Of a stretch of DNA of 64,000 bases, positions 1 through 64,000 are shown one piece after another. The DNA lies in assembly GCA_029881805.1 (NCBI GenBank), contig JAOULW010000002.1, positions 1-64,000 of the forward strand, written 5' to 3'. Origin of the DNA: Candidatus Bathyarchaeota archaeon. Its GTDB lineage: Archaea; Thermoproteota; Bathyarchaeia; Bathyarchaeales; Bathycorpusculaceae. The first letter of the stretch is position 1. Each line of letters opens with the position of its first letter. The notes under the pieces were generated by a model. It worked only from the letters and a program-made list of their open reading frames with translations, searched no databases and was not told where the DNA came from. Made by a program: the position numbers and the translations under genes.

Positions 1-56
1 CCAGCCAAAAAAGCCACAATCGCAGCAAGGAGGTAGTCACGATCAAATGACGCCAT
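1..56 (-). CDS. N-terminal fragment of a host protein (cut by window edge)
   Basis: Only the first 18 or so codons are visible, starting at an ATG at 56-54 and reading MASFDRDYLLAAIVAFLAG before the window ends. A short purine-rich stretch (GGGGAAAAT) precedes the start. The hydrophobic run suggests a membrane or secreted N-terminus. The frame is open to the edge, but too little is present to name a family. Confidence 0.4.
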   Translation of the reverse strand, partial: MASFDRDYLLAAIVAFLA

Positions 57-144
57 ATTTTCCCCATGCAATACTTCAATTGAAACATAATATAAGATTT
101 TCTGAAAGAAGGCAAATTCCAAAAATACAAGATTGTTTCAAATT

Positions 145-483
145 TTAAACTTCTTTATCCAAGAGTGGAGCCTCGGGCGGGATTTGAACCCGCGACCACC
201 GCCTTACCAAGGCGATGCCCCACCAGGCTAGGCTACCGAGGCACTTGTTATTTTGATAATTGGAAGGAGATTTAAGGATTTTTAGGTCAATATTTTTTAG
301 GTCAATTGGGTCAATGTTCTGGTCATTAGCTAAGATTTCAATTACGTGTTTAGGATTCTGTTTATGATATTCAAACTTGAGTTTACCATCAACTGAACCA
401 ATATAATGCTTGACACGATAATAGTTTTCACTTAGATGCTGTAAGTATCCAATCCTATTGCAGACTTCACAGACAATCTTCAT
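145..483 (-). CDS. SSV-type integrase, N-terminal fragment (intN)
   Basis: This is the N-terminal part of a tyrosine integrase. It reads through the tRNA-Thr gene and stops in host DNA at 145. The N-terminus has a CxxC pair (CEVCNRIGYLQ) followed by YYRVKHY and KFEYHKQNP, typical of archaeal SSV-type integrases. The coding frame crosses the att core with the residues GIALVR, exactly where the C-terminal fragment (intC, 10490-11326) begins. Excision would rejoin the two into about 369 residues. The ATG at 483 is preferred over the GTG at 495 because AAGGAGG lies about 11 nt before it. Residues after GIALVR are host-derived nonsense. Confidence 0.85.
   Translation of the reverse strand: MKIVCEVCNRIGYLQHLSENYYRVKHYIGSVDGKLKFEYHKQNPKHVIEILANDQNIDPIDLKNIDLKILKSPSNYQNNKCLGSLAWWGIALVRRWSRVQIPPEAPLLDKEV
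169..242 (-). tRNA. tRNA-Thr (GGU anticodon)
   Basis: The minus strand folds as a full cloverleaf. The acceptor stem is GCCTCGG/CCGAGGC with discriminator U, the anticodon loop is TTGGTAA (GGT, Thr), and the T-arm carries GGTTCAAATCC. No CCA is encoded. The 5' half, through the anticodon loop, is duplicated at 11319-11360, so this gene is the attachment site of the adjoining element. The upstream (promoter) side of the tRNA is now element DNA; the original host promoter should be the sequence just right of 11360. Confidence 0.97.
203..244. repeat. att site, left copy (42-bp direct repeat)
   Basis: The 42 bp are identical to 11319-11360. They span the 5' end of tRNA-Thr, its D-arm and its anticodon loop, plus 2 bp beyond the tRNA. 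Identity stops at 202/11318 and 245/11361, which defines the recombination overlap of the integrated element. Confidence 0.93.
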
Positions 484-495
484 TCTGCTTTTCAC

Positions 496-954
496 CTCCT
501 TACGTTTGACCAGCTCCTTGGGTCAATCAGAAAATATAAGGACCATTAAAGAACACTCTTCAAAGGTTGATACATCTTATTTTTCCATTAGAACTTGGAT
601 ATGCTTTAAAACACTTTTCAAACCTAGAAACCCAGCAAACAAAATGCTCTATGAAACCTGAAAACAGCTTAGACCTAATACGTTTGCCTAAGATAAAATT
701 CAAAGAACAAAAGTGCTTAGACAATAAGATAGAGGGTCACAACATCTCATTCCAGCACAAAACCACATTGTAGAAAACCTTGATTTAACTCTTGTATTCA
801 GAACAGATTGTTCCCGTCAAGTAGATAGGACAAATAGGATATACTATACTTGATAGCATGATACTTAGATGCAAAAAAGGGTTGTCTTAATGGTTAAGAC
901 ATGGTCAATTTGTGCTCAGTTTTTTCTAAATGAGGCAATGTTTAATAAGGACAA
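496..954. other. Long gene-free stretch behind intN
   Basis: AT-rich, with only short overlapping frames (458-661 and 567-773, plus strand) that have low-complexity composition and no ribosome binding site. The ribosome binding site of intN is at its left end (about 493-499). Nothing else is supported. Confidence 0.4.
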
Positions 955-994
955 TATGTACTATAATTAGTGTATATGTACGATAATTAGTGTA
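955..994 (+). promoter_or_regulatory. Tandem 20-bp repeat at the promoter of the nuclease/ART operon
   Basis: Two head-to-tail 20-bp copies (955-974 and 975-994) differ at a single base. The core is TATGTAC(T/G)ATAATTAGTG. They end 9 bp before the ATG at 1004, so they cover the expected core promoter and start site. Position suggests an operator for a repressor. The regulator is unknown; the first gene of the operon encodes a small basic protein and is one candidate. Confidence 0.6.
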
Positions 995-1003
995 TAAAAT
1001 AAA

Positions 1004-1369
1004 ATGGAGAAATTATATAAAATGGTAAATAAAGATTATTATAAAAAGGTTTTCAGAACAATTGATGAGAAAGAAATGAGGCAATGGAAGGCTGCTCCTA
1101 AGAGTCTCACTACAAAGCTGTTTGAGGATTTTCTACTGTCAGATGATGGAATGGTAGAGGTTAACATTGACATACTGCCAAATCCTAAACCAAGAAGTTC
1201 ATCAGAAGTGAAAAGCACAAAGCAAGACAGCTTTGCAAGTTCTTTCTATGCATGGAAAAGGAAGAGGAAAAGTTACCTTAAGTCATTGGGAATTGATGTT
1301 CTTCTCATTAGAAGAGGAGAAAAAGTTGCTCTGAAAAAAAGCAATAAGAAAAGGATAAAAAATGAGTAG
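1004..1369 (+). CDS. Small basic protein of unknown function, first gene of nuclease/ART operon
   Basis: 121 residues, not recognised. The C-terminal third is very basic (KRKRKSYLKSLG ... LKKSNKKRIKNE), which fits nucleic-acid binding. It overlaps the following NERD-like nuclease gene by 8 bp and follows a tandem operator-like repeat, so it is probably co-transcribed with the nuclease and the ADP-ribosyltransferase-like gene. Position before two potentially toxic enzymes would suit an antitoxin or regulator, but nothing in the sequence proves this. Confidence 0.65.
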   Translation: MEKLYKMVNKDYYKKVFRTIDEKEMRQWKAAPKSLTTKLFEDFLLSDDGMVEVNIDILPNPKPRSSSEVKSTKQDSFASSFYAWKRKRKSYLKSLGIDVLLIRRGEKVALKKSNKKRIKNE

Positions 1370-1973
1370 CTCAAAACCTTATTATTCTGTAATAACCAAA
1401 TATTCAATAAGCAACAAAGAAAAGGCATTGTTGGGAGAGCAGGCATTTGCTGAAGCTCTTTCAGGATACCCTGTTTTCATTAACATAGCTTTTGGGAAGA
1501 GACAGAAAGATATCGATCACTTAGTTCTTACAAGTAAATCAGTTGTTATGAATGAATGTAAGAATACTAAAGAAAGTTTTCGTATTTTCTATTCATGGTT
1601 TCTGAGCCATGTAGTTGATAGATTTGCTGATGGACTTCCAATTGCTCAATACTATGCCCGTGCATTAGGCTACCCAATCAGAAATATAATATTCACATTA
1701 ACTATACCCTATCTTAATACTGATATGATAGTTAAGAAAGCACTAAAGGGTCTTAGAATTCGTGTGATTCAGACTGAAGAGCAGCTTCTTAAGGAAAGAA
1801 ACAAAAAGCATTGGTATGCACCAGTAAGGAAGCAATTTCTGTCTGTTATTAACAACCAAGCAAATAATTATAGAGATAAGATAGTAGATGATGAAGAATC
1901 ACATTTTCTTTGCAGTCAATCATTTATGGTGAACTGTATTTGTGATTTGGCAAGGAAATTTTTGAGGTCTTAG
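1362..1973 (+). CDS. NERD-like PD-(D/E)XK nuclease domain protein
   Basis: 203 residues. The N-terminal half has a NERD-type nuclease signature: GEQAFAEAL at about residue 22, then DIDHLVLTSKSVVMNECKN near residues 50-70, giving the D and ExK catalytic pattern (E-C-K). NERD and related domains are Mg-dependent DNA nucleases found in plasmid and defence proteins. The C-terminal half carries no motif I know. It lies between the small basic protein (8-bp overlap) and the ADP-ribosyltransferase-like gene (2-bp gap), so the three are almost certainly one operon. Family call by eye only. Confidence 0.65.
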   Translation: MSSSKPYYSVITKYSISNKEKALLGEQAFAEALSGYPVFINIAFGKRQKDIDHLVLTSKSVVMNECKNTKESFRIFYSWFLSHVVDRFADGLPIAQYYARALGYPIRNIIFTLTIPYLNTDMIVKKALKGLRIRVIQTEEQLLKERNKKHWYAPVRKQFLSVINNQANNYRDKIVDDEESHFLCSQSFMVNCICDLARKFLRS

Positions 1974-1975
1974 TT

Positions 1976-2689
1976 ATGGACATTAATACCATGTATAGGG
2001 CATCTAAAGTTGAAAAAATGCTAGCTTCTTTATTCCAGAATGATCTAAACTCAATTAATATTATTCCTTATGAACAGTTAATGGGAGAAGTAAGAAAGAT
2101 TCTGGCTGATTTTATGTATGAATGTCTGTATCCAGATGTAAGAAGATACAAGGTTAGCGTGAATCAATCAAGAATTGGGGCTCGAAGATACTTGGATATA
2201 TATACAGAGAATCTTTTCAGTTCAGCATTGAATTTGAGCAAATATCATAATACGGGCAAATATCCATTGCCTCATATTATATTTCATGGAACAACAACAA
2301 AATTCCTTCATAGAATCTTAGAAAAGGGCATTAACCCCTCGATGGCTGGTCAATGCTGGAGTGAAGATAAAGAGAAAAAGATATTCCTAACAGATAGCCT
2401 CTATGCAGCAGAATATTATGCACTAAATGCTACTCAAAAATATAGAGGAAACCCTATGATTTTGGTGTTGGATGCAAAAGGTCTAGGGCCCAAGTTGAAT
2501 GCCGGACCTGAAAGATTCCAAAGAGATCATTCAACAGTTTTCGACTATTATACTCAATTCTGGTCTGAAGAACCCATATCACCTGAAACTATTGCTGAGA
2601 TAATCATTCTTCCCAAGAATATATCATTATACGCGATCTTCACACAAATCATTGATTACTATTCTAACAAGCCAAATAAGAATAACTGA
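1976..2689 (+). CDS. ADP-ribosyltransferase / KptA-fold protein
   Basis: 237 residues. The core (about residues 100-205) resembles the NAD-binding fold shared by RNA 2'-phosphotransferase (KptA/Tpt1) and PARP-like ADP-ribosyltransferases: FHGTTTKFLHRILEKGINP supplies the HGT motif and following helix, KIFLTDSLYAAEYYA the second strand and helix, and PMILVLDAKGLG the third strand. PISPETIAEIIIL near the C-terminus matches the usual P-x-x-I end of the fold. The N-terminal 100 residues are unassigned. A toxin or effector ADP-ribosylating a macromolecule is plausible given the nuclease partner; substrate and true activity are unknown. Confidence 0.6.
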   Translation: MDINTMYRASKVEKMLASLFQNDLNSINIIPYEQLMGEVRKILADFMYECLYPDVRRYKVSVNQSRIGARRYLDIYTENLFSSALNLSKYHNTGKYPLPHIIFHGTTTKFLHRILEKGINPSMAGQCWSEDKEKKIFLTDSLYAAEYYALNATQKYRGNPMILVLDAKGLGPKLNAGPERFQRDHSTVFDYYTQFWSEEPISPETIAEIIILPKNISLYAIFTQIIDYYSNKPNKNN

Positions 2690-2716
2690 TCGCCCCAAAT
2701 TTCTGGTACTTTTTTG

Positions 2717-3022
2717 GTGGTTAACATACAGACATTTACATACAAAGAAACGCAATATCTACGATCTCTTTTAAAGAGAAACATCAGTAGCCATTTTGAG
2801 AATAATACTACTCCATTAAGCAAACCGATGCATGTCGATGAAAGAAAGCTAAGAAGTAGAATAAGCAAGAAATGTGAAACCTACATATCTGAACTGGTTT
2901 TAGCTGAACTCGCTGGACTGCTACCTAGTAAAAAAATGAAAAAATCCAAATATAGAACAGTCAGTGAAGCAATCGCCCAATTAGGATATGGTATGCTCTT
3001 ATTGTATATGCAAGAATCGTAA
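2717..3022 (+). CDS. Hypothetical protein
   Basis: About 101 residues, not recognised. A GTG at 2717 is taken as the start, with a TTG one codon upstream also possible. It is rich in Lys, Arg and Ser with amphipathic helices (ISELVLAELAGLLPS, then TVSEAIAQLGYGMLLLYM). It follows the ADP-ribosyltransferase gene by 27 bp and may be its last operon member. It may be a small helical accessory protein. Confidence 0.5.
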   Translation: MVNIQTFTYKETQYLRSLLKRNISSHFENNTTPLSKPMHVDERKLRSRISKKCETYISELVLAELAGLLPSKKMKKSKYRTVSEAIAQLGYGMLLLYMQES

Positions 3023-3382
3023 GAACAAAATCGTTAGTACTTCAATTGCTAGTTTCCATTTCCTGCAACTAGCACTTCTCTTGTCTTTCGTTCATTAACT
3101 ACACTAAATTCACTATTTGATCAAAGCTAGATTCTTTGTTCAGATACATCGCGATAACAGGTATTTTTTTCTCATAAATCTCCATCCCGTTACCAGGTAT
3201 TTTAATGATGGTAAGTATCATTCATTAGTTGCTTAGAATCTGTTATACCTGTTGACAGTTCAATGTTGAGAAATTGGCAGATAAGCTTCTCTGAACCAAT
3301 TAAATCCTTTTTAAAACTTTGGATTTATAGAATTGTTGACTTAGTTAATTTAAAATATACGTAGAGGATAACGTAATAAAAT
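3023..3382. other. Intergenic region of 360 bp
   Basis: No coding potential seen. It contains an imperfect direct repeat (AACAGGTATTTT near 3157 and ACCAGGTATTTT near 3193) and an AT-rich stretch TTTAAAATATAC about 30 bp before the next start, which could be the TATA element for the membrane protein gene. Confidence 0.4.
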
Positions 3383-4240
3383 ATGTTTGAAACAGCAATA
3401 GATGTAACTAGTAAGGAACTTCAAGCAAGAGTAGGTAAATTCTTATTTTACGACAGAATATTGGATAATTTCTTACCTATACTCCTTCTATTCGCAGTTT
3501 TAATACCAATATCAATCAATTATGTTATAGAATTGATGGGTTACAGTGTTCCACAAAACTGGACTGGAGTTGAGGTGGCTATTGGAGGTTCTTTCACTTA
3601 TGTTCTCATGAAAATGTTGGTAAGGAAAAGGAGAGAGTATCATGTGGAAAGTGATGAATGGGTAAGATTCTATACATATTCGATCTTTGTTAACTTGCAA
3701 AACTATGACAAGACAAGATCTCTTGGGGTGAAAAAGAGTTACAGGAAGAAGGCTCTTAAAAACTGTAGGAATTTTGTTTCATCTTTAGAAGAAAGATGGG
3801 TAATTGGTAATCTGAAGCCAATATTGCAGCTTGTAGGAAACTCCATTTCTGACCTTAAAAAGAATCTACGATACAGAGTCATTCCAGCTATCAAAGATGG
3901 AGATGAGGAATTATTAAAGCAAGTGAGTCAGATAATATACAACTTTCTTATTTCTTCCAGAGATTTATCAATTGAAGGAATAAACGAAATAAATAGGCAG
4001 ATGTCTGAAAGACTACCTAGTAAAGAACCTCTTAAACTAGGACTTTTAGCAAAAGGAGCAAAGCTAATAAAAGCTCATGGAGCATTAAAACATTCTCTTG
4101 CTCTAATAACAATTGGAATTTCCTCTTTTATAATTGGGTATATAGGCTGGACATATGGGGTACCCGTTGAGTATGCTTGGATGGGAGGTATTGCAATTTT
4201 TGTATGTTTTACTGGGATTTATTTTCAAAAGTATGGCTAA
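3383..4240 (+). CDS. Four-helix membrane protein of unknown function
   Basis: 285 residues, not recognised. There are two predicted membrane segments near the N-terminus (about 29-50 and 63-80), a long charged cytosolic middle (about 85-230) rich in Lys/Arg and helices, and two membrane segments at the C-terminus (about 238-258 and 263-282). It is a single-gene unit with its own upstream region. Similar layouts occur in effector proteins of defence and conflict systems, but no motif supports that here. Confidence 0.6.
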   Translation: MFETAIDVTSKELQARVGKFLFYDRILDNFLPILLLFAVLIPISINYVIELMGYSVPQNWTGVEVAIGGSFTYVLMKMLVRKRREYHVESDEWVRFYTYSIFVNLQNYDKTRSLGVKKSYRKKALKNCRNFVSSLEERWVIGNLKPILQLVGNSISDLKKNLRYRVIPAIKDGDEELLKQVSQIIYNFLISSRDLSIEGINEINRQMSERLPSKEPLKLGLLAKGAKLIKAHGALKHSLALITIGISSFIIGYIGWTYGVPVEYAWMGGIAIFVCFTGIYFQKYG

Positions 4241-4300
4241 AGAAGATTAGTGTAAAAATACAGAAAACTTATAAAACAACCTAGAAAATAAATTGGAATT

Positions 4301-4657
4301 GTGAAAGATATGCCAAAAGACCCATTTGGATTACCTAGTTTATATCCAAGCCAACATAAAAGAGATTCAAGAAGAGCTTTTAACCAAACTCAAAAGAAGG
4401 CTATTCTCCATCAGCAAGATTATAAATGTGCAAAATGCCATGAGAAACTTGACCTTAGAGCTACACATTTTCACCATGAAAAGCCTTGGGCATCTGGTGG
4501 AAGAACTATAACCGAAAATGGAAGAGCATTATGTTCAAAGTGTCATGATATCCTATCTCATAAGGAACGCCTAAAGCAGACTGATAAGAAGAGAAGGAAA
4601 AAACCATTAAGCGTTTTTGATTTACCAAAAACTAAACTTCCGAAAGACTACTTCTGA
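4301..4657 (+). CDS. HNH endonuclease
   Basis: 118 residues (GTG start; an in-frame ATG is at 4310). The HNH fold is clear: CAKCHEKLDL supplies the first CxxC, FHHEKPWASGG the catalytic HH, ENG the central Asn, and CSKCHDIL the second zinc pair plus His. Flanks are basic (KDKKRRKKPLS). HNH nucleases cut DNA and occur in mobile elements as homing, restriction or packaging enzymes. It stands alone between the membrane protein and the A/B pair, so its role here is open. Confidence 0.85.
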   Translation: MKDMPKDPFGLPSLYPSQHKRDSRRAFNQTQKKAILHQQDYKCAKCHEKLDLRATHFHHEKPWASGGRTITENGRALCSKCHDILSHKERLKQTDKKRRKKPLSVFDLPKTKLPKDYF

Positions 4658-4925
4658 ACTGTTCCTATCCTCAGGAAACCGTTATTTCTGAAAAACAACA
4701 AATCAAATTTTGTGAACTTTTCTTTCTATGGAGTCTTTAGAATGTTTGTGACTTCCAAAATTGAAAAGATGAAGAGAGCCAAGCTTGAGTCTTCTAAAAG
4801 GCTGGATACCGAAGCTCCCTCCTTGAGTGCACCACTCAAATCATGAAACTTCTGGAGGTTCATTTAAGAAGCACAAAGTTCTTATCCTATTATAGAGAAA
4901 GGAAAGTTACACTTGGCGATATTAT

Positions 4926-6077
4926 ATGTCTTTGATTGAAAACTTCAAGACATACACGCTCGATTTGTTTCTAGAAGATGCCACTAGACAAGTAGACAAG
5001 GAAAAACGTAGAGTCTATTGTGACGTCCTTATTTCTTATCCCAACATTTTTGATTCATTGCCAAGAATCATGGACTACTACAGTGATCGAAAAAGAAGTC
5101 ACTGGTCAGTCAGTATATCGCCATGTGCCGAAGAAGATTTCTATCTAGTTAGCTTTTTCCCAGAAGAAGTGGAGACTAAGGAGAATCCTCTATTCTTTTT
5201 CTGGAAAATATTCAGGGACGATAAATACGTTACAATCCTTTCATTTTCTCTTCATGGCTACATGGAAATTCGGAGAAGTCTGGACTCTTTTGTGAGATTC
5301 ACAAGAGGTCTCTGGTTTGCTTGGGTGGGCTCCCGTCTTCTGGAAAACTTTGATCTTTTTGTTACGAGAGTGCTTGGAGAACGTGCAAATATTCAAGCAA
5401 GTTTTCAAACGGCAGAAGAGAAAGGTAAAATTCTACCTCGAAAAGTAAGGGTCTTTCCTCTACCACCTAGAAAGTTCGTTCCTCTAGAGGACATCCGAAA
5501 ATGGGCTAAAGACCGATATATCAAGGAGGGGGGAATTCAGACCTTTTCTAATATGAGATACAAAGTAGTCTCCGAGCAAAAAGGTATGGACTTTACATTT
5601 TCAATGACTGATCGCTCAAGAATAACGTTTGAAAGGGGAGATTTCACGCTATTTGTAACATTACTGCGTCCTTTGCTTGATGAAACAAGACGAATATTGG
5701 ATGTCTTGAGAAGAAAGTCCTACACTACTAAAAGAGAATCTACAGTTCTTGGCAAGAGGATCGAGATACAAAGTTTTGATCGGATCGAGTCCTTGGTATT
5801 CAGAAGACCAAAAGAAGCGGAAAAATGGTATGGAAAGATCGTAGATTTGTTTAGTTCAGATATTCCTGAACAGAGACTTCTAAACTTCACGCTATTATCA
5901 GGTAATCCTTACTTCCTCGTCCATATTGTTGACGCAGAAAACAGTTCTTCAGTTTATCTGTCTGCAACTAGTGAAGAACTACAAATAGTCCCAGCAGAAT
6001 CGTCCACGAAAGAGGGGACAGTAGCCAAAATAATCGACTTGCTTCAAGCGGAAGTAGATCCATCCATTTCGGTTTAG
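4926..6077 (+). CDS. Protein A of duplicated A/B system (copy 1)
   Basis: 383 residues, no known family recognised. It is homologous to the protein at 51646-52728: both end with a GNPYF motif (residues 326-330 here), then D-x-x-x-SS and a final strand-rich segment, and both have K-D-x-x-I ... RYKV/ADFKV ... G(D/N)FT-x-F at about residues 190-243. An aromatic segment (about 121-150) also aligns. The partner gene 6094-7182 follows after 16 bp and encodes a PD-(D/E)XK protein, the same order as in the second copy. No transmembrane segments. Recurrent pairing suggests A acts with nuclease B, perhaps as sensor or specificity subunit. Confidence 0.75.
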   Translation: MSLIENFKTYTLDLFLEDATRQVDKEKRRVYCDVLISYPNIFDSLPRIMDYYSDRKRSHWSVSISPCAEEDFYLVSFFPEEVETKENPLFFFWKIFRDDKYVTILSFSLHGYMEIRRSLDSFVRFTRGLWFAWVGSRLLENFDLFVTRVLGERANIQASFQTAEEKGKILPRKVRVFPLPPRKFVPLEDIRKWAKDRYIKEGGIQTFSNMRYKVVSEQKGMDFTFSMTDRSRITFERGDFTLFVTLLRPLLDETRRILDVLRRKSYTTKRESTVLGKRIEIQSFDRIESLVFRRPKEAEKWYGKIVDLFSSDIPEQRLLNFTLLSGNPYFLVHIVDAENSSSVYLSATSEELQIVPAESSTKEGTVAKIIDLLQAEVDPSISV

Positions 6078-6093
6078 TGAGGGTTAGCTTTCA

Positions 6094-7182
6094 ATGGGTA
6101 GAATGACCCCTCATGAATTTCTCATAAATGTGGTGGGTTCAACTGTTCTGAACATAGTCCCCTTCCCTACCGCACCAATAGCTCCTTCAGGAGTCCTAGC
6201 GAAGGATTTTGGTTATGAAATTAGATTACCAAAATTTGGAGAGACAGTCCAAGACCTTATGAAGAAGAGAGGGGCAAAAATACCTGATTTGCTTCTGGTA
6301 AACGAGAAGGAAAAACTATTCATAATCGTAGAATGCAAAAGTGACTTTACATTTGAGATGGAAGAAAGACTTTCGAGGCAGATATTATTCTACTCGTCTG
6401 AAGATTTCAAGGAAATATGGAAAGAGATGTTCCCAGACCTAGACAACCTCGAAATCTGGGTATTCTCTTCTAAGAACTTTGTTGAGAAAATAGCCAATTT
6501 CATAAGTCATCAGGAAAAAGACAAGGGTCTTGCAAATATAGTAGTCTGGGGAGTCGAGCTTAGAAAAGCAAGAGAAGAAGCACGTATCCAGAAGTTCTAT
6601 GGAACCCACATGGACAGCAAATTGAATGAACAAATGGAAAGTGACGAACTTGTCTGTTCTCCACCACGAATTGACCTTTTAGTTGATCCCACTCTAGCAT
6701 ATGGAGAAAGAGTTTTCAGAATTGGCAGAAGAATCCTTGGTTTTATTGCTTCTTCCTACTTGAGTGAAAAAGATCGAATAGTGACACTTCAAGATTTTAG
6801 GAAAAGACATCCTGATGCAATCATGACAGATAGAGAATTGAAGAGATGTTTGAGATACTTACTGAAGCTGATTCCTGAAATTGGAGAATTTAACTCAGCA
6901 ACGGGAGAACTAGTCCTAGCAAAAAAACCTTCCTTGGATAAGGTCAAAAATAAACTTGAAAAAATTCAGGAAATGAGTGAAGAGGAGATCAAATTAGACC
7001 TAGCAAAAATAAGCAAAAAAATGCGTGTAGGTATGGCTAAAGTCCCAAAAGCCAAACAGAAGACTAAGATTACTGAATGGCTCCCTAAGAATGCTATCTC
7101 GGAAAGTTCTTGTTTGCCATACTACGATCTTCATGTGGAAGCTCTATTGGGAAATTCCAACTACCTTCTCATGCTCGCCTAG
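6094..7182 (+). CDS. Protein B of A/B system: PD-(D/E)XK nuclease-like, winged-helix C-terminus (copy 1)
   Basis: 362 residues. A PD-(D/E)XK core is visible: P64-D65 (KIPDLLLVNEKEKLF) and E80-C-K82 (IIVECKSDF). The spacing from D to E is 15 residues, the same as in copy 2 (50586-51641). The middle (about 205-285) looks like a winged helix (VTLQDFRKRHP ... TDRELKRCLRYLLKLIPEIG), followed by a charged helical tail. It follows gene A by 16 bp, so it is one operon. Nuclease activity is inferred from motifs. It ends opposite a convergent gene with a strong hairpin between them. Confidence 0.75.
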   Translation: MGRMTPHEFLINVVGSTVLNIVPFPTAPIAPSGVLAKDFGYEIRLPKFGETVQDLMKKRGAKIPDLLLVNEKEKLFIIVECKSDFTFEMEERLSRQILFYSSEDFKEIWKEMFPDLDNLEIWVFSSKNFVEKIANFISHQEKDKGLANIVVWGVELRKAREEARIQKFYGTHMDSKLNEQMESDELVCSPPRIDLLVDPTLAYGERVFRIGRRILGFIASSYLSEKDRIVTLQDFRKRHPDAIMTDRELKRCLRYLLKLIPEIGEFNSATGELVLAKKPSLDKVKNKLEKIQEMSEEEIKLDLAKISKKMRVGMAKVPKAKQKTKITEWLPKNAISESSCLPYYDLHVEALLGNSNYLLMLA

Positions 7183-7329
7183 TTTTCTCCTTCTTCCATG
7201 CATGCATTGATGTTGAGAAAAGCCAAGTAATCTTAGAAAGGAAAAATGTCCATCTATTGCCTACTAGCAGTCATAATATACAGAAAAAAACATACTGCTC
7301 AGAATCATACTTGGTATTCTTCCTTATAA

Positions 7330-7360
7330 CTCCATGCTAATAACCGTTATAAGCATGGAG
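7330..7360. terminator. 31-nt near-perfect palindrome between convergent genes
   Basis: The arms CTCCATGCT and AGCATGGAG (9 bp) enclose a second palindrome, ATAAC-C-GTTAT, with only an A/A mismatch between them, giving a stem of about 14 bp. It lies between the plus-strand A/B operon (ending 7182) and the minus-strand gene ending at 7483. A shared terminator or mRNA-end hairpin is the simplest reading; a protein-binding palindrome is the alternative. Confidence 0.5.
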
Positions 7361-7482
7361 ATTAAGAAACATGGATGTCAAGCTATGTTCTTTCCAAAAT
7401 AAGGAAGACTAGCATGTAAGTTACACACTACAGACTTCTAGATAGTGTATTTAGTTATTTGGAGCTAGGAAATAGGAGATTT

Positions 7483-8856
7483 CTATGGATAGTGTTGTCC
7501 GTAGTTTAGTGCTGCTTTAAGTATATCTTTTACTTCTATGAACTCATTACAATCAACATCTAGGTTTGCTTCATATTTAGGATGACCTGGATAGCTTCCA
7601 TAGGCTAAAGCAATAGCTAACAAGTCCTTAACTTCGACAAGACCATTACCATCAACGTCACCTGGAATACCAACATAAACTGTGCAGTTCAGAACGTTAT
7701 TCGCTATGTTGCTTTCACCCTCTATTGAAGCAGAATAAGCCAGTATTGTGTAGTTGCCTTTAGAGAACTCACTGGTGTCCCAAACAAAGCTGATTATTGC
7801 AGAGTTTCCACTTGTCAAAGTTATGTAATATGTTTGTACTGTAGTTTCGTTAGCATAGAGTGTAACATTAAAGCCTTCAATCTTGTTGCCTTGATTTGCA
7901 ACTGTCATATTTGTTTTCAAATCAAACCCATGTGCAATAACAGTTTTAGAAGGTGTAACATTCAATACTGCAATGTCAGGTGGAGCCCAAGGCTCTATAA
8001 GTGGATAATTGTCTTGATTGTTTTCATTAATAACATAGGGTGTATCTCCTATTCCATCATTGTCAGCATCTAACCCAATGTAGTCACTCCAATAGTTGCC
8101 ACCAAAAGGATAGCCATTATCCCAAATATTGTTGTGATGTATGAGACCAGTCCATTCAAAGGCAACGTTGTTGAAGCTGTTGTGATAGATTCTGTTGTAG
8201 TTGGAGTCTTCAATGCGGAGATGAGCATCCAAGAATAGATTCTTTGTGATGTTGTTGTACCAAGCCCATAGATTGATTGCCCTCATGTTATCAGAGAAAG
8301 TGTTGCCAATGATGTTGTTGTAATTCGAGTTCAGATGTATTCCTTCATAATTGTTGGACAGAATGTTATCTTCTATGAAATTGTACCAGCTACTTCCTAT
8401 GAATCGTATGCCCTTGTTATTGCTACTCATTTTGTTTTTTGAAATGGTGTTGTTGCTTCCAGTATCAATCCATAATCCATTTTCCCCATTTTCAAATGTG
8501 AAACCTTGAACAACGACATTGTTTGCCACGACACTACCAACATTTCCATGACCGCTTCCATCTATGATGGTCTTATCTCTATTTTCTCCAATCAATGAAA
8601 CAGTCTTGTTTATCACAACATGTTCATAGTATATCCCTTTCTTGACAAAGATTGTGTCTCCATCAATTGCAGTGTTTATGGCTTGTTGTATTGTTGGATA
8701 ATCATCAGGAACTACAATTGTTCTTGAACTAATCACTAAACCAGTCTCAATCTGTCTTTTTTCAGTAGTAAAGAAGTATTGAAAAGCCAAAGCAACGGAT
8801 AGAGTATAAGATAGCAAAATAGCCAGTAGTATCACTGAGACCTTCATGTATTTCAT
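7483..8856 (-). CDS. Secreted NosD-like beta-helix protein with CARDB and dockerin-like segments
   Basis: 457 residues. The order is: an N-terminal hydrophobic signal segment (residues about 4-26), PDDYPTIQQAINTA with a right-handed beta-helix built of N-rich repeats (about 50-260; NosD/PbH1 type), a CARDB-like Ig domain (about 295-395), and a C-terminal pair of calcium-loop repeats of dockerin type (DVDGNGLVEVKDLL and DVDCNEFIEVKDIL). Such proteins are displayed on the cell surface. The dockerin-like end could dock to a cohesin partner. It shares the dockerin-like motif with 9596-10321. Confidence 0.82.
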   Translation of the reverse strand: MKYMKVSVILLAILLSYTLSVALAFQYFFTTEKRQIETGLVISSRTIVVPDDYPTIQQAINTAIDGDTIFVKKGIYYEHVVINKTVSLIGENRDKTIIDGSGHGNVGSVVANNVVVQGFTFENGENGLWIDTGSNNTISKNKMSSNNKGIRFIGSSWYNFIEDNILSNNYEGIHLNSNYNNIIGNTFSDNMRAINLWAWYNNITKNLFLDAHLRIEDSNYNRIYHNSFNNVAFEWTGLIHHNNIWDNGYPFGGNYWSDYIGLDADNDGIGDTPYVINENNQDNYPLIEPWAPPDIAVLNVTPSKTVIAHGFDLKTNMTVANQGNKIEGFNVTLYANETTVQTYYITLTSGNSAIISFVWDTSEFSKGNYTILAYSASIEGESNIANNVLNCTVYVGIPGDVDGNGLVEVKDLLAIALAYGSYPGHPKYEANLDVDCNEFIEVKDILKAALNYGQHYP

Positions 8857-8886
8857 TCAGATACACTTTGATATTTCATTTGTATC

Positions 8887-9390
8887 TTAGTAGTAGTTTT
8901 CTCCCCAAACAGTCAAGGTCCAATTGTATGTGCCAACAGTTGCATATGCTGGAATCTTTATTCCATACCAACTATCTCGGACCTCTCCAGGCTGTGTACG
9001 TGTTCCATTAAGAGCTCCTAAGCCCCAATTTGGACCTGAAGCTCTGTCCCACCATTCCTGAATTTCATTTGTCACAGTGTTCAATGTTGAATTCCAATAG
9101 ATGTCAATCCAAACATCACCTTCATTTCTTATGAAAACCTGCCTCCACAGAATCGTCTCTTGATTTGGATGAGTCATATTTCCAAAATCAATAACGTCTA
9201 GAAGTTGTGTACATGCTGCATCCTTGTAGAATCCAAGCTGCATTGTCGGTGTTGAATAACTCTGTAGTATTACTCCAGCTGCAATGTATTTTAGCTCTGT
9301 GCTGTAGAAATACATGTTAGCAAAGACAGGCACTGCAAAAGCATATACTAAGAGCAAACTGACTATGACTATTTTTTTCCTTCCTAACAT
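8887..9390 (-). CDS. Secreted surface protein (signal-anchored, Ig-like)
   Basis: 167 residues. The N-terminal signal/anchor (KKIVIVSLLLVYAFAVPVFA) is followed by a beta-rich domain. The pattern G-x-x-x ... DFGNMTHPNQET ... VFIRNEGDVWIDI resembles the protein at 36707-37156 (DWGMVEPGSMNN ... VYVRNEGNVAASI), so both may be one family of exported proteins. It is in tandem with the NosD-like gene 30 bp downstream and probably co-transcribed. Function unknown; pilus-like, TasA-like or S-layer-associated roles are possible. Confidence 0.7.
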   Translation of the reverse strand: MLGRKKIVIVSLLLVYAFAVPVFANMYFYSTELKYIAAGVILQSYSTPTMQLGFYKDAACTQLLDVIDFGNMTHPNQETILWRQVFIRNEGDVWIDIYWNSTLNTVTNEIQEWWDRASGPNWGLGALNGTRTQPGEVRDSWYGIKIPAYATVGTYNWTLTVWGENYY

Positions 9391-9595
9391 ATTTTCTTTC
9401 TCCTAATCTACAAATGGTTTAATTAGAAAATATCATTTATGGATAATTCTTCTATCTGTTATTAGCGTATGTTACGCAAAATGTTCTATGTGGAACATTG
9501 TATTTGCTTATAGAAGATTTCTTCAAAAATCAGATAAGCAGACTGCTCGTAATATCTCGAGTGTGTTCGAGAGGAGAAAGGGAGGTGATATATAT

Positions 9596-10321
9596 ATGAA
9601 AATAACACCTTCTGGATTGTTGAATGTTATCTTGATAACTATGCTTGTGGCTGCACTGTTTTTAGCAATTGCGAAAAGTCCAATTGAGCCTTATGATCCT
9701 TGGGTGGACGCAAACGATGATGGGTTTATCGATGTAAAAGACATACTTTATGTGGCTCTGCGTTATGGAGCCAGCGGAATCCCAATAAACAAAACAGAGC
9801 TACTGGAATTAAATTTGAAAATCTTCAACCAGCAAAGCCAATCAGGTCTTCTCCTAACGCTACCATATGCAGCTGCATATTTCCATCCACAATATCCTGT
9901 CAATTGTTACGCAATTCTTCACTCATTAGACATAGATTCGAGCCAACCTGGGAACCAGCAATCAATTTTTGTTCGTGAGAATGCAACAATTTCTATAAGT
10001 GGTACATTTCAAGTGTATAGTCCAGACGATGCACCAGGAGACTACGCACAAGTCTTCTTCATATATTCTTGGACACCAAGCTGGCCTCCGCCTAACTCCA
10101 CCTATTATCAGACATTATACATCGGCTATCCTGGTATCTATCCTGGTGTGACACAACCATTCAGCTTCTCCCTTACCCTTCCAAATGTTGAAACAAGGGG
10201 AGCCAATTCTGTATTCTATCTGTACTTCTGCGGTACATTTGAATATAGTATGCAGAACGCTGTGAATGCCTATACAGAACCGTTATGGATGCCATATGCT
10301 GTGATTGTAGTTGGTCCATAA
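9596..10321 (+). CDS. Secreted protein with N-terminal dockerin-like calcium loop
   Basis: 241 residues from the ATG at 9596, chosen over an upstream start at 9488 because GGGAGGTGAT sits just before it and a signal peptide follows directly (LLNVILITMLVAALFLAIA). A dockerin-like loop comes next (DANDDGFIDVKDILYVALRYG), then a beta-rich domain of unknown type with many Tyr, Pro and Trp. It is divergent from the 8887 gene. It carries the same calcium-loop motif as the NosD-like protein, suggesting assembly on the cell surface. Confidence 0.78.
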   Translation: MKITPSGLLNVILITMLVAALFLAIAKSPIEPYDPWVDANDDGFIDVKDILYVALRYGASGIPINKTELLELNLKIFNQQSQSGLLLTLPYAAAYFHPQYPVNCYAILHSLDIDSSQPGNQQSIFVRENATISISGTFQVYSPDDAPGDYAQVFFIYSWTPSWPPPNSTYYQTLYIGYPGIYPGVTQPFSFSLTLPNVETRGANSVFYLYFCGTFEYSMQNAVNAYTEPLWMPYAVIVVGP

Positions 10322-10489
10322 GATCATCACCCAATCTACAAATTCACAAGACACATTACCTCTTCCTTTTTTCTATCCAAAATCACCTAATCTGACACTA
10401 ACCTATACGATATTTATGCCGTCAAAAGAAGAAATTAGATCCTTTTTTTCTTTATCTATGTTTGATTTTGAAAATAGAAAAAAGAAGTG

Positions 10490-11326
10490 TTAGTTGATTA
10501 TTGATTGTTGCAGGTTGCTTAATGCTTTCAATATTCTGTCTCTGAGTTCTGATAGTTTTGGACTCCAGTAGTGTTTAATGAATATTGATGGCGGAATACG
10601 TCCTTGTAACAGATTTATTTCAGGTTCTAAGATTCCATGTTGTAATAGATAGGTTCCACAGAAATCTCTTAACTCATTTATTCTACATTTCAGTTTGTTC
10701 TTAAGTAATCGTTTTCTGATCATTTCATATGTTATTGGTTCGTTGCTAGCAATTTCTCTGACCAAGTTTTCAGGTACTAATGATATGAAACAATTCTTGG
10801 TTCTTCTAATGAAATCTTTAGGATACTTGAAATGCATTAAACAATCAAGATTATTATCGTAGTATTCGGACAACCTATTAGTTTTAGCTAATTCAATTAT
10901 TCTGTTAAATGACGTTATGCCTTCTCCTTTTCTAAGACCCGAATACAACAGATATTTTAGAAATACTCTTTCGTTATCTCGTAGAATAGGTTTGGCTTCA
11001 TTATACCATTTTAGGATATCAGAGCTATTACCATTCATTATTCTCAAGAAGGCACTGAAAGTGTTTGGAGTTGATAGTCTAATGCCATAGTTTTTTAGTC
11101 TAGATTTGAAGCTGTCATAGACCCCTAAATACTTGCTAAGAGCTATCAATGCTTTAATTGCGTGGTCTCGAATATGAGGAGACAGTAACTCTAGTTCTCT
11201 AAGATCTCCACATAGCATATGTGAATATTTTCGAGAATAATTAAAGATGTTATAAGCATAGGTTTTAGAATATTTGTTAAATAGCCAGGCTCTGAAAGCA
11301 GAAGAATCAAAATTACCTCTTACCAA
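10490..11326 (-). CDS. SSV-type integrase, C-terminal fragment (intC)
   Basis: 278 residues from a TTG inside the att site. It is the catalytic half of the tyrosine integrase: the first Arg is in LLYSGLRKGEG, the central box in RINELRDFCGTYLLQHG, and the end motif LLQGRIPPSIFIKHYWSP supplies the H-x-x-R-like region and Tyr nucleophile (family knowledge). Upstream codons continue in frame through the att repeat (GIALVR), matching the end of intN at the left border. In the integrated state the two halves are separated by the whole element, so active integrase probably requires excision or pre-existing protein. Confidence 0.88.
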   Translation of the reverse strand: MVRGNFDSSAFRAWLFNKYSKTYAYNIFNYSRKYSHMLCGDLRELELLSPHIRDHAIKALIALSKYLGVYDSFKSRLKNYGIRLSTPNTFSAFLRIMNGNSSDILKWYNEAKPILRDNERVFLKYLLYSGLRKGEGITSFNRIIELAKTNRLSEYYDNNLDCLMHFKYPKDFIRRTKNCFISLVPENLVREIASNEPITYEMIRKRLLKNKLKCRINELRDFCGTYLLQHGILEPEINLLQGRIPPSIFIKHYWSPKLSELRDRILKALSNLQQSIIN

Positions 11327-11360
11327 GGCGATGCCCCACCAGGCTAGGCTACCGAGGCAC
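11319..11360. repeat. att site, right copy (42-bp direct repeat)
   Basis: This is the second copy of the 42-bp repeat at 203-244. It holds only the 5' half of tRNA-Thr (minus strand), so it is the displaced host half of the original gene. The start of intC overlaps it, as expected when attP lies inside the integrase gene. Confidence 0.93.
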
Positions 11361-11640
11361 GAACTTTCTCTCTGAAAAGAACGTTTATCAAGAGATTTAG
11401 AGCTTTCGGAGTTGTTTCGTGGTTGAACATACTCGAGAATGCTGGCTTATAAAACTCTGTCCCTCGAGCCCGTTAATAATGTGTAGCTTCGGTATGGGAA
11501 AAGAAATTATCAGAACTTGAGACTACATATGCAAATTCTCAGTAACGAAGCAAAGCGCGCGTGGCGCCTTCTTACATCAGTCATACAATGTAAAATATTC
11601 TCACATAATAATAAAACAACTGAGTAAGCGCGTGCATGAA
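11361..11640. other. Host intergenic DNA right of the element
   Basis: Sequence just right of the att copy (11379-11392, minus-strand TTGATAAACG) is a plausible TATA element of the original tRNA-Thr gene, now separated from the intact tRNA. A GC-rich patch (AGCGCGCGTGGCGCC near 11553) has no assignable role. No gene supported. Confidence 0.4.
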
Positions 11641-11817
11641 ATGCGTAAAAATCGTGAAAGATGGTATTAGTTTCTTAACGTTTTATCTCTATTTGCATTT
11701 ATTGTTAGCTTTCGGTTGCCTAGAGATAACACAGATCTCGCAGATTGGTGGGTGTTACTATCTTTCGGACTGCTTTCCGATTACGCAATTTTATTGATTT
11801 TGGCTATCAAAGATTAG
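11641..11817 (+). pseudogene. Small membrane-protein ORF interrupted by an in-frame TAG
   Basis: From the ATG at 11641 the frame reads MRKNRERWY, a TAG at 11668-11670, then 48 further codons without a stop to a TAG at 11815. The second part is strongly membrane-like (FLNVLSLFAFIVSF, then WWVLLSFGLLSDYAILLILAI). The reading-frame continuity suggests either a pseudogene or, less likely, a read-through/pyrrolysine codon. Confidence 0.35.
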
Positions 11818-11887
11818 AAAGTTTCTCTTTATAATCTCTCTCACGTGCTAGCATGACTTGAGAATGTCTTGATTCTCTGGAACCTCG

Positions 11888-12175
11888 TTAGACCTTTACT
11901 CTTGATCTTGTCGGCATCATCGTGTCGCTATCATGAACGCCATGGATTTTTCCAATTGTTCCGGAAACAAAATCCGCGATCTTCTGCGTACTTGGCGCAA
12001 GCATGTCTCGTTTAAAATCTAGCACAACTAGAACATCATATTGTCCTGGTATCTCATGCACTTCCTTTACTTCTGCAAGTTTGAGCAAATCTTCCATGAC
12101 TTTCTGCTCTTTTCCCAATTCTACCTTAAGAAGTACGAATGCTCTAACAGTTCGTTTCAGATCTTCAACAGGCAT
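11888..12175 (-). CDS. Stand-alone Lrp/AsnC ligand-binding (RAM) domain protein
   Basis: 95 residues with no DNA-binding domain. The sequence FVLLKVELGKEQKVMEDLL, then VHEIPGQYDVLVVLDFK and IGKIHGVHDSDTMM matches the alpha-beta RAM/AsnC effector domain, which binds amino acids and oligomerises. Archaea often encode these single-domain forms, which may modulate full-length Lrp proteins. AAGAGGTTTGTAACC precedes the ATG. It lies in the short host interval between the two mobile regions. Confidence 0.85.
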   Translation of the reverse strand: MPVEDLKRTVRAFVLLKVELGKEQKVMEDLLKLAEVKEVHEIPGQYDVLVVLDFKRDMLAPSTQKIADFVSGTIGKIHGVHDSDTMMPTRSRVKV

Positions 12176-12436
12176 GGTTACAAACCTCTTAACCTAAGAA
12201 ATCTAGTCTTCTGCTTTTTAAAGTTTTACATGCATTTGGCCCGATAGTACAGTTGATTGAAAAGAGCAGAAGGAATTAGGCCTAAGGTCGGAGCTCACAG
12301 ACTCCTTGAAAGGAAGCTGAACTAACACCTTCAAGTTTTCCTTATAATAGCTTGGATTTTGCTTAGGTTTCCCCTAGTCTTGAAGGTTAAATAAATATAA
12401 AAGAGAAAGCCATTTCAACATCTAGCTCTTGCAGTT

Positions 12437-12521
12437 GCGGGGGTGTCCGAGTCTGGTCAAAGGAGACAGGCTTAGGACCTGTTGCCGTAGGGCTGCGTGG
12501 GTTCAAACCCCATCCCCCGCA
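12437..12521 (+). tRNA. tRNA-Leu (UAG anticodon)
   Basis: Full cloverleaf with a long variable arm as expected for Leu. The acceptor stem is GCGGGGG/CCCCCGC with discriminator A, the anticodon loop is CTTAGGA (TAG), and the T-arm is GGTTCAAACCC. No encoded CCA. An AT-rich TATA-like stretch (AAATAAATATAAAAG, about 12389-12403) lies upstream. The large mobile region begins right after it, which makes it a candidate integration site, but no second copy of its 3' end was found at the far side. Confidence 0.96.
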
Positions 12522-12654
12522 CTACTTAAAATTGCCTGTTTGTGCCTATTTTTTAGCGGTTTTTCCTAAATAATCCCAAATTATTCCCTTTTGTTTTTTA
12601 GTTGGCTTTTGATTTCGGAAGAAGGTTTAAATTCTCGGTTTTTCCATTATTCAT

Positions 12655-14271
12655 ATGGAAGTGAAAGCCGTGGGGCAGTCGAGGAAGCTGATTTTGGCGG
12701 CGCTAGGTGATTATAAGCCTAAGAGTCATCGGGAGATTGTCAAGGCTACGGGGATTGGTGGCAGCGCCGCGTATAATGCCTTAGCTGCATGTTGGAAGAA
12801 GGGGCTGGTCTTGCGCACTAAGAAGCCCATCTACGAGTTTGAGCGGATTTTTAAGGGCAGGGGCGGCATGACACAAACCACTAGGCCTTATCATCTCTAT
12901 GTTTTGAGACCGGAAGGGGTTGACTCCCAGATTATTGATGGGCGCGAGTTCGTGAGGTATGCAAAAGAGTATCTTGACGTGAGGGGCGGAGGAAAACACA
13001 GCAAGGCGAAGACGGTTCTGGAATTCTTTAAGAAGCACAGAAATCGAGCATGGTTCTCCAAGGAGGTAGCCGAGGCTTTGAGGGATAAAGGGGTAAAGCC
13101 GAGCGATATTATGTCTAACGTGCGCCGGTTTGAGAGGGAAGGATTAGTCTATGTCAGGGGTTATAAAATGGACGAGCGGCAGACTCCTTTCAAGGAAGGC
13201 TACTTAATTACCTGGATTGATTCAGACAAACCTCGGGAGCAAGCCATAGAAGAGGCCATCCAAAGAACAGAAAAAGCCTTAGAGGATAGAATGTCCAGCA
13301 GCCCTCTAGTCGAGCGTGTCCATCAAATTCGAGACGTCATCATTGAACATTCGAAGCTCAAGAAGCTTGTGGGTTTCACCTACATTCACGATAGGCTTGG
13401 CTGCACAATCCACGAGGCTAAGCACGCCATGTCTAGGGCTTTGCAGCTTTATCCCGACTTGAAGGAGATCAAACTTTTCAACGCTTACCGCTACTATTAC
13501 CACACCTGCATCGCAGAAGAGGATCTACAAGCTGCAACTACCATGAAGGAGAATTATATACGCATAACCAAAGGAAGAGCTAACCGCATTGGTCACAACT
13601 GGGAAGCAGCGTCCGAATGGTTCATCGACAAATTCACTACTGGAGCTCATTTCTTGACCCAGAATCATAGAGCCGACAAAATGGATCCAAGACGTATCAC
13701 ATTGCACTTACTGAAAGGCGTTGGCGGTCGGAGGATGAGCGCCGAAGTGGACCGTGTTTGGGAGGTGACGCCTGGACTTTTCGTTCCTACTACCACGTAT
13801 GTGCTCTCTTGTAAGTGGGGTTTGGTGCAGAAGCGTGACGTGGATGACTTTTTAGATGTTCTTCGATGGTGCAAGGAATTCGGGGTCGATACACCTGATG
13901 GGAGACAAGTGAAGCAGGGAGTCGTTGGAGTGTTTGCTGGAAGCGCCTTTGACCCCAAAGAAAACGTTAGGCTGAAGGACGAATCCACGATAAGCTTGGC
14001 ATCCTACACAGCAAGGATGAATATGCAACTTCTAAAGGGCGCTGACTTCAACGAGAGGTTAAGGGAAAAAGGGTGCTCAGCAAAAGTTACGGTTCAGAAA
14101 GTTTGCAAGACAGCAAGGGATGAAGATGAAGTGCGGGCGGTTTTTAACGCCATCTGGAAGGATCCTGAGAAGGCTGAAGAGATTCTTGGAGAGGTCATGG
14201 AAAGGAACAAGGATGTCTACGGTTTCGAAAAGATGCTGGAAGAAAAGGAGTCTGCTAAGCACATAGACTAA
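12655..14271 (+). CDS. Multi-winged-helix protein with C-terminal PD-(D/E)XK-like domain
   Basis: 538 residues. The N-terminal half contains at least two winged-helix units (about 10-60: HREIVKATGIGGSAAYNALAA; about 115-170: KTVLEFFKKHRNRAWFSKEV) and a third helical DNA-binding-like region (about 220-275). The C-terminal part has the pattern of a restriction-endonuclease fold: NWEAASEWF (E317), E364-V-D366 (SAEVDRVWEV) and S385-C-K387-W (LSCKWGLVQKRDVDDF). It is monocistronic, directly after tRNA-Leu, and followed by a ribbon-helix-helix gene. A site-specific nuclease or replication/recombination protein of the element is likely; exact role unknown. Confidence 0.6.
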   Translation: MEVKAVGQSRKLILAALGDYKPKSHREIVKATGIGGSAAYNALAACWKKGLVLRTKKPIYEFERIFKGRGGMTQTTRPYHLYVLRPEGVDSQIIDGREFVRYAKEYLDVRGGGKHSKAKTVLEFFKKHRNRAWFSKEVAEALRDKGVKPSDIMSNVRRFEREGLVYVRGYKMDERQTPFKEGYLITWIDSDKPREQAIEEAIQRTEKALEDRMSSSPLVERVHQIRDVIIEHSKLKKLVGFTYIHDRLGCTIHEAKHAMSRALQLYPDLKEIKLFNAYRYYYHTCIAEEDLQAATTMKENYIRITKGRANRIGHNWEAASEWFIDKFTTGAHFLTQNHRADKMDPRRITLHLLKGVGGRRMSAEVDRVWEVTPGLFVPTTTYVLSCKWGLVQKRDVDDFLDVLRWCKEFGVDTPDGRQVKQGVVGVFAGSAFDPKENVRLKDESTISLASYTARMNMQLLKGADFNERLREKGCSAKVTVQKVCKTARDEDEVRAVFNAIWKDPEKAEEILGEVMERNKDVYGFEKMLEEKESAKHID

Positions 14272-14312
14272 ATGTGCCTTAGGTAAACCTTATATTTTCT
14301 TATGCTTTTCTT

Positions 14313-14333
14313 AATAGTAACCATGTATGGTGA
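14313..14333 (+). promoter_or_regulatory. Element-wide operator, site 1
   Basis: Right half of the shared motif (CATGTATGGTGA), with an ACCAT-GT-ATGGT palindrome. It overlaps the ribosome binding region of the ribbon-helix-helix gene starting at 14339, consistent with autoregulation. Confidence 0.55.
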
Positions 14334-14338
14334 GTTGT

Positions 14339-14509
14339 ATGGGTAAGAAAGAGTCAGATTACGCTGTTTACAAGATTCCTAGGGAGCTAGATACGGAAGT
14401 AACCAAGATTGTGGGGAAGCACGGCTACCGCAGCAAGACGGAATTCGCTAAGGATGCTATTCGGCGGCTTTTGCTTGAGTACGGAGGATCTGAAGAAAGC
14501 AAGCGGTGA
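14339..14509 (+). CDS. Ribbon-helix-helix transcription factor
   Basis: 56 residues from the ATG at 14339 (an upstream in-frame ATG at 14327 lies inside the operator). YAVYKIPRELDTEVTKIV forms the strand and first helix, and YRSKTEFAKDAIRRLL the second helix, the typical CopG/Arc fold that binds DNA as a dimer. An operator of the element-wide family covers its start region, so it is a candidate for the common repressor. Its 3' end overlaps the tail of another ribbon-helix-helix gene on the opposite strand (14457-14615). Confidence 0.8.
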   Translation: MGKKESDYAVYKIPRELDTEVTKIVGKHGYRSKTEFAKDAIRRLLLEYGGSEESKR

Positions 14510-14615
14510 TGACGAACTCTCTCACAGACTTGTAGCCCAGCTCCGGCCTAGCCTCTATCAGCCTTTCGACTTCTTTCTCCATCTCTTTTGGAATTCTAAC
14601 CTTTTGTTCTTCCAT
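14457..14615 (-). CDS. Small ribbon-helix-helix protein, tail-to-tail with its neighbour
   Basis: 52 residues. ATG at 14615 is preceded by AAGGAGA. EEQKVRIPKEMEKEVERLIE and GYKSVREFVITA form a CopG/Arc-type fold; the last 14 residues are atypical. It lies 12 bp downstream of the large repeat protein gene (same strand, probable operon) and overlaps the plus-strand ribbon-helix-helix gene by 53 bp in convergent orientation. Confidence 0.65.
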   Translation of the reverse strand: MEEQKVRIPKEMEKEVERLIEARPELGYKSVREFVITACFLQILRTQAKAAE

Positions 14616-14627
14616 GAAGAATCTCCT

Positions 14628-15881
14628 TTACGCTTTCACTCCTATAGCGATGTAGCTGGCCGTCATCTTTCCAAGCGAGAGAATGTCGAAGCCTGTTGGA
14701 GTAATGTTTCTGTAGACCGTGGGCGTCATTAACACGCCTTCGGGCATTCCTTCCATAGTCCAAAGCGTAGGTATGAGTGAGTTGAAGGCGTCTTCTACGC
14801 TTGCCCTCAGTCGGTCAGCTGAAGTGTTTATGTTCGCTTCGGAGGAGCCTCTCAGCGTTTCCAGAGAGGTGTTTGTGGAGTCTCTGAAGCTTGCTAGGGA
14901 TCGGTTTGCTGAGGTTATGGTTTCGTTGAAGTTGGTCTGTAGGCGTTCTCTAAAATCGGTGAAGGCGGTCTGCACTTTCTGTCTTGCGTCTAGCAGTCCC
15001 TTGTTTAGGCTGTCTTGGATATAGCCTCTAGACGAGTTTAGAGCGGCTTGTGTCTTGTTTCGGGCGTCGCCTAATCCTGCGTTGAGTGAGTCTTGGATGT
15101 AGCCTCTGTAGGCGTTGAGGGCTGCTTGAACCTTGGCTCTTGCGTCGGCTAGGCCAGCGTTGACCCCTGACTGAATTTGGTCGCGATAAGCGTTAAGAGC
15201 GGCTTGGGTGTTGCCCGTCATCTTTCTAAGCCCGTCGTTTATTCCGTCTCGCACTTTGTCGATTTGTGGCTGAATCATCACGTCCCAGAGCCAGTTGAGG
15301 AAGCTGCCGACAACCCAGCCTGGTCCGTCGGCAATTGCGTTTCTGGCCCAGTTGAACAATCCCCAATCTCCAAGTGCGGCTCTGAACTGGTCTCTGACGA
15401 CTGGGCGTAGGTCGCCTCTGCCTATGCGGGCGATTTCGATGCTGGGAACGTTGACTGTGGGAATGTTGATTGTGGGTGCTTTTGGAATTTCGACGCCAGG
15501 TATGTTTATGGTTGGAGCCCTTGGGACCTCAATTGTTGGGATGCTTATTGCGGGTGAAGATGGTACGGCAACGGTGGGGACTGTTACTGTTGGAACAGAG
15601 ACTCCTGGCACCTCAACTTTTGGAATGCTGATCTTGACAGCTGGGACGGCATAGCGTTTGGGGCTGAACCATCCACTGCGCACTTCGGCGCTGATTAATA
15701 CTGCTGGTGCCTCAGCGAAGGTTCGCTTGAAAGTGACATGATACCACTTCTGTTCTTCCAAGTAAACTCGTCCATACTCGAAGGGAAATTCAGGCATGCC
15801 TGGCGCCTGTGGGAGAATCTGTCTGATTATCCTCTCAATCTCTTCCGTCAAAGAAGCTTCAAGGGCTCTTGGAACAGCCAT
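14628..15881 (-). CDS. Repeat-rich fibre-like structural protein
   Basis: 417 residues. After a short globular head comes a stretch of VPTVxVP/IPxVEVP repeats (about 78-148), then Trp-rich hydrophobic helices (about 165-200). Four tandem 26-residue helical repeats follow (about 220-330; pattern AALNAYRGYIQDSLNAGL-DAR), then a coiled tail of Ser/Thr/Asn-rich helices and a small C-terminal domain. The combination of beta-repeats and long amphipathic helices suggests an elongated virion or surface fibre, or a membrane-binding protein. No catalytic motif. It follows the small membrane-protein gene 15882-16067 without a gap. Confidence 0.65.
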   Translation of the reverse strand: MAVPRALEASLTEEIERIIRQILPQAPGMPEFPFEYGRVYLEEQKWYHVTFKRTFAEAPAVLISAEVRSGWFSPKRYAVPAVKISIPKVEVPGVSVPTVTVPTVAVPSSPAISIPTIEVPRAPTINIPGVEIPKAPTINIPTVNVPSIEIARIGRGDLRPVVRDQFRAALGDWGLFNWARNAIADGPGWVVGSFLNWLWDVMIQPQIDKVRDGINDGLRKMTGNTQAALNAYRDQIQSGVNAGLADARAKVQAALNAYRGYIQDSLNAGLGDARNKTQAALNSSRGYIQDSLNKGLLDARQKVQTAFTDFRERLQTNFNETITSANRSLASFRDSTNTSLETLRGSSEANINTSADRLRASVEDAFNSLIPTLWTMEGMPEGVLMTPTVYRNITPTGFDILSLGKMTASYIAIGVKA

Positions 15882-16067
15882 CTACTTCCACCAGCCTTTG
15901 GATTTTCCGTAAGAGTAAGTGACCACGCCTGCTTCGATGGCTAGTGGCACAGCAGCCGCAACTACAGCCAAGCTGAGGATGCTTGACGTGATTTTCTCTT
16001 CTGCGGTGAGCTTCTCTCCGCGGAGGACTTTTGCTACGGCTTTTCCAAGGTAGGAGAATACGTCCAT
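15882..16067 (-). CDS. Small membrane protein
   Basis: 61 residues: a basic amphipathic N-terminus (YLGKAVAKVLRGEKL), then a hydrophobic helix (ITSSILSLAVVAAAVPLAIEAGVV), and a basic tail ending GKSKGWWK. It is the first gene after the operator at 16090-16110 and directly abuts the fibre-like gene. Size and layout suit a minor coat or membrane protein of an archaeal virus, but this is inference. Confidence 0.65.
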   Translation of the reverse strand: MDVFSYLGKAVAKVLRGEKLTAEEKITSSILSLAVVAAAVPLAIEAGVVTYSYGKSKGWWK

Positions 16068-16089
16068 TCAAATCGCCTAGGCTCTTTTA

Positions 16090-16110
16090 CTACCATCTAT
16101 GTATCCCTAT
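16090..16110 (-). promoter_or_regulatory. Element-wide operator, site 2
   Basis: Minus-strand reading ATAGGGATACATAGATGGTAG. It lies just after the TATA-like CTTAAAAATAAG and before the operon 16067-14457. Confidence 0.65.
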
Positions 16111-16163
16111 ATGTTACCTTATTTTTAAGTCTTTATCCAAGACAAGCACTGCGAAAAACACGT

Positions 16164-16406
16164 TCACGAGCAAAGCTTCAAAATGACATTGGCGAAACCA
16201 ACCGTCAATGCGATTGCTCCGCCGATTATTAGAAGAATGCCCCACATGTAATGATGCGGCCGTGAAAGGTCGCCGAAGTCCCTCACGTCGTCAAAGAGGA
16301 GCGTGACACCAGAGACTAAGCCAGCAGCGCCGCCTACTAGTAGCGGCCACTGCTCAGCTAAGGCTTCAAACAGTTTTTCGTTGTGGGACTTGTTTCTTGG
16401 TTGCAT
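16164..16406 (-). CDS. Two-helix membrane protein
   Basis: About 80 residues from the ATG at 16406; the frame also extends to a TTG at 16442. It has two membrane segments (PLLVGGAAGLVSGVTLLF and WGILLIIGGAIALTVGFAN) joined by a charged loop. It is the last gene of the operon beginning at 19051. Not recognised; holin-like or virion membrane role is possible. Confidence 0.6.
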   Translation of the reverse strand: MQPRNKSHNEKLFEALAEQWPLLVGGAAGLVSGVTLLFDDVRDFGDLSRPHHYMWGILLIIGGAIALTVGFANVILKLCS

Positions 16407-16407
16407 T

Positions 16408-16677
16408 TCAGCAACGCCGTGGGTTTCTTTGAGCCCTCTCAATTTCTTGAATCAGTTTAGGCGCATTATACCTGAGGAATTTCTGGATTGATTGAACAGG
16501 GTCTGCTTCGTTTAATCCATGAAGAAGCCCGTCAACGAGGATGAGAAAAGGGTATTTGTGGAAGTGTGGATGTAGGAGATGGTCGATTGTTCTGTTGACT
16601 GGTCCTTGCAGTTCTTTTCGTACGGTTTTGATGAGTTGGTCGATGTTGTCTCCTTGTTTTCTATGTGATTCTGGCAT
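16408..16677 (-). CDS. Hypothetical helical protein
   Basis: 89 residues, not recognised. Soluble and helical, His-rich in the middle (HLLHPHFHKYPFLILVDGLLHG). Its start overlaps the end of the protease-like gene by 17 bp, and the next gene's upstream frame overlaps its end, so it is translationally coupled in the operon. Confidence 0.6.
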   Translation of the reverse strand: MPESHRKQGDNIDQLIKTVRKELQGPVNRTIDHLLHPHFHKYPFLILVDGLLHGLNEADPVQSIQKFLRYNAPKLIQEIERAQRNPRRC

Positions 16678-17296
16678 AGGGATCTCCTAGAAGCTCAAAG
16701 CCTTCCATGTTGTTCTTCACAGCCATGGCGTAAAAGTCACCGTTAGGCCACTGTTCCAAGTTTGCTTCGTAGAGGGCTTTCAGCTCGGCGCATTTAGCCA
16801 GATAGGCTTGGGAAGCCTCGTGGACGGTTTTGCCCTCAGCTAGAGCCACAGGGATTGTAAGGAAAGTGGTGGTCAGGTCTTCAAGGTAGTTTCTTTCAAC
16901 TGCGGGCAAGGCGACGTACACGTCGACTTTCCATCCCATGTATGCGCGGGCAGGCGCTCCCTTTCCGAGTTTTTGGCTGGTTCTGCAGGCAACAGCGTAA
17001 CACAGCTTGTTTTGCAGCATTCCCGAGTTGAGGAGATCTACTAAAGGCCATATGATTCCGCCAGCAGTAAGCGAACCGAACCATTTGTCAAGCGTGCCGT
17101 GTCCAGCGTAGACTATGAAGTCGGCTGGGTTCAGCAACTGTTGAAGCGTGAACAAGAGACGGTTTGCCTTCCAGAGATCGAACCTGAAAACTTCAAAGCC
17201 CTTGTCTTCGAGCATGTTGGCTATGCGGTCTGCAACGTAGGCTGAGGCTGAAGTGGCGATGTCGTCGATGGGATAGAGAACCAGCGCCCGAGTCAC
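16661..17296 (-). CDS. Caspase/gingipain-like cysteine protease (clan CD fold)
   Basis: 211 residues. The catalytic dyad pattern of clan CD peptidases (C25, CHAT, caspase) is visible: a hydrophobic strand ending in YAGHG (His66) and a second ending in CYAVACRTSQ (Cys104), about 38 residues apart. The N-terminus (ALVLYPIDDIATSASAYVADRI) resembles the first strand-helix of that fold. No signal peptide. It sits in an operon with membrane and structural-like proteins, next to a small Ig-like protein (4-bp overlap). It may process virion proteins or act on host proteins; target unknown. Confidence 0.7.
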   Translation of the reverse strand: MTRALVLYPIDDIATSASAYVADRIANMLEDKGFEVFRFDLWKANRLLFTLQQLLNPADFIVYAGHGTLDKWFGSLTAGGIIWPLVDLLNSGMLQNKLCYAVACRTSQKLGKGAPARAYMGWKVDVYVALPAVERNYLEDLTTTFLTIPVALAEGKTVHEASQAYLAKCAELKALYEANLEQWPNGDFYAMAVKNNMEGFELLGDPYARIT

Positions 17297-17526
17297 AGTA
17301 GAATCCGCCTTAACTTGACTTCCACTGTTCCTGGAACTGTTGCGTGTGCTGTGTAGGGCTCGTAGAGGGGAGAACGCACTTTAAGCGTGTACGTTCCGGC
17401 TGGTACGTCGAATCGGGCCTGTCCGTTCTGATCGGTTGAAGTTTGAACGCTGTCTAGCCACACAGGTGTGTAACGGATTGGAGCCCCAGTTTCAGAGTCG
17501 GTGAGGCGTATGTTAAGGACTGCCAT
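17293..17526 (-). CDS. Small Ig-like (carboxypeptidase-regulatory type) domain protein
   Basis: 77 residues forming a single beta-sandwich: NIRLTDSETGAPI, then TSTDQNGQARFDVPAGTYTLKV, the usual signature of CarboxypepD_reg/Big-type domains. No signal peptide. It lies between an unknown gene (14-bp overlap) and the protease-like gene (4-bp overlap). In mobile elements such domains often decorate virion proteins. Confidence 0.7.
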   Translation of the reverse strand: MAVLNIRLTDSETGAPIRYTPVWLDSVQTSTDQNGQARFDVPAGTYTLKVRSPLYEPYTAHATVPGTVEVKLRRILL

Positions 17527-17998
17527 TGCCGTTTCCTCTCGAGTTTTGTGAGGGCCAGAGGTAGGGTTTTATGTCCTTTTCAACTTCGTTTTGCAGCCAT
17601 CGTGCTCCCTTTGCTGTTTCTAGGATAGGAAGAACGTCTGGGCGATGCTTTTTGAGCCACTTAGAAGCGTATCCAACGTTGAGGTATTGCTCCGCAAGGG
17701 GTTTTGGGAATTTTGAGACTATTACGCGGCTGAACCCTAAGGCTGCGAGTGCCATGCGTACTGTTTGTTTGCGCAAGGCTTCTATGCGGTCTTTTTCTTC
17801 GGGGCTGAGCTCTGGAGGATACTCAGGAGCTTGATCCGCTTGGTGCTGGGTTGTCCATCGTACCGTTTCGACAATGTACCAGTCGTGGTCAACCATGATT
17901 TGGAGGTGCGCAGCGTCGAAGGGTGCTATAAGCCCTACAACCATTCTTTCGAGCGTCTTTGCCAATATTTTTGCGCTTGCCTTGCCGACGAGGCTCAC
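17513..17998 (-). CDS. Hypothetical protein
   Basis: 161 residues, not recognised. A hydrophobic helix near the N-terminus (KILAKTLERMVVGLIAPF), a Trp/Tyr-rich centre (DHDWYIVETVRWTTQ), then charged helices and a Gly/Asn-rich tail. It is in the middle of the 19051-16164 operon. Confidence 0.6.
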   Translation of the reverse strand: MSLVGKASAKILAKTLERMVVGLIAPFDAAHLQIMVDHDWYIVETVRWTTQHQADQAPEYPPELSPEEKDRIEALRKQTVRMALAALGFSRVIVSKFPKPLAEQYLNVGYASKWLKKHRPDVLPILETAKGARWLQNEVEKDIKPYLWPSQNSRGNGNGSP

Positions 17999-18016
17999 GG
18001 TTCTTTCAAGGGACAG

Positions 18017-19051
18017 TTAAGACGCCTCCTTCGGCTTTTCTTCTTCGGAGGTAGAGGGTCGTTCTCGAGTGTACCGGGTCAAAGTCAGGTTGTGTAGATT
18101 TGGTTCTGTGGTATGGGTTGTTGGATTGTTCGGTGGTGCCTCTGTCCTTTCTGTGGTTTGCGGGGTTGCAGAGGACATGCGAGCTTCAACCGTTCCTTCG
18201 AACCATTGCTTTAGGAAGTATGTGAAGGGTTCCATGACTTTGTCGATGGCTTTGGAAACGACTCTTTCAGCAGCCCCTATTTTCGCTTCCTCCAATCTTG
18301 TTTCCAAGTCTAAATCGTGCTGCTGTTGCCATTGCCTTTCAGCTTCTTGAAGCATTTTCTCCACCTCCCCTCTAGCAAGCCTAGTATCCACAAGCTGGTA
18401 GCCCATGCCTTCCACAAGCTTCTTGGCTTCTTCTACAGTCACGGGAGTTTCTGTCGTCACAACCTTGTAACCCAGTGTTTCCAAGAGTTTCTTGGCTTCA
18501 TCTTCCGCAGCCTTCACCTGCTTCAAAGAGCCCTCAATGCCATAACCTGCGATAGCAGCTTCAGGTGGAGCACCCTCTTGGGCTGGTGGTTTAACGCCTA
18601 TCGCAACGGGCATGCCTCGCCCAAAAACCCTGTTGAACTCGCGCTGGTACCATTTCAGGACGTCTAAGGCTTCCGAGGGAGTAATTGTCGGAGTCTTCTC
18701 CGCTTCTATTCCCTTGAGGGCCTCGTCGAGAGCCTTTGTTTCGGGCGGCTTAGGCTGCGCTGTTTCTCGGGCCGATTTGGTTGGAGTGTTCTCTGCTTCA
18801 CTTTTCGGGCTTGTTTCCAACTTTGGGAAGAGAGGTTGAGGCTTGAAAGCCACCATCTCGGGGTCACTCCATATTTCCCCGTAGTATTTTTGGTACCTGT
18901 ACCTAGTCAGCCCCGAATCCTGAATGGCTTTGTTGACGCTTTTTCCCTCTTTGACAAGGCTTTTGAAAAGCTCAATTTTCTCTTCGTCACTCTCTCTTTC
19001 TATCGTTCCGACACCGTTCTGGTCTTCCGTTCCGACGTCGTTCTGAGACAT
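18017..19051 (-). CDS. Coiled-coil protein with N-terminal helix-turn-helix
   Basis: 344 residues, first gene of the operon. Residues about 24-60 resemble a short HTH (FKSLVKEGKSVNKAIQDSGLTRYRYQKY). A Pro/Thr/Lys-rich linker follows. The middle has a duplicated unit (EAKKLLETLGYKVV and EAKKLVEGMGYQLV), then a long coiled coil and a Thr/Pro-rich tail. A scaffold or packaging role would fit; no catalytic motif. An element-wide operator precedes its ATG by a few bases. Confidence 0.65.
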   Translation of the reverse strand: MSQNDVGTEDQNGVGTIERESDEEKIELFKSLVKEGKSVNKAIQDSGLTRYRYQKYYGEIWSDPEMVAFKPQPLFPKLETSPKSEAENTPTKSARETAQPKPPETKALDEALKGIEAEKTPTITPSEALDVLKWYQREFNRVFGRGMPVAIGVKPPAQEGAPPEAAIAGYGIEGSLKQVKAAEDEAKKLLETLGYKVVTTETPVTVEEAKKLVEGMGYQLVDTRLARGEVEKMLQEAERQWQQQHDLDLETRLEEAKIGAAERVVSKAIDKVMEPFTYFLKQWFEGTVEARMSSATPQTTERTEAPPNNPTTHTTEPNLHNLTLTRYTRERPSTSEEEKPKEAS

Positions 19052-19056
19052 CTATA

Positions 19057-19077
19057 CCACCATATATGTAACCATAA
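19057..19077 (-). promoter_or_regulatory. Element-wide operator, site 3
   Basis: Minus-strand reading TTATGGTTACATATATGGTGG, immediately upstream of the ATG at 19051 and just after the TATA-like GCTTAAATTAGG. Confidence 0.65.
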
Positions 19078-19163
19078 GAGTATCCTAATTTAAGCTTTCT
19101 CGCTTAGCGCTCTAATGTCTAGCTGCCTGTTGCTCCTTCTACCCTTACATAATGCCGTGTCGC

Positions 19164-19273
19164 CGTACTGGTACGTCGGTATGGCTCATTCGGACAATAT
19201 CTTAACATGCTCCGAACATGCGCTGAAATAGCGCTTAAGTGCATAAGTAGTAAATCAGAACGGAGCGTTCTGA
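19164..19273. other. Cluster of three short palindromes in an intergenic region
   Basis: CGTAC-TG-GTACG (19164-19175), GCGCT-GAAAT-AGCGC (19220-19234) and TCAGAACG-GAG-CGTTCTGA (19255-19273) lie within 110 bp, downstream of the replication operon (ends 19311) and upstream of the operon starting at 19051. The last one is a good terminator hairpin. As a cluster they could also be an origin-like or structured-RNA region. Confidence 0.45.
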
Positions 19274-19310
19274 CGCCCGTGCTGTCTCGAGCCGAAGCTT
19301 TGAACAGTCT

Positions 19311-21077
19311 CTAGTCGCTTGATTTTCTCCTTAATTCTTTGAAATCTATGACGTCGGGGCTCATTTCCACAAGCTTCTGTAGCTTTTCAGCTGTTTCAAT
19401 CATCTTTGTCGTGGTGCTGTATGCCTGCACGACGTTCTCACGTTTGGCGGCTTCCTTCAACGCAGCGATGTCAACCTTTAAGCTTGTGAGCCCCCAGCTC
19501 ACCCATTTCCAGTTGAATCTGGTTGGTTTCAGTGGCAGCTTCTTGAGGTATTTTTGCATGCTTTTCTCGAGGATTATGCCCTTAGCCTCGTCTACGACGA
19601 TGGCGCGGTTGTCTTGTAGTGGCATATTCCAAGCGATGAGATCGTCGAATCGGGCTCGGTACGGTGTCGGGTCGATGCCCTCTTCGCTTAGTTCCTTGCT
19701 GAACTCTCTCCACAGCTCCTCATACTCGTGGTCGCGGAGAACCTTTATGACGGGCTCTAGGCGTCTAGCCTCGTGCATTCTTAACGTTTCAGTCTTTGCC
19801 AGCAACCTTTCTTTAACGTCTTCAAGCCATTCGATTATTGATGTTACGTGAGTGTAGACAGCTACTGAGTTGCGTTTTTCAGCTTGCCTCTCAGATGCTT
19901 TCAGCCATTCTTGAACTCTCTGAGCGATTGATGATATCCATTTCCAGTCTAATGGTGCTGTTACCTTCACTTCTGGTATGGCCTCCTCAGCTTCTTTTAC
20001 GGCTTTCTCGATTTCAGGTTCGGTTGGGGTTGGAACCGCAAGTTTTTCATACTCCTCCTTCAAGACGAGAACTGTCAGAACAGCGCCTCTCTTGTTCGTG
20101 ATTTTCATGAGTTGATACTTCTCCAGTTCGGTGTAGGGATGCCCGTGGACAATTGCGACTGTGTCGCATGTTTCTTCGTCATGGACTGGAATAACCAATG
20201 TGGGCTCCTTAAACCCTGGCAGCAGCTTCTTCTCGGGCTTGGCAGTTACGTTGACATGCAAAAGCCTCACGTAGCCCCGTATTTCTTCAGGCAGCTCTTC
20301 AATAGGAAGCCCAGGTGGAAGCTTTAGCTTCCTTATTTCTTCTCGGAGTTTTTGTATTTCGTCTTCCCATTTTTCTCGTTCTCGGCTTATCCTTTCCTCT
20401 GCTGCCTCTTCTACGACGCCGAGTTCTTCGGCTAAGCTTTTGACTTCAGCTTTGTAACGCTCCCATTCTGAAAGTGGGATAGCCCGGGTCATCAGCAATT
20501 CGTCTCGGGCGCGTAGCCAATAGTTTCCTTCTTTAAGCTCGTCCTCTTCAGGTGTGGGCGCCTCAGGATTCTCTTTAAAGAATAGCTCCAGTGCCTTGTC
20601 TAGGATTTCTCTGCGAGTGGGCATATACCCTTGTCCCGTGGTTTCTGGAGTTTTAGGGCGAGTTTCTACCGATTTCTTGATTAGTTCAAGTCTTTTCTGA
20701 AGTTTTTCGCGTTGTTCAAGCCAATCGATTGACTCTATTTTGTCGGCTTTGGGCTCGACTCTTCCAGCCCAGAGGTGAGATTGGACAAACTTGTCCCATT
20801 CTTCGTCTCCGTAGAATCTTCTTGTGCCATAGCGATATACTCTTTCGGTTGAGCCGTGTTTTTCGATCAGTTCGTTAATAGCCTTGATGTTTCTTTCCAA
20901 GCGCGCAATCCACTCTTCTGGGGTTTCCGTTTCAAGCTGTTCTTTGGCTTTCTGCCAGAAGTTCCCTCTCTTCAGAAAGGCTTCTTCCTCAGGGTCGTGG
21001 ATCCACCAGATGTCAAGGGTTCTGTCGTAGAGGTAGTGAGCCTTGTTGCGGATTTCGTCTTCAGTGGGAACTATCAT
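19311..21077 (-). CDS. Large helical protein with internal duplications
   Basis: 588 residues, not recognised. Two duplications are visible. PTEDEIRNKAHYLYD...GNFWQKAKEQL (residues 3-48) is repeated as PTRREILDKALELFF...GNYWLRARDEL (about 152-195). DWKWISSIAQRVQEWL... (about 375-425) is repeated as NWKWVSWGLTSLKVDI... (about 535-585). A coiled coil lies at about 220-250. Last gene of the operon with the PCNA/GINS fusion (4-bp ATGA overlap), so a role in replication or as its partner is likely. Confidence 0.65.
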   Translation of the reverse strand: MIVPTEDEIRNKAHYLYDRTLDIWWIHDPEEEAFLKRGNFWQKAKEQLETETPEEWIARLERNIKAINELIEKHGSTERVYRYGTRRFYGDEEWDKFVQSHLWAGRVEPKADKIESIDWLEQREKLQKRLELIKKSVETRPKTPETTGQGYMPTRREILDKALELFFKENPEAPTPEEDELKEGNYWLRARDELLMTRAIPLSEWERYKAEVKSLAEELGVVEEAAEERISREREKWEDEIQKLREEIRKLKLPPGLPIEELPEEIRGYVRLLHVNVTAKPEKKLLPGFKEPTLVIPVHDEETCDTVAIVHGHPYTELEKYQLMKITNKRGAVLTVLVLKEEYEKLAVPTPTEPEIEKAVKEAEEAIPEVKVTAPLDWKWISSIAQRVQEWLKASERQAEKRNSVAVYTHVTSIIEWLEDVKERLLAKTETLRMHEARRLEPVIKVLRDHEYEELWREFSKELSEEGIDPTPYRARFDDLIAWNMPLQDNRAIVVDEAKGIILEKSMQKYLKKLPLKPTRFNWKWVSWGLTSLKVDIAALKEAAKRENVVQAYSTTTKMIETAEKLQKLVEMSPDVIDFKELRRKSSD

Positions 21078-22864
21078 TCAAGCACACCGTATTCGAGAAG
21101 CTTGTATTCTATTGTGATGGGCTGTTTTTCCATGTCCATGAATGGAGTTTGCGGGTTTGATGAGCTGTGCGTGTTGGCGACACCTTGTTCAATGACCTCT
21201 ATGTATCGGTGTTTTTCGAAAATCTCTGCGTGCTGCGTAGGGATGACTGCTTCTTCATGAGCTCTGAAGGGTCCGTACACTTTTCGGTCTGTACCTATGA
21301 AGCGCACCATGTCCCTTAAGAAGCGGACTCTTGCGTAGCCTGTCGGCACCGCTGGCGGCTTAACACGTTCAAGCTCTTCAACAACTTGTTTAACCCACCA
21401 TCTTCCGCCAGGACCAAACTCGACGATTCCCTCCTTTTGCAGCCCCACTAGAATGTCGTTGAGCCCCTCGATGCTGTAGCCATCTTCTTCAAGCTTCCTC
21501 TCAATTGTCTGTATGATAACTTCCTTTCTGAACTCTTTGTTCAGCTCTGTCAGCACGGACAAGACATTGTCTCTTGTAAGAGGTTTCAAACGCTTGATTT
21601 CCTCGGCTTTCTCAACGGCTTCTTTTGGTTCCGTAGGCTTTATGGTCCAATAGCCTCGCATGTCCACTGCGTAGCCGCCCGGTCTCCTTGTCGGCCAGGG
21701 CTTAGACTCAACCAATCCTTTCGCCTTTAAACCGAGCAGCATGTTATGGAGGGGCTCAGTCAAGTACTCCCTAGCCAAGAAGCTCTCAAGCTCGGAGCAG
21801 CCGACGGCGTCTGTATCCGCAGCCTCCAAGAAGTCTCTTATCGCGGTGAGCACTACATCTTCTGTTAAAGGTTTCAAAACTGGGGGTCTTTCGGGTAGAA
21901 AGTATAGTTTCTTCCATCCAGCCTCTCGTATATTCAGTTTTCCTTCTTTGACGAGTTGTCTAAGCATCTCTTCAACTTTGGCTATTTCGTAGCCCTCTTT
22001 TGCTAGGGCTTCTTCAATCTCTCCAGATGAAACTGCCGTGGGAGCTTTCTTCTCAACTTGTCTGAGGATATCCTCTTTCGTTAGTGCCTTAAGCAGTCTT
22101 AGCTTTTCTAAGAAGCGGGCTGAATCGTCATAGTTTGGAGCTACATACGCCTTGAAGCTAACCGTTCCAAATTGGTATTCTATGCCGAGTGGCATGCGGT
22201 ACGCTCTAGCGCCCAGTATCCTAACCACGGGCCAGCCTTTCCGGAGGAATATTGTAGGTGGAAGAAACTGCTCAACCAGATGGATTTTGTAGCCTGCGCC
22301 TGCGTCTTGCACAATCTCTAATCCAAAGAGGTCTTTGAAAGCCAGCCAAACCTCCTCGTTGAAGGCTGAAGCCACTGCTTCGCGCTTAGCAAGTGTCCAA
22401 GCAAAGCCCACAGCGTCGGCTCCGGCTTTTCTGGCTTGGGCTAGAAAGCGCTTTAGGGGACGCCCATCGAAAGCTATTCTGTTGGGAAGGTCTATTTTAA
22501 ACTCTGGAGCATCGAAGTCAGTCTTTTCTTCTTCAAATTCTCCTATTTCAGTCTCAGCGAGCATTATTTTGTTGTCCTTTCTTTTGATGACGGCTCTGTT
22601 TGCGCCTGTGGCTCTTAAGGCTCTGATGACGCCTTTTACCTTGCTTCGGTTGCTAAGTATGCCGAAGGCTTCTTTGTCAATGCGGTAAAAATAGAAGGAC
22701 TGTGGAGGAGCCGACAGAGTATAGGCTGTGATCCTCTCCGAATCCATATTTCTTGCAACAAGACCTCCTGCAGTAAATTTTACGACAGCTTCGTCCGTGT
22801 TTGTGAAAAGCAGGTCGAAGAACTTCTCAAATTCGTCCAAGTAGTCTTCGACTAGAAGGCTCAA
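21074..22864 (-). CDS. PCNA-like clamp fused to three winged helices and a GINS B-like domain
   Basis: 596 residues. Residues 1-250 resemble a sliding clamp: DEAVVKFTAGGLVARNMD matches the PCNA first-domain strands and R-x-M-D motif, FKIDLPNRIAF the inter-domain region, and MPLGIEYQFGTVSFKAYVAP the PCNA C-terminal pattern (MEYxx-G-x-xxFxLAP). Three winged-helix repeats follow (about 260-330, 335-415, 418-490). Residues about 505-555 (RVRFLRDMVRFIGTD, VYGPF, ... AVIPTQHAEIF) match the GINS B domain, seen in archaeal GINS51. A clamp/CMG-scaffold fusion is unusual; it probably recruits polymerase and helicase to the element origin. Domain calls are by eye. Confidence 0.68.
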   Translation of the reverse strand: MSLLVEDYLDEFEKFFDLLFTNTDEAVVKFTAGGLVARNMDSERITAYTLSAPPQSFYFYRIDKEAFGILSNRSKVKGVIRALRATGANRAVIKRKDNKIMLAETEIGEFEEEKTDFDAPEFKIDLPNRIAFDGRPLKRFLAQARKAGADAVGFAWTLAKREAVASAFNEEVWLAFKDLFGLEIVQDAGAGYKIHLVEQFLPPTIFLRKGWPVVRILGARAYRMPLGIEYQFGTVSFKAYVAPNYDDSARFLEKLRLLKALTKEDILRQVEKKAPTAVSSGEIEEALAKEGYEIAKVEEMLRQLVKEGKLNIREAGWKKLYFLPERPPVLKPLTEDVVLTAIRDFLEAADTDAVGCSELESFLAREYLTEPLHNMLLGLKAKGLVESKPWPTRRPGGYAVDMRGYWTIKPTEPKEAVEKAEEIKRLKPLTRDNVLSVLTELNKEFRKEVIIQTIERKLEEDGYSIEGLNDILVGLQKEGIVEFGPGGRWWVKQVVEELERVKPPAVPTGYARVRFLRDMVRFIGTDRKVYGPFRAHEEAVIPTQHAEIFEKHRYIEVIEQGVANTHSSSNPQTPFMDMEKQPITIEYKLLEYGVLE

Positions 22865-23712
22865 ATCAGAGTCTCCGCCTTTGCCACTCTTGCCTTTTCC
22901 CTTAGCCTCTCGTACTCTCCCTCTTCAGCGTCTGGGTTTGAGCTTGAAGAACTGAGATTGCTTGATGATTCCAGATACCATTCTGAAGGGTATTCTCCAA
23001 GCTTCTTTTCGATGAGCTCCATAGCCTTGTTTACGGCTGATTCAAGCTCCGACTCCTTTTTCTCTCGAGCCCTGACGAGAACAAGATTCAGAGCCTTCAA
23101 CGCTTCGTAGAGGTTAGAACAACGAATCCTCTGCATGGTGATGGGTTCTTCCTGAGTTTTAGGAGAGCCATTGCTGTTTGGGTTTGAATGACTCGTGGGT
23201 AGTTCTTGTTTGAAAATGGCCAGGACGGGCGGGTACCAGCCCTTCTCCTTCTGCAGTTCATAGAACCTTTTTACAGCCTCTTCATAGTTGGCTGTTTCGA
23301 AAACAACTGTGTTATCGTGCACCAAGATCCACTTGATGGACGATGTTGTTTTCATCATTTCGAGAAGCTTTTTGGCTTTCTGAATTTCTTCTTCGGTTAC
23401 TCCATAGATCTCTTTCAGAATCTTTTCGCTGACTCCAGCCTTAAGAAGAGAGGCAATATCCTCTATTGACCCTGACGCTCTTTTTTCTAAAACTCTAAGC
23501 AAACTGCGTATCTTGTCTAAATGGGCTCTTACTTCTGAGATCATGTTGGCAGCTAAGAACTTCTTTGCCTCGCCAACTACCCTTTCGATGTCGATCAGCA
23601 GCGACTGCAACTGACTGCCTGAAAACGTCCCATCAACTTTAGCTTCGCTAATAGGCTCTTCAAAATATTTTTCAAGACGGATTTCCCAGTCCGCCTTTCC
23701 CTCTTCAGCCAT
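22861..23712 (-). CDS. Hypothetical helical protein of replication operon
   Basis: 283 residues from the ATG at 23712, chosen because AAGGAGG precedes it; a longer frame starts at 23757. Mostly helical and charged, with a central alpha-beta segment (IKWILVHDNTVVFETANYEEAVKRFYEL) and a Ser/Asn-rich tail. No motif recognised. It overlaps the PCNA/GINS fusion by 4 bp and the upstream gene by 8 bp, so translation is coupled. Confidence 0.6.
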   Translation of the reverse strand: MAEEGKADWEIRLEKYFEEPISEAKVDGTFSGSQLQSLLIDIERVVGEAKKFLAANMISEVRAHLDKIRSLLRVLEKRASGSIEDIASLLKAGVSEKILKEIYGVTEEEIQKAKKLLEMMKTTSSIKWILVHDNTVVFETANYEEAVKRFYELQKEKGWYPPVLAIFKQELPTSHSNPNSNGSPKTQEEPITMQRIRCSNLYEALKALNLVLVRAREKKESELESAVNKAMELIEKKLGEYPSEWYLESSSNLSSSSSNPDAEEGEYERLREKARVAKAETLI

Positions 23713-24037
23713 ACCCGTATGCCTCCTTGGATTCATGCATCTCTTTAAGGCGTTCAAACTCTCTCTGCCTGTCTTGTGTCAGCCTCTCAAAAGCGCGTTT
23801 AACCAGTCTGAACTCCATTTGGTCTTTGGGGTAGTAGGCTCTCATGAAGATGGGCATGCCATTTGAGCCTTGGGCGAAGTCAACTGCAATATTCTTCAAG
23901 GTTTTGGTTTCGCCTGTGAACTTCACTGGCTTGTTTCTTGTTGTCTTGTCTTCTACGACCCAGCATGTGGAAGCGTCGTAAAGAACTGCGAACTCGCTTT
24001 CTTCGATTACTGTCCAGCCCCAACTCACGGTTGTCAC
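23705..24037 (-). CDS. Hypothetical protein, first gene of replication operon
   Basis: 110 residues with a GTG start preceded by GGAGAT. An N-terminal beta-rich part (VSWGWTVIEESEFAVLYD ... CWVVEDKTTR) is followed by charged helices. Its fold looks like a small single-domain DNA-binding or OB-like protein, but I recognise no family. It is divergent from 24111-24371. Confidence 0.55.
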   Translation of the reverse strand: MTTVSWGWTVIEESEFAVLYDASTCWVVEDKTTRNKPVKFTGETKTLKNIAVDFAQGSNGMPIFMRAYYPKDQMEFRLVKRAFERLTQDRQREFERLKEMHESKEAYGYG

Positions 24038-24084
24038 ATCTCCGTTTGTTATTGTAAGGGAAAAGCTTTATAATAAGATTACCT

Positions 24085-24105
24085 CTATGGATACATGTAT
24101 GGTGA
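24085..24105 (+). promoter_or_regulatory. Element-wide operator, site 4
   Basis: CTATGGATACATGTATGGTGA, containing the perfect palindrome ATACATGTAT. It lies after the TATA-like CTTTATAAT (24066-24074) and its end forms the GGTGA ribosome binding site of the gene at 24111. Repressor binding would block both transcription and translation start. The divergent replication operon starts at 24037. Confidence 0.75.
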
Positions 24106-24110
24106 TATGA

Positions 24111-24371
24111 ATGGCTGAAAGAGCTATATCCGCATCAGATGCGGCAGGCATAGGAAAGCAGACGCCACGAGTCTACGTGCCGAGAATCATCCATGTAGAC
24201 TGGGCGACAATCCACGTGCTGATCGGCGTGGCAAGCCACGTAGCATGGAAAATCCTAGCCAAAAAATACAAAGTGATAAGGCTCAGGGGCAAGTTCTCGG
24301 AGCACAAGAGCGTCATATCAGACTTGATGAAGAAGTGGTGCTGGGAGCTCGTCGAAGGACGGATAACCTAA
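24111..24371 (+). CDS. Hypothetical small protein
   Basis: 86 residues, not recognised. It has a hydrophobic middle segment (WATIHVLIGVASHVAWKIL) and a basic C-terminal half. It follows an element-wide operator and is 25 bp upstream of the next gene. Possibly a membrane-associated structural protein. Confidence 0.6.
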   Translation: MAERAISASDAAGIGKQTPRVYVPRIIHVDWATIHVLIGVASHVAWKILAKKYKVIRLRGKFSEHKSVISDLMKKWCWELVEGRIT

Positions 24372-24396
24372 GCGAGCCAGCTGAGGTGAACAGAGC

Positions 24397-25053
24397 ATGG
24401 CTGGACCCGGAGAGTTCACGCTAACCAGTTGGCTTGACCCTGTCTTCGACTACTTCGCCAAACAAGCAGACATACCCACCGCCGACTACGCTGCTGTGGC
24501 TGGAGCAGAAGGCATAGGCGCCTCCATCGAATTCATCACGGACCTCTTCACCAAAGGGCTATTGAACAAAGCCATCAACTTCCTAGTGGGCATAACTTCT
24601 GCGGGCTACGGCATATGGGGCAAACCAACCCCGCAAAGACTGAGACGAGAGCTCATCACTTTGGGACAGCACGCCTTAACAAGAGTTGTCGATATGAAGC
24701 CCAGCGACGCGCTTGAACTGAGGCAAAGCATCGACACACTCGTAGAAGGTCTAAGGCTTGGAGACACAGGCAGAGTAGCCGAAGCCCTATTGCGCTCGCC
24801 AGAAGAACTTCGACAGATGCTCGCAGCCCTAGGCGCGCCAGTATCTCCTGCACCTCTAGAATTGCCTCCTACACCGCTTGCGCCCCCACTTGTTAGACCA
24901 ACCCTCGAAGGTGCTCTCCCAGCAGCGCTGTTTCCCGCGCCTCCAGCCCTACCACTTCCGCCAGCTGCACCACTGTTCCGCGCCACGTCTGACAGTTTCC
25001 AACCTCCTGCACCTTCTGTGGCTAAGAGACTGTTTAGAGAAACATTGGGTTAG
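24397..25053 (+). CDS. Structural-like protein with Pro/Ala-rich tail
   Basis: 218 residues. GAGGTGA precedes the ATG. The N-terminal half contains hydrophobic helices (about 33-75; TAGYGIWGKP end). The C-terminal 80 residues are Pro/Ala/Leu-rich low complexity (APLELPPTPLAPPLVRP). This layout suits a virion or scaffold component. No family recognised. Confidence 0.6.
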   Translation: MAGPGEFTLTSWLDPVFDYFAKQADIPTADYAAVAGAEGIGASIEFITDLFTKGLLNKAINFLVGITSAGYGIWGKPTPQRLRRELITLGQHALTRVVDMKPSDALELRQSIDTLVEGLRLGDTGRVAEALLRSPEELRQMLAALGAPVSPAPLELPPTPLAPPLVRPTLEGALPAALFPAPPALPLPPAAPLFRATSDSFQPPAPSVAKRLFRETLG

Positions 25054-25159
25054 ACAACATCGCCAAAGGCAAAACTCAACGTGCGCTACGCTTGAAGATG
25101 CTTGGGGTTAGTGCAGACGCTTTCTCTTTCTTACAGGTTTTGCGCGTGACGGTGCCAAA

Positions 25160-26977
25160 GTGTTACCAGTCAACCAAGTGTTAGTGGGCGACTCCGTTAA
25201 TGTAATGAAAGGTTTTCCAGAAGAAAGTATCGACATGGTAATGTTTTCGCCGCCCTACTATGGGCTTCGCAATTATGGTGAGGCTACAGAAACAGTGTGG
25301 GGTGGTGAGGAGAACTGTAGCCATGAATGGATTGGAGAGAGAATGATTCTTGTTCATGAAAACCGCAATTTTTCAAGAGGGACACAAGAAGATGTCCGTG
25401 GAGATAAGCCAACAACTTACATTAAGAAGTATGATGATAGAAAAGCCGGCTTTTGTGTTAAATGTGGCGCGTGGAAGGGGCAGCTTGGTTTAGAACCTTC
25501 ATGGCAAATGTATGTTGCGCACATGGGCGAAGTCTGCCGAGAATTGAAGCGTGTTCTGAAAAAGACTGGAAGCATGTACATTGTGCTTGGAGATACCTAC
25601 GCTGGTTCTCATTGTGGCAAAGGCGATAAACGCCTTAAACCCAACAAACAGAAAGCTCAATTTCTATATGAAAAACCTAGTCCTCAAGCAAACATTACCG
25701 ATTATCAGCCTAAGTGTTTGATAGGTATTCCTTGGCGTGTAGCTTTCGCCTTAATAGATGATGGCTGGGTTTTGCGTGAAAGAATTGTTTGGCACAAGGG
25801 TAACGCAATGCCTGGGAGTCAGAAGGATAGGCTAACACAAACTTGCGAGATGATATTCCATTTTGTAAAGAACACTGGAAAGGCGTTGCTTTGGCGAAAC
25901 GAGCTGACAAGCGAATGGCTCACCGAAAGACCGAAGCAAGTTTACTTTCATGTTGAAACTCGCGAGTTGAGAGATGAGTGTCAGCCGAAGGAGGAAAGGT
26001 ATGCTGTTGACGAGTTTGGCAGTAGGCATCTGGTTTGGAAACCATTGTGGAGAGGCTTCGACTACTACTACGAGCTTGACGCAATTCGTGAAGCGCCAAA
26101 ATCATTACGCCCCTCTGGGAACAAGGCGCGTAAGCCATCATTACAACCAAACGGCAAAGGTCATGTAGGTAGATGTATCCCTTGGATTCCTTTCAAAAAT
26201 CCTAAACATCCTCTTTTAGGCAAGAATCTTGGAAACGTAACCTCTGAGCGTGTCAAGGCAAACATTGAGCATTTCGTTCCGAAGGGAAGTGGCGGACATT
26301 ACGCATACGGAGGCTTAGACTCAAAAGAGGGTAAGCATGATCATCCTTCAGGCAAGAATCCAGGCGATGTGTTTCAAACAAACAAGAAGCCGTATGTGGG
26401 AAATGACCCGCATAGAATGCGACTTAAAAAAGAACAATACCTTGCATTAGACTCTTCTAGGCCGATGGACTTGTCACATCCCAAGGGTAAGAATCCAGGC
26501 GACGTTGTTCTGACCAAGCATGACTTAGCTGTTAACCGTGTTGGAAACCTTAGCTACACAGACCCTCTTCACGTTAAGGCATATAACATTAGGGGAAAGA
26601 ACCCTGGTGATGTGATAAAATGGGCTAATGTTCCAGGGCAAGCTCAGCAAGGCAATTTCGGGCATGGAGGCACGCATGGAAATCTTTTCAATCATCCAGA
26701 TGGTAAGAACCCCGGAGATTTCTGGAGCATCAGCACTAAACCGTTTAAGGGCGCACACTTTGCCGTCTATCCAGAAGCCATCTGCGTTAAGCCTATTCTT
26801 TCGAGTTGCCCTCATGAAGGGATAATATTAGATCCTATGTGCGAAAGCGGAACTACACTGGCTATCGCCAAAAAGCTTGGCCGCAGATACATTGGAATAG
26901 AAATTAACCCTAAATACGTCAGTATTGCCAATGAACGTTTGCTCACGATTAGTCCCACCAAACCGCTCATCTCCTAG
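25160..26977 (+). CDS. Site-specific DNA methyltransferase (N4-cytosine/N6-adenine) with repeated GKNPGD motifs
   Basis: 605 residues, GTG start. Catalytic motif IV is FSPPYYGL (about residue 30) and the SAM-binding motif is DPMCESGTT (about residue 558), the beta-class order (catalytic before SAM site). A CxxC is at about 98-101. The motif GKNPGD, normally present once before the SAM motif, occurs in five versions at about residues 354 (GKNLGN), 398, 443, 479 and 515, spaced 36-45 residues. The repeats may be target-recognition modules. No restriction partner is adjacent, so it is probably a protective orphan methyltransferase of the element. Confidence 0.85.
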   Translation: MLPVNQVLVGDSVNVMKGFPEESIDMVMFSPPYYGLRNYGEATETVWGGEENCSHEWIGERMILVHENRNFSRGTQEDVRGDKPTTYIKKYDDRKAGFCVKCGAWKGQLGLEPSWQMYVAHMGEVCRELKRVLKKTGSMYIVLGDTYAGSHCGKGDKRLKPNKQKAQFLYEKPSPQANITDYQPKCLIGIPWRVAFALIDDGWVLRERIVWHKGNAMPGSQKDRLTQTCEMIFHFVKNTGKALLWRNELTSEWLTERPKQVYFHVETRELRDECQPKEERYAVDEFGSRHLVWKPLWRGFDYYYELDAIREAPKSLRPSGNKARKPSLQPNGKGHVGRCIPWIPFKNPKHPLLGKNLGNVTSERVKANIEHFVPKGSGGHYAYGGLDSKEGKHDHPSGKNPGDVFQTNKKPYVGNDPHRMRLKKEQYLALDSSRPMDLSHPKGKNPGDVVLTKHDLAVNRVGNLSYTDPLHVKAYNIRGKNPGDVIKWANVPGQAQQGNFGHGGTHGNLFNHPDGKNPGDFWSISTKPFKGAHFAVYPEAICVKPILSSCPHEGIILDPMCESGTTLAIAKKLGRRYIGIEINPKYVSIANERLLTISPTKPLIS

Positions 26978-27149
26978 TTTCTCTGAACAAGGGCTTAAGC
27001 TTACTTCTTTCAATGATGTATCTCTCTCCAGTTTTTATCCACACCAAAACATCGCCATCTTTCAAGTCAAGTTCTCTGCGTACCTGACTTGGGACCTGTG
27101 TCTTACCTTTTTGAAAGATTTTTGATGTGGCTACTATTTGCTCTGTCAG
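26967..27149 (-). CDS. AbrB-family (swapped-hairpin) DNA-binding protein
   Basis: 60 residues, apparently with a CTG start at 27149, since a stop lies two codons upstream and no ATG/GTG/TTG is in frame before the domain. GGGATGAG precedes it. QIVATSKIFQKGKTQVP, VRRELDLKDGDVLVWI and ERYIIERS match the AbrB/SpoVT fold closely. Its end overlaps the methyltransferase gene by 11 bp, convergently. It is a candidate regulator for the operator at 27213-27233 just upstream. The unusual start makes a sequence or assembly error possible. Confidence 0.65.
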   Translation of the reverse strand: MTEQIVATSKIFQKGKTQVPSQVRRELDLKDGDVLVWIKTGERYIIERSKLKPLFRETRR

Positions 27150-27212
27150 TGCTCATCCCTTGCGACGTACATCTTCGTATATGTTTGTACGGACAAGTTA
27201 ATATGTTTACCT

Positions 27213-27233
27213 GTATGGATACATGAGTGGTGA
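27213..27233 (+). promoter_or_regulatory. Element-wide operator, site 5
   Basis: GTATGGATACATGAGTGGTGA, with the TGTAT-GG-ATACA palindrome at its left. It ends 6 bp before the ATG at 27240 and supplies its GGTGA ribosome binding site. Confidence 0.75.
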
Positions 27234-27239
27234 ATAAAA

Positions 27240-27743
27240 ATGCCTGGACTAGGTAAAGGCTTGCCCGACATACCCGAATGGATGGCTCTCCAGCTTGCAG
27301 CGCTAGAAGAGTCCACTTTGACGAAGACAAAAGAATGGAATCCCGTAGCTGACGGTGTTAGACCCCTAAGACCTGAGGATCTGGACCTTCCAGAGGGAAC
27401 TTACGGGTTTGATGTGCCAGCAGGAGAGTACAGAATAGTCTCCACATACAGCTTGCCTTCAGGCGTGGGTGTACAGTTCTGCGGTTGGTTCTGCGACGGG
27501 GACCTAGGCTACAACAGCTACCTCCGCGTCATCATCAACGGAGTGAAGAGACAAGAAATCAGCGCAAGAGTGCCCTACCAACAGCGCAGCAGATACGTCC
27601 TAACCCTCGAACAGATCGCTTATGCACGAGAAAACGACAAAGTCACCTTGTTAGTCTTTAATGGCACCGCGGCTCCAGTTGAGCTCTGCATCTTTCCCAT
27701 AGCCTTCGTTGCGGGACCAAGAAAAACACTGCTAATCGAGTAG
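27240..27743 (+). CDS. Hypothetical beta-rich protein, probably structural
   Basis: 167 residues, not recognised. The second half is predicted beta-sandwich (GTYGFDVPAGEYRIVSTY ... KVTLLVFNGTAAPVELCIFPIAF). No signal peptide. It is a single-gene unit under an element-wide operator. Similar small jelly-roll-like proteins occur in archaeal virions, but no specific match is claimed. Confidence 0.6.
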   Translation: MPGLGKGLPDIPEWMALQLAALEESTLTKTKEWNPVADGVRPLRPEDLDLPEGTYGFDVPAGEYRIVSTYSLPSGVGVQFCGWFCDGDLGYNSYLRVIINGVKRQEISARVPYQQRSRYVLTLEQIAYARENDKVTLLVFNGTAAPVELCIFPIAFVAGPRKTLLIE

Positions 27744-27805
27744 CTAACATCTACTTCCTGAACTTCCTAGCACAAAAGTCTATACACTGATGACTTTCCT
27801 TGCAC

Positions 27806-27851
27806 ATAGTTGCTATTTTACTATAAACTTGATAGTTTAAATACTTTACTT
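27806..27851. repeat. 46-bp inverted repeat, left copy (ModA-like gene promoter)
   Basis: A perfect reverse complement of 31409-31454. It contains a CTAT-N7-ATAG dyad, TTTAAATA (TATA-like) and TACTTTAC, which is answered by GTAAAGTA at 27867-27874. It lies 48 bp upstream of the ModA-like gene start. Confidence 0.85.
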
Positions 27852-27898
27852 TCGATACTTTTGTATGTAAAGTACAAAGAAATTAGGTGACTGCATTA

Positions 27899-28606
27899 AT
27901 GACCTCGCAAACGAATCAGCTTCAAGTCTATTCCGCCGGAGCCGTTGCTCCGCCTCTTCAAAAAGCCATCGATGTTTTCGAGAATAAGTTTGAAATACGC
28001 TGCAAGTTGACGGTTGGCAAGCCAAGTAACCTTCTGGCCGCGATAGCCGTATCTAAGCAAGGCGATGTCATCTCGTGCGGAGCTGAATACGTTTTAGACG
28101 AGGCAGAAGACCGTGGATTAGTCGTCAAAGGTTCAAGAAGGAGTATGGGTTTTCGGAGATCAGTCATCATTGTTCCCATAGGAAACCCCGCGAAAATTAC
28201 TTCTCTGCAGGATTTGTGTCGAGAGAACGTTCGAATTGGAATAGCCGTTGATGGATGCTTGAAGGGCGTATGGGACGATATTGCAAGTAAGGCTGGATTG
28301 ACTGACCAGATCAGGCGAAACATCACCCATCATGCGGATGCATGCGGTTCGCTCATGGGCTTGATTCATCAGGATAAGGTTGACGCCATATTCGGTTGGA
28401 ATGCATTCCAATCTGTGTGGCCTGATACTTGCGAAGTGATCGAGCTACCTTCTGACCTTCAAGTCTTCAGGAGCACGGTAGTAGCCATGGTTTCTTACAC
28501 TGGAGATGCCAAGCTATCTCAAAAATTCATCGATTTCCTAACCTCAGATGAGGTGAGAAAAATTTATTCTGACTACGGCTGGGTTCATAAGCAACAGGAA
28601 ATTTGA
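27899..28606 (+). CDS. ModA-like substrate-binding domain without signal peptide
   Basis: 235 residues from the ATG at 27899 (GGTGA upstream; an in-frame GTG is at 27887). LQVYSAGAVAPPLQKAIDVFENKF and CKLTVGKPSNLLAAI match the N-terminus of molybdate/tungstate-binding ModA/WtpA proteins, as do SVIIVPIGNPAKITSLQDL and the C-terminal FIDFLTSDEVRKIYSDYGW. There is no signal peptide or lipobox, so it should be cytoplasmic, acting as sensor rather than transporter receptor. It converges on the ABC permease genes and has the 46-bp operator-like repeat upstream. Confidence 0.8.
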   Translation: MTSQTNQLQVYSAGAVAPPLQKAIDVFENKFEIRCKLTVGKPSNLLAAIAVSKQGDVISCGAEYVLDEAEDRGLVVKGSRRSMGFRRSVIIVPIGNPAKITSLQDLCRENVRIGIAVDGCLKGVWDDIASKAGLTDQIRRNITHHADACGSLMGLIHQDKVDAIFGWNAFQSVWPDTCEVIELPSDLQVFRSTVVAMVSYTGDAKLSQKFIDFLTSDEVRKIYSDYGWVHKQQEI

Positions 28607-28612
28607 TAGAGA

Positions 28613-29362
28613 TCATTCAAGTCTTTTTTGAAGCACTTTAGCCGCTATCACCAAGAGCACAAAAGAGAATAGGGCAAGAGCAAGAATATCGAGCAAGTAT
28701 GTGAAAGTAACCGCTGAATCATTCATAGAAGTCCTCAATGCCTCAACAGAATACGTGAGAGGCAAGAAACGAGCGACAACCGACAATTGTGAAGGCATAA
28801 GCTCCAAGGGAACAAAGGTTCCAGCAAGAAAAGCCATGGGAAATCGCAGAAAGTTAGAGAGCATCTGAGCCTCAGGAACCCACTTTGCATAGGCAGAAAC
28901 CAGTACACCGAGTGCTGAAAAAGTCAACGAAGAAAATGCAATGGCGATGAAAACCAGCATAGGGTTCGCTACAACAGTTCCAGAGACGATGGATAATGGA
29001 ATAAGAATCACGGTTGCAAGGACCAACCCGAAGAAAAAGCCTGCCACAGCTTTTCCAAAAAGCAAAGTGAAGAATGAAACAGGCGCCGCAAGTAGCCTCT
29101 CAAACGTGCCAGTCTGCTTCTCAAGGACTATGGCCACGGCTTCAATCGAGGTGGTCCCAAATAATATCACAAGGGAAGTTAGTCCTGAGACAATTAAGCT
29201 GGAATTCATTTGGCCAGCAATAGAAAATGCGAGGAACAATGAAATAGGCATTAACAAACCGTATGTGAAATTCGGAGCCTTAAAATAGTAAACTTTCGCG
29301 TCTTTTTTAGCAATGTAGAACGCTTTTACGAAACTATCAACCCACTTGTTTGAAGCAGCCAT
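28613..29362 (-). CDS. ABC-2 type exporter permease
   Basis: 249 residues, six membrane helices, ABC-2 family pattern: LEKQTGTFERLLAAPVS (the conserved E-x-x-x-GT-x-x-LLAAP segment), GLVLATVILIPLS, and LPLTYSVEALRT near the C-terminus. It lies 26 bp after the second permease gene 29389-30126, and the two probably form a heterodimeric channel with the ATPase encoded upstream. Confidence 0.9.
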   Translation of the reverse strand: MAASNKWVDSFVKAFYIAKKDAKVYYFKAPNFTYGLLMPISLFLAFSIAGQMNSSLIVSGLTSLVILFGTTSIEAVAIVLEKQTGTFERLLAAPVSFFTLLFGKAVAGFFFGLVLATVILIPLSIVSGTVVANPMLVFIAIAFSSLTFSALGVLVSAYAKWVPEAQMLSNFLRFPMAFLAGTFVPLELMPSQLSVVARFLPLTYSVEALRTSMNDSAVTFTYLLDILALALFSFVLLVIAAKVLQKRLE

Positions 29363-29388
29363 CTTTCACAATTCTCCCTGAGGCGTTT

Positions 29389-30126
29389 TTAGTGAATCGT
29401 TCTCTTAAGAATCAAAACCGCTGCTGTAAGAAAGAAGACAGAGAACAAAATCAGGGCTGCCGAGTCCAAGAGAAACAATTGAGAAACTATCTGGCCTGTC
29501 ATAGCCTGCTGCATCATGTCAACCGCGTATGTGAGTGGAAGCAGATAGGCTATGAGTTGAAGAACGTTCGGCATAGTCGCAACTGGAATGAGCACTCCAC
29601 TCAAGAAGACCATTGAAACGCGGAGAAGTGTTGCAGGGGGCATAGCTTCGGGTATATCTCGAAATGGCGCCGATATGCACGCACCCAATGCCGAAAAAGC
29701 AAATGACGAAAGTATGATCCCAAAAGCGAAAAGCAAGGGATAGGTGAGAGTAGCTCCGGAAAGCGGTATGACAATTAATGAATAAGCCAGTGAAAGGACT
29801 ACGCCGAAAAAGAACCCTCCTAATGCCTTGCCAACTATTATCGTAGTCAATGAAACTGGGGCGGCCAGCAACCTGTCAAAAGTTCCCTTTGCCCTTTCCA
29901 ACGGCAACGCAATGGATTGAATTGCTCCAGCGCCAAAAAGCGCCGCCATCGCCACAAGACCCGGTATAGTCGAGGAGATCTCTGTGGGTCTTCCCACCGA
30001 GAAAGCCAGATAAATGATTGCTGGAAGAAACAGTCCGAAAGTGACGTTTGGCCACTTGAAAAAGTATACCTTTGCATCTTTCTTAGCTATGTGAACTGCC
30101 TGGATTATGCTCTTCGTCTTAACCAC
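29389..30126 (-). CDS. ABC-2 type exporter permease
   Basis: 245 residues, six membrane helices, paralogous to the neighbouring 28613-29362. ERAKGTFDRLLAAPVSLTTI and LPLTYAVDMMQQ are the family signatures. It overlaps the ATPase gene by 8 bp. Exported substrate unknown. Confidence 0.9.
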   Translation of the reverse strand: MVKTKSIIQAVHIAKKDAKVYFFKWPNVTFGLFLPAIIYLAFSVGRPTEISSTIPGLVAMAALFGAGAIQSIALPLERAKGTFDRLLAAPVSLTTIIVGKALGGFFFGVVLSLAYSLIVIPLSGATLTYPLLFAFGIILSSFAFSALGACISAPFRDIPEAMPPATLLRVSMVFLSGVLIPVATMPNVLQLIAYLLPLTYAVDMMQQAMTGQIVSQLFLLDSAALILFSVFFLTAAVLILKRTIH

Positions 30127-31102
30127 TACCTCCGCCTTCTTTCTTGACTGGCTCCTTTTCAGTTGCCATAACTTCTGGACTCAATCCTGTGATTTTGGCA
30201 AAAGCGTCTTCCAAGCTTGGTTTCAACGTGTTAATCGATACGACCTTCAAACGTTTCTTGCGCGCAAAATCAATGATGATTGGCACCACTTCTGAAACGT
30301 CCTCAACATAAAGCCTAAGCTTGTCACCAACTCTTGAAACATGGCTTACAAAGCGTAACTCTTTAAGCTGACTGGTGAATTCCTGCGCTGGACTAAACGA
30401 GACCTCGATGATGCGATGCTCTTCCACGGTTGCCTTGAGCTTTTCAGGATTGTCTAACGCAACTATTTTCCCTTGATTGATTATGGCGACACGTTGACAC
30501 AGTTGGTCGGCTTCTTCAATGTAGTGTGTGGTGAGAAAAATAGTTGCGCCGCCTTCATTCAGCTCTTTGATGAGATTTCGAATCATTCTGGAGCTTTGAA
30601 CATCGAGGCCGGTTGTGGGTTCGTCCAAAAAAAATATTGCAGGTTTATGAATTAAAGCAGCGGCTATTGTCAGACGTCTCTTCATTCCCTTGGAAAAATT
30701 GCCCACGTGGTCCCTACGGCGCTCATAAAGTCCAAAGAGTTCAAGGGACTCCTTCGTCCTTTTCTCTCGCTCTTTCTTGGGTACGCCGTAGAGTTGAGCC
30801 GCAAAAATGAGGTTATCCCAAGCGCTCATTTCATCATAGAGGTTAGAAACTTCTGGCACCAATCCAATGTGCTCTTTAGCTGTGGTCGATTCTCGCAAAA
30901 TATCGAAGCCGGCGACCGCTGCTGCGCCAGAAGTTGGTTTCGTGAGTCCTGTGAGCATTCGCAATGTGGTCGTTTTCCCAGCTCCATTCGGACCCAAAAA
31001 GCCAAAGACTTCGCCGGATTTGACCTCAAAAGAAACATGATCGACCGCTAACAATTTGCCATAATACTTGGTTAGATTTGAAACCTCTATTGCGTTATCC
31101 AT
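30119..31102 (-). CDS. ABC transporter ATPase (DrrA/CcmA type)
   Basis: 327 residues. Walker A GPNGAGKTT (about 39-47), signature FSKGMKRRLTIA in place of LSGGQ, Walker B IFFLDEPTTGLD, and H-loop LTTHYIEEAD. The C-terminal extension (about 225-310) is the DUF4162-type domain of DrrA-like exporter ATPases. First transporter gene in the operon with two ABC-2 permeases. Upstream is a small metal-binding-like protein and the HxlR-controlled promoter. Confidence 0.94.
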   Translation of the reverse strand: MDNAIEVSNLTKYYGKLLAVDHVSFEVKSGEVFGFLGPNGAGKTTTLRMLTGLTKPTSGAAAVAGFDILRESTTAKEHIGLVPEVSNLYDEMSAWDNLIFAAQLYGVPKKEREKRTKESLELFGLYERRRDHVGNFSKGMKRRLTIAAALIHKPAIFFLDEPTTGLDVQSSRMIRNLIKELNEGGATIFLTTHYIEEADQLCQRVAIINQGKIVALDNPEKLKATVEEHRIIEVSFSPAQEFTSQLKELRFVSHVSRVGDKLRLYVEDVSEVVPIIIDFARKKRLKVVSINTLKPSLEDAFAKITGLSPEVMATEKEPVKKEGGGSG

Positions 31103-31197
31103 TTTTGCGTGACCTTTCCACAGATTGTAATTTTTTACGGGCTATTAATCTATGCTATAAAAAAAGGAGGGAAGCTGCACTTGAGTCATGAATCCTT

Positions 31198-31371
31198 TCA
31201 ACTTTTTAGTTCCTTGATTCGCTCTGTTACTGCCGCCAGTTCTTTTTTGAGTTCCTCGGCATAGCTTTCCAACTGCTCGATTTTTTCCTCCTTCGTCAAG
31301 AAATGTCTTCCGTAGGGATGTCTGTGTGGTCCCATGTGATGAGGCGGCATGCAACCACATTCTCTACACAT
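31198..31371 (-). CDS. DUF5320-like small Cys/His-rich coiled-coil protein
   Basis: 57 residues with GGAGGTGG before the ATG. The N-terminus MCRECGCMPPHHMGPHRHP has three Cys and five His, suitable for metal or cofactor binding. The C-terminal half is a coiled coil (KEEKIEQLESYAEELKKEL). Such proteins, often near ParA-like or metal-related genes, are common in anaerobic archaea. First gene of the ABC operon and divergent from the HxlR regulator. A longer frame on the same strand (31145-31360) is only its shadow. Confidence 0.8.
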   Translation of the reverse strand: MCRECGCMPPHHMGPHRHPYGRHFLTKEEKIEQLESYAEELKKELAAVTERIKELKS

Positions 31372-31408
31372 CCATTAACCACCTCCAATTTTTTGGTTAA
31401 ACTATCAT

Positions 31409-31454
31409 AAGTAAAGTATTTAAACTATCAAGTTTATAGTAAAATAGCAACTAT
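31409..31454. repeat. 46-bp inverted repeat, right copy (HxlR/ABC promoters)
   Basis: This is the second copy of the repeat at 27806-27851, in opposite orientation. It lies between the divergent HxlR gene (31466) and the DUF5320-like/ABC operon (31371). The shared sequence holds dyads and a TATA-like box, so the likely reading is a common operator for the HxlR-type regulator. Confidence 0.85.
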
Positions 31455-31465
31455 ATGTAAAGAAA

Positions 31466-31864
31466 GTGATTGACATGAATGGGGAAGTTAGTCACATCTG
31501 TTTCTGCCCGCTTGAAGGCGTTATAGATGTCATAAGCAAAAAGTGGGCTCTTTTAATAGTTAATGCTCTGGGCAATCGTGAGAGACTTAGGTTCAATGGC
31601 TTGATGGAAGAGTTAGGAGGAATCAGCCCGAAAACATTGTCCGACACATTGAAAGAGCTCCAAGCCGAGGGATTGATCAAAAGAGAATCTTTCGCTGAGA
31701 TACCTCCGCGGGTAGAGTATTCACTCACGCAGGATGGGGTAGAACTTAGAAAAGCAATCGTACCTCTTTTGAAATGGGCTGCAACAAGAGAGCATGGGAA
31801 CAAAGAAAGATGCGCCTCAACGTATCGAGGAGTCCGTGCACATCGGATAGAAGAAAAAGCATAA
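31466..31864 (+). CDS. HxlR-family winged-helix regulator
   Basis: 132 residues. FCPLEGVIDVISKKWALLIVNAL, then RFNGLMEELGGISPKTLSDTLKELQAEGLI and VEYSLTQDGVELRKAI form the HxlR winged helix, with the conserved N-terminal Cys that in some members senses redox or electrophiles. It is divergent from the exporter operon, and a 46-bp repeat at its promoter recurs at the ModA-like gene, so it probably controls the whole cassette. Confidence 0.88.
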   Translation: MIDMNGEVSHICFCPLEGVIDVISKKWALLIVNALGNRERLRFNGLMEELGGISPKTLSDTLKELQAEGLIKRESFAEIPPRVEYSLTQDGVELRKAIVPLLKWAATREHGNKERCASTYRGVRAHRIEEKA

Positions 31865-31902
31865 AAAAATAGTAAATACAGTTCTTGCATTGATCGCGAA
31901 CG

Positions 31903-32136
31903 TCATTTTGAATCCTTCATTAACGTATCTTCGATTTTTCTTAGACGGATTTCCATCTCACTTATTCTTGTTTGTAGTCCCTTGAGTGTTGGTTCACCTG
32001 TGTAGGTTCTGACGTACTCTGTTAGAGCCTCCCTTATTATGGCGCTAAGATACTTTTCTCCTCTTCCAGAGGCTATTGTCCTTAGGATTTCAAGCGTCTT
32101 GCTGTCTACGCGGACGTTGACGAGGACGGTTGGCAC
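31903..32136 (-). CDS. Ribbon-helix-helix protein with coiled-coil tail
   Basis: 77 residues, GTG start. VLVNVRVDSKTLEILRTIA and KYLSAIIREALTEYVRTY form the RHH fold; residues about 50-75 are a coiled coil that may fix oligomer state. It is divergent from the structural-type operon at 32223, and an element-wide operator lies between them, making it another candidate for the common regulator. Confidence 0.8.
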   Translation of the reverse strand: MPTVLVNVRVDSKTLEILRTIASGRGEKYLSAIIREALTEYVRTYTGEPTLKGLQTRISEMEIRLRKIEDTLMKDSK

Positions 32137-32181
32137 TGTCTTACACTTCGTTTACATTTGTGATATAACTGTTTTATAAAG

Positions 32182-32202
32182 TTACCACCCATGTATCCAT
32201 AA
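32182..32202 (-). promoter_or_regulatory. Element-wide operator, site 6
   Basis: Minus-strand reading TTATGGATACATGGGTGGTAA, between the divergent genes at 32136 and 32223. It directly follows the plus-strand TATA-like TTTTATAAAG. Confidence 0.75.
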
Positions 32203-32222
32203 AGGTATGCGAGGTTTTGCAA

Positions 32223-32696
32223 ATGCCGAAACTTGAGAAAGGTGAAATCCTTGTCCTCGACAAGATAGCGTACCGCATTGGACGTGTTGAAAGGCTGATT
32301 TATGTCGAACCCGTCAGCTTAGGTGCAGGCGAGACTGACAAGCTCTCAGACGTGAAGAATCTGACGCCCGAGGATGCAGAGATTTATTACATTGAGGAGC
32401 TGGATTGGAGCGGCCCAACCAGACACCAACTTCAATATCCCAGAGGCGTACCGAGGCATACTCCTCACGGCATGGACGTGAAGATAAGGGAGTGGCAGTG
32501 TCCTTACACCGTAGAAGTTCACGTCAAGAAGGCAACTTTTCCAACTTTGGTTTCTGACAATGAGCTTGCAAACGTGGCTGTCACTCAGGACATCTGGTTT
32601 TACGGCTGGATCTACAAAGACATGGAGATAATCAAAGCCGACGAAGTTGAGTCAGCGAGAAGAGCTGGCGCCAGAGTTTTGGAAGCGGAGGCTTAG
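32223..32696 (+). CDS. Hypothetical protein, first gene of second structural-type operon
   Basis: 157 residues from the ATG at 32223. Beta-rich with YYIEELDWSGPTRHQLQYP and Trp-containing strands (IWFYGWIYKD), ending in a helix. Not recognised. Its operon runs to about 37156 with tight spacing and shows the layout of archaeal virion gene clusters. Confidence 0.6.
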   Translation: MPKLEKGEILVLDKIAYRIGRVERLIYVEPVSLGAGETDKLSDVKNLTPEDAEIYYIEELDWSGPTRHQLQYPRGVPRHTPHGMDVKIREWQCPYTVEVHVKKATFPTLVSDNELANVAVTQDIWFYGWIYKDMEIIKADEVESARRAGARVLEAEA

Positions 32697-32701
32697 GGAG
32701 A

Positions 32702-33046
32702 ATGAGTGAAAAAGAAGGCCTAAGAATCGCTAAGAGAATTTGGGTAGACCCTCACAAGCAATTGAGAAATCGCAAACCAATCACTGGCTCTGTCGAAACA
32801 GCAGGAACAAAGAAAGCCTTGTACAGTGGTCCCTTCATAGCCTTGACGATTATTGTGAGCAATGATTCGCCTGGCGCAGTCTGGTTTGAAATCTATGACG
32901 GAGACGCAAAAGTCATTGGAAGAGGAACGCTAGCAGCCAACGAAGTGAGACCATTAACAAACATCTGGCTGCCTTTTGATCGTAGCGTAGAAGTGAACTC
33001 AAACGCGACAACAACAATCTTCACCTTCGGAGGCTTCACGCCTTAA
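32702..33046 (+). CDS. Hypothetical beta-rich protein
   Basis: 114 residues; GGGAGA precedes the ATG. The core (ALTIIVSNDSPGAVWFEIYDGDAKVIGRGTLAANEVRP) has a beta-sandwich pattern. It follows the previous gene by 5 bp. Candidate minor structural protein; no family recognised. Confidence 0.6.
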   Translation: MSEKEGLRIAKRIWVDPHKQLRNRKPITGSVETAGTKKALYSGPFIALTIIVSNDSPGAVWFEIYDGDAKVIGRGTLAANEVRPLTNIWLPFDRSVEVNSNATTTIFTFGGFTP

Positions 33047-33063
33047 TTTTGGAGCACTACTAG

Positions 33064-33630
33064 ATGGCTGAGGAAGAGAGAGCCCCTGCTGTCCCTAAAC
33101 CAACGCTTTTGGACCAGCTAGGCGCTTTGATCACGAGGCTCGACCCTCTTCTAGCCTATATTGCTGAGACTGAGAGGAGAAGGGAAGCAGTAGACAAAGA
33201 AATTCTGGCTGTGCTGAAAAGCATTGAGGCAGTCTTAGAAGAGGCTCGACCGCCAATTGTCGTGTCTGCTGAGAGAATTCCTATTGTAAGAGCCGTGACC
33301 ATTCCTTCTGAACCGCTTGATGTTAGGATTAAGCCCATGCCCCTGCCAGTGGCTCCTCCCAAACACAGGAACTACCTGAGCGAAGAAGAAACGGTGGTAA
33401 AGGACCAGCCTAAAGAAATTAAGGTTAGGGTCGACTTGGGCCGTGATGGCGAATACGGCTATATCGCCAGTGATAAGGGCACAATCAGGGTTCGCATAAA
33501 CGGCGGAGAACAAATCCCACTCTTCAAGGGCCAAGCCATATACTTTCATGAGCTGCACTTGCAGGTTTCTAGGCTTGACATCTCCACGGAGTCAACGGTT
33601 CCTTTGGCTTATCGGCTTCTGGTGATATAG
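33064..33630 (+). CDS. Hypothetical protein with coiled coil and beta domain
   Basis: 188 residues. GGAG lies before the ATG. Residues about 12-60 form an amphipathic coiled coil, followed by a Pro-rich linker (SEPLDVRIKPMPLPVAPPK) and a C-terminal beta domain (VRVDLGRDGEYGYIA ... LPLAYRLLVI-like end). Possibly an anchored fibre or base protein. Confidence 0.6.
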   Translation: MAEEERAPAVPKPTLLDQLGALITRLDPLLAYIAETERRREAVDKEILAVLKSIEAVLEEARPPIVVSAERIPIVRAVTIPSEPLDVRIKPMPLPVAPPKHRNYLSEEETVVKDQPKEIKVRVDLGRDGEYGYIASDKGTIRVRINGGEQIPLFKGQAIYFHELHLQVSRLDISTESTVPLAYRLLVI

Positions 33631-34002
33631 TTGGTCCATCAGCTTTCTCCTTTCGAAGCTATTCCTAAGCCTTTAGCAACTACGAAAGCGAAGGGTTCGG
33701 CGGTTACCACTGCAAATTATGCGACGATCGTGGAAATAACCGTGACGAAGGATAAGACGTTTCATTTGGCTAAAGTTGTTGTTTCGTGCCCTGAGGACGT
33801 TATGTTCAAGCTTCTGTGGGATGGAGAAGATGTGAGCATAGAATACTATGTGATGGGCAAGCTTCCTTTTACTGACTGGTTTCCTTGGGGTTGGCAGTCA
33901 TGCGAAGGCGATGGTGTCAAGAAGTTTGAGCTTCAAGTCAAGTATCCCAGTGGGGGAACAGCTGGAACCGTTCATGGAGAGCTTTGTGGAGAGGAGGAGT
34001 AA
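33631..34002 (+). CDS. Hypothetical beta-rich protein (TTG start)
   Basis: 123 residues. TTG at 33631 directly follows the previous stop, and GGTGAT (33621) is its ribosome binding site. Beta-rich (TIVEITVTKDKTFHLAKVVVSC ... KFELQVKYPSGGTAGTVHG). Same operon. Not recognised. Confidence 0.6.
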   Translation: MVHQLSPFEAIPKPLATTKAKGSAVTTANYATIVEITVTKDKTFHLAKVVVSCPEDVMFKLLWDGEDVSIEYYVMGKLPFTDWFPWGWQSCEGDGVKKFELQVKYPSGGTAGTVHGELCGEEE

Positions 34003-34005
34003 TCA

Positions 34006-34275
34006 GTGTCGCGCAGAGTCGGCTTAAGGTACATGCAAAGCATTGCTGGGAAGAAGAGGATTCCGAAGTGGAAGGGATCTACAAAGTCCAGATATCGCGA
34101 GGGAAGCATAATGGAGCAGCCTAAAATGGCGTTTGCTCACGTTAACGCTGGCAGCAATGCTGAGTTACTTCAAATGGCTTTTTCACATTCAAATGCTGCA
34201 AGCCACACCAGTGAGGCTCTCATGGCTTTTGTCCACGGCAATGTCGGAAGCATTTTGGCGCCTTACCCACCGTAG
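34006..34275 (+). CDS. Small protein with three 16-residue repeats
   Basis: 89 residues, GTG start after GAGGAGGAG. A basic N-terminus (GKKRIPKWKGSTKSRYR) is followed by three repeats of pattern MAFxHxNxxS at 16-residue intervals (MAFAHVNAGS, MAFSHSNAAS, MAFVHGNVGS). Such short regular repeats could form a beta-solenoid turn or a polymer contact. Not recognised. Confidence 0.6.
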   Translation: MSRRVGLRYMQSIAGKKRIPKWKGSTKSRYREGSIMEQPKMAFAHVNAGSNAELLQMAFSHSNAASHTSEALMAFVHGNVGSILAPYPP

Positions 34276-34287
34276 GAGGCGAAGGTT

Positions 34288-35763
34288 ATGGTTGACAAGT
34301 GGTATGAAGATTTAACGCCTGAAGAGAAGGCTAAGACGCTTCTGTTAGGCAACGACGTTTACGCTTTCTTCCACAGCGATCCAGAAACATGCATCGACAC
34401 TCAGGGCTGCGCTTCTCCAGTGACCCTGAGACAAGGCTTCGAAATCGTAAACGACGAGGTAATCCCCTTATGGTTTAAGGTCTTTGCAACAGTGACGAGT
34501 GGAGACCCTACCAAGTGGTCGGATTTAACCAAAGAGCTAGGTTCTGTGCCTGCGAACGGTGCGGCCCTCTTTTTCTGGACGCCCAAACGTGAGATTCCAG
34601 TAGCCTTAACGCATGAAGTCATGACTCTGACCATTAGGGCGTACAAGGATAGCGGTTACACGCAGCTCTACGGCGAAGACACAATAACATGGGAATTCTA
34701 CTTTTTTGACCACTCTTGGCCTGACGCTGTCATCATCGATGAGGACGATTTTGAAGGGACATTGGATGGATGGGGAGTTGTTGGCTATGAGAGGTTCGAG
34801 TATAAAACGGGCTACGCGTACAAGGGAGCCTACAGCCTCAACATAGCCGGGTATCGAACAAGTTACGGCGCATGGAAAAGCGGTATACTAGATGCGAGTG
34901 GACAGTGGGTTCCCTACAAAGGGCAATACATGCAAAAAGGCTTCGCAATCGGAGCATTCTCGCACGCCTTTGCAGTCATACACTTGACTAAGTCGGGAAT
35001 GAATGCCAACAACTGCGTTAGAGTCCACTATGACGATAAGGACTACATCATAAGGACAGGTATTCCAGTAGGACCCTTCCAGCCTTGGAGATGCTGCGCA
35101 AAACTCTGGGTAGACGCAACCAAGACGCTGAGAGTAAGCGTGATCACAGGGGCCGATGGAAGCTACAGCTGGGACGACGTGAGACTCGACGACATCATCA
35201 TAGTTGCGTTTCCAGGATGCCCACCCCCAGGCGAACAGTTCACAAACGGAGAATTTGAAACCGGAGACTTGACAGGATGGATTGTGGAAGGGACGCATGC
35301 TGACGGAACTCCAGCTTGGGGAGTCACTGCAGATGCTGAATGTCAGCCCGATGGATTGGGACTCCGAGCTTGGTTAGCAGCTAAGGACACTGACCCGCCA
35401 GGTCCAATAGGCTGCCCGAGAATCACTGGAGCCTTAAGACAGGAGTTCGCTTCACCCATACCAGTAGAATGCTTCACAGACTCATCCGTCTTCAAAGTTC
35501 AAACAAAGTGGGGCACAGACCTCTGCAATCCAGTTCCGCCAGAAGTTTGGCAGCTTGAAGTCCTATACACTGATGGCACTTCGACGGTTGTGGATTTGAG
35601 CGGTGACCCTCAAGGTGTATGGGTTTCTCATGAGCTAAAGCCTGTCTTGGTGGCTGGCAAGAAAGTCAAAGGAGTAAAACTCACCGGAACCGTTGACACG
35701 TGCGGTGGACCTGGCTGCGGGGTGACAGAAGTGATGGCTGATAATTGCACATGCACGACTTAA
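34288..35763 (+). CDS. Large multidomain beta-rich structural protein
   Basis: 491 residues; GGAGGCGA precedes the ATG. There are at least two carbohydrate-binding-like jelly-roll segments: EDDFEGTLDGWGVVGYERFE (about residue 150) and NGEFETGDLTGWIVEG (about residue 320), each starting with the 'E-x-G-x-L-x-GW' pattern typical of CBM-like lectin domains. Cys-rich at several points. No signal peptide. A receptor-binding or spike protein of a virion is a reasonable inference given its size and place in the operon. Confidence 0.65.
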   Translation: MVDKWYEDLTPEEKAKTLLLGNDVYAFFHSDPETCIDTQGCASPVTLRQGFEIVNDEVIPLWFKVFATVTSGDPTKWSDLTKELGSVPANGAALFFWTPKREIPVALTHEVMTLTIRAYKDSGYTQLYGEDTITWEFYFFDHSWPDAVIIDEDDFEGTLDGWGVVGYERFEYKTGYAYKGAYSLNIAGYRTSYGAWKSGILDASGQWVPYKGQYMQKGFAIGAFSHAFAVIHLTKSGMNANNCVRVHYDDKDYIIRTGIPVGPFQPWRCCAKLWVDATKTLRVSVITGADGSYSWDDVRLDDIIIVAFPGCPPPGEQFTNGEFETGDLTGWIVEGTHADGTPAWGVTADAECQPDGLGLRAWLAAKDTDPPGPIGCPRITGALRQEFASPIPVECFTDSSVFKVQTKWGTDLCNPVPPEVWQLEVLYTDGTSTVVDLSGDPQGVWVSHELKPVLVAGKKVKGVKLTGTVDTCGGPGCGVTEVMADNCTCTT

Positions 35764-36323
35764 CCATAGTAATACCTGTCAAGGACCCACCAGACCTACA
35801 ACGCTTCGTTAGAGAAAACTTGGAAGTTCTAAGTGCTTCAAAGAAGGTCGTTATTGACAGTGGTAGAGGCGAACAGCTTGGAAGATTGCCGAATGCTCTT
35901 TTGTTTCAGAGACAAGTGCCCATGTGGGAGGCAAGAAGAATAGGCTACGAGGAAGTTAGAACGCCTTTTACTTTAAACTTGGATGCAGATACAATTCTTC
36001 CGAATGGCTATGTTCTGGACAGCCTTAACGCTCTCCGAAAAAACTCGTGCGACGCTGTAGCCATAGATTACGACCCTCCACAGGGACATTATGCCTTTGG
36101 CACATCCATCTGGCGTACAGAACTGCTCAAGAAGCTTTACGATTATCCTCCTAAGGCGGTGGAGAAGCTCATTAAGGTTGGAGAGCGAGAGTGGGTTACT
36201 GCCTTTCAGAATGGTTTTTGCGAATGCATGTACATGTGGGCTCGGCTTATTAGAAGCAGAGCAAAGCTTGAGACTTTGGGCTATAAGGCGACCCATTTGA
36301 AGAAACCTTGTAGTTTTCGTTAG
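35751..36323 (+). CDS. Family 2-type glycosyltransferase (GT-A fold)
   Basis: About 190 residues from the ATG at 35751, overlapping the preceding gene end. LTIVIPVKDPPDLQRFV is the N-terminal Rossmann strand, RIGYEEVRTPFTLNLDADTILP contains the DxD metal site (DAD), and DAVAIDYDPPQGHYAFGTSIWR resembles the acceptor region. It transfers sugars from nucleotide donors, possibly to virion or surface proteins encoded in the same operon. Short for the family. Confidence 0.82.
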   Translation: MHDLTIVIPVKDPPDLQRFVRENLEVLSASKKVVIDSGRGEQLGRLPNALLFQRQVPMWEARRIGYEEVRTPFTLNLDADTILPNGYVLDSLNALRKNSCDAVAIDYDPPQGHYAFGTSIWRTELLKKLYDYPPKAVEKLIKVGEREWVTAFQNGFCECMYMWARLIRSRAKLETLGYKATHLKKPCSFR

Positions 36324-36327
36324 TTAG

Positions 36328-36348
36328 TTACCACTGATGTATACATGT
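36328..36348 (-). promoter_or_regulatory. Element-wide operator, site 7
   Basis: Minus-strand reading ACATGTATACATCAGTGGTAA. It lies between the glycosyltransferase and the next plus-strand gene, about 10 bp upstream of a TATA-like AGATTTAAG, the most diverged of the seven. Confidence 0.55.
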
Positions 36349-36443
36349 ACGGAAACAGATTTAAGCCCCTGAATGGAAAGATTTGTGTAGGGTGAAAAGG
36401 AACGATAAGCCTTGACCCGGTAACCGTAGCCTTCATCGGCGTC

Positions 36444-36710
36444 TTGCTTGGCATTTATGCAAGAACGGCTCTTCCATACTTGAGGAAAGCAAGGGCTCAG
36501 CAGGTTGAGTGGAGTCACAGATACACTGCTAGCGCTGTTGCCTCTTTCATTCTCTGTCTAATTGTCACAGCCTTGGTTTTTCCAATGTTCACGGTTCCAG
36601 AGGACTTTTTTCTACAGGTATTACTTTCTGCGTTTGCGTTTGGATTCGGCGTTGACAGCGCTGTCATCGAAGGTGCGGAATGGGTTTTTCCGAAGAGGAC
36701 AGAAGGATGA
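36444..36710 (+). CDS. Small membrane protein
   Basis: 88 residues from the TTG at 36444, with three hydrophobic segments (about 1-12, 28-48, 55-75). The frame is open upstream to 36396 and reads SLDPVTVAFIGVLLGIYAR, a better N-terminal membrane helix. The only initiator-like codon there is ATA at 36405, with GGTGA nine bases earlier, so the true start may be non-canonical. It ends with an ATGA overlap to the next gene. Confidence 0.6.
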   Translation: MLGIYARTALPYLRKARAQQVEWSHRYTASAVASFILCLIVTALVFPMFTVPEDFFLQVLLSAFAFGFGVDSAVIEGAEWVFPKRTEG

Positions 36711-37156
36711 GCTTTAGGCAAAGGGTTGCTCTCAAGCCGTTGGCGGTCCTCGGCTCGCTTGTTGCTTTAACCGTGCTTGCTTCCGGCTTCGTGCGATCTT
36801 CAGTTCGCATTGTTGGTCGTGGCACTGTTAAAGCTGTGGGCGTCGGAGTGTTCTGGAACAGCAACTGCACCAATCCGGTTTCGTTTATCGATTGGGGAAT
36901 GGTTGAGCCAGGCTCCATGAACAATGCCACTGTTTATGTGAGAAATGAAGGAAACGTGGCTGCCAGCATATCTCTAGCTACCGAAAACTGGAACCCTTCA
37001 AACGCTTCTGATTACCTGACTCTAAGCTGGAACTATGACGGTCGACAGCTCAATCCTCGAGAAGTAGTTCAAACGGCGTTAATTCTATCTGTTTCTTCAA
37101 GTGTACATGGAATAGAAAGCTTCAGCTTCGACATAATCATCAGCTCCAGCGGCTAG
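36707..37156 (+). CDS. Exported Ig-like protein, paralogue of 8887-9390
   Basis: 149 residues from the ATG at 36707 (ATGA overlap with the upstream gene). It has a signal/anchor (LAVLGSLVALTVLASGFV), then a beta-domain with IDWGMVEPGSMNNATVYVRNEGNVAASI, which parallels the 8887-9390 protein of the other element (IDFGNMTHPNQET ... FIRNEGDVWIDI). Both elements thus carry one. Possibly a virion surface or pilus-like subunit. Confidence 0.7.
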   Translation: MSFRQRVALKPLAVLGSLVALTVLASGFVRSSVRIVGRGTVKAVGVGVFWNSNCTNPVSFIDWGMVEPGSMNNATVYVRNEGNVAASISLATENWNPSNASDYLTLSWNYDGRQLNPREVVQTALILSVSSSVHGIESFSFDIIISSSG

Positions 37157-37196
37157 AATCTTTCAAAATTTACTGTTGATGATCATCGATTACTTT

Positions 37197-37282
37197 TGCT
37201 CAATACTGTTGAGCATTTATAAGAATGGTTGAGCAGAACGATTTGCTCAATATTATTGAGCATTTATATAGTTGATTGAGCA
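37197..37282 (+). promoter_or_regulatory. Operator array of AbiE-type toxin-antitoxin
   Basis: Two 19-bp palindromes TGCTCAATA-C-TGTTGAGCA-type (37197-37215 and 37244-37262), each followed by a TATA-like CATTTATA, plus two half-sites TTGAGCA (37229-37235 and 37276-37282). The array precedes the antitoxin start at 37302. This is the classic arrangement for autorepression by the antitoxin. Confidence 0.8.
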
Positions 37283-37301
37283 AGATTTTCTGGGTGACCG
37301 T

Positions 37302-37976
37302 ATGTCTGCCATTAAAAACATTTTTGCGCCTAAGTCTTCTAGGGTTTTGCGTGTGTTTTTGGTTAACTTCAGTAAGGATTGGGATGAGAGGGAGATTGCG
37401 GTTGAGGCTGATGTGTCTAGTGGGTTGGCTCACTACGTTTGCAGAACGCTTACAGAGTTGGGGTTTGCCGCTCGGAACGAGCAGAATAGGCTTATTTTGG
37501 TGGATGCATTGAGGCTGTTGAAGAGGTGGGCTGCTTATCACCAATATGATCGCATGAACAAGTTTGTGGATTATTTCACTTTTGAGAGGGAGATAGACAG
37601 TTTTGTAAGTAGGTTTGCAGAGCTGGAGTCAGAGTATGCTGTTTCGGGCTTGGTTGGGGCTTGGTTGGTGGCGCCTCATGTACGGCCAGTAGATGTGCAC
37701 TTGTATGTGGCAACTGGGAAGGTGGCTGAGGAGATTGCTAAGAAGCTTGAGTTGAATCCTACGCCGCGGGGTGGAAACGTGAAGTTCGTGTTGCCTTATG
37801 ATGAAGGGGTCTTCTATGGGATTAGTAAGGTGAGCGGTGTTAAAGTGGTCTCGGATGTTCAGCTTTATGTGGATCTTTACAATTTTCCAGCGAGAGGCGA
37901 AGAGGCGGCTTCTCATCTTTTGGAGCATATGCTCAGAGAGTGGCAAAAGAAGAGGGAAGTAGAACAGCATGTATGA
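37302..37976 (+). CDS. AbiEi-like antitoxin / winged-helix repressor
   Basis: 224 residues from the ATG at 37302 (GGGTGACC before it; the frame is open to 37272). The N-terminal winged helix (RVLRVFLVNFSKDWDEREIAVEADVSSGLAHYVCRTLTELGF) is followed by an alpha-beta domain (SGLVGAWLVAPHVRPVDVHLYV ... YVDLYNFPARGEEAASHLLE) like the AbiEi C-terminal domain of type IV systems. It overlaps the putative toxin gene by 8 bp and has a palindromic operator array upstream. Confidence 0.72.
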   Translation: MSAIKNIFAPKSSRVLRVFLVNFSKDWDEREIAVEADVSSGLAHYVCRTLTELGFAARNEQNRLILVDALRLLKRWAAYHQYDRMNKFVDYFTFEREIDSFVSRFAELESEYAVSGLVGAWLVAPHVRPVDVHLYVATGKVAEEIAKKLELNPTPRGGNVKFVLPYDEGVFYGISKVSGVKVVSDVQLYVDLYNFPARGEEAASHLLEHMLREWQKKREVEQHV

Positions 37977-38769
37977 TCGGGATGCGACTGAGACTTCTAA
38001 AGGTGCTCTGGTTGAATTATGCAGGGTTCTTCGTCAGTATAGGCATGACATGGTTCTTGCGGGCGGTTGGGCTCCATATTTTCTTGTGAAGGACTTTTTT
38101 GACCATTGCGGATCTGTTGACATCGACTTTGTGTTAAGGCCAAAGGTTGTCGAGCGTTATGAGAACATAAAGCAGATTCTAGAAAGGATAGGATACAAGC
38201 CTACTGAGAGCGTTTTCCGTTTCGAAAGAACAGTCGCTTCTTCTAAAACTGGCATTAAACATAGAATTGAGGTAGATTTTTTAACTGAGCCTGAAGGTGC
38301 TGAGAAGCTTCCTGAGGACTGGTTTGCTTCAGTTCAGAGGGATTTGAAAGCTTGTGTAATAGAGGGCTGCAGCATAGTTTTCAAGTATAATCATGAAGTT
38401 GGGTTTAGCGCTGTCATGCCAGGCAACGGCGAAGCTTCAGTTAGATTTAATTGTGCAGACATTGTTGGCTCGCTTACTATGAAGGGTTTAGCCCTATACA
38501 GGATGAAAGACAAGGACTGCTATGACATTTATGCTGTAGGCGGGTTCTGTGGAGGAGGACCAAAGCAAGCTTCAGATGCGTTTATGCATGTTATAGGCGA
38601 GAAGGAATCCGAGAAAGTCACATTGGATGCTTTAAGTGAAATCAGAGATGCTTTTGCTTCAGAAACATCTTATGGTCCAAGCGCCGTAGCCAGATTCGTT
38701 GGCTCAGAAGATGCAAAGATCGATTCGTACATGCGAATTAAGACATTTCTTCAAGGCTTGTCAGTTTGA
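37969..38769 (+). CDS. AbiEii-like nucleotidyltransferase toxin
   Basis: 266 residues. VLAGGWAPYFL and CGSVDIDFVLRP supply the GG-W and DxD motifs of the MNT/AbiEii nucleotidyltransferase fold. IEVDFL gives the third acidic residue, and MKDKDCYDIYAV resembles the conserved K-x-x-D-x-x-D-x segment of AbiEii. Such toxins modify tRNA or other targets and cause growth arrest. Encoded directly behind its antitoxin, so a stabilisation or abortive-infection module of the element. Confidence 0.75.
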   Translation: MYDRDATETSKGALVELCRVLRQYRHDMVLAGGWAPYFLVKDFFDHCGSVDIDFVLRPKVVERYENIKQILERIGYKPTESVFRFERTVASSKTGIKHRIEVDFLTEPEGAEKLPEDWFASVQRDLKACVIEGCSIVFKYNHEVGFSAVMPGNGEASVRFNCADIVGSLTMKGLALYRMKDKDCYDIYAVGGFCGGGPKQASDAFMHVIGEKESEKVTLDALSEIRDAFASETSYGPSAVARFVGSEDAKIDSYMRIKTFLQGLSV

Positions 38770-38990
38770 ATTATATCACCATAGAACGTTTTTTCCGCAA
38801 ACTCACGCTCTACATTTACATCTTCACCTGAGAACTCATACCATTTTGGGCTTCACTTTTACTGAAGTCTCTCTCTGTTGTTCGGTTTCGATACGTAATT
38901 TTAATATTAAGAAGCGTCTGAAGAATTCTTAAGAGAATTGACGATTAGTACAGGTTATCGAACGTTACTAATTGTGGCGGGGAGCGCACT
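38770..38990. other. Intergenic region before orc1/cdc6
   Basis: No coding potential. It contains the partial dyad GAATTCTTAAGAGAATT (about 38921-38938) in an AT-rich stretch. A promoter and possibly an origin element for the adjacent orc1/cdc6 gene; no clear ORB sequence recognised. Confidence 0.3.
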
Positions 38991-40169
38991 ATGTTTAAGC
39001 AAACCTCTGTGTTTAAGAGAGATGGGCTTCATAAGCTGGATTTTGAGTATGTGCCTTCTCGTCTGCCGCATAGGGAAGAGTACCTTGAGAAGCTTGTAAA
39101 GTTTTTCAGAGTAGCCATTGACCAGCCAGGCATGCTAAGCGAGCGAATCTTGATAACAGGCGAAAGCGGAACGGGCAAGACGGCTACGGCGAAAAAGGTT
39201 GGAGATGCTCTAGAGAGAATCGCGAAGAATCATGGCATAGATTTGATTTACGCTCACATTAACTGTCGCACAACAAGCGGAAAATTCGGCTTGGTTCAGA
39301 ACATTATTCGGCAGGCTGCGCCCACACTTCCTTTAAGGGGCTACGGCCCCATCGAGTTGCTTCATGCTTTGTGGGATTACTTGAACGAGCACAACAAGTT
39401 TCTCATCTTAACCCTAGACGAAATCGACTACTACTTAAGGCGGACTGGAGAAGATATAGTTTATGAGTTGACTAGGCTGACCGACGCCATAACTAATGTT
39501 CCTCAAAGAATAAACTTCATGTTCATAGCCAGAGACCATTCATTTATGAAGGACATGAGTCAAGAAACCCTAAGCAGGTTCAGACCGCAAGAAAGACTGG
39601 AGTTTCCGCCATACTTGGAAGATCAGCTTCTAGACATTTTGAAAGAGCGTGTGAAGGAAGCTTTTCGAGAAAATGCGGTTTCAGACGAAATCATAACGTT
39701 CATCGCCAGAAACACGGCTAAATACGGCAATGGAGACGCAAGATACGCTCTGCTGCTTTTGTTGTCCGCTGGTTTTGCTGCAGACAGAGATGAGCAGTCA
39801 GCCATTTTGCCTGAGTATGTTAGGGAAGCCCAAGAAAAGACGGACCCGAAGATAAGGGATGAAGACGTGACAATGCTGTCAGACGACGAAAGGCTTGTGC
39901 TCCTAGCCCTTGCCCGTCATCTCAAAAGAGAAAAAGAAGCAATCTTCCTTCCTCTGGAAGATGTTGAGTCTTCTTATCGCGTTGTGTGCGAAGAATACGA
40001 TGTGGAGCCTGTTGGAAGAGTCATGCTTCATGCTTTAGTTAAACAGTTGAAGGCTGCTGGTCTGATTACTCTGAACGAGAAAATTGAGCCCGGGCTTAAC
40101 GGCGTCAAAGCAGAAGTCTTGGAAAAGTTTCTTGTCGACCTGTTAAAGAGGAAGGGGCCTGATGCTTAA
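38991..40169 (+). CDS. cdc6: Orc1/Cdc6-type AAA+ replication initiator
   Basis: 392 residues. Walker A GESGTGKT (57-64), Walker B LTLDEID, sensor region FMFIARDHSFMKDM, arginine finger area FRPQERLEFPPY, and sensor 2 GNGDARYALLLL. The C-terminal winged helix (about 300-390) binds origin DNA. N-terminal PHREEYLEKLVKFF matches the family. It overlaps the wHTH gene 40162 by 8 bp. As it lies in a mobile region, it probably starts element replication; origins are usually near the gene. Confidence 0.92.
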   Translation: MFKQTSVFKRDGLHKLDFEYVPSRLPHREEYLEKLVKFFRVAIDQPGMLSERILITGESGTGKTATAKKVGDALERIAKNHGIDLIYAHINCRTTSGKFGLVQNIIRQAAPTLPLRGYGPIELLHALWDYLNEHNKFLILTLDEIDYYLRRTGEDIVYELTRLTDAITNVPQRINFMFIARDHSFMKDMSQETLSRFRPQERLEFPPYLEDQLLDILKERVKEAFRENAVSDEIITFIARNTAKYGNGDARYALLLLLSAGFAADRDEQSAILPEYVREAQEKTDPKIRDEDVTMLSDDERLVLLALARHLKREKEAIFLPLEDVESSYRVVCEEYDVEPVGRVMLHALVKQLKAAGLITLNEKIEPGLNGVKAEVLEKFLVDLLKRKGPDA

Positions 40170-40449
40170 ATTAGACGGAGAAAAGAAGCGATTCATCGAG
40201 GCAATTGGAAATCCATCAAGGTTAAAGATTCTGCTGGTCTTATGGAAATCCGATAAAGAGCTAACAGTGTACAAAATATGCCAACGCACAGGACTTGGAA
40301 TAAGCGCAGTGTCTCGTCACCTACGCAACCTAGTTGAGGCTAGACTGGTTTCAAGAAGGATTTATGGAGAAATTCCTTTATACAGCATCGGCAGAGAAGA
40401 TTCCAAGGCGAGAGCTTTAATCGATTTTTTCGCTAAAATGAAATTTTAA
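40162..40449 (+). CDS. ArsR-like winged-helix regulator
   Basis: 95 residues. FIEAIGNPSRLKILLVLWKSDKELTVYKICQRTGLGISAVSRHLRNLVEARLV is a complete winged helix of ArsR type; there is no obvious metal site. It overlaps orc1/cdc6 by 8 bp, so it is co-transcribed and may regulate initiator expression. Confidence 0.82.
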   Translation: MLKLDGEKKRFIEAIGNPSRLKILLVLWKSDKELTVYKICQRTGLGISAVSRHLRNLVEARLVSRRIYGEIPLYSIGREDSKARALIDFFAKMKF

Positions 40450-40764
40450 CATCTACTTTATTTATAAAATCGGTTTAAAAGGACAAATAGAGAGTTGACA
40501 CTAGCTCGTTGTAAACCATTTAACATTCGCGCGCGCTCTATAACATGACCACGAAAAGGTGTCGGGCTCTCGGGTGAATAGCGAAAATGCTAGTAAAACG
40601 TAGTCGTTTCAATCGCTATTAAGCTAGTTTTTACTCGCAAATTGAGGGTATGCGGGAAAAGTTTGAACCGAGAGTTTGAAGCTATACCAGGCTACCATTA
40701 CAGAACTTGACGGAGCCCAACTTTGCCAGCTGCGAAGAAATGATTTCCTAAAACTAAACAACAG
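40450..40764. other. Gene-free 315 bp between orc1 operon and OLD gene; candidate origin
   Basis: Convergent gene ends with no coding potential. It holds an inverted repeat AATAGCGA (40577-40584) / TCGCTATT (40613-40620), two GCTAGT elements within it, and a CGCGCGCG patch near 40530. Close linkage to orc1/cdc6 makes it a candidate origin, but no ORB consensus was identified. Confidence 0.35.
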
Positions 40765-42876
40765 TTACTGGTATAGGTGAATCCTCTTGTTAACATCATC
40801 GAACAACTGACAAAATCTTTGCTCCAGTGTCTTATCTAATTGAGGAGGTTCTGCTGAGACCTTCAGGATTTCTCTGGCGACAGCTATCTTGTCAAGGTCA
40901 TAGTTTACTTCTTTTAGTAGTTGCTTTGCCCTGTTGCTGATTTTCTCTTTTCCGTCGCCCAGCCTCTTGAGAACATCCTCGTAAGTTAGCTTCAGTATAT
41001 TTCCACTAACATTGTGGAATGCCTTTGCGTAAATCTCCAGAGGGAACAGGTCTTCGAGGTCATACTCTTCAGGTGCAATGTCTGGAAAGGAGGGAAGAAG
41101 CAGTATCTTGCTTTCGGGAATACCTTCTTCGATTGCTTCTTTCTTTGTAATCTGCCCTTCGTGGTCATTATCCAGAACCAAGACGTATGGCAGCCTTTCA
41201 ATCTCAAGTAGAATCGCATGTTCTTTGGCTTTTGACGCTCCCTTAGCCGACAACAATTGGACATCAAGAGAGGGTCGGATTTTGCGTACTTCGTGACGGC
41301 GGAGTAGCTCGAGCATACCGTTAAGTAGAATACCATCTGATGGACCCTCTGCAATAATTGTCACAGCGCCAACATATAGGCTATCAGCCAAGGTCACTCC
41401 AAGGGCGGCCCTTACGGGGTAAAGTACATCCTTGTCGGAAATCGCCCAGAACTTTTCAGAAACCTTAGAGCGGGCTCCCTCCTTTTCAATTAACCGAAGA
41501 CGGAGAAGCTTGTCCCTCGGAATCAGGAAGGGAAGGTGAGTCGCATAGATCGTCATAACGTTGTCTTCGCGATACTTCTCAAAAAGATCCAACAGTTCTC
41601 TATGACCCGTGGGATGAAGGAAGACACCTGGATCATCAAGGAGAAGAATTGCGTTTTTGTACTCAGCTTTTGTGGCTGCGCCAAAATTAATGTAGAAACC
41701 GAAATACCATTGAAAACCCTCACTACCAGAACTGGGTGGTAGAAGTGTCTCGACAGCCTTGGAGTTCTTCGTAAACACCAGCAATCTCCCATCTAGATAG
41801 CGTAGTTCCACATCGAGTACTTCTTGCTTCCATGACTCTCTCAGAAGTTTAGTAGCTTTCCCGCATCCGTTTTCAAGATATACCGGTATCCTAGACTCTT
41901 CGCCGTCGTTTATCAACCGCTCAATCGTATTGAGGTTTATCTCTGCCAAAGTCAAAAAGTTCACGAAGGTCTTGTGCCGGTGCGGTTTCTCTTTCAGTTC
42001 TTCAATGGAGACTTCGTCTTCCATGCGCTCGTAGATTCTAAAGTACATTGTCTTTGGCATTCTTTTCAAAATGTATTCATAGGCTTGTACTTCCAAGTTT
42101 GAACCTAAGAAACCTGACTCGATAATTTCCTTGATCCTGTTCGTTACAGACTTTATGAATCTCTTGAACTCTTCATCGAATTCCAGCTGGTCGATCTCCT
42201 CAAGCTTCTGCACAAGAGGTTGTCCATCTTTCTTGTTCATTATTTTGACATTTGATAGAGATTTGAGGGCCTCATCAAATTGGGGCTTAAATTGGTTGTT
42301 GGGAGGTCTAGTTAGGAATTTAGAATTGGCCTCAGAAGACAGATTCTCCAGTTCCTTCCCAATTTTCTCCTGTGCTGACTCGATTGCAGCTCGCGACGGA
42401 AAACGAATCTCGCTTCCATTCAAGAGAAGCTTATAAAATCCATCATAATATTTCCTGACTTCAAGATAATCGGGAGCTATAAATGCAGGCACATTCAGCG
42501 GTACGTCCATTTCCGCGCTTTTCTGCAACTCGCCTTCCTCAGCCGATGATCCAGTTTGACTTTGCTCCTGCTCAGGGTCTTTAATAATTGAAGCCAGTTC
42601 TTCCTTGTCTTGCGGATCTAGGGCGAATTTTGCCCAGACTATTTCGATATCCGAGCCTTTTAAGTCTCCATCCATGTACTTCTTGGCGACACCCTCCAGT
42701 TGGGTTAAATCAAAACCGCCGCACATCTCATCCATTGAGATTGAAGCGAGACCCTGCAGAAGGCTGCTCTTTCCCGATTCGTTGGGTCCGATTAATGTTG
42801 TTATCTCATCAACCTTGACTGTGCCAGAGTCAAAAAGTGAACGAAAGTTTTGAATACGAAAGCTCTCAAGTTTCAT
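40765..42876 (-). CDS. OLD-family ATPase-TOPRIM nuclease
   Basis: 703 residues. N-terminal ABC-type ATPase: Walker A GPNESGKSS (30-38) and, far downstream, LLLDDPGVFLHP (Walker B region) and the H-loop IYATHLPFL. The C-terminal TOPRIM domain has VTIIAEGPSDGILL (catalytic E) and YVLVLDNDHEG (DxD). OLD nucleases cut or nick DNA in an ATP-regulated way and act in anti-phage defence. No GajB-like helicase is adjacent, so it is a stand-alone (class 1) type. Confidence 0.88.
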   Translation of the reverse strand: MKLESFRIQNFRSLFDSGTVKVDEITTLIGPNESGKSSLLQGLASISMDEMCGGFDLTQLEGVAKKYMDGDLKGSDIEIVWAKFALDPQDKEELASIIKDPEQEQSQTGSSAEEGELQKSAEMDVPLNVPAFIAPDYLEVRKYYDGFYKLLLNGSEIRFPSRAAIESAQEKIGKELENLSSEANSKFLTRPPNNQFKPQFDEALKSLSNVKIMNKKDGQPLVQKLEEIDQLEFDEEFKRFIKSVTNRIKEIIESGFLGSNLEVQAYEYILKRMPKTMYFRIYERMEDEVSIEELKEKPHRHKTFVNFLTLAEINLNTIERLINDGEESRIPVYLENGCGKATKLLRESWKQEVLDVELRYLDGRLLVFTKNSKAVETLLPPSSGSEGFQWYFGFYINFGAATKAEYKNAILLLDDPGVFLHPTGHRELLDLFEKYREDNVMTIYATHLPFLIPRDKLLRLRLIEKEGARSKVSEKFWAISDKDVLYPVRAALGVTLADSLYVGAVTIIAEGPSDGILLNGMLELLRRHEVRKIRPSLDVQLLSAKGASKAKEHAILLEIERLPYVLVLDNDHEGQITKKEAIEEGIPESKILLLPSFPDIAPEEYDLEDLFPLEIYAKAFHNVSGNILKLTYEDVLKRLGDGKEKISNRAKQLLKEVNYDLDKIAVAREILKVSAEPPQLDKTLEQRFCQLFDDVNKRIHLYQ

Positions 42877-42974
42877 AAAGGATCAACTGATTAGACTTTA
42901 TCAGTTGTGCTATAAAAACTTGGATACCGAGCCTTTAGGCATACGAAAATTAAGTCAAGCAGGCATGACTCGCT

Positions 42975-43454
42975 TTGGACCCGCAGCAGATGCTTAACAA
43001 CGTGATTATCGCGAGAGCCTACAACAGCGACCATCAAAGCTTCCTAATCGATAATCTCTTCAAGATTTGTTCAGAGGAAAACGTCAAGCTCGTGGTGGTT
43101 GACTCCATGATTAGCCACTTCAGAGGAGAATACATCGGGCGAGAAAACTTGGCTGAACGCCAGCAAAAACTCAACCAGTGCTTACACAAATTGCTTAGGC
43201 TGGCTGAAATCTACAACATAGCCGTCGTAGTGACAAATCAGGTGCAAGCTAATCCAGCTCAAGGCTTCGGCGACCCAAATAGACCAGCGGGAGGCCATGT
43301 CTTAGCCCACGCCTGCACACACAGAGTATACATAAGAAAAGCTAAGGCTGGCACAAGGGTAGCCACGGTCATCGACTCACCGTATATTCCAGAGTCAAAG
43401 GAATACTTCATGATCACGGAGAAAGGCATAGAAGACGCCCCAAGCACAGATTAG
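42975..43454 (+). pseudogene. radA: C-terminal fragment of RadA recombinase
   Basis: 159 residues from a TTG. LDPQQMLNNVIIARAYNSDHQ, VKLVVVDSMISHFRGEYIGR (Walker B region), LAERQQKLNQCLHKLLRLAEIYN and the DNA-binding loop NPAQGFGDPNRPAGGHVLAH match the second half of archaeal RadA (about 320 residues) very well. The N-terminal domain and Walker A are missing. In frame upstream come a TGA and a TAA, so the 5' half is lost. It may be a recombination scar or an expressed truncated form; the motifs present are well conserved. Confidence 0.8.
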
Positions 43455-43484
43455 TAAAAACGGAAATGCAGTAAGAAGCTGTCT

Positions 43485-43625
43485 GTGGTGCTAACTGTTC
43501 TCAACAGAGTTTCAGTGGGCTTAGCCTACATAGTCAGCCGAGGAAACATAACGGCAACAATCATATGGTTCGCCATAACAACAGGCGCCACAGCAGGACT
43601 AAGCCACTACAAAGAAAAAGATTAA
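43485..43625 (+). CDS. Possible 46-residue membrane protein
   Basis: Starts with GTG at 43485 and ends at a TAA. The sequence is one hydrophobic helix (ITATIIWFAITTGATAGL) flanked by charged ends, and it ends HYKEKD. No strong ribosome binding site. It lies between the RadA fragment and a minus-strand gene. Confidence 0.35.
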   Translation: MVLTVLNRVSVGLAYIVSRGNITATIIWFAITTGATAGLSHYKEKD

Positions 43626-43670
43626 CCTCTGATTTGGCTATTGATTGTTAATTTCGTCTCTTTTGTCTCT

Positions 43671-44018
43671 TCAAGTTTTAGATTCGAGCAAGCTGTCCGT
43701 TGAGTCTTTCATCTGAGTCCATGTATCAATGAATGCTTCAATTCTTTTGTGGCTGTAGGGAGAACCCTTGTCTAATCGCTCCGTCCAAAATCTTAAAGCA
43801 AGAGCCATCAGGACGCTTAGTTTCATCATTTCGTTCAAGCTGAACCATATAGGTTTGACTTTGTTAGTTTCTTCTGTTTTTCTATGTGTTGACTCCATCC
43901 TGATGTAAAAAATAGCATTTGGATAAGGGTCTGGTGGATTAGGGTCTATTCCAGCGATTAGTTTAATCTCATGTGTCTTCGTTTTCTTGGAAAATTCTTC
44001 AACCAATTTTTTCCTCAT
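43671..44018 (-). CDS. Hypothetical protein
   Basis: 115 residues, not recognised. A beta-rich N-terminal half (HEIKLIAGIDPNPPDPYPNAIFYIRM) is followed by helices (MMKLSVLMALALRFWTERL). It lies 53 bp downstream of the zinc-ribbon gene on the same strand. Confidence 0.55.
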   Translation of the reverse strand: MRKKLVEEFSKKTKTHEIKLIAGIDPNPPDPYPNAIFYIRMESTHRKTEETNKVKPIWFSLNEMMKLSVLMALALRFWTERLDKGSPYSHKRIEAFIDTWTQMKDSTDSLLESKT

Positions 44019-44071
44019 ACGAGCAAACTCCCCCCTTACTGTACGAAGATGGAATAGTCAGTGTTAACTTG

Positions 44072-44257
44072 TTAGGCTCTGACGTAGCCTTTGCCTTTTT
44101 TGAGCTTGAGTGTGAAGCTGTGTTTTCCTGCTTTGGTGTATTCTCTGAAGTCTGTGCCGCAATTATCGCATGAGTAAGCTTGCACTTTGAATAAGCCATA
44201 GGTCCATGTTTTCTTGGGTTTGGTGAGCTCTTTCTTACAGTTAGGACATTTCACCAT
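44072..44257 (-). CDS. Small zinc-ribbon protein
   Basis: 61 residues: CPNCKKEL and CDNCGTDF form a four-Cys zinc ribbon, with a very basic C-terminus (KLKKGKGYVRA). Small basic zinc ribbons of this kind are common in archaea and mobile elements and probably bind nucleic acid. Confidence 0.75.
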   Translation of the reverse strand: MVKCPNCKKELTKPKKTWTYGLFKVQAYSCDNCGTDFREYTKAGKHSFTLKLKKGKGYVRA

Positions 44258-44383
44258 GACAATCCCGTAGTCTTTTTCTGTTTATGTGGTTTAAAACACT
44301 TTTTGAATGGTTGCCGTTAGTTATGTTTCGAGGGCTAGAAGTCTTATTAATTATAGAGGTCATAATCATTTAAGGCTGCGTGG

Positions 44384-47300
44384 GTGAAAGTGATGGGTGC
44401 TTCACCTTTAATCTCAAGGTTTGATTCTAAATTTTGGGAGGATAAACTTCGTGAGTTGGGTTATCCTCTTAAAGTTATGGTATTGGACATGCCGACGTTG
44501 AGGGAGCAGAGGGCTATCCTTTCTGATATTGAGGCCTCTAGAGTGTTGAGGCTTTATGTTGATGACTTTGTTGAAGTCGCTTTGGTCGAGTTTGACAGTG
44601 GTGCTGACTTGAGAAGAAGTCTTTGCACTAGGACAACACGGTCTTGGAAAGAAAACAGGCTGATAAAACCATTATTGATCTTTACGAATGGAATAGATAG
44701 CTACGCAGTTATTGTACCAGGAAAAGGGATAGGTGGCGAGGCGAAGGTTCTAGGGCTTTCGGATAGGCTTTATAGGACTGATCTTGAAGTCCTAGAGTCG
44801 ATGCGTTTTCCTGGGAAAGCAGAGGAATTAAGTAGGAACTATGATAGCGACTTCTTCCCATATCAAAAGGTTAGGGATGAATTCTTCAAGGGTTACAGAG
44901 ACCTTTATGAGAGAGTTGAGAAGGCTGTCGAGAAGGAACTAAAGGGTGAAAGCACTTCTTATGCTCAACGTTTTCTAGGCAGGCTCATGTTTCTGTATTT
45001 TCTACAAAGGAAAGACTGGCTCAAAGCGAACAGGCGATTCATAGACACGATTAAGGATTACAAGGAGCTGAATGTCTTATTTTACGAAAGTCTTAATCGA
45101 GAGAGTACGCCGGGGATACCGTTTCTGAATGGCTCGCTTTTTGAAAGAGAGGACTACATGACTGCACAGATGGAGAATCGTCTGTATTCAAAGATGAATC
45201 AGTTATTCAAGGATGCTCGGAAATTCTTCAGCGACTATAATTTCACTGTGGACGAGACATCACCTCTTGAGGTTGAGGTTAGTATTGACCCTGCATTGAT
45301 TGGTACTGTGTTTGAGAACATGTTGCCAGAGTATGAGAGAGGCTCAAAAGGCACCTTCTATACTCCCAGGGGTGAAAGCTCATTCATTTGTAGACGAGCG
45401 CTCGCTAATTACTTGGGTTTGGAAGACGCGATATCTCCGGATGGCAAGTCTTTCTACGACGGTCTTTCTAAATATCTTAAGAGTCTTGCGAAGAGCAAGA
45501 GTGAGAAAGAAGTTAGAGAGTTTAGGGAGAAACTTCTGTCTCTGAGGATTCTTGATCCTGCTGTGGGTTCTGGCGGCTTTTTGCTTGTTATGATGCAGGA
45601 GATTATAGGGCTTATTCAAGAGGCTGAAGCGGTTGTGGGTTGGAAGTCTGATGTGGAGTTGTATAAGAAGAGGATTCTTCCTAACTTGTATGGTTTTGAC
45701 ATTGAGCCTGAAGCCATAGAAATCGCTAGGCTTAGGCTTTGGCTTTCGTTGATTATCGATCAAAAAGAACCTGAACCTTTGCCTAATTTGGATATGAACA
45801 TAATAGTGATTAAGGATTCTCTCCGTCAGCCAGAAGCTCAGAGGTCAATCGATCCCAAAGTGGAAGCGTTAAGGGAAAGGTTTGCTGAGATTAAAGCAAA
45901 GTATCTAAATGAGCACGATGCAAAGAGCAAGAAGAGACTAAAGGACCAGCTTCAGGAAATATCAGAGGAGACTGCAAAGAGAACTGGAACGGACCCGAAC
46001 GTGATAGAGGCTTACATGCCTCAAAAGGCTGACATTATCGTTATGAATCCGCCCTATGTCAGACAGGAATCTCTTCCCCAGGCAAAGAAGGATTATTATG
46101 CAAATGAGTACTCTCTTAGCAAGAAGTCTGATCTCTTTGCCTATTTTCTTGTACGTAACTTGAGTTTGCTTGTCGATGACGGCGTGGCTTCAGTTATATC
46201 ATCTGACAAATGGCTTGAAACAGATTATGGCGTATCTCTTCAGAAGAAGCTCAAGGACCATCTTATTGCTATATACGGTCAGCGAGAGAGGACTTTTGGT
46301 GCGGACATAAACACAGTCATAACCATGTATGGAAGAAAGAAGAGAGTCGAGCCTGTTCATTTCGTCTACATAGAATCATACGTTGGGAAGCAAATCAGAC
46401 GAGACATATTGAGGAACAGAAGTGATCTAATCCCGGGCAAATGGTTCTATCTGAGGGCACCGAAAATGTTCGTTGATATTATGCTGCCAAGACTAGGCAA
46501 TAAACTAGAGGATTTTGCTGAAATTAAGTATGGAATCAAGACAGGAGCGAATGATTTCTTCTATATGAAAGATGTAAGCCAGCTTTACGAGGCAGATTAC
46601 CTTTCGGATCCCAAGAGTTTTGAAAGATTGGGTATAAAAGCGAAAACGGAAGAAGAACTTAGAGCGCATGGTCTTATCTATATTGAAAATGAAGGCGGGA
46701 CAAGATTCGTCATTAATAAAAATGATGTCATACCTATCATTCGAAGTCCACGACAACTGGGCTCATATTTCATAAAGATACCTGAAACACTCTGTCTTTT
46801 AGTTGAATCCCCAGGAGAGTTCACCAAGAAGTACATATCTTGGGGGGAATCCCAATCCATCGAAGTTACTAGAGGGGCCAGGAAAAAATCAGTCGTAGGC
46901 TATGACAAACTTGAAAGCCTAAAGAGCAGACCCATCTGGTACAAGCTCCCCCATCTCAAACCTGGTAAGATATTGTTGCAGAAGTCCATGATGGATAGAT
47001 TGTATGTTCCTTATTGCCAAATACCAGTGCTATGTGACAACAGGTTGTATATTTTGGGATGCAAAAATCCTGATAATCTATGGGTATATCTCACCTCGAC
47101 TCTCTTTCTCCTGACCATGGAACTTCATTGTAGACGTTTGGGTGGAGGTGCGGCAGATCTGATGGTGGAGGACTACAACTCGATACCAGTCCCAGATCTT
47201 TCAAAAGCGTCAATCAAATATGACAAGATGCGGTTGTCCAAAAGACCAGTTCTTAGATACAATGAAGAAGTCCTCCAATCTGATAGAAGGGAGCTGGATG

Positions 47301-47461
47301 TAGCTGTTCTAAGAGCAATTGGTTTCGAGAGGCCAGAGAAGATAATCGATGATTTGTGTGCTGCCTTCACTGAAGCTGTCGAGGACCGTATTATCAAGGC
47401 TAGAGGTCTCGAGCCAGTGGCTGTTATCGCTGAAGGGAATGAGGGTATAGCAGATGACTAA
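44384..47461 (+). CDS. Eco57I-type N6-adenine DNA methyltransferase
   Basis: 1025 residues. SAM motif LDPAVGSGGFLL (about residue 389) precedes catalytic NPPYVRQE (about 554), the gamma-class order. The N-terminal 350 residues are unrelated to methylation and may hold a nuclease-like or interaction part; the C-terminal part (about 700-950) has a target-recognition region (LEDFAEIKYGIKTGANDFFYM). It overlaps the PLD-helicase gene by 8 bp. The pair resembles parts of DISARM, BREX or type I-like systems, where the methylase marks self DNA. Confidence 0.85.
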   Translation: MKVMGASPLISRFDSKFWEDKLRELGYPLKVMVLDMPTLREQRAILSDIEASRVLRLYVDDFVEVALVEFDSGADLRRSLCTRTTRSWKENRLIKPLLIFTNGIDSYAVIVPGKGIGGEAKVLGLSDRLYRTDLEVLESMRFPGKAEELSRNYDSDFFPYQKVRDEFFKGYRDLYERVEKAVEKELKGESTSYAQRFLGRLMFLYFLQRKDWLKANRRFIDTIKDYKELNVLFYESLNRESTPGIPFLNGSLFEREDYMTAQMENRLYSKMNQLFKDARKFFSDYNFTVDETSPLEVEVSIDPALIGTVFENMLPEYERGSKGTFYTPRGESSFICRRALANYLGLEDAISPDGKSFYDGLSKYLKSLAKSKSEKEVREFREKLLSLRILDPAVGSGGFLLVMMQEIIGLIQEAEAVVGWKSDVELYKKRILPNLYGFDIEPEAIEIARLRLWLSLIIDQKEPEPLPNLDMNIIVIKDSLRQPEAQRSIDPKVEALRERFAEIKAKYLNEHDAKSKKRLKDQLQEISEETAKRTGTDPNVIEAYMPQKADIIVMNPPYVRQESLPQAKKDYYANEYSLSKKSDLFAYFLVRNLSLLVDDGVASVISSDKWLETDYGVSLQKKLKDHLIAIYGQRERTFGADINTVITMYGRKKRVEPVHFVYIESYVGKQIRRDILRNRSDLIPGKWFYLRAPKMFVDIMLPRLGNKLEDFAEIKYGIKTGANDFFYMKDVSQLYEADYLSDPKSFERLGIKAKTEEELRAHGLIYIENEGGTRFVINKNDVIPIIRSPRQLGSYFIKIPETLCLLVESPGEFTKKYISWGESQSIEVTRGARKKSVVGYDKLESLKSRPIWYKLPHLKPGKILLQKSMMDRLYVPYCQIPVLCDNRLYILGCKNPDNLWVYLTSTLFLLTMELHCRRLGGGAADLMVEDYNSIPVPDLSKASIKYDKMRLSKRPVLRYNEEVLQSDRRELDVAVLRAIGFERPEKIIDDLCAAFTEAVEDRIIKARGLEPVAVIAEGNEGIADD

Positions 47462-50400
47462 AATCATCGACAATTCCAAAGAAACGCTAGCTTCAGCATT
47501 ATGTAAGGAATTCTGTGATCTGTCCGAAATCGCGATTGCATCTGCTTATTTCAATATTCGGGGATACGGTGCTTTAAGGCAAGCACTACAAGGAAAACCG
47601 CTCCTATTCCTTCTAGGGCGAGAACCGACTGAAAGCATCAAATGGGAAGAAGAAGTCCTAAGAGAACTAGAAGAAAAAGAAGATGACAGAGACTACTTCA
47701 AACTTCTGCAAGATGCCATCAAATACTTTGAAGACTCTAAAACACAGATAAGAACTGTAACAGGCCCATTCTTTCATGGAAAAGCATACATCGGCGCCAA
47801 CCCAAGCCTAAAAGAAGCCAGAAACGGCGTCGGCTCGGTAGGTTCAAGCAACTTCACTTACGGAGGTCTAGTATACAACAAAGAACTCAACATGCTAAAC
47901 ACAGACAGAGAAGTAGTCAAAGAACTAATCGAATGGTTCTTCAATCAATGGAACACCGCCCAAGACTTCAAAGAAACATTCCTATCCTTCCTCAAAAACT
48001 ACGTCACAACAAGAAGCCCCTACGAGGTCGTCGCAAAAGCCCTCTACGAAACATACAAAACAAACATAGAAGTATCCGCAGAAAACCTCAAACTCAAAAC
48101 GCTCTATGCACATCAAATCCTCTCATTCAGAGACGCATCAGCAAAACTAGAAGCTCACCATGGGGTCATCATTGCAGATGCAACAGGCCTAGGAAAAACA
48201 AGAACCGCATTAAGAGTAGCTTTAGACGCCATAAGAGACGGAAAAAAAATTCTCCTAGTAGCCCCAAAAAGCATTCTCGACACTACTTGGGACGACGAGA
48301 TGGAGAAAACGAATATCCACCTCAAATGCGTATCGTCAGAAAAACTCTCAAGCGACCCCGACAGCGTCGTCAAACATTTTTCAGACCGAGATTTCATAAT
48401 AGTAGATGAAGCCCACTATTACCGCAGCCCATCAACTAATAGATACGCCGCCCTAAGAGACCTAATCATAAAGCAAAACGCCCAAGTGGTACTAGCTACA
48501 GCAACACCAGTCAACAACAGCCTCATGGACCTCTACTTCCTCCTATCCCTATACCTAAAAGAAGACAGCATAAACGACCTCACAGGTCAGACACTCAAAG
48601 GCTACTTTACAGCCAACCAAAAACGATGGCTACAACACCAAAAAATCGAAATGGAACCCGTCCTAGAACGCTTCATAGTGAGACACTCCAGAGAACTAGC
48701 CAAAGCCCTAGACAAAGAAGGAAAACTAGACTTTCCCCAAAGAGTCTTAGATTCAGACCCACGCTGCAAATACACAACAAACATAGATTACCAAAAAATC
48801 GACGAAATGCTCGATAAAATGAACTTCACCTTCTACGACCTCTCCGTCGACAAAATAGCAGGCCAAATGAAACTACCCGACGGCGCTCCAATATCTCAAG
48901 CAGTAGAAGCCACAAACAGAGAATTCCTCAAAAAACTTATCAAAATAATCATCGTCATAAACATATTCAAAAGACTCGAGAGCAGTGTCGAGGCATTCAG
49001 AGCAACACTCACATCGCTTGACGAATACATAGTAAAAGCAACCAAATACGCCCAAGAAAAAGGCTACTTTGTTCCCCCAGCTCTTAAGGGAGACCCGCTC
49101 TTTACCCTCGATGAAGGAATACCAGATCCAGAAGAACTATTCTCAAAACCAAAATATGCAGCAATGATCAACTCCCTAAAGCTAACCTCCCAAGAAGTTA
49201 AGGAATTCATCTCCAATTGCAATGAAGACAGAGAAATGATCAAAAAACTTATCGGCGTTATTCCACCCACGGATAAGAAATGCAACCAATTCAAAGACAG
49301 ACTTGCAGACATAATCAAACAGATATCACTCGACTCCAACAACGGAGTCATCATATTCTCCCAATATACCGCCACCGCAACATACCTTCACGACAGACTA
49401 AAAGACGAAAAATTCAAACATCCCATCCTGCTCACAACAGGGACAATATGCAAAGACCGTGAAGGCAAACACAGCAACAAAACAAGCGTAATAAGAGATT
49501 TTCAAAAAGGCGGAGGAATACTCGTAAGCACAGACGTTCTAAGCGAAGGCCAAAACCTACAAAACGCGCAATACGTGATAAACTACGACTTCCCATGGAA
49601 CCCCGTCGTACTTATCCAAAGAATTGGCAGAATAGACCGAATGCTTTCCCAACATGAGGTAGTCTATCTTACAAACCTACTCCCCAAAAACGGAGACCCA
49701 AACGATCCAGCAAGCCTTGAACATTTCATTGGGCTAATGCAGAAGCTCTACAGCAGACTAGAAGCCATCAGATCCACAATAGGTTTAGACGCATCCACCC
49801 TAGGAGAAGAAGCCGCACCAAAAGATTTCGGATTCCAAGAAGCAATCGCCAAAAACGACCCAACACTACTTGACGTAATGACAAAAGAACTCGAACAATT
49901 CACAAACAGCCCAATGGACGCCCTCGCAAAAATAATGAGCGAAAAAGGACTAGACTGGCTACAATCACTTCCCAAAGGCATAGGCGCCTACAAACAAGGC
50001 AGACGCCAAGGACTATTCATACTCTTCAACGACGGAGAAGATTACTACTGGAGACTCAAATACTACGACAAAGGAAAAGAAACAATATCCTCTCCTAACG
50101 AAATCATCAACGTCCTCCTACAAGGGGAAAACAAAAACAGCGGAGAAAACATCGCCTATGAAAAGCTCATCGAACGCATGATCCAAATCAAACAAGAACT
50201 CAAAACCGAAATTGAAGCCAGCAAAAGGAGAGAAAAGGCCATAGAAGGATTTCCCGTCCGCGCAACATATATCATCAAAGAAATCTACGATGAACTAGCA
50301 AAATCCAGTGAAGAGGGCGAAAAGCTAGCAATAGCATTCAGAAAAGCCTCCAGCAGACAAAGCGTAGTCACCGCCTTGAACCGCGCCAGAAGAGAAGGAA

Positions 50401-50519
50401 GCCTTCTACAAAAGGCAAGAGAACTATTACTTAAAGAAGAGCCTCCACCAACAGCCCAAACCGCAGAAGACAAAGAAACAAAACTCACAAGAGTATGTTG
50501 GTGCTGGATCCAACCTTAG
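47454..50519 (+). CDS. PLD-nuclease/SNF2-type helicase fusion
   Basis: 1021 residues. The N-terminal phospholipase D-like domain has HGKAYI (about 108) and GSSNFTYGGL (about 130). The helicase core follows: DATGLGKTRTAL (Walker A, about 240), IIVDEAHYY (DEAH, about 316), LATATPVNN, then C-terminal motifs VIIFSQYTATATYL and STDVLSEGQNLQ...QRIGRIDR. The likely role is ATP-driven DNA translocation and cutting in a restriction-type system with the overlapping methyltransferase. From about 47640 codon use turns strongly A/C-rich, unlike the methyltransferase, hinting at a different origin. Confidence 0.88.
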   Translation: MTKIIDNSKETLASALCKEFCDLSEIAIASAYFNIRGYGALRQALQGKPLLFLLGREPTESIKWEEEVLRELEEKEDDRDYFKLLQDAIKYFEDSKTQIRTVTGPFFHGKAYIGANPSLKEARNGVGSVGSSNFTYGGLVYNKELNMLNTDREVVKELIEWFFNQWNTAQDFKETFLSFLKNYVTTRSPYEVVAKALYETYKTNIEVSAENLKLKTLYAHQILSFRDASAKLEAHHGVIIADATGLGKTRTALRVALDAIRDGKKILLVAPKSILDTTWDDEMEKTNIHLKCVSSEKLSSDPDSVVKHFSDRDFIIVDEAHYYRSPSTNRYAALRDLIIKQNAQVVLATATPVNNSLMDLYFLLSLYLKEDSINDLTGQTLKGYFTANQKRWLQHQKIEMEPVLERFIVRHSRELAKALDKEGKLDFPQRVLDSDPRCKYTTNIDYQKIDEMLDKMNFTFYDLSVDKIAGQMKLPDGAPISQAVEATNREFLKKLIKIIIVINIFKRLESSVEAFRATLTSLDEYIVKATKYAQEKGYFVPPALKGDPLFTLDEGIPDPEELFSKPKYAAMINSLKLTSQEVKEFISNCNEDREMIKKLIGVIPPTDKKCNQFKDRLADIIKQISLDSNNGVIIFSQYTATATYLHDRLKDEKFKHPILLTTGTICKDREGKHSNKTSVIRDFQKGGGILVSTDVLSEGQNLQNAQYVINYDFPWNPVVLIQRIGRIDRMLSQHEVVYLTNLLPKNGDPNDPASLEHFIGLMQKLYSRLEAIRSTIGLDASTLGEEAAPKDFGFQEAIAKNDPTLLDVMTKELEQFTNSPMDALAKIMSEKGLDWLQSLPKGIGAYKQGRRQGLFILFNDGEDYYWRLKYYDKGKETISSPNEIINVLLQGENKNSGENIAYEKLIERMIQIKQELKTEIEASKRREKAIEGFPVRATYIIKEIYDELAKSSEEGEKLAIAFRKASSRQSVVTALNRARREGSLLQKARELLLKEEPPPTAQTAEDKETKLTRVCWCWIQP

Positions 50520-50585
50520 GAATAATTAGGCGATTGGAGGCCTCGCTTGATCGTTCTTATACTACGACTGAGCTTAAAGCTACGC

Positions 50586-51641
50586 TTAGAAGTATTCTGT
50601 CAATGGTCTTTCTTTTCTGGGTCCCTTATGACGTATCGGTTTTAGTGTACCTATTGATCTTTTCTGCCTCTTCATTTCTTTCAGGCGCAATTTGGAAAGT
50701 TTCCTACAAATTACTTCTTGTATCGGTTTTCTAGTTCTTAAAGTTGGAATAGGAATGAACCATGTATTTGGTTTCCCAACAATCTTATCTATCAATCTCA
50801 GCTCCCAAAATTTTTCAAGAGCCTCTCTTATCCAGCTACGTTTCGCTTGGATGGTAGGAGTGTCAAACTCGTGCCACGAAGGAAAAAGCTTCTTCATCTG
50901 TTCATAAATCCAATCTAATTCTATTTCATAGGACTTTTTTTCTGGAGCCTGTTGAAACGGTGCGAGAATATACTGGACTAGAACCGTCATGGTATATTGT
51001 ATGGGGGGCTTTTCTTTCACAAAAGTAAGAGAAAACCTCAGATAGGTTAAGACTGCTTCAGGTATTAAAATGCCACCTGGAGCCTGTACGAGTTTTTCTA
51101 TTTGGTCATTTCTTGTTTTTCCATAAACACAAAATAGTCTTAACTCTTCTTTGCGTTCACCACCCTTTGGTGGCGTTATTGTCCACGACCATAGCGCGAA
51201 TCCATGTTCCTTAAGAAAAGAATATCCTTTCTCATTTGACAGCTTTTTTATCATGTCAACCGTTTTTTGAACGTCGTCAATATGACAGACAAGAACTAGA
51301 TCGTGGCAATCAACACTCTTTACGCTTGGTTTCCAGTTTGAACATGGTTTAGTATATTTCTCTAATTCTTTGATCTCCTCTTCCAACAAGTCTTCCCTAG
51401 AAGGTAAGGACCATTTCAATTCAAAGATCAAACCTTTCTTTTCATTTTCGCAAAGTACCACTATGTCTGGGGTTAACTCACGTCCTTCAGCATTAATTAG
51501 CTTATGTTCAATACCAACAAAATCCAGACCTTTCAATTGTGTTGTGACTGTATGATAAACGGCGAAAGAAACTGCTACGGTATCCGCATACTTTCGATAA
51601 TCTTTTGTACATTGGTCTTCATAGACGCGAATGTTTGCCAA
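50586..51641 (-). CDS. Protein B of A/B system: PD-(D/E)XK nuclease-like (copy 2)
   Basis: 351 residues. P58-D59 (LTPDIVVLCENEKKG) and E74-L-K76-W (LIFELKWSL) form the PD-(D/E)XK core; D-to-E spacing is 15, exactly as in copy 1 (6094-7182). The C-terminal part (about 235-320) looks like a winged helix with PNTWFIPIPTL, and ends in a very basic tail. It follows gene A by 4 bp and converges on the PLD-helicase with 66 bp between ends. Probably the nuclease of the pair. Confidence 0.75.
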   Translation of the reverse strand: MANIRVYEDQCTKDYRKYADTVAVSFAVYHTVTTQLKGLDFVGIEHKLINAEGRELTPDIVVLCENEKKGLIFELKWSLPSREDLLEEEIKELEKYTKPCSNWKPSVKSVDCHDLVLVCHIDDVQKTVDMIKKLSNEKGYSFLKEHGFALWSWTITPPKGGERKEELRLFCVYGKTRNDQIEKLVQAPGGILIPEAVLTYLRFSLTFVKEKPPIQYTMTVLVQYILAPFQQAPEKKSYEIELDWIYEQMKKLFPSWHEFDTPTIQAKRSWIREALEKFWELRLIDKIVGKPNTWFIPIPTLRTRKPIQEVICRKLSKLRLKEMKRQKRSIGTLKPIRHKGPRKERPLTEYF

Positions 51642-51645
51642 TCAA

Positions 51646-52728
51646 CTACACCGGAATGCTTTGGATTTCTCCGTCTCCAAGAATCTCCTGGATACGATTC
51701 GTCAATCTCCAAGCAGACTGCGGTGTAGCTCGAATAATTGGAGTTATGGTTACGATCTTGCCGAGAACTGTTACACCAAATGAAGACCCATCTCCATAGT
51801 CGCCTAAATTTGCCACAAAATAGGGATTTCCGCCATGAATAACTGAGGAGGAATAACTCTTGCTGATCTTCTCTGTTAATCTTTGAAGTTGCTCCTTGTC
51901 AAAATCAAAGTTATAGGAAATGCTGAATGGACTCAGCTTTATTTTTCCATCAGAAATAATGCGTTCCCTATGTGCGTAGAATCGTTTCCAATTTATCCCA
52001 AGTTCAATTGCTCTCAATACCACGTTTTCGTAGAATGCTGTAAAGTTTCCGAAGGCAAGTTTGCATAATCCACGCCTTGAAATATGAGCCCTAAGCAAAA
52101 TTCTGTTCGTTTCGCTATCTCGGACTTTGAAATCTGCTCTATCAACTGCAATTCTGTAATCTTTCGTTAGCTTCAGCAATTCTTCTTCAGCGTTTTCTTC
52201 CCACAATTGCAACGTTCCTTTTTCGGAGAATGCACTTTCTATTTTCTTAGGTTCTCGCTTGACGGTGATAAAAGTTAATGTAGTTTTTCCATGATATGCA
52301 TTTTTTATTTCAGTTAGGAGAGCAGATATTTGATAATAGTTTAGGTAAAGTCTTGAAACGGATGGGTATAATGCATTGAAAAGTCTTAGCAAAGCTCTAT
52401 TAACAAAATAGGATTCCTCATTGCAGAAAGCTATCCAGACGCCTTCATGGCTAGTATCTAAAATGGCATATCCCTTTGTAATATCTTTCCGGACCAGTTT
52501 CTTGAGCTGCAGACCATACAAACCATCTTCAATTTTCCTTAGGTTTACATTGTAAACTCTAGCCAGTCGTTCTCTCTGTCGAACTATCTCTTCCAAGTCC
52601 TCAATCTCAAGTTCAGATAACAAAATTATTGTTTTCAAAGGCGGTCTTTTCTTTCTGGTAGTATATAGCTTGTCAAAGAATAATTGCATGCCAAGACGGC
52701 TTTCGATGCTGGAAGTAGCTTCTTTCAT
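51646..52728 (-). CDS. Protein A of A/B system (copy 2)
   Basis: 360 residues, no named family. GNPYF at 300-304 is followed by D-x-x-D-x-SS and a strand-rich end; LTKDYRIAVDRADFKV ... LCKLAFGNFTAF (about 187-232) aligns with copy 1 (IRKWAKDRYI ... RYKVV ... FERGDFTLF). The N-terminus (about 30-75) is not shared and may be a wHTH. Overall identity with 4926-6077 is low, but motif order and partner gene are conserved, so the two are distant homologues, not a recent copy. Confidence 0.75.
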   Translation of the reverse strand: MKEATSSIESRLGMQLFFDKLYTTRKKRPPLKTIILLSELEIEDLEEIVRQRERLARVYNVNLRKIEDGLYGLQLKKLVRKDITKGYAILDTSHEGVWIAFCNEESYFVNRALLRLFNALYPSVSRLYLNYYQISALLTEIKNAYHGKTTLTFITVKREPKKIESAFSEKGTLQLWEENAEEELLKLTKDYRIAVDRADFKVRDSETNRILLRAHISRRGLCKLAFGNFTAFYENVVLRAIELGINWKRFYAHRERIISDGKIKLSPFSISYNFDFDKEQLQRLTEKISKSYSSSVIHGGNPYFVANLGDYGDGSSFGVTVLGKIVTITPIIRATPQSAWRLTNRIQEILGDGEIQSIPV

Positions 52729-52901
52729 TACTTCCCACCAAACTCCTTATGTTATTAATGATTTTTTCATGATATAACTATTTCACTTGCGTAATCGATT
52801 TATTTGTCATTTACGAGTTCTTTTCCGTTTAAGTCCCATGCTCCTCATAGGAATGTTGTTACTGCTCCCCTCTAAAACCACACATGTTTCCATGTGTTCT
52901 T

Positions 52902-53354
52902 CTATTCCCAAATATCTATCAGGAAGCTTGTTGGCGCCCATTGATGCCCTCTTTTTTCAGCCACTTTTTGACCTAATTCCTTCGTCAGTTTCTTGTTCAT
53001 GCGCTGGATCCTACGTGTAACATCCCACCTTTTCAAGCCGTATTCACCTAGCTCTGTAGCTATAGCCGAAGGCAGTAAACCCCCTACACCCTTCTGCATC
53101 AAACACGTAATAATTTCAACGTCTACCTCATCTTCACATGCAACTTTCTGAATATAACTAGGCTGAAAACTCATCCACTCACGCAAACCCGCCATTAAAG
53201 TCCGCGTTCTAAGGTCAATTTGGCTGATTTTTCCCTCAAGAAGCCTTATCCGCTCGAGTATGTACTGTAGCCGTCCAACCTTCTCAGCCCTAGTTCTACG
53301 TTTCCCAGAACCCTTCTGTGCAACCTTTTCAGAGGTTCCATGCACACACTGCAC
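52902..53354 (-). CDS. Hypothetical winged-helix-like protein
   Basis: 150 residues, GTG start with AGAGGAAGT before it. A basic N-terminus and a coiled coil (YILERIRLLEGKISQIDLR) are followed by a winged-helix-like region (DVEIITCLMQKGVGGLLPSAIATELGEYGLKRWDVTRRIQRM). Last gene of the maintenance operon running from 59207 on the minus strand. Confidence 0.6.
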   Translation of the reverse strand: MQCVHGTSEKVAQKGSGKRRTRAEKVGRLQYILERIRLLEGKISQIDLRTRTLMAGLREWMSFQPSYIQKVACEDEVDVEIITCLMQKGVGGLLPSAIATELGEYGLKRWDVTRRIQRMNKKLTKELGQKVAEKRGHQWAPTSFLIDIWE

Positions 53355-53356
53355 GT

Positions 53357-53518
53357 TTACTTCCTCTCAACCATCAACACAACACACATTTCACGTCTCA
53401 AATTACCTAGGGAAGCGACGCACAAAACGGGTGCTCGTAGCGGATAGATTTCGACTCCTTTTAACCAGCGAAGGCAAAATATCAGCTCCTCCAGAAGCCC
53501 TTTAGGACGAGTCTTCAT
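53357..53518 (-). CDS. Possible 53-residue protein between operon genes
   Basis: ATG at 53518 with GGTGAT a few bases upstream (an in-frame ATG also at 53527). The frame spans the gap between the HerA-like gene and the next gene, and its TAA lies just before the downstream GTG. Composition is mixed with several Cys and hydrophobic residues. Real but unproven. Confidence 0.35.
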   Translation of the reverse strand: MKTRPKGLLEELIFCLRWLKGVEIYPLRAPVLCVASLGNLRREMCVVLMVERK

Positions 53519-53553
53519 TCCGTGCATCACCAAACTTCCTAGAAGCGCCTCAC

Positions 53554-55320
53554 CTAGCCTCCTATGACGCTTCGTTTCAGTCGGTCCACAATCTCGTCTA
53601 TGACTCCGTCAGGCGCGTTGGGACGAATCTTTCGGATGTTCTCTGCAACCCAGTATGGAAAGCGGTTTCTGAAGGCTTTTCTTCCCTTCTTGCTTGCTTC
53701 CCACAACAAGCCCTTAGCTTCCAACGTCTTCATGTACGCCGCATTCGTGCTCTGAGTATAGCCAGTCTGAATCTCTTCGGGTAGGAAAGTTACTTCTGGA
53801 TCCATACGTAGACAAGCCTTCAAAACAGCGCTTCCCGCTTGTCCACGCCTCTTCAAATCCTGCAGAAAAGCCTCAGCATCCCTAATCCAACTCCTATTGT
53901 TTGCATCGTCCAGAGTCTGCTGGAAAAGCTCCTTGCGCAACTCGTCCTCTCGCCTGTAGGTTTCCAGCTCAGCCTTGTATTTGTCCCGCTCTTCCTGCAG
54001 GGCCTTAACATCCTTCGGAATCAACTCCAAATCCAAATGGTCAGCCGTCTCCACGATCAAATCAGCCCAGTCACCCCACAACTCCCGAATCCTCGAGAAC
54101 TTCTCCTCGAATTCCCCAGCTATCTTTTGAGTCTCTGTCAATCGTCCTTCAAGGTCGTTTACTTGGTTCTCTAAAGCCTGAATTTTGCCTAGCAGCTTCG
54201 GCTTCTCTTCAGCCGTGAGAACCTGAGCCTCTAACTCCTTGATTCTGGCTCTCAAACGCTCAGCCTCTAAGCCCAAGGCTTCCCTTCCAGATGTAGCCTC
54301 AGAAAGCTGCGATTCCAAAGACTGAACCTTGCTAAGAAGCTGCTTTCTCTCAGTCTCCAAAGCCTCAACTCGCCTTAGGATGTCTTCAGGAACAGCAGTG
54401 GGCATTGCCGGAGGAGCCTTAATAATCTTGGATAAGTCGGCTATGGCATGCTCCAGCTCAGGCGTCTCCACAGCCTTCGCAATAGGCGTCTTACCGCCAT
54501 GAGTGCATAGGCGCTCTTTGCTACGTACCTTAATATGCTCCGCAGTGAGACCCCTCACGAAGGCTGTTCCTTTCGGCAACTTCTGAATCTCATCAATCTC
54601 TTCCTTCGTGAAACCGCTCTCCCTCAGCCAAGACAGGTCAGCAGGATCCACCAGCTTGAAAATGAGCCTAGTAGGACACTGGCTTAACACAGCCTTCGCC
54701 ACCTCAGCTGCACGCCTGGCAATACACACATAGCCTAAACCACGATGACGACCTCGAGCCGCAACCTCCCAAGCCCAATAAATCACCTTATCCTGCAGCT
54801 TCTTAATTCCCGGCAACCTAACCCTACCAATCTCAGGAATCAAGACATGTGCCTCTTCCATGAAAACCACTAAAGGCATGTTGTATTGCCCCTCAGCTTC
54901 GTACAAAGCCTCGAGAAAATTCCCCAAAACAGCATACTGATCTGCCATCGTAGCGTTTCTTGAATCGAGAACGACAGAGTACCCTTTCTCTGCAATGCGT
55001 CTAGCCAAGGTTGCAGCCGTTTCAGACGTCACTATCAAATCAGCCTTGTAACCCTTAGGACGCCCCACGGGCTTGCCAACGGCAGCAACAATAACTGGAT
55101 ACCGCTCTTTAAGCGTCCAATACTCGCCCTCAGGATCAATAACCACAAAAGGCTGCTTAACTTCGCAGAGCTGTTCACACATCTTGCCCGCTTCATAACT
55201 CTTGCCAATCCAGCGAATTCCAATGATGGCTAGGGGCTGACTAATCATATAGTCGTGAACATTAAGCTCTAAATCTCCGTCGCCTTCAATGACGGCTGGC
55301 GAAATAACAGCGTCGCTCAT
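53554..55320 (-). CDS. HerA/FtsK-superfamily ATPase with long coiled coil
   Basis: 588 residues. Walker A GIRWIGKS (34-41) and Walker B PLVVFMEEAHVLIP (about 149-162) match the HerA/DUF87 type; the segment ARGRHRGLGYVCIARRAAEVAKAVLSQC is the usual Q/R-finger region. Residues about 290-480 form a coiled coil, and the C-terminus is a winged helix (about 500-585). HerA-like ATPases pump DNA in conjugation, packaging or partition. It is coupled by ATGA overlap with the small Cys-rich gene 55317-55475. Confidence 0.82.
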   Translation of the reverse strand: MSDAVISPAVIEGDGDLELNVHDYMISQPLAIIGIRWIGKSYEAGKMCEQLCEVKQPFVVIDPEGEYWTLKERYPVIVAAVGKPVGRPKGYKADLIVTSETAATLARRIAEKGYSVVLDSRNATMADQYAVLGNFLEALYEAEGQYNMPLVVFMEEAHVLIPEIGRVRLPGIKKLQDKVIYWAWEVAARGRHRGLGYVCIARRAAEVAKAVLSQCPTRLIFKLVDPADLSWLRESGFTKEEIDEIQKLPKGTAFVRGLTAEHIKVRSKERLCTHGGKTPIAKAVETPELEHAIADLSKIIKAPPAMPTAVPEDILRRVEALETERKQLLSKVQSLESQLSEATSGREALGLEAERLRARIKELEAQVLTAEEKPKLLGKIQALENQVNDLEGRLTETQKIAGEFEEKFSRIRELWGDWADLIVETADHLDLELIPKDVKALQEERDKYKAELETYRREDELRKELFQQTLDDANNRSWIRDAEAFLQDLKRRGQAGSAVLKACLRMDPEVTFLPEEIQTGYTQSTNAAYMKTLEAKGLLWEASKKGRKAFRNRFPYWVAENIRKIRPNAPDGVIDEIVDRLKRSVIGG

Positions 55321-55475
55321 TCCATCCTCACCTTCAAAGCCTTAGTCCTCAAACATATGACGAAATCTACAACCACGCAGCTCTGCGACTCTTTGATCCA
55401 CCAGGCACACACTTCGCGGATGCATGTGGCCCGTCGTATAGGGCATAGTGGCGGCGGCTTTTCTTCATTGCTCAC
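55317..55475 (-). CDS. Small Cys-rich (zinc or Fe-S) protein
   Basis: 52 residues with GTG start; its first bases overlap the stop of the SWIM gene (GTGA), and its stop overlaps the start of the HerA-like gene (ATGA). The core CPIRRATCIREVCAWWIKESQSC has the pattern C-x6-C-x4-C-A-W-W, then a hydrophobic part with another Cys. Similar CAWW-type small proteins are common in archaeal mobile DNA and probably bind metal. Confidence 0.72.
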   Translation of the reverse strand: MSNEEKPPPLCPIRRATCIREVCAWWIKESQSCVVVDFVICLRTKALKVRME

Positions 55476-55882
55476 AGCAAAACCTCCTCACGTTCTGTCT
55501 CAACACTGGTCCACTCCTTCAAATGCGAACTGTAAAACTCATCCTCTTGTTCTACCGCTTCAAAGCGTCCCAGAACCTCAGCCAACTTCCTAGCAATAAG
55601 GTGATGACACAGCGGAGCCTTTCCGTCGATGACGCTGAAATAGAAATCATCACAAGAACAATAGCCAACCACATGGTAAATGAGATATTCACGGTCTCTG
55701 CCAACCACAATCCACACTACTCGCCCACTGGGCCTAAACACGTACTTCTTCACCCTCCCGTCCTTCAAAGTCTCCCAAGCCCTGTTAAACCGACTACCAT
55801 AAAGCCTCCAAAGCTCCACAGGGTCAGAGTCGATGCGAATTCTGCTCAAAGCTTCAACAACAACTCTATAGTCCACTTTCAC
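55472..55882 (-). CDS. SWIM zinc-finger protein
   Basis: 136 residues. The SWIM motif is visible as YCSCDDFYFSVIDGKAPLCHHLIARKLAEVL (CxC-xn-CxH). The N-terminal strand-rich part (VVWIVVGRDREYLIYHVVG) is the usual SWIM lead. SWIM domains bind DNA or protein and in archaea often partner recombination factors (family knowledge). Encoded directly after ParB with one base between. Confidence 0.85.
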   Translation of the reverse strand: MKVDYRVVVEALSRIRIDSDPVELWRLYGSRFNRAWETLKDGRVKKYVFRPSGRVVWIVVGRDREYLIYHVVGYCSCDDFYFSVIDGKAPLCHHLIARKLAEVLGRFEAVEQEDEFYSSHLKEWTSVETEREEVLL

Positions 55883-55883
55883 C

Positions 55884-56693
55884 CTATCCTTCTCTGGGCT
55901 TCAGTCTAATCTCACACCAAACCCAGTTAACCACATACTCTGCCCCGCAAACCTCACAAGCCCACTCAGAAAACTTCGGCTGCTCAGCACCATGCTCCTC
56001 CACAAACTTTTGCAGATCTTCAGGAAGAGGCGCAACAATCTCGACTGGCTTAGCCAGAATCTCCTCTTTACTCTCTGGATTATCCTTTATAGCGTGAACC
56101 AATGCCTCCGTCTTCTTGAAGCTCAGCTTATCACTAGCAACTTTTGAGACGACAGCTGGCTGGTCTTCTTTTGGAAGCTCCGCAATCTCTCGGGCATGAG
56201 CCGTTTCTATAACACGTGTTATAAGCGCTTCACGAGTTTCAGGCGCAAGCCTCTCCGCAAGCGCTAGGCGATAGCTAACCCATGCCTGGGTCTTCCTAAA
56301 CCTCTCCGCAACATCAGTCTGCGTATAGCCAAACTGCTCCATCATCTTTTTAATGTGCAAGCCCTCTTCAAGCTCTTCCAAACGCTTGCCATGCATCTGA
56401 TTAACTCGCATGGCCAGTAAACAGGCCTCCTCGTCACTCAGTCTTCTAACCTCAGCCCTAACCACTCCATGACCAAGCTTCTTCAAAGCCCGAATCCTAT
56501 GCTCTCCATCAATCACCTGGTAGACATTCGGCTTCGTCGGATGCCCTCTAACAATGATGGGCTTAAGCTGTCCTTCCCGCTCTATGCTCTCAGCCAACTC
56601 CTCAACGTAGCCCTCACTGAACGTCTTTCTAGGCGAGAAAACATCCGTCTCCAACTGCTCCAGCTCAAGATTCACTGTCGAAACTTCGCTCAT
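55884..56693 (-). CDS. parB: ParB-type partition protein with zinc ribbon
   Basis: 269 residues. The ParB N-terminal (CTPase/nuclease-fold) motif is LKPIIVRGHPTKPNVYQVIDGEHRIRALKKLG, with GEHR. The KorB-like HTH follows (FGYTQTDVAERFRKTQAWVSYRLALAERL). The C-terminus has CEVCGAEYVVNWVWC, a zinc-ribbon-like end unusual for ParB. No ParA is adjacent, so partition may depend on the HerA-like ATPase or a distant ParA. It overlaps the next upstream gene by 4 bp. Confidence 0.88.
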   Translation of the reverse strand: MSEVSTVNLELEQLETDVFSPRKTFSEGYVEELAESIEREGQLKPIIVRGHPTKPNVYQVIDGEHRIRALKKLGHGVVRAEVRRLSDEEACLLAMRVNQMHGKRLEELEEGLHIKKMMEQFGYTQTDVAERFRKTQAWVSYRLALAERLAPETREALITRVIETAHAREIAELPKEDQPAVVSKVASDKLSFKKTEALVHAIKDNPESKEEILAKPVEIVAPLPEDLQKFVEEHGAEQPKFSEWACEVCGAEYVVNWVWCEIRLKPREG

Positions 56694-57397
56694 TTCTTCA
56701 CCGGCTTACGAGCTATGCAAAATTCTTCTTGACTTTTCAACGGGCTACAACTCACAGAGAGAAAATAAGCCTCTTGATAGGTAATGTAGAGGATTAATGG
56801 AACGTAGCCATTTTTCGCTATTTTATCGATGGTTTTTCTAGAGATTCTGCAATTGTTTCCAAACTTGACATCCACAGCATAGGCTTCCCCGTTCTTGAAG
56901 GCGAGAATGTCATAGCCAGCGTGGACTCCGATCGAATTTAAGTTCTCAATTATGCTGAATCCGTTGTCCCTCAATACTTTTTCAGCAATTTTCTCTCCAA
57001 CATTTCCTAGAATTGTTCCCGTCCTGAGCCTAGGAGTCTTTAATACTCCGATTTTTCTTAGCGTTCTAGCCTTGCTACACAACCCAACCAAGTTTCTTCC
57101 AAGCTTCTTAGCGATGAAACTGGGCCTATATCCCTTTTCATACATTTCCACAAGGAGTTTTTCTTCCTCCTCTGTCCATTTTCTGCCCTTGAACCAAGGC
57201 TGCAGAGCCCTATCAGAACGAAGCCTATAGAGAAAGTATGGATCCTTCTTTAAACCAAGCTTCATTCCCCAGTGCTCAATTGTCCCCACATGAACACAGT
57301 ATTTCCTAGCGAGCTCTAGGTTAGAAGTCACAGGATACAGTTCAACAAACCCTTTCCTCTGTTCCTCCGAAAGTCTATTCCAAACCCACCTAGCCAT
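56690..57397 (-). CDS. HTH protein with PD-(D/E)XK nuclease domain
   Basis: 235 residues. N-terminal HTH/SANT-like units (about 15-110; KWTEEEEKLLVEMYEKGYRPSFIAKKLG) are followed by a nuclease core: GNVGEKIAEKVLRDNGF, then GYDILAFKNGEAYAVDVKFG (D and the D/E-x-K). This resembles Holliday-junction-resolvase-like nucleases of mobile elements. It overlaps the neighbouring genes by 4 and 8 bp. Confidence 0.75.
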   Translation of the reverse strand: MARWVWNRLSEEQRKGFVELYPVTSNLELARKYCVHVGTIEHWGMKLGLKKDPYFLYRLRSDRALQPWFKGRKWTEEEEKLLVEMYEKGYRPSFIAKKLGRNLVGLCSKARTLRKIGVLKTPRLRTGTILGNVGEKIAEKVLRDNGFSIIENLNSIGVHAGYDILAFKNGEAYAVDVKFGNNCRISRKTIDKIAKNGYVPLILYITYQEAYFLSVSCSPLKSQEEFCIARKPVKK

Positions 57398-57821
57398 CTT
57401 TGTTCCTCCTTGGTCTACGACTTATGAAACGATTTTCTGAACCACTGAAGCTGTACTCGTAGGCTCCCAGCTCCAGCTTGCCCTCGCTTTTCTGCATAGC
57501 CTTCGCCAATTCTTCAGCGCCCTTGGTGTTAGCGAAGATCCAGCCAGCCTCGCCCTCTTTCGCAGGCTCCTTCGTCTTGTAAGTGGTCCAAGGCAAACCG
57601 TCAAGCTCGGCCAAGTCAATCTTAGGAACTTCCGCTTCAGGCTTCGCCTCAACTGAAAGCCACTGGTCCAAAATGCCTTCGAGACTCATCCTAATCGCTT
57701 GGACATCTTCGCTCTCAGCGGGCACTGCCTCAAGCTGATAGTAAACCTTGCTCCACTCGCCCTCAGGCCCGTCATGTGGTACGGACTTGCCCTTCCCAAC
57801 CACAATACGCTCAATCTTCAA
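57390..57821 (-). CDS. Hypothetical protein
   Basis: 143 residues, not recognised. N-terminal beta-strand segment (IERIVVGKGKSVPHDG ... WSKVYYQLEAVP), then a helical middle and an acidic/basic C-terminus. Tight spacing on both sides places it in the maintenance operon. Confidence 0.6.
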   Translation of the reverse strand: MKIERIVVGKGKSVPHDGPEGEWSKVYYQLEAVPAESEDVQAIRMSLEGILDQWLSVEAKPEAEVPKIDLAELDGLPWTTYKTKEPAKEGEAGWIFANTKGAEELAKAMQKSEGKLELGAYEYSFSGSENRFISRRPRRNKDG

Positions 57822-58722
57822 CCCCTTTCACCTCCACGGAGTTTTTCGCATTCAGCCTAAGCTCTTGAATAAGCGTCTTCATCTGCTCCGCCACAGCCTG
57901 CAAACCCTTAATCAAGCTCATGTGCTCCCGCATAGCCACACCAAAAGTTTTGAGAACATCTTTAACCTCAGCCATATCGCCTTGAAGACCCAGCATCCTC
58001 AAAGGCATAATCAAATACTCCTTGGCAAGCTCCGCATCAAAATAGTCAATCTCGCCAGCGCCCTCAGACTTGTCCATCTTCCCAACGTCGCTGCTGAGCT
58101 CCATAAAATCCGTGAACCAACGAGCCACTGGATCAGAAACAGCATAATGCGGCTTCCGAAGCAGCTTAGGAGCCCCAAGTTTCATACCAAACTTCTCTTC
58201 AAGAACCCGTGCCAAACGCAAACACTCAAGAATAGCCAACAAAGTGGCCTCATTAGGGTCCTCAGAAAGAATCTCATCAGCATGAACGATAACGTGCTTA
58301 GTGGTCTTCTCAACCGTTAAGCCACATTCACAACCCACAAGTTTAGTCCAGTTAGCCATTTGAACCCTATTCCAGTCAACAGCAGAACCAGAACTGTCCA
58401 AAACAGGGAACTTCAGACTATACGCATGAAGCCTAACGCCTTTAAAAGGCAAACTCTCACCCCCTGTGAGACTTTTTTTAACTGAATCAGCAAGCTTGTA
58501 ACCGGTCATGTTAGGCGTCTTCACTTCAAGCTTGATCCACCCCATTTTGAGCCATTTTTTGACGTGATAATGGAGAACTTGAGGAGAAAAACCCAGAATT
58601 CTCGCCACTTTGGAAGGGTAATTACCTGCGTCCAGTAGAAGCAGAGCCCGAACACTAGTATGCTTTAAAAATCGTTTTTTAACTGCTTTTTTAACTGAAT
58701 TTTTGACCGAGTTTTCATGCAT
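57811..58722 (-). CDS. Winged-helix regulator of the maintenance operon
   Basis: 303 residues; GGAGGTGT precedes the ATG. The N-terminus is very basic (KNSVKKAVKKRF), then a helix-turn-helix (SVRALLLLDAGNYPSKVARILGFSPQVLHYHVKKWLKMG). The remainder is an alpha-beta effector-like domain with a helical tail, no ligand motif recognised. Probably DNA-binding replication or transcription control protein of the element. Confidence 0.7.
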   Translation of the reverse strand: MHENSVKNSVKKAVKKRFLKHTSVRALLLLDAGNYPSKVARILGFSPQVLHYHVKKWLKMGWIKLEVKTPNMTGYKLADSVKKSLTGGESLPFKGVRLHAYSLKFPVLDSSGSAVDWNRVQMANWTKLVGCECGLTVEKTTKHVIVHADEILSEDPNEATLLAILECLRLARVLEEKFGMKLGAPKLLRKPHYAVSDPVARWFTDFMELSSDVGKMDKSEGAGEIDYFDAELAKEYLIMPLRMLGLQGDMAEVKDVLKTFGVAMREHMSLIKGLQAVAEQMKTLIQELRLNAKNSVEVKGVED

Positions 58723-58756
58723 AACTTTGACACCTCCAATGGAGCTAAAGAGGCTT

Positions 58757-58996
58757 CTACAGCTCTTCCTCCAGCCTCTTCGAAGCCCTCAGCTGAGCAC
58801 TCTTAAGGTCAAGCTCCGTAACCCTCTCCTGAAGACATCTGAGACCCTGCGCAAAAGCATCCCGCGTGCTATGAACTATGCCCCTCTCCTTAAGCTGAAG
58901 ATAAACCTCAGCAACCTCCCCACTCAAAGGAAAGTTAACCCAAACCCTACGAGGCTTACCCGGCTCCAACACTACCTTAGGCGTCACTACTTGCAC
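58757..58996 (-). CDS. Hypothetical small protein (RHH-like)
   Basis: 79 residues, GTG start after GGAGAG. RRVWVNFPLSGEVAEVYLQLKERGIVHSTRDAFAQGLRCL could be a ribbon-helix-helix variant, followed by a coiled coil. It overlaps the AbrB-like gene by 20 bp. Confidence 0.6.
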   Translation of the reverse strand: MQVVTPKVVLEPGKPRRVWVNFPLSGEVAEVYLQLKERGIVHSTRDAFAQGLRCLQERVTELDLKSAQLRASKRLEEEL

Positions 58997-59207
58997 CTCT
59001 CCCTTCTCGGGTCGACAACATCAGCTTCAAACCCTTCACAATCACCAGAACACTCTTTATCGCCGTCTTCAAGTCACACTGCCGAGGATAGACAACCGCT
59101 GCCTTAGCGTTTGGAACCAACAACCACTCGTAGCCTAAGATCTCTATGACTTCTTTAGGTATGTACGCCGTCCTCTGCTGATTCACCCGTATAACAAACT
59201 CAACCAT
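58977..59207 (-). CDS. AbrB-family DNA-binding protein
   Basis: 76 residues from the ATG at 59207; the frame extends upstream through the palindrome cluster but that part is unlikely to be coding. FVIRVNQQRTAYIPKEVIEILGYEWLLV is the swapped-hairpin fold. First gene of the maintenance operon and a candidate binder of the GGACA/TCC palindromes just upstream. Confidence 0.78.
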   Translation of the reverse strand: MVEFVIRVNQQRTAYIPKEVIEILGYEWLLVPNAKAAVVYPRQCDLKTAIKSVLVIVKGLKLMLSTREGRGASSDA

Positions 59208-59266
59208 CAAACCAGCCTCACTAGACAATCGCCATAAAACCACAAGAATTTTCTGCCCCTTGCAAT

Positions 59267-59351
59267 GGACACTATCCATTACGGAGGCTTCCAAAGGACA
59301 CTGTCCATTACAACAGCCTCCAATGGACAGTATCCGAAAACGGACATATCC
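59267..59351. promoter_or_regulatory. Four spaced GGACA-TCC palindromes between divergent genes
   Basis: GGACACTATCC (59267), GGACACTGTCC (59296), GGACAGTATCC (59325) and GGACATATCC (59342). The first three are 29 bp apart, close to three helical turns. They lie between the AbrB-led operon and the plus-strand wHTH gene. Operators for one of the two regulators, or iterons of a partition/replication site, are both possible. Confidence 0.75.
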
Positions 59352-59448
59352 AGACACCATTCACAAGAGAGGGTCTCCCTCTTAACCGCTAGACACATCC
59401 AGCATTTTAGTCCTCATCCAACAGCTAAAGTGAGAACATGATGACAAA

Positions 59449-59814
59449 ATGGCGAGGATCTCAGTCTTCAAAGGACGAGAAGCGAGATTCAACAAGGCCA
59501 TCTTCTGGGTCCTCGCCCAACAAGGTTCACTAACAATCTACGACATATGGCGAAAGCTGAGGACCCAAAGAGACTTCATATACATAGGCTATAACACAGT
59601 GAACCGAAGGGTCAGAGCCTTAGAAGAGTGTGGCTACGTCGAAAAAAGCGGAGAAAGAAAAACAAAAACAGGTTTTGCAGCTAGACTTTACCAGCTAACT
59701 GCCAGAGCTTACGTGGCCATATTACTGGATAAAATTAACCTAGATGACTTCATCGAGAAAGCGCCAGACACTAGCATACTCCATGTGATGGCAGCTTTCA
59801 TATTGCAATCATGA
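59449..59814 (+). CDS. Winged-helix protein
   Basis: 121 residues. FNKAIFWVLAQQGSLTIYDIWRKLR and YNTVNRRVRALEECGYVEKSG form the winged helix, with a helical C-terminus. It is divergent from the maintenance operon, with the palindrome cluster between. Last gene of the mobile region. Confidence 0.78.
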   Translation: MARISVFKGREARFNKAIFWVLAQQGSLTIYDIWRKLRTQRDFIYIGYNTVNRRVRALEECGYVEKSGERKTKTGFAARLYQLTARAYVAILLDKINLDDFIEKAPDTSILHVMAAFILQS

Positions 59815-59899
59815 GGCTTAATTGCTCCTATCGCGTATGCAGGCCCCTTGGCAATAGTTAAATAATATGCTTATGTCAATCTTTGAGGAGGAAGGCACT

Positions 59900-61018
59900 A
59901 TGTCTATAAGAATTGGTAGGCTCCTGGGCGTTCCATTAATACTTCACTACACGTTGATTCTTGGTGTTTTGCTCATTACATGGACTCTTACCGTGGGTTA
60001 CTTACCATCAGAGTATCCCGGGCTCGCTTCGGCGACATACTGGTTAATTGGTGCAATTGCAGCGATTGTGCTTTTTACATCGGTTTTGATTCATGAATTA
60101 GCACACTCATACATCGCTAAGAAAAGCGGCTTGCCGGTGAGGCGCATAGTTCTCTTCATTTTTGGCGGTGTATCTGAAATCGAAGAAGAGCCAAAGGAAG
60201 CCAACCTTGAATTCAAGATGGCTTTGGCTGGGCCTCTTACAAGTTTTGGCATTGCTCTAGTTCTGTGGTTGTTTCAATATGGAGCGTTAGCACTTAGGGC
60301 TAGTGTAGTGATTGTCGCGCCCTTAGAGTATGGGGCTTACATTAATGTGTTGTTAGGCGGCTTCAATCTGGTTCCAGCTTTTCCCCTTGACGGAGGGAGG
60401 ATTCTCAGGGCAGGGATTTGGCGTTGGAAGAAAGATCTTATAAAAGCGACTAGGATAGCGACTAGAGTCGGAGTTGTCTTTGCCTATTTGATGATTTTCG
60501 GCGGCTTTATGTTCCTCATCGGCGGAGTGTTCATCAGTGGCTTATGGTTCATTTTGATCGGATGGTTCCTGAAGAACGGGGCTGAATCGAGCTATAGACA
60601 GACCATTATCAGTGAGGCTTTGACAGGCGTTTCTATCCGCGAGATAATGACCCGTGATGTTCACACAGTGGATGCTGACACTTCGGTTAAAGATGTTGTG
60701 GAAACGCATTTTACACAGTACAAGCATGGTGGATTTCCAGTTGAAAAAGACTCAAGATTGCTCGGTCTTGTCACGCTTGAAGACATAAGGAAGATTCCCA
60801 GAGAAAAATGGCAAGAAACAAAGGTAGGTGATGTCATGACTCCCTGCGAGAAGCTGAAATGTGCGAGTCCAGATGAACTCGCAGTTGATGCTCTTATGAA
60901 AATGTCAAAACAAGAAATTGGGCGGCTTCCAGTTCAAGAAGATGGAAAACTGGTTGGAATCGTCACGCGCGGCGACATACTGCACACCATTCGAGTCAGA
61001 ACTGAATTAAAAGGTTAA
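59900..61018 (+). CDS. Site-2-type membrane metalloprotease (M50) with CBS pair
   Basis: 372 residues from the ATG at 59900 (GAGGAGGAA upstream; frame open to 59867). About six membrane helices; zinc motif HELAHS and the second ligand motif LVPAFPLDGGRI. The C-terminal half holds two CBS domains (REIMTRDVHTVDADTSVKDVV and GDVMTPCEKLKCASPDELAVDAL), which bind adenine nucleotides and regulate the protease. Host gene; marks the right end of the mobile region. Confidence 0.94.
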   Translation: MSIRIGRLLGVPLILHYTLILGVLLITWTLTVGYLPSEYPGLASATYWLIGAIAAIVLFTSVLIHELAHSYIAKKSGLPVRRIVLFIFGGVSEIEEEPKEANLEFKMALAGPLTSFGIALVLWLFQYGALALRASVVIVAPLEYGAYINVLLGGFNLVPAFPLDGGRILRAGIWRWKKDLIKATRIATRVGVVFAYLMIFGGFMFLIGGVFISGLWFILIGWFLKNGAESSYRQTIISEALTGVSIREIMTRDVHTVDADTSVKDVVETHFTQYKHGGFPVEKDSRLLGLVTLEDIRKIPREKWQETKVGDVMTPCEKLKCASPDELAVDALMKMSKQEIGRLPVQEDGKLVGIVTRGDILHTIRVRTELKG

Positions 61019-61096
61019 GCAACTATGGTAAATGTGAGCGCTTCTTGTCACTGTAATTGGTGCAAAACTTGATCGGAACGTTGTCCCTTATCAAGA

Positions 61097-61807
61097 ATGA
61101 GTCTGTTGTGGGCACAGATGATCTGCAAGCTCATTGTCTTCAGGCATGCTGAAACAACCGACAACGCTCGCATGATATTCTCAGGTTGGCGTGATCCACG
61201 ACTGACCCCCAAAGGGTTCTTGCAAGCGCAAGAAGTTGCAGAGCAACTCAGGGACGAAAAGATCAATTATGCCTTCACTTCCCATCTCAGCCGAGCTCGC
61301 ACAACCCTCGAGATTGTTCTGGAAGCTCATCCAGACGTTCCGGTCTTTGTGGACGATAGGCTTATTGAACGTTGCTACGGTCTACTTCAGGGAAAGAGCA
61401 AAAGGCGAATCGCAACGGAGAAGCCTGAATGGTTTGCCAAGGTTCATCGAGGCTATGATTTCCCTCCACCCGAAGGAGAGAGTCTGAGGATGGTTGAGAA
61501 CCGCACCCTACCTTTTCTGAACCAGCTCAAAGGGTGGCTTCGAGAGAACCCTGGAAACGTCGCCATCTCATGCCATGGTAACTCGATGCGCCCAATCCGC
61601 AGAGTCTTCGAGAACCTAAGCCTTAAACAGATGCTTCAGATCGAAAACCCCCAAGACAAGGCTATCGCATACGCGCTTCACTGTCACGAAGTCCGTCTTG
61701 AAGGACCAGGGACGAGAACCCATAAGTCTGATTGGCGAGGCATACTGATACCTAAACAGGTTAAACTGGCAACAGACACCCTAAACCCCTTAAAGAAATA
61801 CTACTAG
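61097..61807 (+). CDS. Histidine phosphatase (phosphoglycerate mutase-like)
   Basis: 236 residues. KLIVFRHAETTDN has the RH catalytic motif, SRARTTLEIV the second basic site, and ISCHGNSMRPIRRV the second His. Residues IERCYGLLQGKSK supply the acid. The 2,3-bisphosphoglycerate-dependent mutase branch is possible but substrate not certain. Alternative start at 61118. Host gene between the M50 protease and glucan phosphorylase. Confidence 0.85.
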   Translation: MSLLWAQMICKLIVFRHAETTDNARMIFSGWRDPRLTPKGFLQAQEVAEQLRDEKINYAFTSHLSRARTTLEIVLEAHPDVPVFVDDRLIERCYGLLQGKSKRRIATEKPEWFAKVHRGYDFPPPEGESLRMVENRTLPFLNQLKGWLRENPGNVAISCHGNSMRPIRRVFENLSLKQMLQIENPQDKAIAYALHCHEVRLEGPGTRTHKSDWRGILIPKQVKLATDTLNPLKKYY

Positions 61808-61825
61808 CCATAGAAGCAGGATTGC

Positions 61826-63511
61826 TCAGAAGTAAGCTTCGATAACATATCGACGCATCATTCTGTGACTGTTAAAGTGGTAGGCAATCTTTCCTATCGA
61901 GTTCTTCATCATCTTTATCCATTCATCTTTTCTTTTGTAAAACATGGGAACAATTATGTATTCTAACTTGTTGTAGAAGTCATCTAGTTCTCTCATGTGG
62001 CGCTCCGTCATCGACAAGTGCTCGTCTGAGTGTGGTCCTATTGCCCAGCCCGTTATGTTTTCTATCCAGCCTTCAATCCACCAGCCGTCTAGGACACTGA
62101 AGTTTATCACTCCATTGTGGGCTGCCTTCATCCCGCTTGTACCTGAGGCCTCTAGGGGTGGCAGAGGCGTATTTAACCAAACATCAACTCCTGAAACCAG
62201 TTTTGCCGCAAGATTCATGTCATAATTCGTTAAATAAACAATCTTGACCTCGTTTTTCAACTTCTCAATGTAGCCAAAGACCTGCTCAATCATTTTTTTC
62301 CCTGATTCATCTCGGGGATGGGCTTTTCCAGCAAAGATTACCTGGACATTGCCCCTACTATTTACTCTTTTTAGTTTTTCCAAGTCTGAGAACAGTAGGT
62401 TAGTCCTTTTGTATTCGGTGGCTCTTCGTGCAAATCCAAGAGTCAACGTATCATAGTCCATACCGATGTTCGTTACCTTATTAACGTAATCAATCAACAT
62501 CTTTTTTGATTCTCTATGTGCTTGCCAAATTTCTTCATCGGGAATTGTCTCCACCCTTACAAGTAAATCGGGCTCGTGCGCCCATCCTGGAAGATACTTG
62601 TCATATAATTTTTTGAAACTTGCGCAGGTCCACGTACATGAGTGAATGCCATTGGTAATTGCGTGAATTTCGTAGCCTGGAAACATTTCTCTAGAAAAGT
62701 CTCCATGTCTCTTGGCTACACCATTAACATAATTGCTTAAGTTGAGAGCAAGAAGCGTCATATTCAATCTATCTTGCCCACCTAAGTTCTTCAAAATGTC
62801 GAACGGGATAACTTCTCCCAAAATTTCTTGAATGATACCGTAGGAGAATTTGTCATGTCCTGCCTCAACAGGAGTGTGCGTAGTAAAAACACATAAATTT
62901 CTGACCTTGTCGATGTTCATTTCATGCTTTTTTAGCAATTCGAGGGCCAGGAAACTGGAATGTCCTTCATTCATGTGATATTTGCGGACATCAAGACCGA
63001 GTTTTTCCAGCATCCTCACGCCGCCAATTCCCAAAACAATCTCTTGCTTAATTCGGTATCCTTCATCGCCACCATACAAAAAGGAAGTAATCTCTCTGTC
63101 CTCAGGGCTGTTTCCTTCTACATCTGTGTCGAGAAAGTAGACATGAACAACCCCGCCCGTTTGGCTCTCAATGGTGTAGAGCCAAGCTTTAACATGAACA
63201 TCCCTTCCTTGAATTTGTACTTTAACCTCTGCAGGAAGTGGTTGCATGAAATCTGAAGGATTCCACGGATCTTGATGCTCTATTTGTCTTCCTTCACGGG
63301 TTAATTCTTGTCTGAAGTATCCTTTTTTGCTGGCTAGCGTAGCTCCTACTAAAGGAATGTTCAGATCCGCACTAGATTTTATGGTGTCGCCTGCAAGAAC
63401 TCCAAGTCCTCCGCTGTAGGTGTGGATGTTATTCGATAATGCAATTTCCATGGAGAAGTAGGCGACTTTTTGTTTCATCAAGCTTTCTTTTGATTTAATC
63501 AACTTTTTCAA
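61826..63511 (-). CDS. Alpha-glucan (glycogen/maltodextrin) phosphorylase
   Basis: 561 residues, the shorter archaeal/GlgP-like form. GGLGVLAGD near the N-terminus, HMNEGHSSFLALELL, FTTHTPVEAGHD, and the cofactor region ASGTSGMKAAHNGVINFSVLDGWW with the pyridoxal-phosphate Lys. It releases glucose-1-phosphate from alpha-1,4-glucan. Next to phosphofructokinase, so both serve sugar catabolism. An in-frame ATG at the KQKVAYF position is another possible start. Confidence 0.92.
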   Translation of the reverse strand: MKKLIKSKESLMKQKVAYFSMEIALSNNIHTYSGGLGVLAGDTIKSSADLNIPLVGATLASKKGYFRQELTREGRQIEHQDPWNPSDFMQPLPAEVKVQIQGRDVHVKAWLYTIESQTGGVVHVYFLDTDVEGNSPEDREITSFLYGGDEGYRIKQEIVLGIGGVRMLEKLGLDVRKYHMNEGHSSFLALELLKKHEMNIDKVRNLCVFTTHTPVEAGHDKFSYGIIQEILGEVIPFDILKNLGGQDRLNMTLLALNLSNYVNGVAKRHGDFSREMFPGYEIHAITNGIHSCTWTCASFKKLYDKYLPGWAHEPDLLVRVETIPDEEIWQAHRESKKMLIDYVNKVTNIGMDYDTLTLGFARRATEYKRTNLLFSDLEKLKRVNSRGNVQVIFAGKAHPRDESGKKMIEQVFGYIEKLKNEVKIVYLTNYDMNLAAKLVSGVDVWLNTPLPPLEASGTSGMKAAHNGVINFSVLDGWWIEGWIENITGWAIGPHSDEHLSMTERHMRELDDFYNKLEYIIVPMFYKRKDEWIKMMKNSIGKIAYHFNSHRMMRRYVIEAYF

Positions 63512-63515
63512 CCCT

Positions 63516-64000
63516 TTAAGACGATAGGATTTCAGCTAAGCGATAGAGATGTTGGTTCAAATCTTTCTTCTGTTTCCACGAATAGTCTAGGTCAACCCAC
63601 GTCAATTTTTGTCCTCTGATTCCAACCATTTTCTTCTTTGCGCCTTTTAAGAGGAGTTCTACAGCTAGTGCTCCAAATTGATTTGCGAGAATCCTACTGT
63701 GCGCTGTAGGTGGTCCTCCCCTCAACGCGTGGCCGAGGATTGTCAAGCGGACGTCGTAGCCTGTTCGCTTTCTTATTTCTTCAGCTATTAGAGAAGAATC
63801 TCCCACACCTTCAGCCATAACTATTATTTCTGAGGTTTTTCCTTTCTTCCGTCCTTGCTCAAGTTTTTTGCAGATGGATTCTACATCAAGTTTGATTTCT
63901 GGAACAAGGATAAATTCAGCTCCTTCAGCGAATCCCACAGCAAGGGCCAGAAAACCTCTTTTTCGCCCCATGACTTCAACGACGAATACTCGTTCATGAG
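63516..64000 (-). CDS. pfkA: 6-phosphofructokinase, family A (truncated by window edge)
   Basis: Only the C-terminal half is present; the frame stays open to the window end and reads ERVFVVEVMGRKRGFLAL, the PFK segment with MGR. Further motifs are GFAEGAEFILVPE, IIVMAEGVGD (AEG), and LGHALRGGPPTAHSRILANQFGALAVELL (RGG). It phosphorylates fructose-6-phosphate with ATP or PPi. It lies 4 bp upstream of the phosphorylase gene, so the two form an operon. Confidence 0.9.
   Translation of the reverse strand, partial: HERVFVVEVMGRKRGFLALAVGFAEGAEFILVPEIKLDVESICKKLEQGRKKGKTSEIIVMAEGVGDSSLIAEEIRKRTGYDVRLTILGHALRGGPPTAHSRILANQFGALAVELLLKGAKKKMVGIRGQKLTWVDLDYSWKQKKDLNQHLYRLAEILSS

Follow-up and report, generated by a model that had tools for sequence, protein, structure and literature searches.

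An operon gene on an integrative element of a Bathyarchaeia genome encodes a protein in which a clamp part, three winged helices and a GINS-B-like domain are joined, and we conclude that this is a genuine domain architecture, a variant of the PCNA kind. As far as the literature shows, the combination is apparently newly described here. Our preferred reading, to which we give a probability of about 55%, is that the protein is an element-specific, strongly diverged PCNA-type clamp subunit whose C-terminal docking modules would serve replication of the element on borrowed host machinery.

The fusion gene and its reading frame

In the window, by which we mean the whole stretch of 64,000 nucleotides that was analyzed, the gene is an open frame of 596 amino acids on the minus strand (21074-22864), running from a TTG start at 22864 to a stop at 21074. 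Its 5' end overlaps the stop of an upstream gene of 298 aa (22861..23757, minus strand) in the letters TTGA; at its other end, the letters ATGA are shared by its stop and the start codon of a downstream gene of 588 aa (19311..21077, minus strand). A homolog of 847 aa lies at the equivalent position in a second Bathyarchaeia genus of the same family (genome G033, contig JAGTQT010000017.1, 'Candidatus Bathyarchaeota archaeon'), with overlaps of equal length and conserved position at both ends. Because the start and stop overlaps with both neighbors recur in G033, we conclude that the clamp-fusion ORF is a real operon gene and no chance frame. The downstream gene is 93% identical in G033, the upstream gene is conserved over its N-terminal 200 residues and diverged over its C-terminal 100, and a further operon gene of 110 aa (23705..24037, minus strand) also has a homolog in the G033 element.

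The clamp part

The N-terminal part of the clamp, residues 1-117 (22514..22864, minus strand), was recognized by several approaches. A phmmer search against the PDB aligned residues 10-201 with Thermococcus kodakarensis PCNA1 (E 7e-5), a profile of the two homologs matched PCNA (E 1.7e-6), and a profile-profile comparison with 21 Bathyarchaeia PCNAs gave E 3.6e-6 and a probability of 87%, over no more than 68 columns at the N terminus. When PCNAs were included in its alignment, AlphaFold modeled residues 1-117 at a pLDDT of mostly 76-92 and with the strand order of PCNA; alignments with split PCNA fragments did less well. Foldseek returned PCNA and 9-1-1 clamps as the top matches of this PCNA-aided clamp model, a test that is partly circular because PCNAs stood in the alignment. 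The full-length AlphaFold model from a two-sequence alignment of the fusion proteins, with no PCNA in it, is of low confidence (overall pLDDT 50); its best Foldseek matches are mainly PCNAs, and it also matches Gins51 (3anw, 5ghr) and winged-helix proteins. The Pfam families PCNA_N and PCNA_C both failed to score below E 1 in the 596-aa protein, and with a host-lineage PCNA profile (hmmsearch) the scores of the clamps were as low as 3.9 and 8.2 bits, where the highest among 2000 shuffles was 7.1 bits. The PCNA assignment therefore rests on the other tests. Judged by sequence comparison and predicted structure, an N-terminal domain of the processivity fold is present, and residues 1-117 are a PCNA N-domain.

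The sequence-only reading had seen a PCNA pattern throughout residues 1-250, and its claim stood for residues 1-117 in sequence, AlphaFold and Foldseek comparisons, while the remainder is carried by other signs. The phmmer alignment with PCNA runs on past the N-domain to about residue 200, and in residues 118-255 (22100..22513, minus strand), which would comprise a linker and a probable C-terminal clamp domain, the predicted strands and the order of elements fit the PCNA C-domain. The domain closes with the motif MPLGIEYQFGTVSFKAYVAPN, whose pattern MPxGI-G-F-AY-AP is conserved in the 847-aa homolog and largely so in a remnant elsewhere in the genome. By itself, the C-terminal half of the clamp reached no significance in stand-alone profile tests, and in the AlphaFold run with host PCNAs the N-domain came out well, while the C-domain, which MAFFT had misaligned, had a low pLDDT. 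From element order, closing motif and predicted strands, we consider it likely that residues 118-255 complete a two-domain clamp.

Two helices predicted to lie on the DNA side are basic, that of residues 73-87 with five Lys or Arg and no Asp or Glu, and that of residues 135-152 with five Lys or Arg and one Asp or Glu; their DNA-facing side was assigned from PCNA. Seven of these basic residues (R73, K77, R81, K138, R139, R145 and K146) are unchanged in the homolog, which is only ~40% identical there. Set beside archaeal PCNA (T. kodakarensis PCNA1, PDB 3lx1/6knb), the fusion protein is alike in the fold and sequence pattern of the N-domain, in a linker-like segment, in the basic DNA-side helices and in the terminal motif MP..I....G...F..Y.AP. 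It differs in being only ~20% identical to Bathyarchaeia PCNAs, in having insertions in the C-domain and in its ~340 extra residues, which hold the three winged helices and the GINS-B-like domain.

Winged helices and the GINS-B-like domain

Three tandem winged helices, each opened by the motif LK[PA]LT, occupy residues 256-500, as had been read from the sequence: the helix-helix-helix-wing pattern appears three times in the AlphaFold prediction, and the repeats align with one another. Winged helix 1 (residues 256-327; 21884..22099, minus strand) was modeled at a pLDDT of ~56-81 and has weak similarity to the ArgR DNA-binding domain, and winged helix 2 (residues 328-412; 21629..21883, minus strand) is the best conserved of the three, at 72% identity. 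Winged helix 3 (residues 422-500; 21365..21601, minus strand), with a pLDDT of up to 89, is present as a tandem duplicate in the homolog, which has four winged helices, the last two forming an identical ~159-residue tandem duplication with a coiled-coil linker.

The GINS B domain that had been noticed at residues ~505-555 was recovered at residues 510-557 (21194..21337, minus strand). Residues 513-552 match Pfam Gins51_C (PF22090; E 1.2e-6, 28.7 bits against a cut-off of 27), and Foldseek aligned the predicted fold with 5ghr_B, with a TM(target) of 0.84 and an rmsd of 1.5 Å over 53 columns, and also with 3anw. The corresponding domain of the homolog scores 26.3 bits, slightly below the cut-off. 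With the B-domain of Gins51/Gins15 (3anw, 5ghr) the fusion protein shares the fold and the motif VRFL.D....G.D.K.YGPF.....A..P; unlike Gins51, it has a low score and an attached clamp, and it reads DMVRF at the D(V/I)PAI segment of the host protein. Because the helical GINS A-domain is absent and winged helices precede the B-domain in its place, we did not file the protein as a GINS subunit.

Gins51_C matches were found in 141 of 151 Bathyarchaeia genomes. Besides the expected Gins51 of ~180-230 aa, these genomes have the domain in open frames of 730-850 aa; the frames examined encode peptide-binding proteins of the SBP_bac_5 family, components of ABC transporters, that have a hydrophobic N terminus and a terminal membrane helix and carry one or two Gins51_C copies at the membrane-anchored end (33-68 bits). 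A coiled-coil protein of 528 aa also contains it (56 bits), and all of these matches score above that of the fusion protein. Long proteins matching the C terminus in three genomes (G113, G116 and G148) were first taken as further fusions and turned out to be exported peptide-binding proteins. The C-terminal domain of PriS has the same fold as the GINS B-domain (PMC2861644). PriS and the SBP_bac_5 proteins resemble the fusion protein in bearing this small domain type toward the C terminus of an unrelated protein, and are unlike it in the carrier protein and in having no clamp. Gins51_C is a mobile module in Bathyarchaeia, and since it also occurs in transport proteins and PriS, its presence alone implies no helicase contact. 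Such reuse of a GINS-B domain calls for caution in annotating proteins by the Gins51_C Pfam family.

The integrative element

Positions 17289-40449 of the window are syntenic with the G033 contig at ~77-87% nucleotide identity. The synteny is broken by one-sided regions, of which an ABC transporter (27887-31102) and an AbiE pair (37272-38769) occur in the window only. In addition to the operon, the syntenic genes include one of 344 aa (18017..19051, minus strand), one of 161 aa (17513..17998, minus strand) and, with partial synteny, an N6/N4 DNA methyltransferase (25160..26977, plus strand; Pfam N6_N4_Mtase, E 7e-37). Homology to G033 and to a further genome, G002, ends at ~40442-40449; after the block, G033 continues with cobalamin-synthesis genes and the window genome with other genes. 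Because the gene block has different chromosomal surroundings in two genomes, an integrative element is indicated, in keeping with the mobile-element location that the sequence-only reading had assumed. Its right edge probably lies at a region that reads as a small HTH-type protein (40172..40449, plus strand), where the shared synteny ends, and a tRNA-Leu (TAG; 12437..12522, plus strand), after which G+C rises, is a possible integration site and left edge. We looked for support for the tRNA-Leu as an attachment site and set it aside: the tRNA at 12437 is intact and has no partner repeat within the window. A lone tRNA-Leu 3' fragment lies on another contig (C5), and no element-protein match was found around it.

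The element carries a Cdc6/Orc1 replication initiator of its own type (38991..40169, plus strand; Pfam Cdc6 domains); the genome has two further Cdc6/Orc1 genes, from which it is distinct. Among 31 family genomes sampled, G002 has a 95% identical copy and the next best is ~38% identical; since no copy besides that of G002 is closer, this is not the usual chromosomal initiator. The element-type Cdc6 is common to three genomes, and because G002 has it and no clamp was detected there, the clamp may be dispensable. Most of the element ORFs were scanned with Pfam, and the scans revealed no integrase and no MCM, GAN/Cdc45, polymerase or RFC clamp loader. A PIP-box partner, suggested from the sequence, did not turn up, as a motif scan of 25 element proteins found no such motif.

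Occurrence and divergence

The clamp fusion is very rare: an intact gene is present in 2 of 257 Bathyarchaeia genomes, and a 29-residue remnant, ~65% identical, lies on contig C25 of the same genome as the window. A search of genome contigs matched only JAGTQT010000017.1. Searches of IMG/VR with the clamp and its two neighbor genes, and with the host PCNA alignment, gave no match, and phage and plasmid collections held no relative of the clamp fusion. A viral structure library yielded generic winged-helix matches and some PCNA or clamp matches, with no recognizable protein of equal architecture, and the viral counterparts that the sequence-only reading had in view were not met with in these collections. 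That reading knew of no described clamp-GINS protein, and we also found none in the open-access literature on PCNA with GINS, mobile elements or fusion; many subscription papers lie outside this search. The papers on Bathyarchaeia viruses and proviruses that were searched mention no GINS fusion, and one lists a sliding clamp without details.

Between the window and G033, the flanks are ~83% identical in DNA, whereas protein identity is ~39-46% in the clamp and in winged helices 1 and 3, 72% in winged helix 2, and 82% in the GINS-B-like domain and tail. The end of the upstream 298-aa gene is likewise diverged. A single recombination swap of 21342-23173 and fast local divergence are equally possible, the latter because identity is patchy, with winged helix 2 at 72% between neighbors at ~40%. 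Allelic exchange or fast divergence, for example to fit different host partners, would explain the pattern.

Proposed function and alternatives

In archaea, PCNA, PriS and Gins15/51 are often encoded in a single gene cluster, and this clustering alone prompted the proposal of a PCNA-Gins15 contact (PMC2643942). Gins15 forms a bridge between GAN and DP1, a subunit of PolD (PMC6741145), and several genomes of Bathyarchaeia have their PCNA and Gins51 hits no further than ~3.5-6 kb from each other; together these observations make a role at the fork reasonable. According to our preferred reading, three copies of the fusion protein, or a mixture with host PCNA, would close a ring on DNA, and the C-terminal modules would keep element DNA and a host replisome factor near this ring. 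The element Cdc6 would open the origin, MCM, polymerase and clamp loader would be borrowed from the host, and the fused clamp would favor replication of the element. Possible ligands of the GINS-B-like module are partners of genuine Gins51, either GAN/Cdc45 or DP1, and the module could equally well bind proteins in a generic way. We favor this clamp subunit because of the PCNA similarity in sequence and fold, the basic DNA-side helices, the string of winged helices, the GINS-B fold, the conserved operon and synteny, and the shared Cdc6. The case is weakened because the C-terminal half of the clamp is without independent statistics and badly modeled, because the mobile GINS-B-like domain has a lower score here than in transport proteins, and because the element ORFs scanned contain no MCM, polymerase, RFC or PIP box. 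As the clamp of a mobile element that brings machinery to its own DNA, T4 gp45 provides a functional analogy only, and no sequence relation to the fusion protein was found. To our knowledge, T4 gp45 has no fused docking domains.

The element may have combined PCNA with the Gins51 B-domain, both products of the archaeal replication gene cluster, into a single ring subunit, such that the host replisome (GAN, PolD or CMG) would hold the clamp and replication would be directed to the element; we put this forward tentatively, with the odds well against it. In a special case of the preferred reading, one that we find doubtful, the clamp would be tethered to the moving helicase through docking of the GINS-B-like domain on the host CMG. 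The fold match with the Gins51 B-domain of 5ghr and the nearness of PCNA and Gins51 genes on host chromosomes, with the contact proposed from it (PMC2643942), would suit such docking, but the domain is promiscuous (SBP_bac_5 and coiled-coil proteins; PriS, PMC2861644), the GINS A-domain is absent and no MCM or GAN was found in the element, and the clamp-to-CMG link originally read from the sequence is therefore not supported. The protein could also serve on DNA in scaffolding, partition or packaging, having kept the clamp-derived fold, lost the closed ring and come to use the GINS-B-like domain as a generic adhesive, as might fit the weak clamp C-domain, the occurrence of the GINS-B-like domain in exported transport proteins, the otherwise uncharacterized operon genes and a clamp that, with part of the winged helices, diverges far faster than the flanks. 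We think this unlikely, as the two homologs, at 40% identity, have both kept the basic helices of the DNA side and the motif of the terminal strand.

A quite improbable alternative, in our estimate, is a DNA-tracking transcription clamp in the manner of T4 gp45, whose ring would slide on element DNA and link expression with replication by having its tandem winged helices recruit or activate the RNA polymerase of the host. Such a clamp acting in transcription has a precedent in T4 gp45 (PMC2988020), and the winged-helix matches of the model include RNA polymerase III pre-initiation complex chains and TFIIIC TauB (Foldseek); these matches are nevertheless generic and the model is of low confidence, the GINS-B-like domain is without a known transcription role, and no transcription-factor partner was identified in the element. 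Strong divergence, both from host PCNA and between the two elements, is as in host-element conflict and would be in line with a decoy that, by joining the PCNA rings of the host or blocking them, slows host replication or defense to the benefit of the element. We give this very little credence, since an interaction with host PCNA has no evidence behind it and the winged helices and GINS-B-like domain would be superfluous in a decoy.

The occurrence of a clamp and a Gins51-type B-domain in one natural protein is fusion-type evidence for the proposed PCNA-Gins15 contact, and the fusion protein offers a single construct for probing it. Unlike archaeal PCNA, the fusion gene lies on an integrative element, and the source genome, of 2.2 Mb, keeps its own PCNA gene besides the element clamp, making this a case of an archaeal element with its own clamp in a host that retains PCNA.

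Genes of the element and its relatives

In the second Bathyarchaeia genome carrying a homologous element (G033), the 847-residue homologue of the clamp fusion (L026:3691-6234, minus strand) contains a tandem duplication of ~159 residues whose copies are identical, the duplicated unit consisting of a winged helix and a coiled coil. The clamp's 588-residue operon partner (19311-21077), which includes repeated W-rich units, is 93% conserved and finds partial, weak matches in three further Bathyarchaeia genomes. Neither the ABC transporter genes (27887-31102) nor the AbiEi/AbiEii toxin-antitoxin pair (37272-38769) is present at the matching place in the G033 element. Adjoining the element, a cluster encoding an OLD-type ATPase, an Eco57I-type methyltransferase, an SNF2/PLD helicase, and a HerA-like ATPase (40765-55320) is probably a defence region.

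Two short sequences lie on other contigs of the window's own genome (G000). Within a short gap separating chromosomal genes on contig C25, a 29-codon remnant (L027:9796-9882) is ~65% identical to clamp residues 223-251; a related element that integrated there earlier probably left it behind. Contig C5 carries a 26-bp exact copy of the 3' end of tRNA-Leu (12437-12522), without the remaining tRNA (G000:C5:62604-62629; locus L078, and L080:12605); this copy resembles a scar left where some element attached.

Gins51_C domains in other proteins

Some exported ABC peptide-binding proteins of Bathyarchaeia carry, at the C-terminal end close to the membrane, a domain or motif of the GINS B-like Gins51_C type (loci L074:2701-5193, L077:2873-5293, L023:9738-11921, and L025:1-1978, all minus strand; L024:8261-10444, plus strand); these are members of the Pfam family outside replication. 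A 528-residue coiled-coil protein (L073:2658-4244, plus strand) has a strong mid-protein Gins51_C domain (56 bits).

Follow-up and report, generated by a model that had tools for sequence, protein, structure and literature searches.

An unannotated two-gene unit beside a restriction-modification-like system

The new element in the stretch of archaeal DNA analyzed here (64,000 nucleotides, hereafter the window) is an unnamed, unannotated two-gene unit, the A/B pair, which is best read as an autonomous module, independent of the DNA methyltransferase (MTase)-helicase pair that adjoins it. The features of the window discussed below are as follows.

4926..6077, + strand: B', divergent paralogue of B, 383 aa
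6094..7182, + strand: A', counterpart of A, 362 aa, with the PD-(D/E)XK motif PDLLLVNEKEKLFIIVECK
7060..7083, + strand: KTKITEWL, PIP-like motif near the end of A'
44384..47461, + strand: Eco57I-type N6-adenine DNA MTase, 1025 aa
47454..50519, + strand: PLD(HKD)-SNF2 helicase, 1021 aa
50586..51641, - strand: gene A, 351 aa, with predicted PD-(D/E)XK core (residues ~1-190), winged helix (~203-308), and disordered tail
50589..50612, - strand: ERPLTEYF, last 8 residues of A, PIP-like sliding-clamp motif
51414..51470, - strand: catalytic motif of A, PD-x(14)-ELK (P58, D59, E74, K76), PDIVVLCENEKKGLIFELK, the PD-(D/E)XK hallmark
51646..52728, - strand: gene B, 360 aa, the upstream member of the B-A pair
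51706..51828, - strand: signature of B, NPY (301-303), D310, D313-G314-S315, P330, and R341

The MTase and helicase open reading frames overlap by 8 bp, and the B-A pair on the minus strand faces the helicase convergently across a gap of 66 bp (50520-50585), exactly the anatomy given in an earlier note on this DNA. We take A and B to be real genes because homologues of both are conserved in archaea and bacteria alike. The defence-type genes of the neighborhood comprise the MTase and PLD-SNF2 helicase, an OLD-like ATPase-TOPRIM gene, and AbiEi/AbiEii-like genes. The window also encodes ParB and Orc1/Cdc6, and an Rfam scan of it returned two tRNAs and no other match. Two flanking open reading frames (43671-44018 and 52902-53354) were considered as extra components and rejected, as neither has a homologue beside other B-A pairs.

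The MTase-helicase pair is of a known kind and does not form one system with A/B

The MTase-helicase pair is an already known kind of restriction-modification-like system. Pfam assigned the MTase to Eco57I (1e-27) and the helicase to PLDc_2 (7e-9), SNF2 (8e-14), and Helicase_C (8e-20), while the best PADLOC matches for the pair were REase_MTase_IIG and C3a139 "HKD+Snf2". Pfam and PADLOC scans of nine proteins at 40.8-55.3 kb detected no DrmB, PglZ, or BrxL, and a weak DrmA match in this interval reflects the common helicase core, which bears out the earlier observation that drmA/drmB, pglZ, and brxL-like genes are absent. Type-2 BREX-related (BR/Hma) systems combine an N6-MTase with an N-terminal HKD nuclease fused to an SNF2 helicase (PMC12839542), a combination shared by the MTase-helicase pair of the window, although the likeness does not extend to A/B. 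However, these systems also have a DUF499 ATPase and DUF3780: the DUF499 AAA+ ATPase (PF04465) had no matches in the whole genome, for which reason BR membership was rejected, and no DUF3780 was seen in the genes scanned beside the pair.

The earlier note had proposed that all four genes form a single composite restriction island. The convergent spacing of 66 bp in the window speaks for this proposal, but the comparative context speaks against it. Plasmids of cyanobacteria and Deinococcus carry relatives of the PLD-SNF2 helicase without A/B, as do two related archaea of the same family; seven helicase loci without A/B were found, with a related MTase present in four of them, and the helicase is absent from all 21 other B loci. 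The set of four thus does not constitute a single system. MTase-helicase pairs without A/B, and A/B away from such pairs, had been named beforehand as the pattern that would count against a composite island, and this is essentially the pattern across the genomes compared. We therefore regard the single-system proposal as largely refuted and give it very little credence; what survives of the island reading is the defence-type surroundings and the nuclease hallmarks in A.

A/B is a conserved, rare, and patchily distributed pair

In 21 of 22 loci, A comes directly after B at a spacing of -62 to +16 bp (the exception, L013, has B without A), and the loci are spread over several lineages of archaea and four phyla of bacteria. 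The distance matrices of A and B are strongly correlated (r 0.93, permutation p 5e-4). Only 4 of 250 genomes of the class carry the pair, a rare and patchy distribution; several copies are plasmid-borne, and many others are chromosomal or on long genomic contigs. The best reading of the pair is that it is horizontally mobile. Comparison of the sequences establishes the conserved pairing, the catalytic motif, and the tail motifs.

Neither A nor B had a significant Pfam match, and searches of PADLOC-DB 2.0 and NCBIfam 20 gave just scattered single-member matches (E 0.0077 or worse). Sequence-profile searches with A or B against solved structures yielded nothing significant, nor did B against PHROGs. 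No A/B member was found in viral collections (searched with A and several B alignments) or phage records (searched with B), using short degenerate patterns that can miss relatives, and no account of the pair was found in the open-access literature.

The same window holds a second, divergent B-A pair (4926-7182). B' was detected with the B profile (E 5e-7; 8e-66 with an enlarged profile that includes B') and is 76% identical to L028. The A profile does not reach A', which was assigned by its position and motif; the PIP-like KTKITEWL near its end has a counterpart, KTKLDKWL, at the equivalent position in L028.

Gene A encodes a predicted nuclease-fold protein with a putative clamp-binding tail

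The best reading of A is a nuclease-fold protein of the PD-(D/E)XK type in which the core is followed by a winged helix and then a flexible tail; its structure model is of moderate quality (pTM 0.61). The model has the alpha-beta-beta-beta-alpha-beta core order, its N-terminal domain matches BsmI, XisH, and AF2093 with moderate support (Z ~6), and residues 203-308 of the predicted structure match MukE-like winged helices. The PD-(D/E)XK motif is intact in 14 of 21 A homologues and lost in the other seven, where at least the catalytic lysine is missing; cutting is therefore not a property of all A proteins. Among these variants are the A proteins of three haloarchaeal loci, which lack both the E and the K; B is preceded there by an extra gene whose C-terminal part has hydrophobic segments, an arrangement that would fit a swap of the effector. 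This extra gene was rejected as a conserved third component of A/B, since it is restricted to those three loci.

The nuclease domain of A structurally matches the type IIS endonucleases BsmI and PaqCI; in contrast with these enzymes, A lacks both a specificity domain fused to it and an MTase of its own, and carries a clamp motif instead. Another point of comparison is EndoMS/NucS, which is of the PD-(D/E)XK type. It is found in archaea and actinobacteria, where the sliding clamp stimulates it (PMC8228993), just as A is predicted to be a clamp-docked nuclease. However, none of 16 A members matched NucS_C (PF01939) in Pfam at E 1, and A differs from NucS in having a winged helix, in being bicistronic with B, and in being a rare mobile gene. 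The host genome encodes its own NucS.

The final residues of A, ERPLTEYF, have the same form as the tails of host FEN1 (TTLEKWF) and NucS (RKLEAFF). We compared the tails of A homologues with shuffles and with neighboring proteins, using patterns that were picked after inspection of the tails, though of known motif types: a beta-clamp motif was present in all seven bacterial A tails, none of 14 archaeal tails, and 0 of 65 bacterial neighbors, while a strict PIP motif was present in 6/14 archaeal tails, 0/7 bacterial tails, and 2/169 archaeal neighbors. PIP-like motifs are present in most archaeal tails, with three of the 14 (L007, L011, and L014) having a degenerate motif or none. The tail of A is thus predicted to dock on the replication clamp, namely PCNA in archaea and the beta clamp in bacteria.

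Gene B is predicted to resemble RdgC and RexA in fold

The AlphaFold2 model of B (pTM 0.76) resembles Iml3/CENP-L, RdgC, and lambda RexA, with a TBP-like C-terminal half, and the signature listed above consists of invariant or nearly invariant columns among 18 homologues. Foldseek matched the model to Iml3 (E 2.5e-5), RdgC (6.5e-4, prob 0.99), and RexA (0.017) at a low TM of ~0.25-0.28; CENP-L fell between E 2.5e-5 and 6.5e-4, and RnlA was weaker. Since the fold matches are middling (VIA Z 8 to 9 with large rmsd, besides the low Foldseek TM), we treat the RdgC/RexA likeness as a lead. The Iml3/CENP-L/RdgC/RexA fold group binds DNA, and RdgC restrains RecA and aids fork restart (PMC11077077). 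B is accordingly likely to be a DNA-binding protein, with a predicted fold and probable DNA binding like those of RexA and RdgC. However, none of 18 B members matched the RdgC or RexA Pfam models, and the C-terminal part of B adds a further conserved domain. Furthermore, the partner of lambda RexA is the membrane protein RexB, whereas that of B is the nuclease-fold A, although the three haloarchaeal loci do carry the extra gene with hydrophobic segments.

DNA methyltransferases are enriched near A/B loci

A DNA MTase lies within 7 kb of A/B at 7 of 22 loci against ~1.4 expected (p ~1e-4, rising to 0.007 at doubled background density), an enrichment that is post hoc and whose background comes from per-genome family searches that counted some RNA MTases. 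These enzymes belong to unrelated classes (Eco57I, HsdM, N6_N4, DUF1156, and C5), and in two haloarchaeal genomes the sole PF00145 C5 MTase lies 15 bp and ~1.5 kb from A; the remaining 15 loci have no DNA MTase within this distance. Because MTases of unrelated classes occur near A/B above expectation, the pair may serve as the nuclease part for a methyltransferase, a looser idea of the earlier note. SIR2 adjoins L012, and ParA or ParB is close to A/B in L009 and L010. No conserved partition gene was found with the pair in the locus neighborhoods.

Function of the A/B pair

We consider it about an even chance that A/B is an autonomous mobile module that limits invading replicons, combining a clamp-docked PD-(D/E)XK nuclease-fold protein with a DNA-binding one. 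B would recognize or hold abnormal, recombining, or foreign DNA, the sliding clamp would bring A to newly replicated DNA, and A would cut the DNA there, thereby limiting the invader. The folds and clamp docking are predictions, and DNA binding, cutting, and a defence role are inferred. More tentatively, A/B could be the first of a clamp-riding anti-invader family, in which tails switch between PCNA and beta-clamp types across archaea and bacteria, the partner has an RdgC/RexA fold, and effectors are interchangeable (the nuclease in A, replaced in some haloarchaea by a membrane-anchored protein).

A mobile DNA-repair or replication-fork module, which would pair a clamp-bound, EndoMS/NucS-like nuclease with an RdgC-like restrainer of recombination and would mend fork breaks or protect its carrier element, would also account for the clamp motifs in A tails, and it has precedents in RdgC, which curbs RecA and supports fork restart (PMC11077077), and in the clamp-stimulated NucS of archaea and actinobacteria (PMC8228993). 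We nonetheless think it unlikely, since the rarity of the pair, its carriage on plasmids, and its MTase neighbors better suit a mobile accessory or defence gene, the host already has NucS, and degenerate nuclease sites would be odd for repair. It is less probable again that A/B is a generic restriction part for any nearby DNA MTase, which would shield host DNA from A. The unrelated MTase classes at seven loci and the sole C5 enzymes of the two haloarchaeal genomes fit this idea, but 15 of 22 loci have no MTase nearby, no one specificity can suit such a variety of MTase classes, and the adjoining MTases often have a restriction gene of their own, as in the window and at L006. Finally, A/B could be a plasmid-maintenance or incompatibility module, acting as a replicon-versus-replicon weapon or a segregation aid. 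Although plasmid copies, the partition genes near L009 and L010, ParB and Orc1/Cdc6 in the window, and the likeness of B to the centromere proteins Iml3 and CENP-L lend this some appeal, we judge it improbable given the many copies that are chromosomal or on long genomic contigs and the lack of a conserved partition gene alongside.

In the preferred reading of A/B as an anti-invader module, an unannotated module spans archaea and four bacterial phyla and makes a cheaply testable prediction, that the last residues of A bind PCNA in archaea and the beta clamp in bacteria. If clamp docking is true, the nuclease would be aimed at replicating DNA, and a replication-coupled strategy would join the defence repertoire. 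An RdgC/RexA-like fold associated with recombination control, phage exclusion, and kinetochores would thereby be extended to a possible role in archaeal immunity.

Separate occurrence of the methyltransferase-helicase and A/B pairs

The four genes lie on a contig of 372 kb; the archaeal genome, 2.2 Mb in size, probably belongs to the Thermoproteota, judging by its relatives and gene content. Their open reading frames as read from the window, the 8-bp overlap and the 66-bp convergent gap agreed exactly with the earlier note:

44384-47461, + strand, Eco57I-type N6-adenine methyltransferase
47454-50519, + strand, PLD(HKD)-SNF2 helicase
50586-51641, - strand, gene A
51646-52728, - strand, gene B, upstream of A

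The proposal that they form one composite restriction system did not hold up when loci were compared, since PLD-SNF2 relatives occur without A/B and other B loci lack the helicase. The closest PLD-SNF2 relatives, which within the class come from two genomes of the host's own family and otherwise from cyanobacterial and Deinococcus plasmids, adjoin methyltransferase-like genes, and a window-type methyltransferase was clearly recognisable at four of seven helicase loci (L036-L039). Neither A nor B lay near the helicase at any of the seven within the stretch read, and no helicase stood beside B at the 21 B loci other than the window; this is essentially the outcome that the earlier note had named as refuting its proposal. 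The methyltransferase-helicase pair resembles BREX-related type-2 systems, in which the SNF2 helicase carries an N-terminally fused HKD nuclease (PMC12839542), but is at most a reduced relative because the whole genome contains no DUF499 ATPase. The pair is an ordinary one.

Other features of the window were:

25160-26977, further DNA methyltransferase, N6_N4_Mtase (PF01555)
37272-38769, AbiEi- and AbiEii-like genes resembling a type IV toxin-antitoxin pair, located upstream of a gene for Orc1/Cdc6
40765-42876, gene for an OLD-like ABC ATPase-TOPRIM protein, adjoining the methyltransferase-helicase pair
42975-43454, 159-aa ORF with a TTG start; its Rad51 match covers just the later part of the domain (positions 86-244 of the 244 in Pfam), so that it is apparently a truncated copy of RadA
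53554-57397, genes for HerA-like coiled-coil, ParB-like and Myb-like DNA-binding proteins, suggesting that the defence genes sit within an integrated element of plasmid-like kind

Distribution of the A/B module

A and B matched no family in Pfam, NCBIfam or PADLOC, whether taken one at a time or together with their homologues in sets of 16-18. A census begun from weak matches in two genomes of the phylum and on plasmids, then continued by profile searches, yielded 22 B genes in archaea (Thermoproteota, MAGs titled Thaumarchaeota and Nanoarchaeota, haloarchaea) and bacteria (Actinomycetota, Bacteroidota, Planctomycetota and Verrucomicrobiota-type (Limisphaerales) MAGs). B was followed by A on the same strand, with a spacing of -62 to +16 bp, at 21 of the 22 loci; the sole exception (L013) carries B alone, close to a contig end. 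In one Limisphaerales MAG (L018:3866-4954) the A gene is broken across two frames, either by a sequencing error or because it is a pseudogene. Distance matrices of A and B were correlated (r 0.93, permutation p 5e-4). At the sequence level, the pair is a conserved, co-inherited bicistron, and it is an independent module. It is rare and patchy (4/250 genomes of the class), and searches of IMG/VR and of phage records returned no copy; this distribution is the one expected of a mobile accessory module that belongs to cells and plasmids.

The window holds a second, divergent pair:

4926-6077, + strand, B', a divergent copy of B (B profile E 5e-7)
6094-7182, + strand, A', directly after B', with a PD-(D/E)XK motif
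10490-11326, archaeal phage-type integrase
12437, tRNA-Leu

The A profile did not match A', which is too divergent, and for both B' and A' another genome of the order encodes a relative with 66-76% identity. The pair (4926-7182) lies inside a low-GC island (GC 0.34-0.37); given this composition and the integrase and tRNA-Leu in the same stretch, the stretch is probably an integrated element.

Predicted folds of A and B

The alignment of A contains the motif TPD-x(14)-ELK, and 14 of 21 homologues keep the whole of PD...(D/E)xK; three actinobacterial and four haloarchaeal proteins have lost the lysine or more. In an AlphaFold2 model of A (nine sequences, pTM 0.61), the predicted elements follow the order expected of a PD-(D/E)XK fold; the first 190 residues matched BsmI and XisH structurally, residues 203-308 matched MukE-like winged helices, and residues 328-351, modelled with very low confidence, are probably disordered.

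For B (AlphaFold2, 11 sequences, pTM 0.76), Foldseek returned Iml3 (2.5e-5), CENP-L and RdgC (6.5e-4), with CENP-N, RnlA and RexA lower, while VIA matched residues 12-249 to the Iml3/CENP-L group (Z about 8) and residues 262-360 to TBP-like or KA1-like structures. RexA, RdgC, IML3 and CHL4 share a DNA-binding fold (PMC11077077). Because superposition quality was low, the modelled B is described as RdgC/RexA-like in fold and not as a member of that family. A C-terminal signature, NPY ... D..DGS ... P ... R, is strongly conserved.

Domain-matched tail motifs in A

Bacterial A proteins end in QPSLF, QLSLF, QMSLF, QTTLRF, QPSLPF, QRNLF or QGSLF, whereas archaeal tails include QSSLEEYF, QSSLDDF, QGPLDRFL and KKLDDFF; those of A and A' in the window are ERPLTEYF and KTKITEWL. 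Within the last 25 residues, all 7 bacterial A proteins but none of the 14 archaeal ones carried the beta-clamp pattern, and the strict PIP core occurred in 6/14 archaeal and 0/7 bacterial proteins. The same patterns were found in 0/65 bacterial and 2/169 archaeal neighbouring proteins, and B tails gave no clamp-motif signal in the same test. The terminal motifs of host FEN1 (TTLEKWF) and NucS (RKLEAFF) have no Q at position 1, so Q is not required there in this lineage. As the patterns were written after inspection, p values (2.5e-4 against tail shuffles) are descriptive; the switch of motif with host domain is the stronger argument, and A is predicted to dock on the sliding clamp.

Neighbours of A/B and alternative roles

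A DNA methyltransferase lies within 7 kb of A/B at 7/22 loci (the window, G390, L014, L017, L020, L006 and L007) compared with about 1.4 expected from per-genome counts, using hand-estimated probabilities for each locus (Poisson-binomial p 1e-4; p 0.007 with the background doubled). Two haloarchaeal genomes have a single PF00145 C5 methyltransferase each, located 15 bp from A in one and about 1.5 kb away in the other. A/B may be a generic partner of local methyltransferases at a subset of loci; the methyltransferases concerned belong to five classes. A SIR2-like gene adjoins locus L012.

At three haloarchaeal loci, A has lost both the catalytic E and K, and a gene of 444-461 aa common to the three, whose product has one or two hydrophobic segments at its C-terminal end, lies upstream of B:

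L009:6338-7720
L020:7351-8682
L030:6510-7886

This third gene occurred only where A lacks E and K (Fisher p 0.026, kinship ignored). The arrangement recalls RexA with a membrane protein and suggests that effectors are exchangeable.

The main rival reading makes A/B a NucS-type mobile module for repair. In the reading we prefer, B would bind DNA, A would cut it at or behind forks, and the pair would restrain foreign replicons. A/B is a new, unnamed module made of recognisable parts and a candidate two-gene, nuclease-type defence system.
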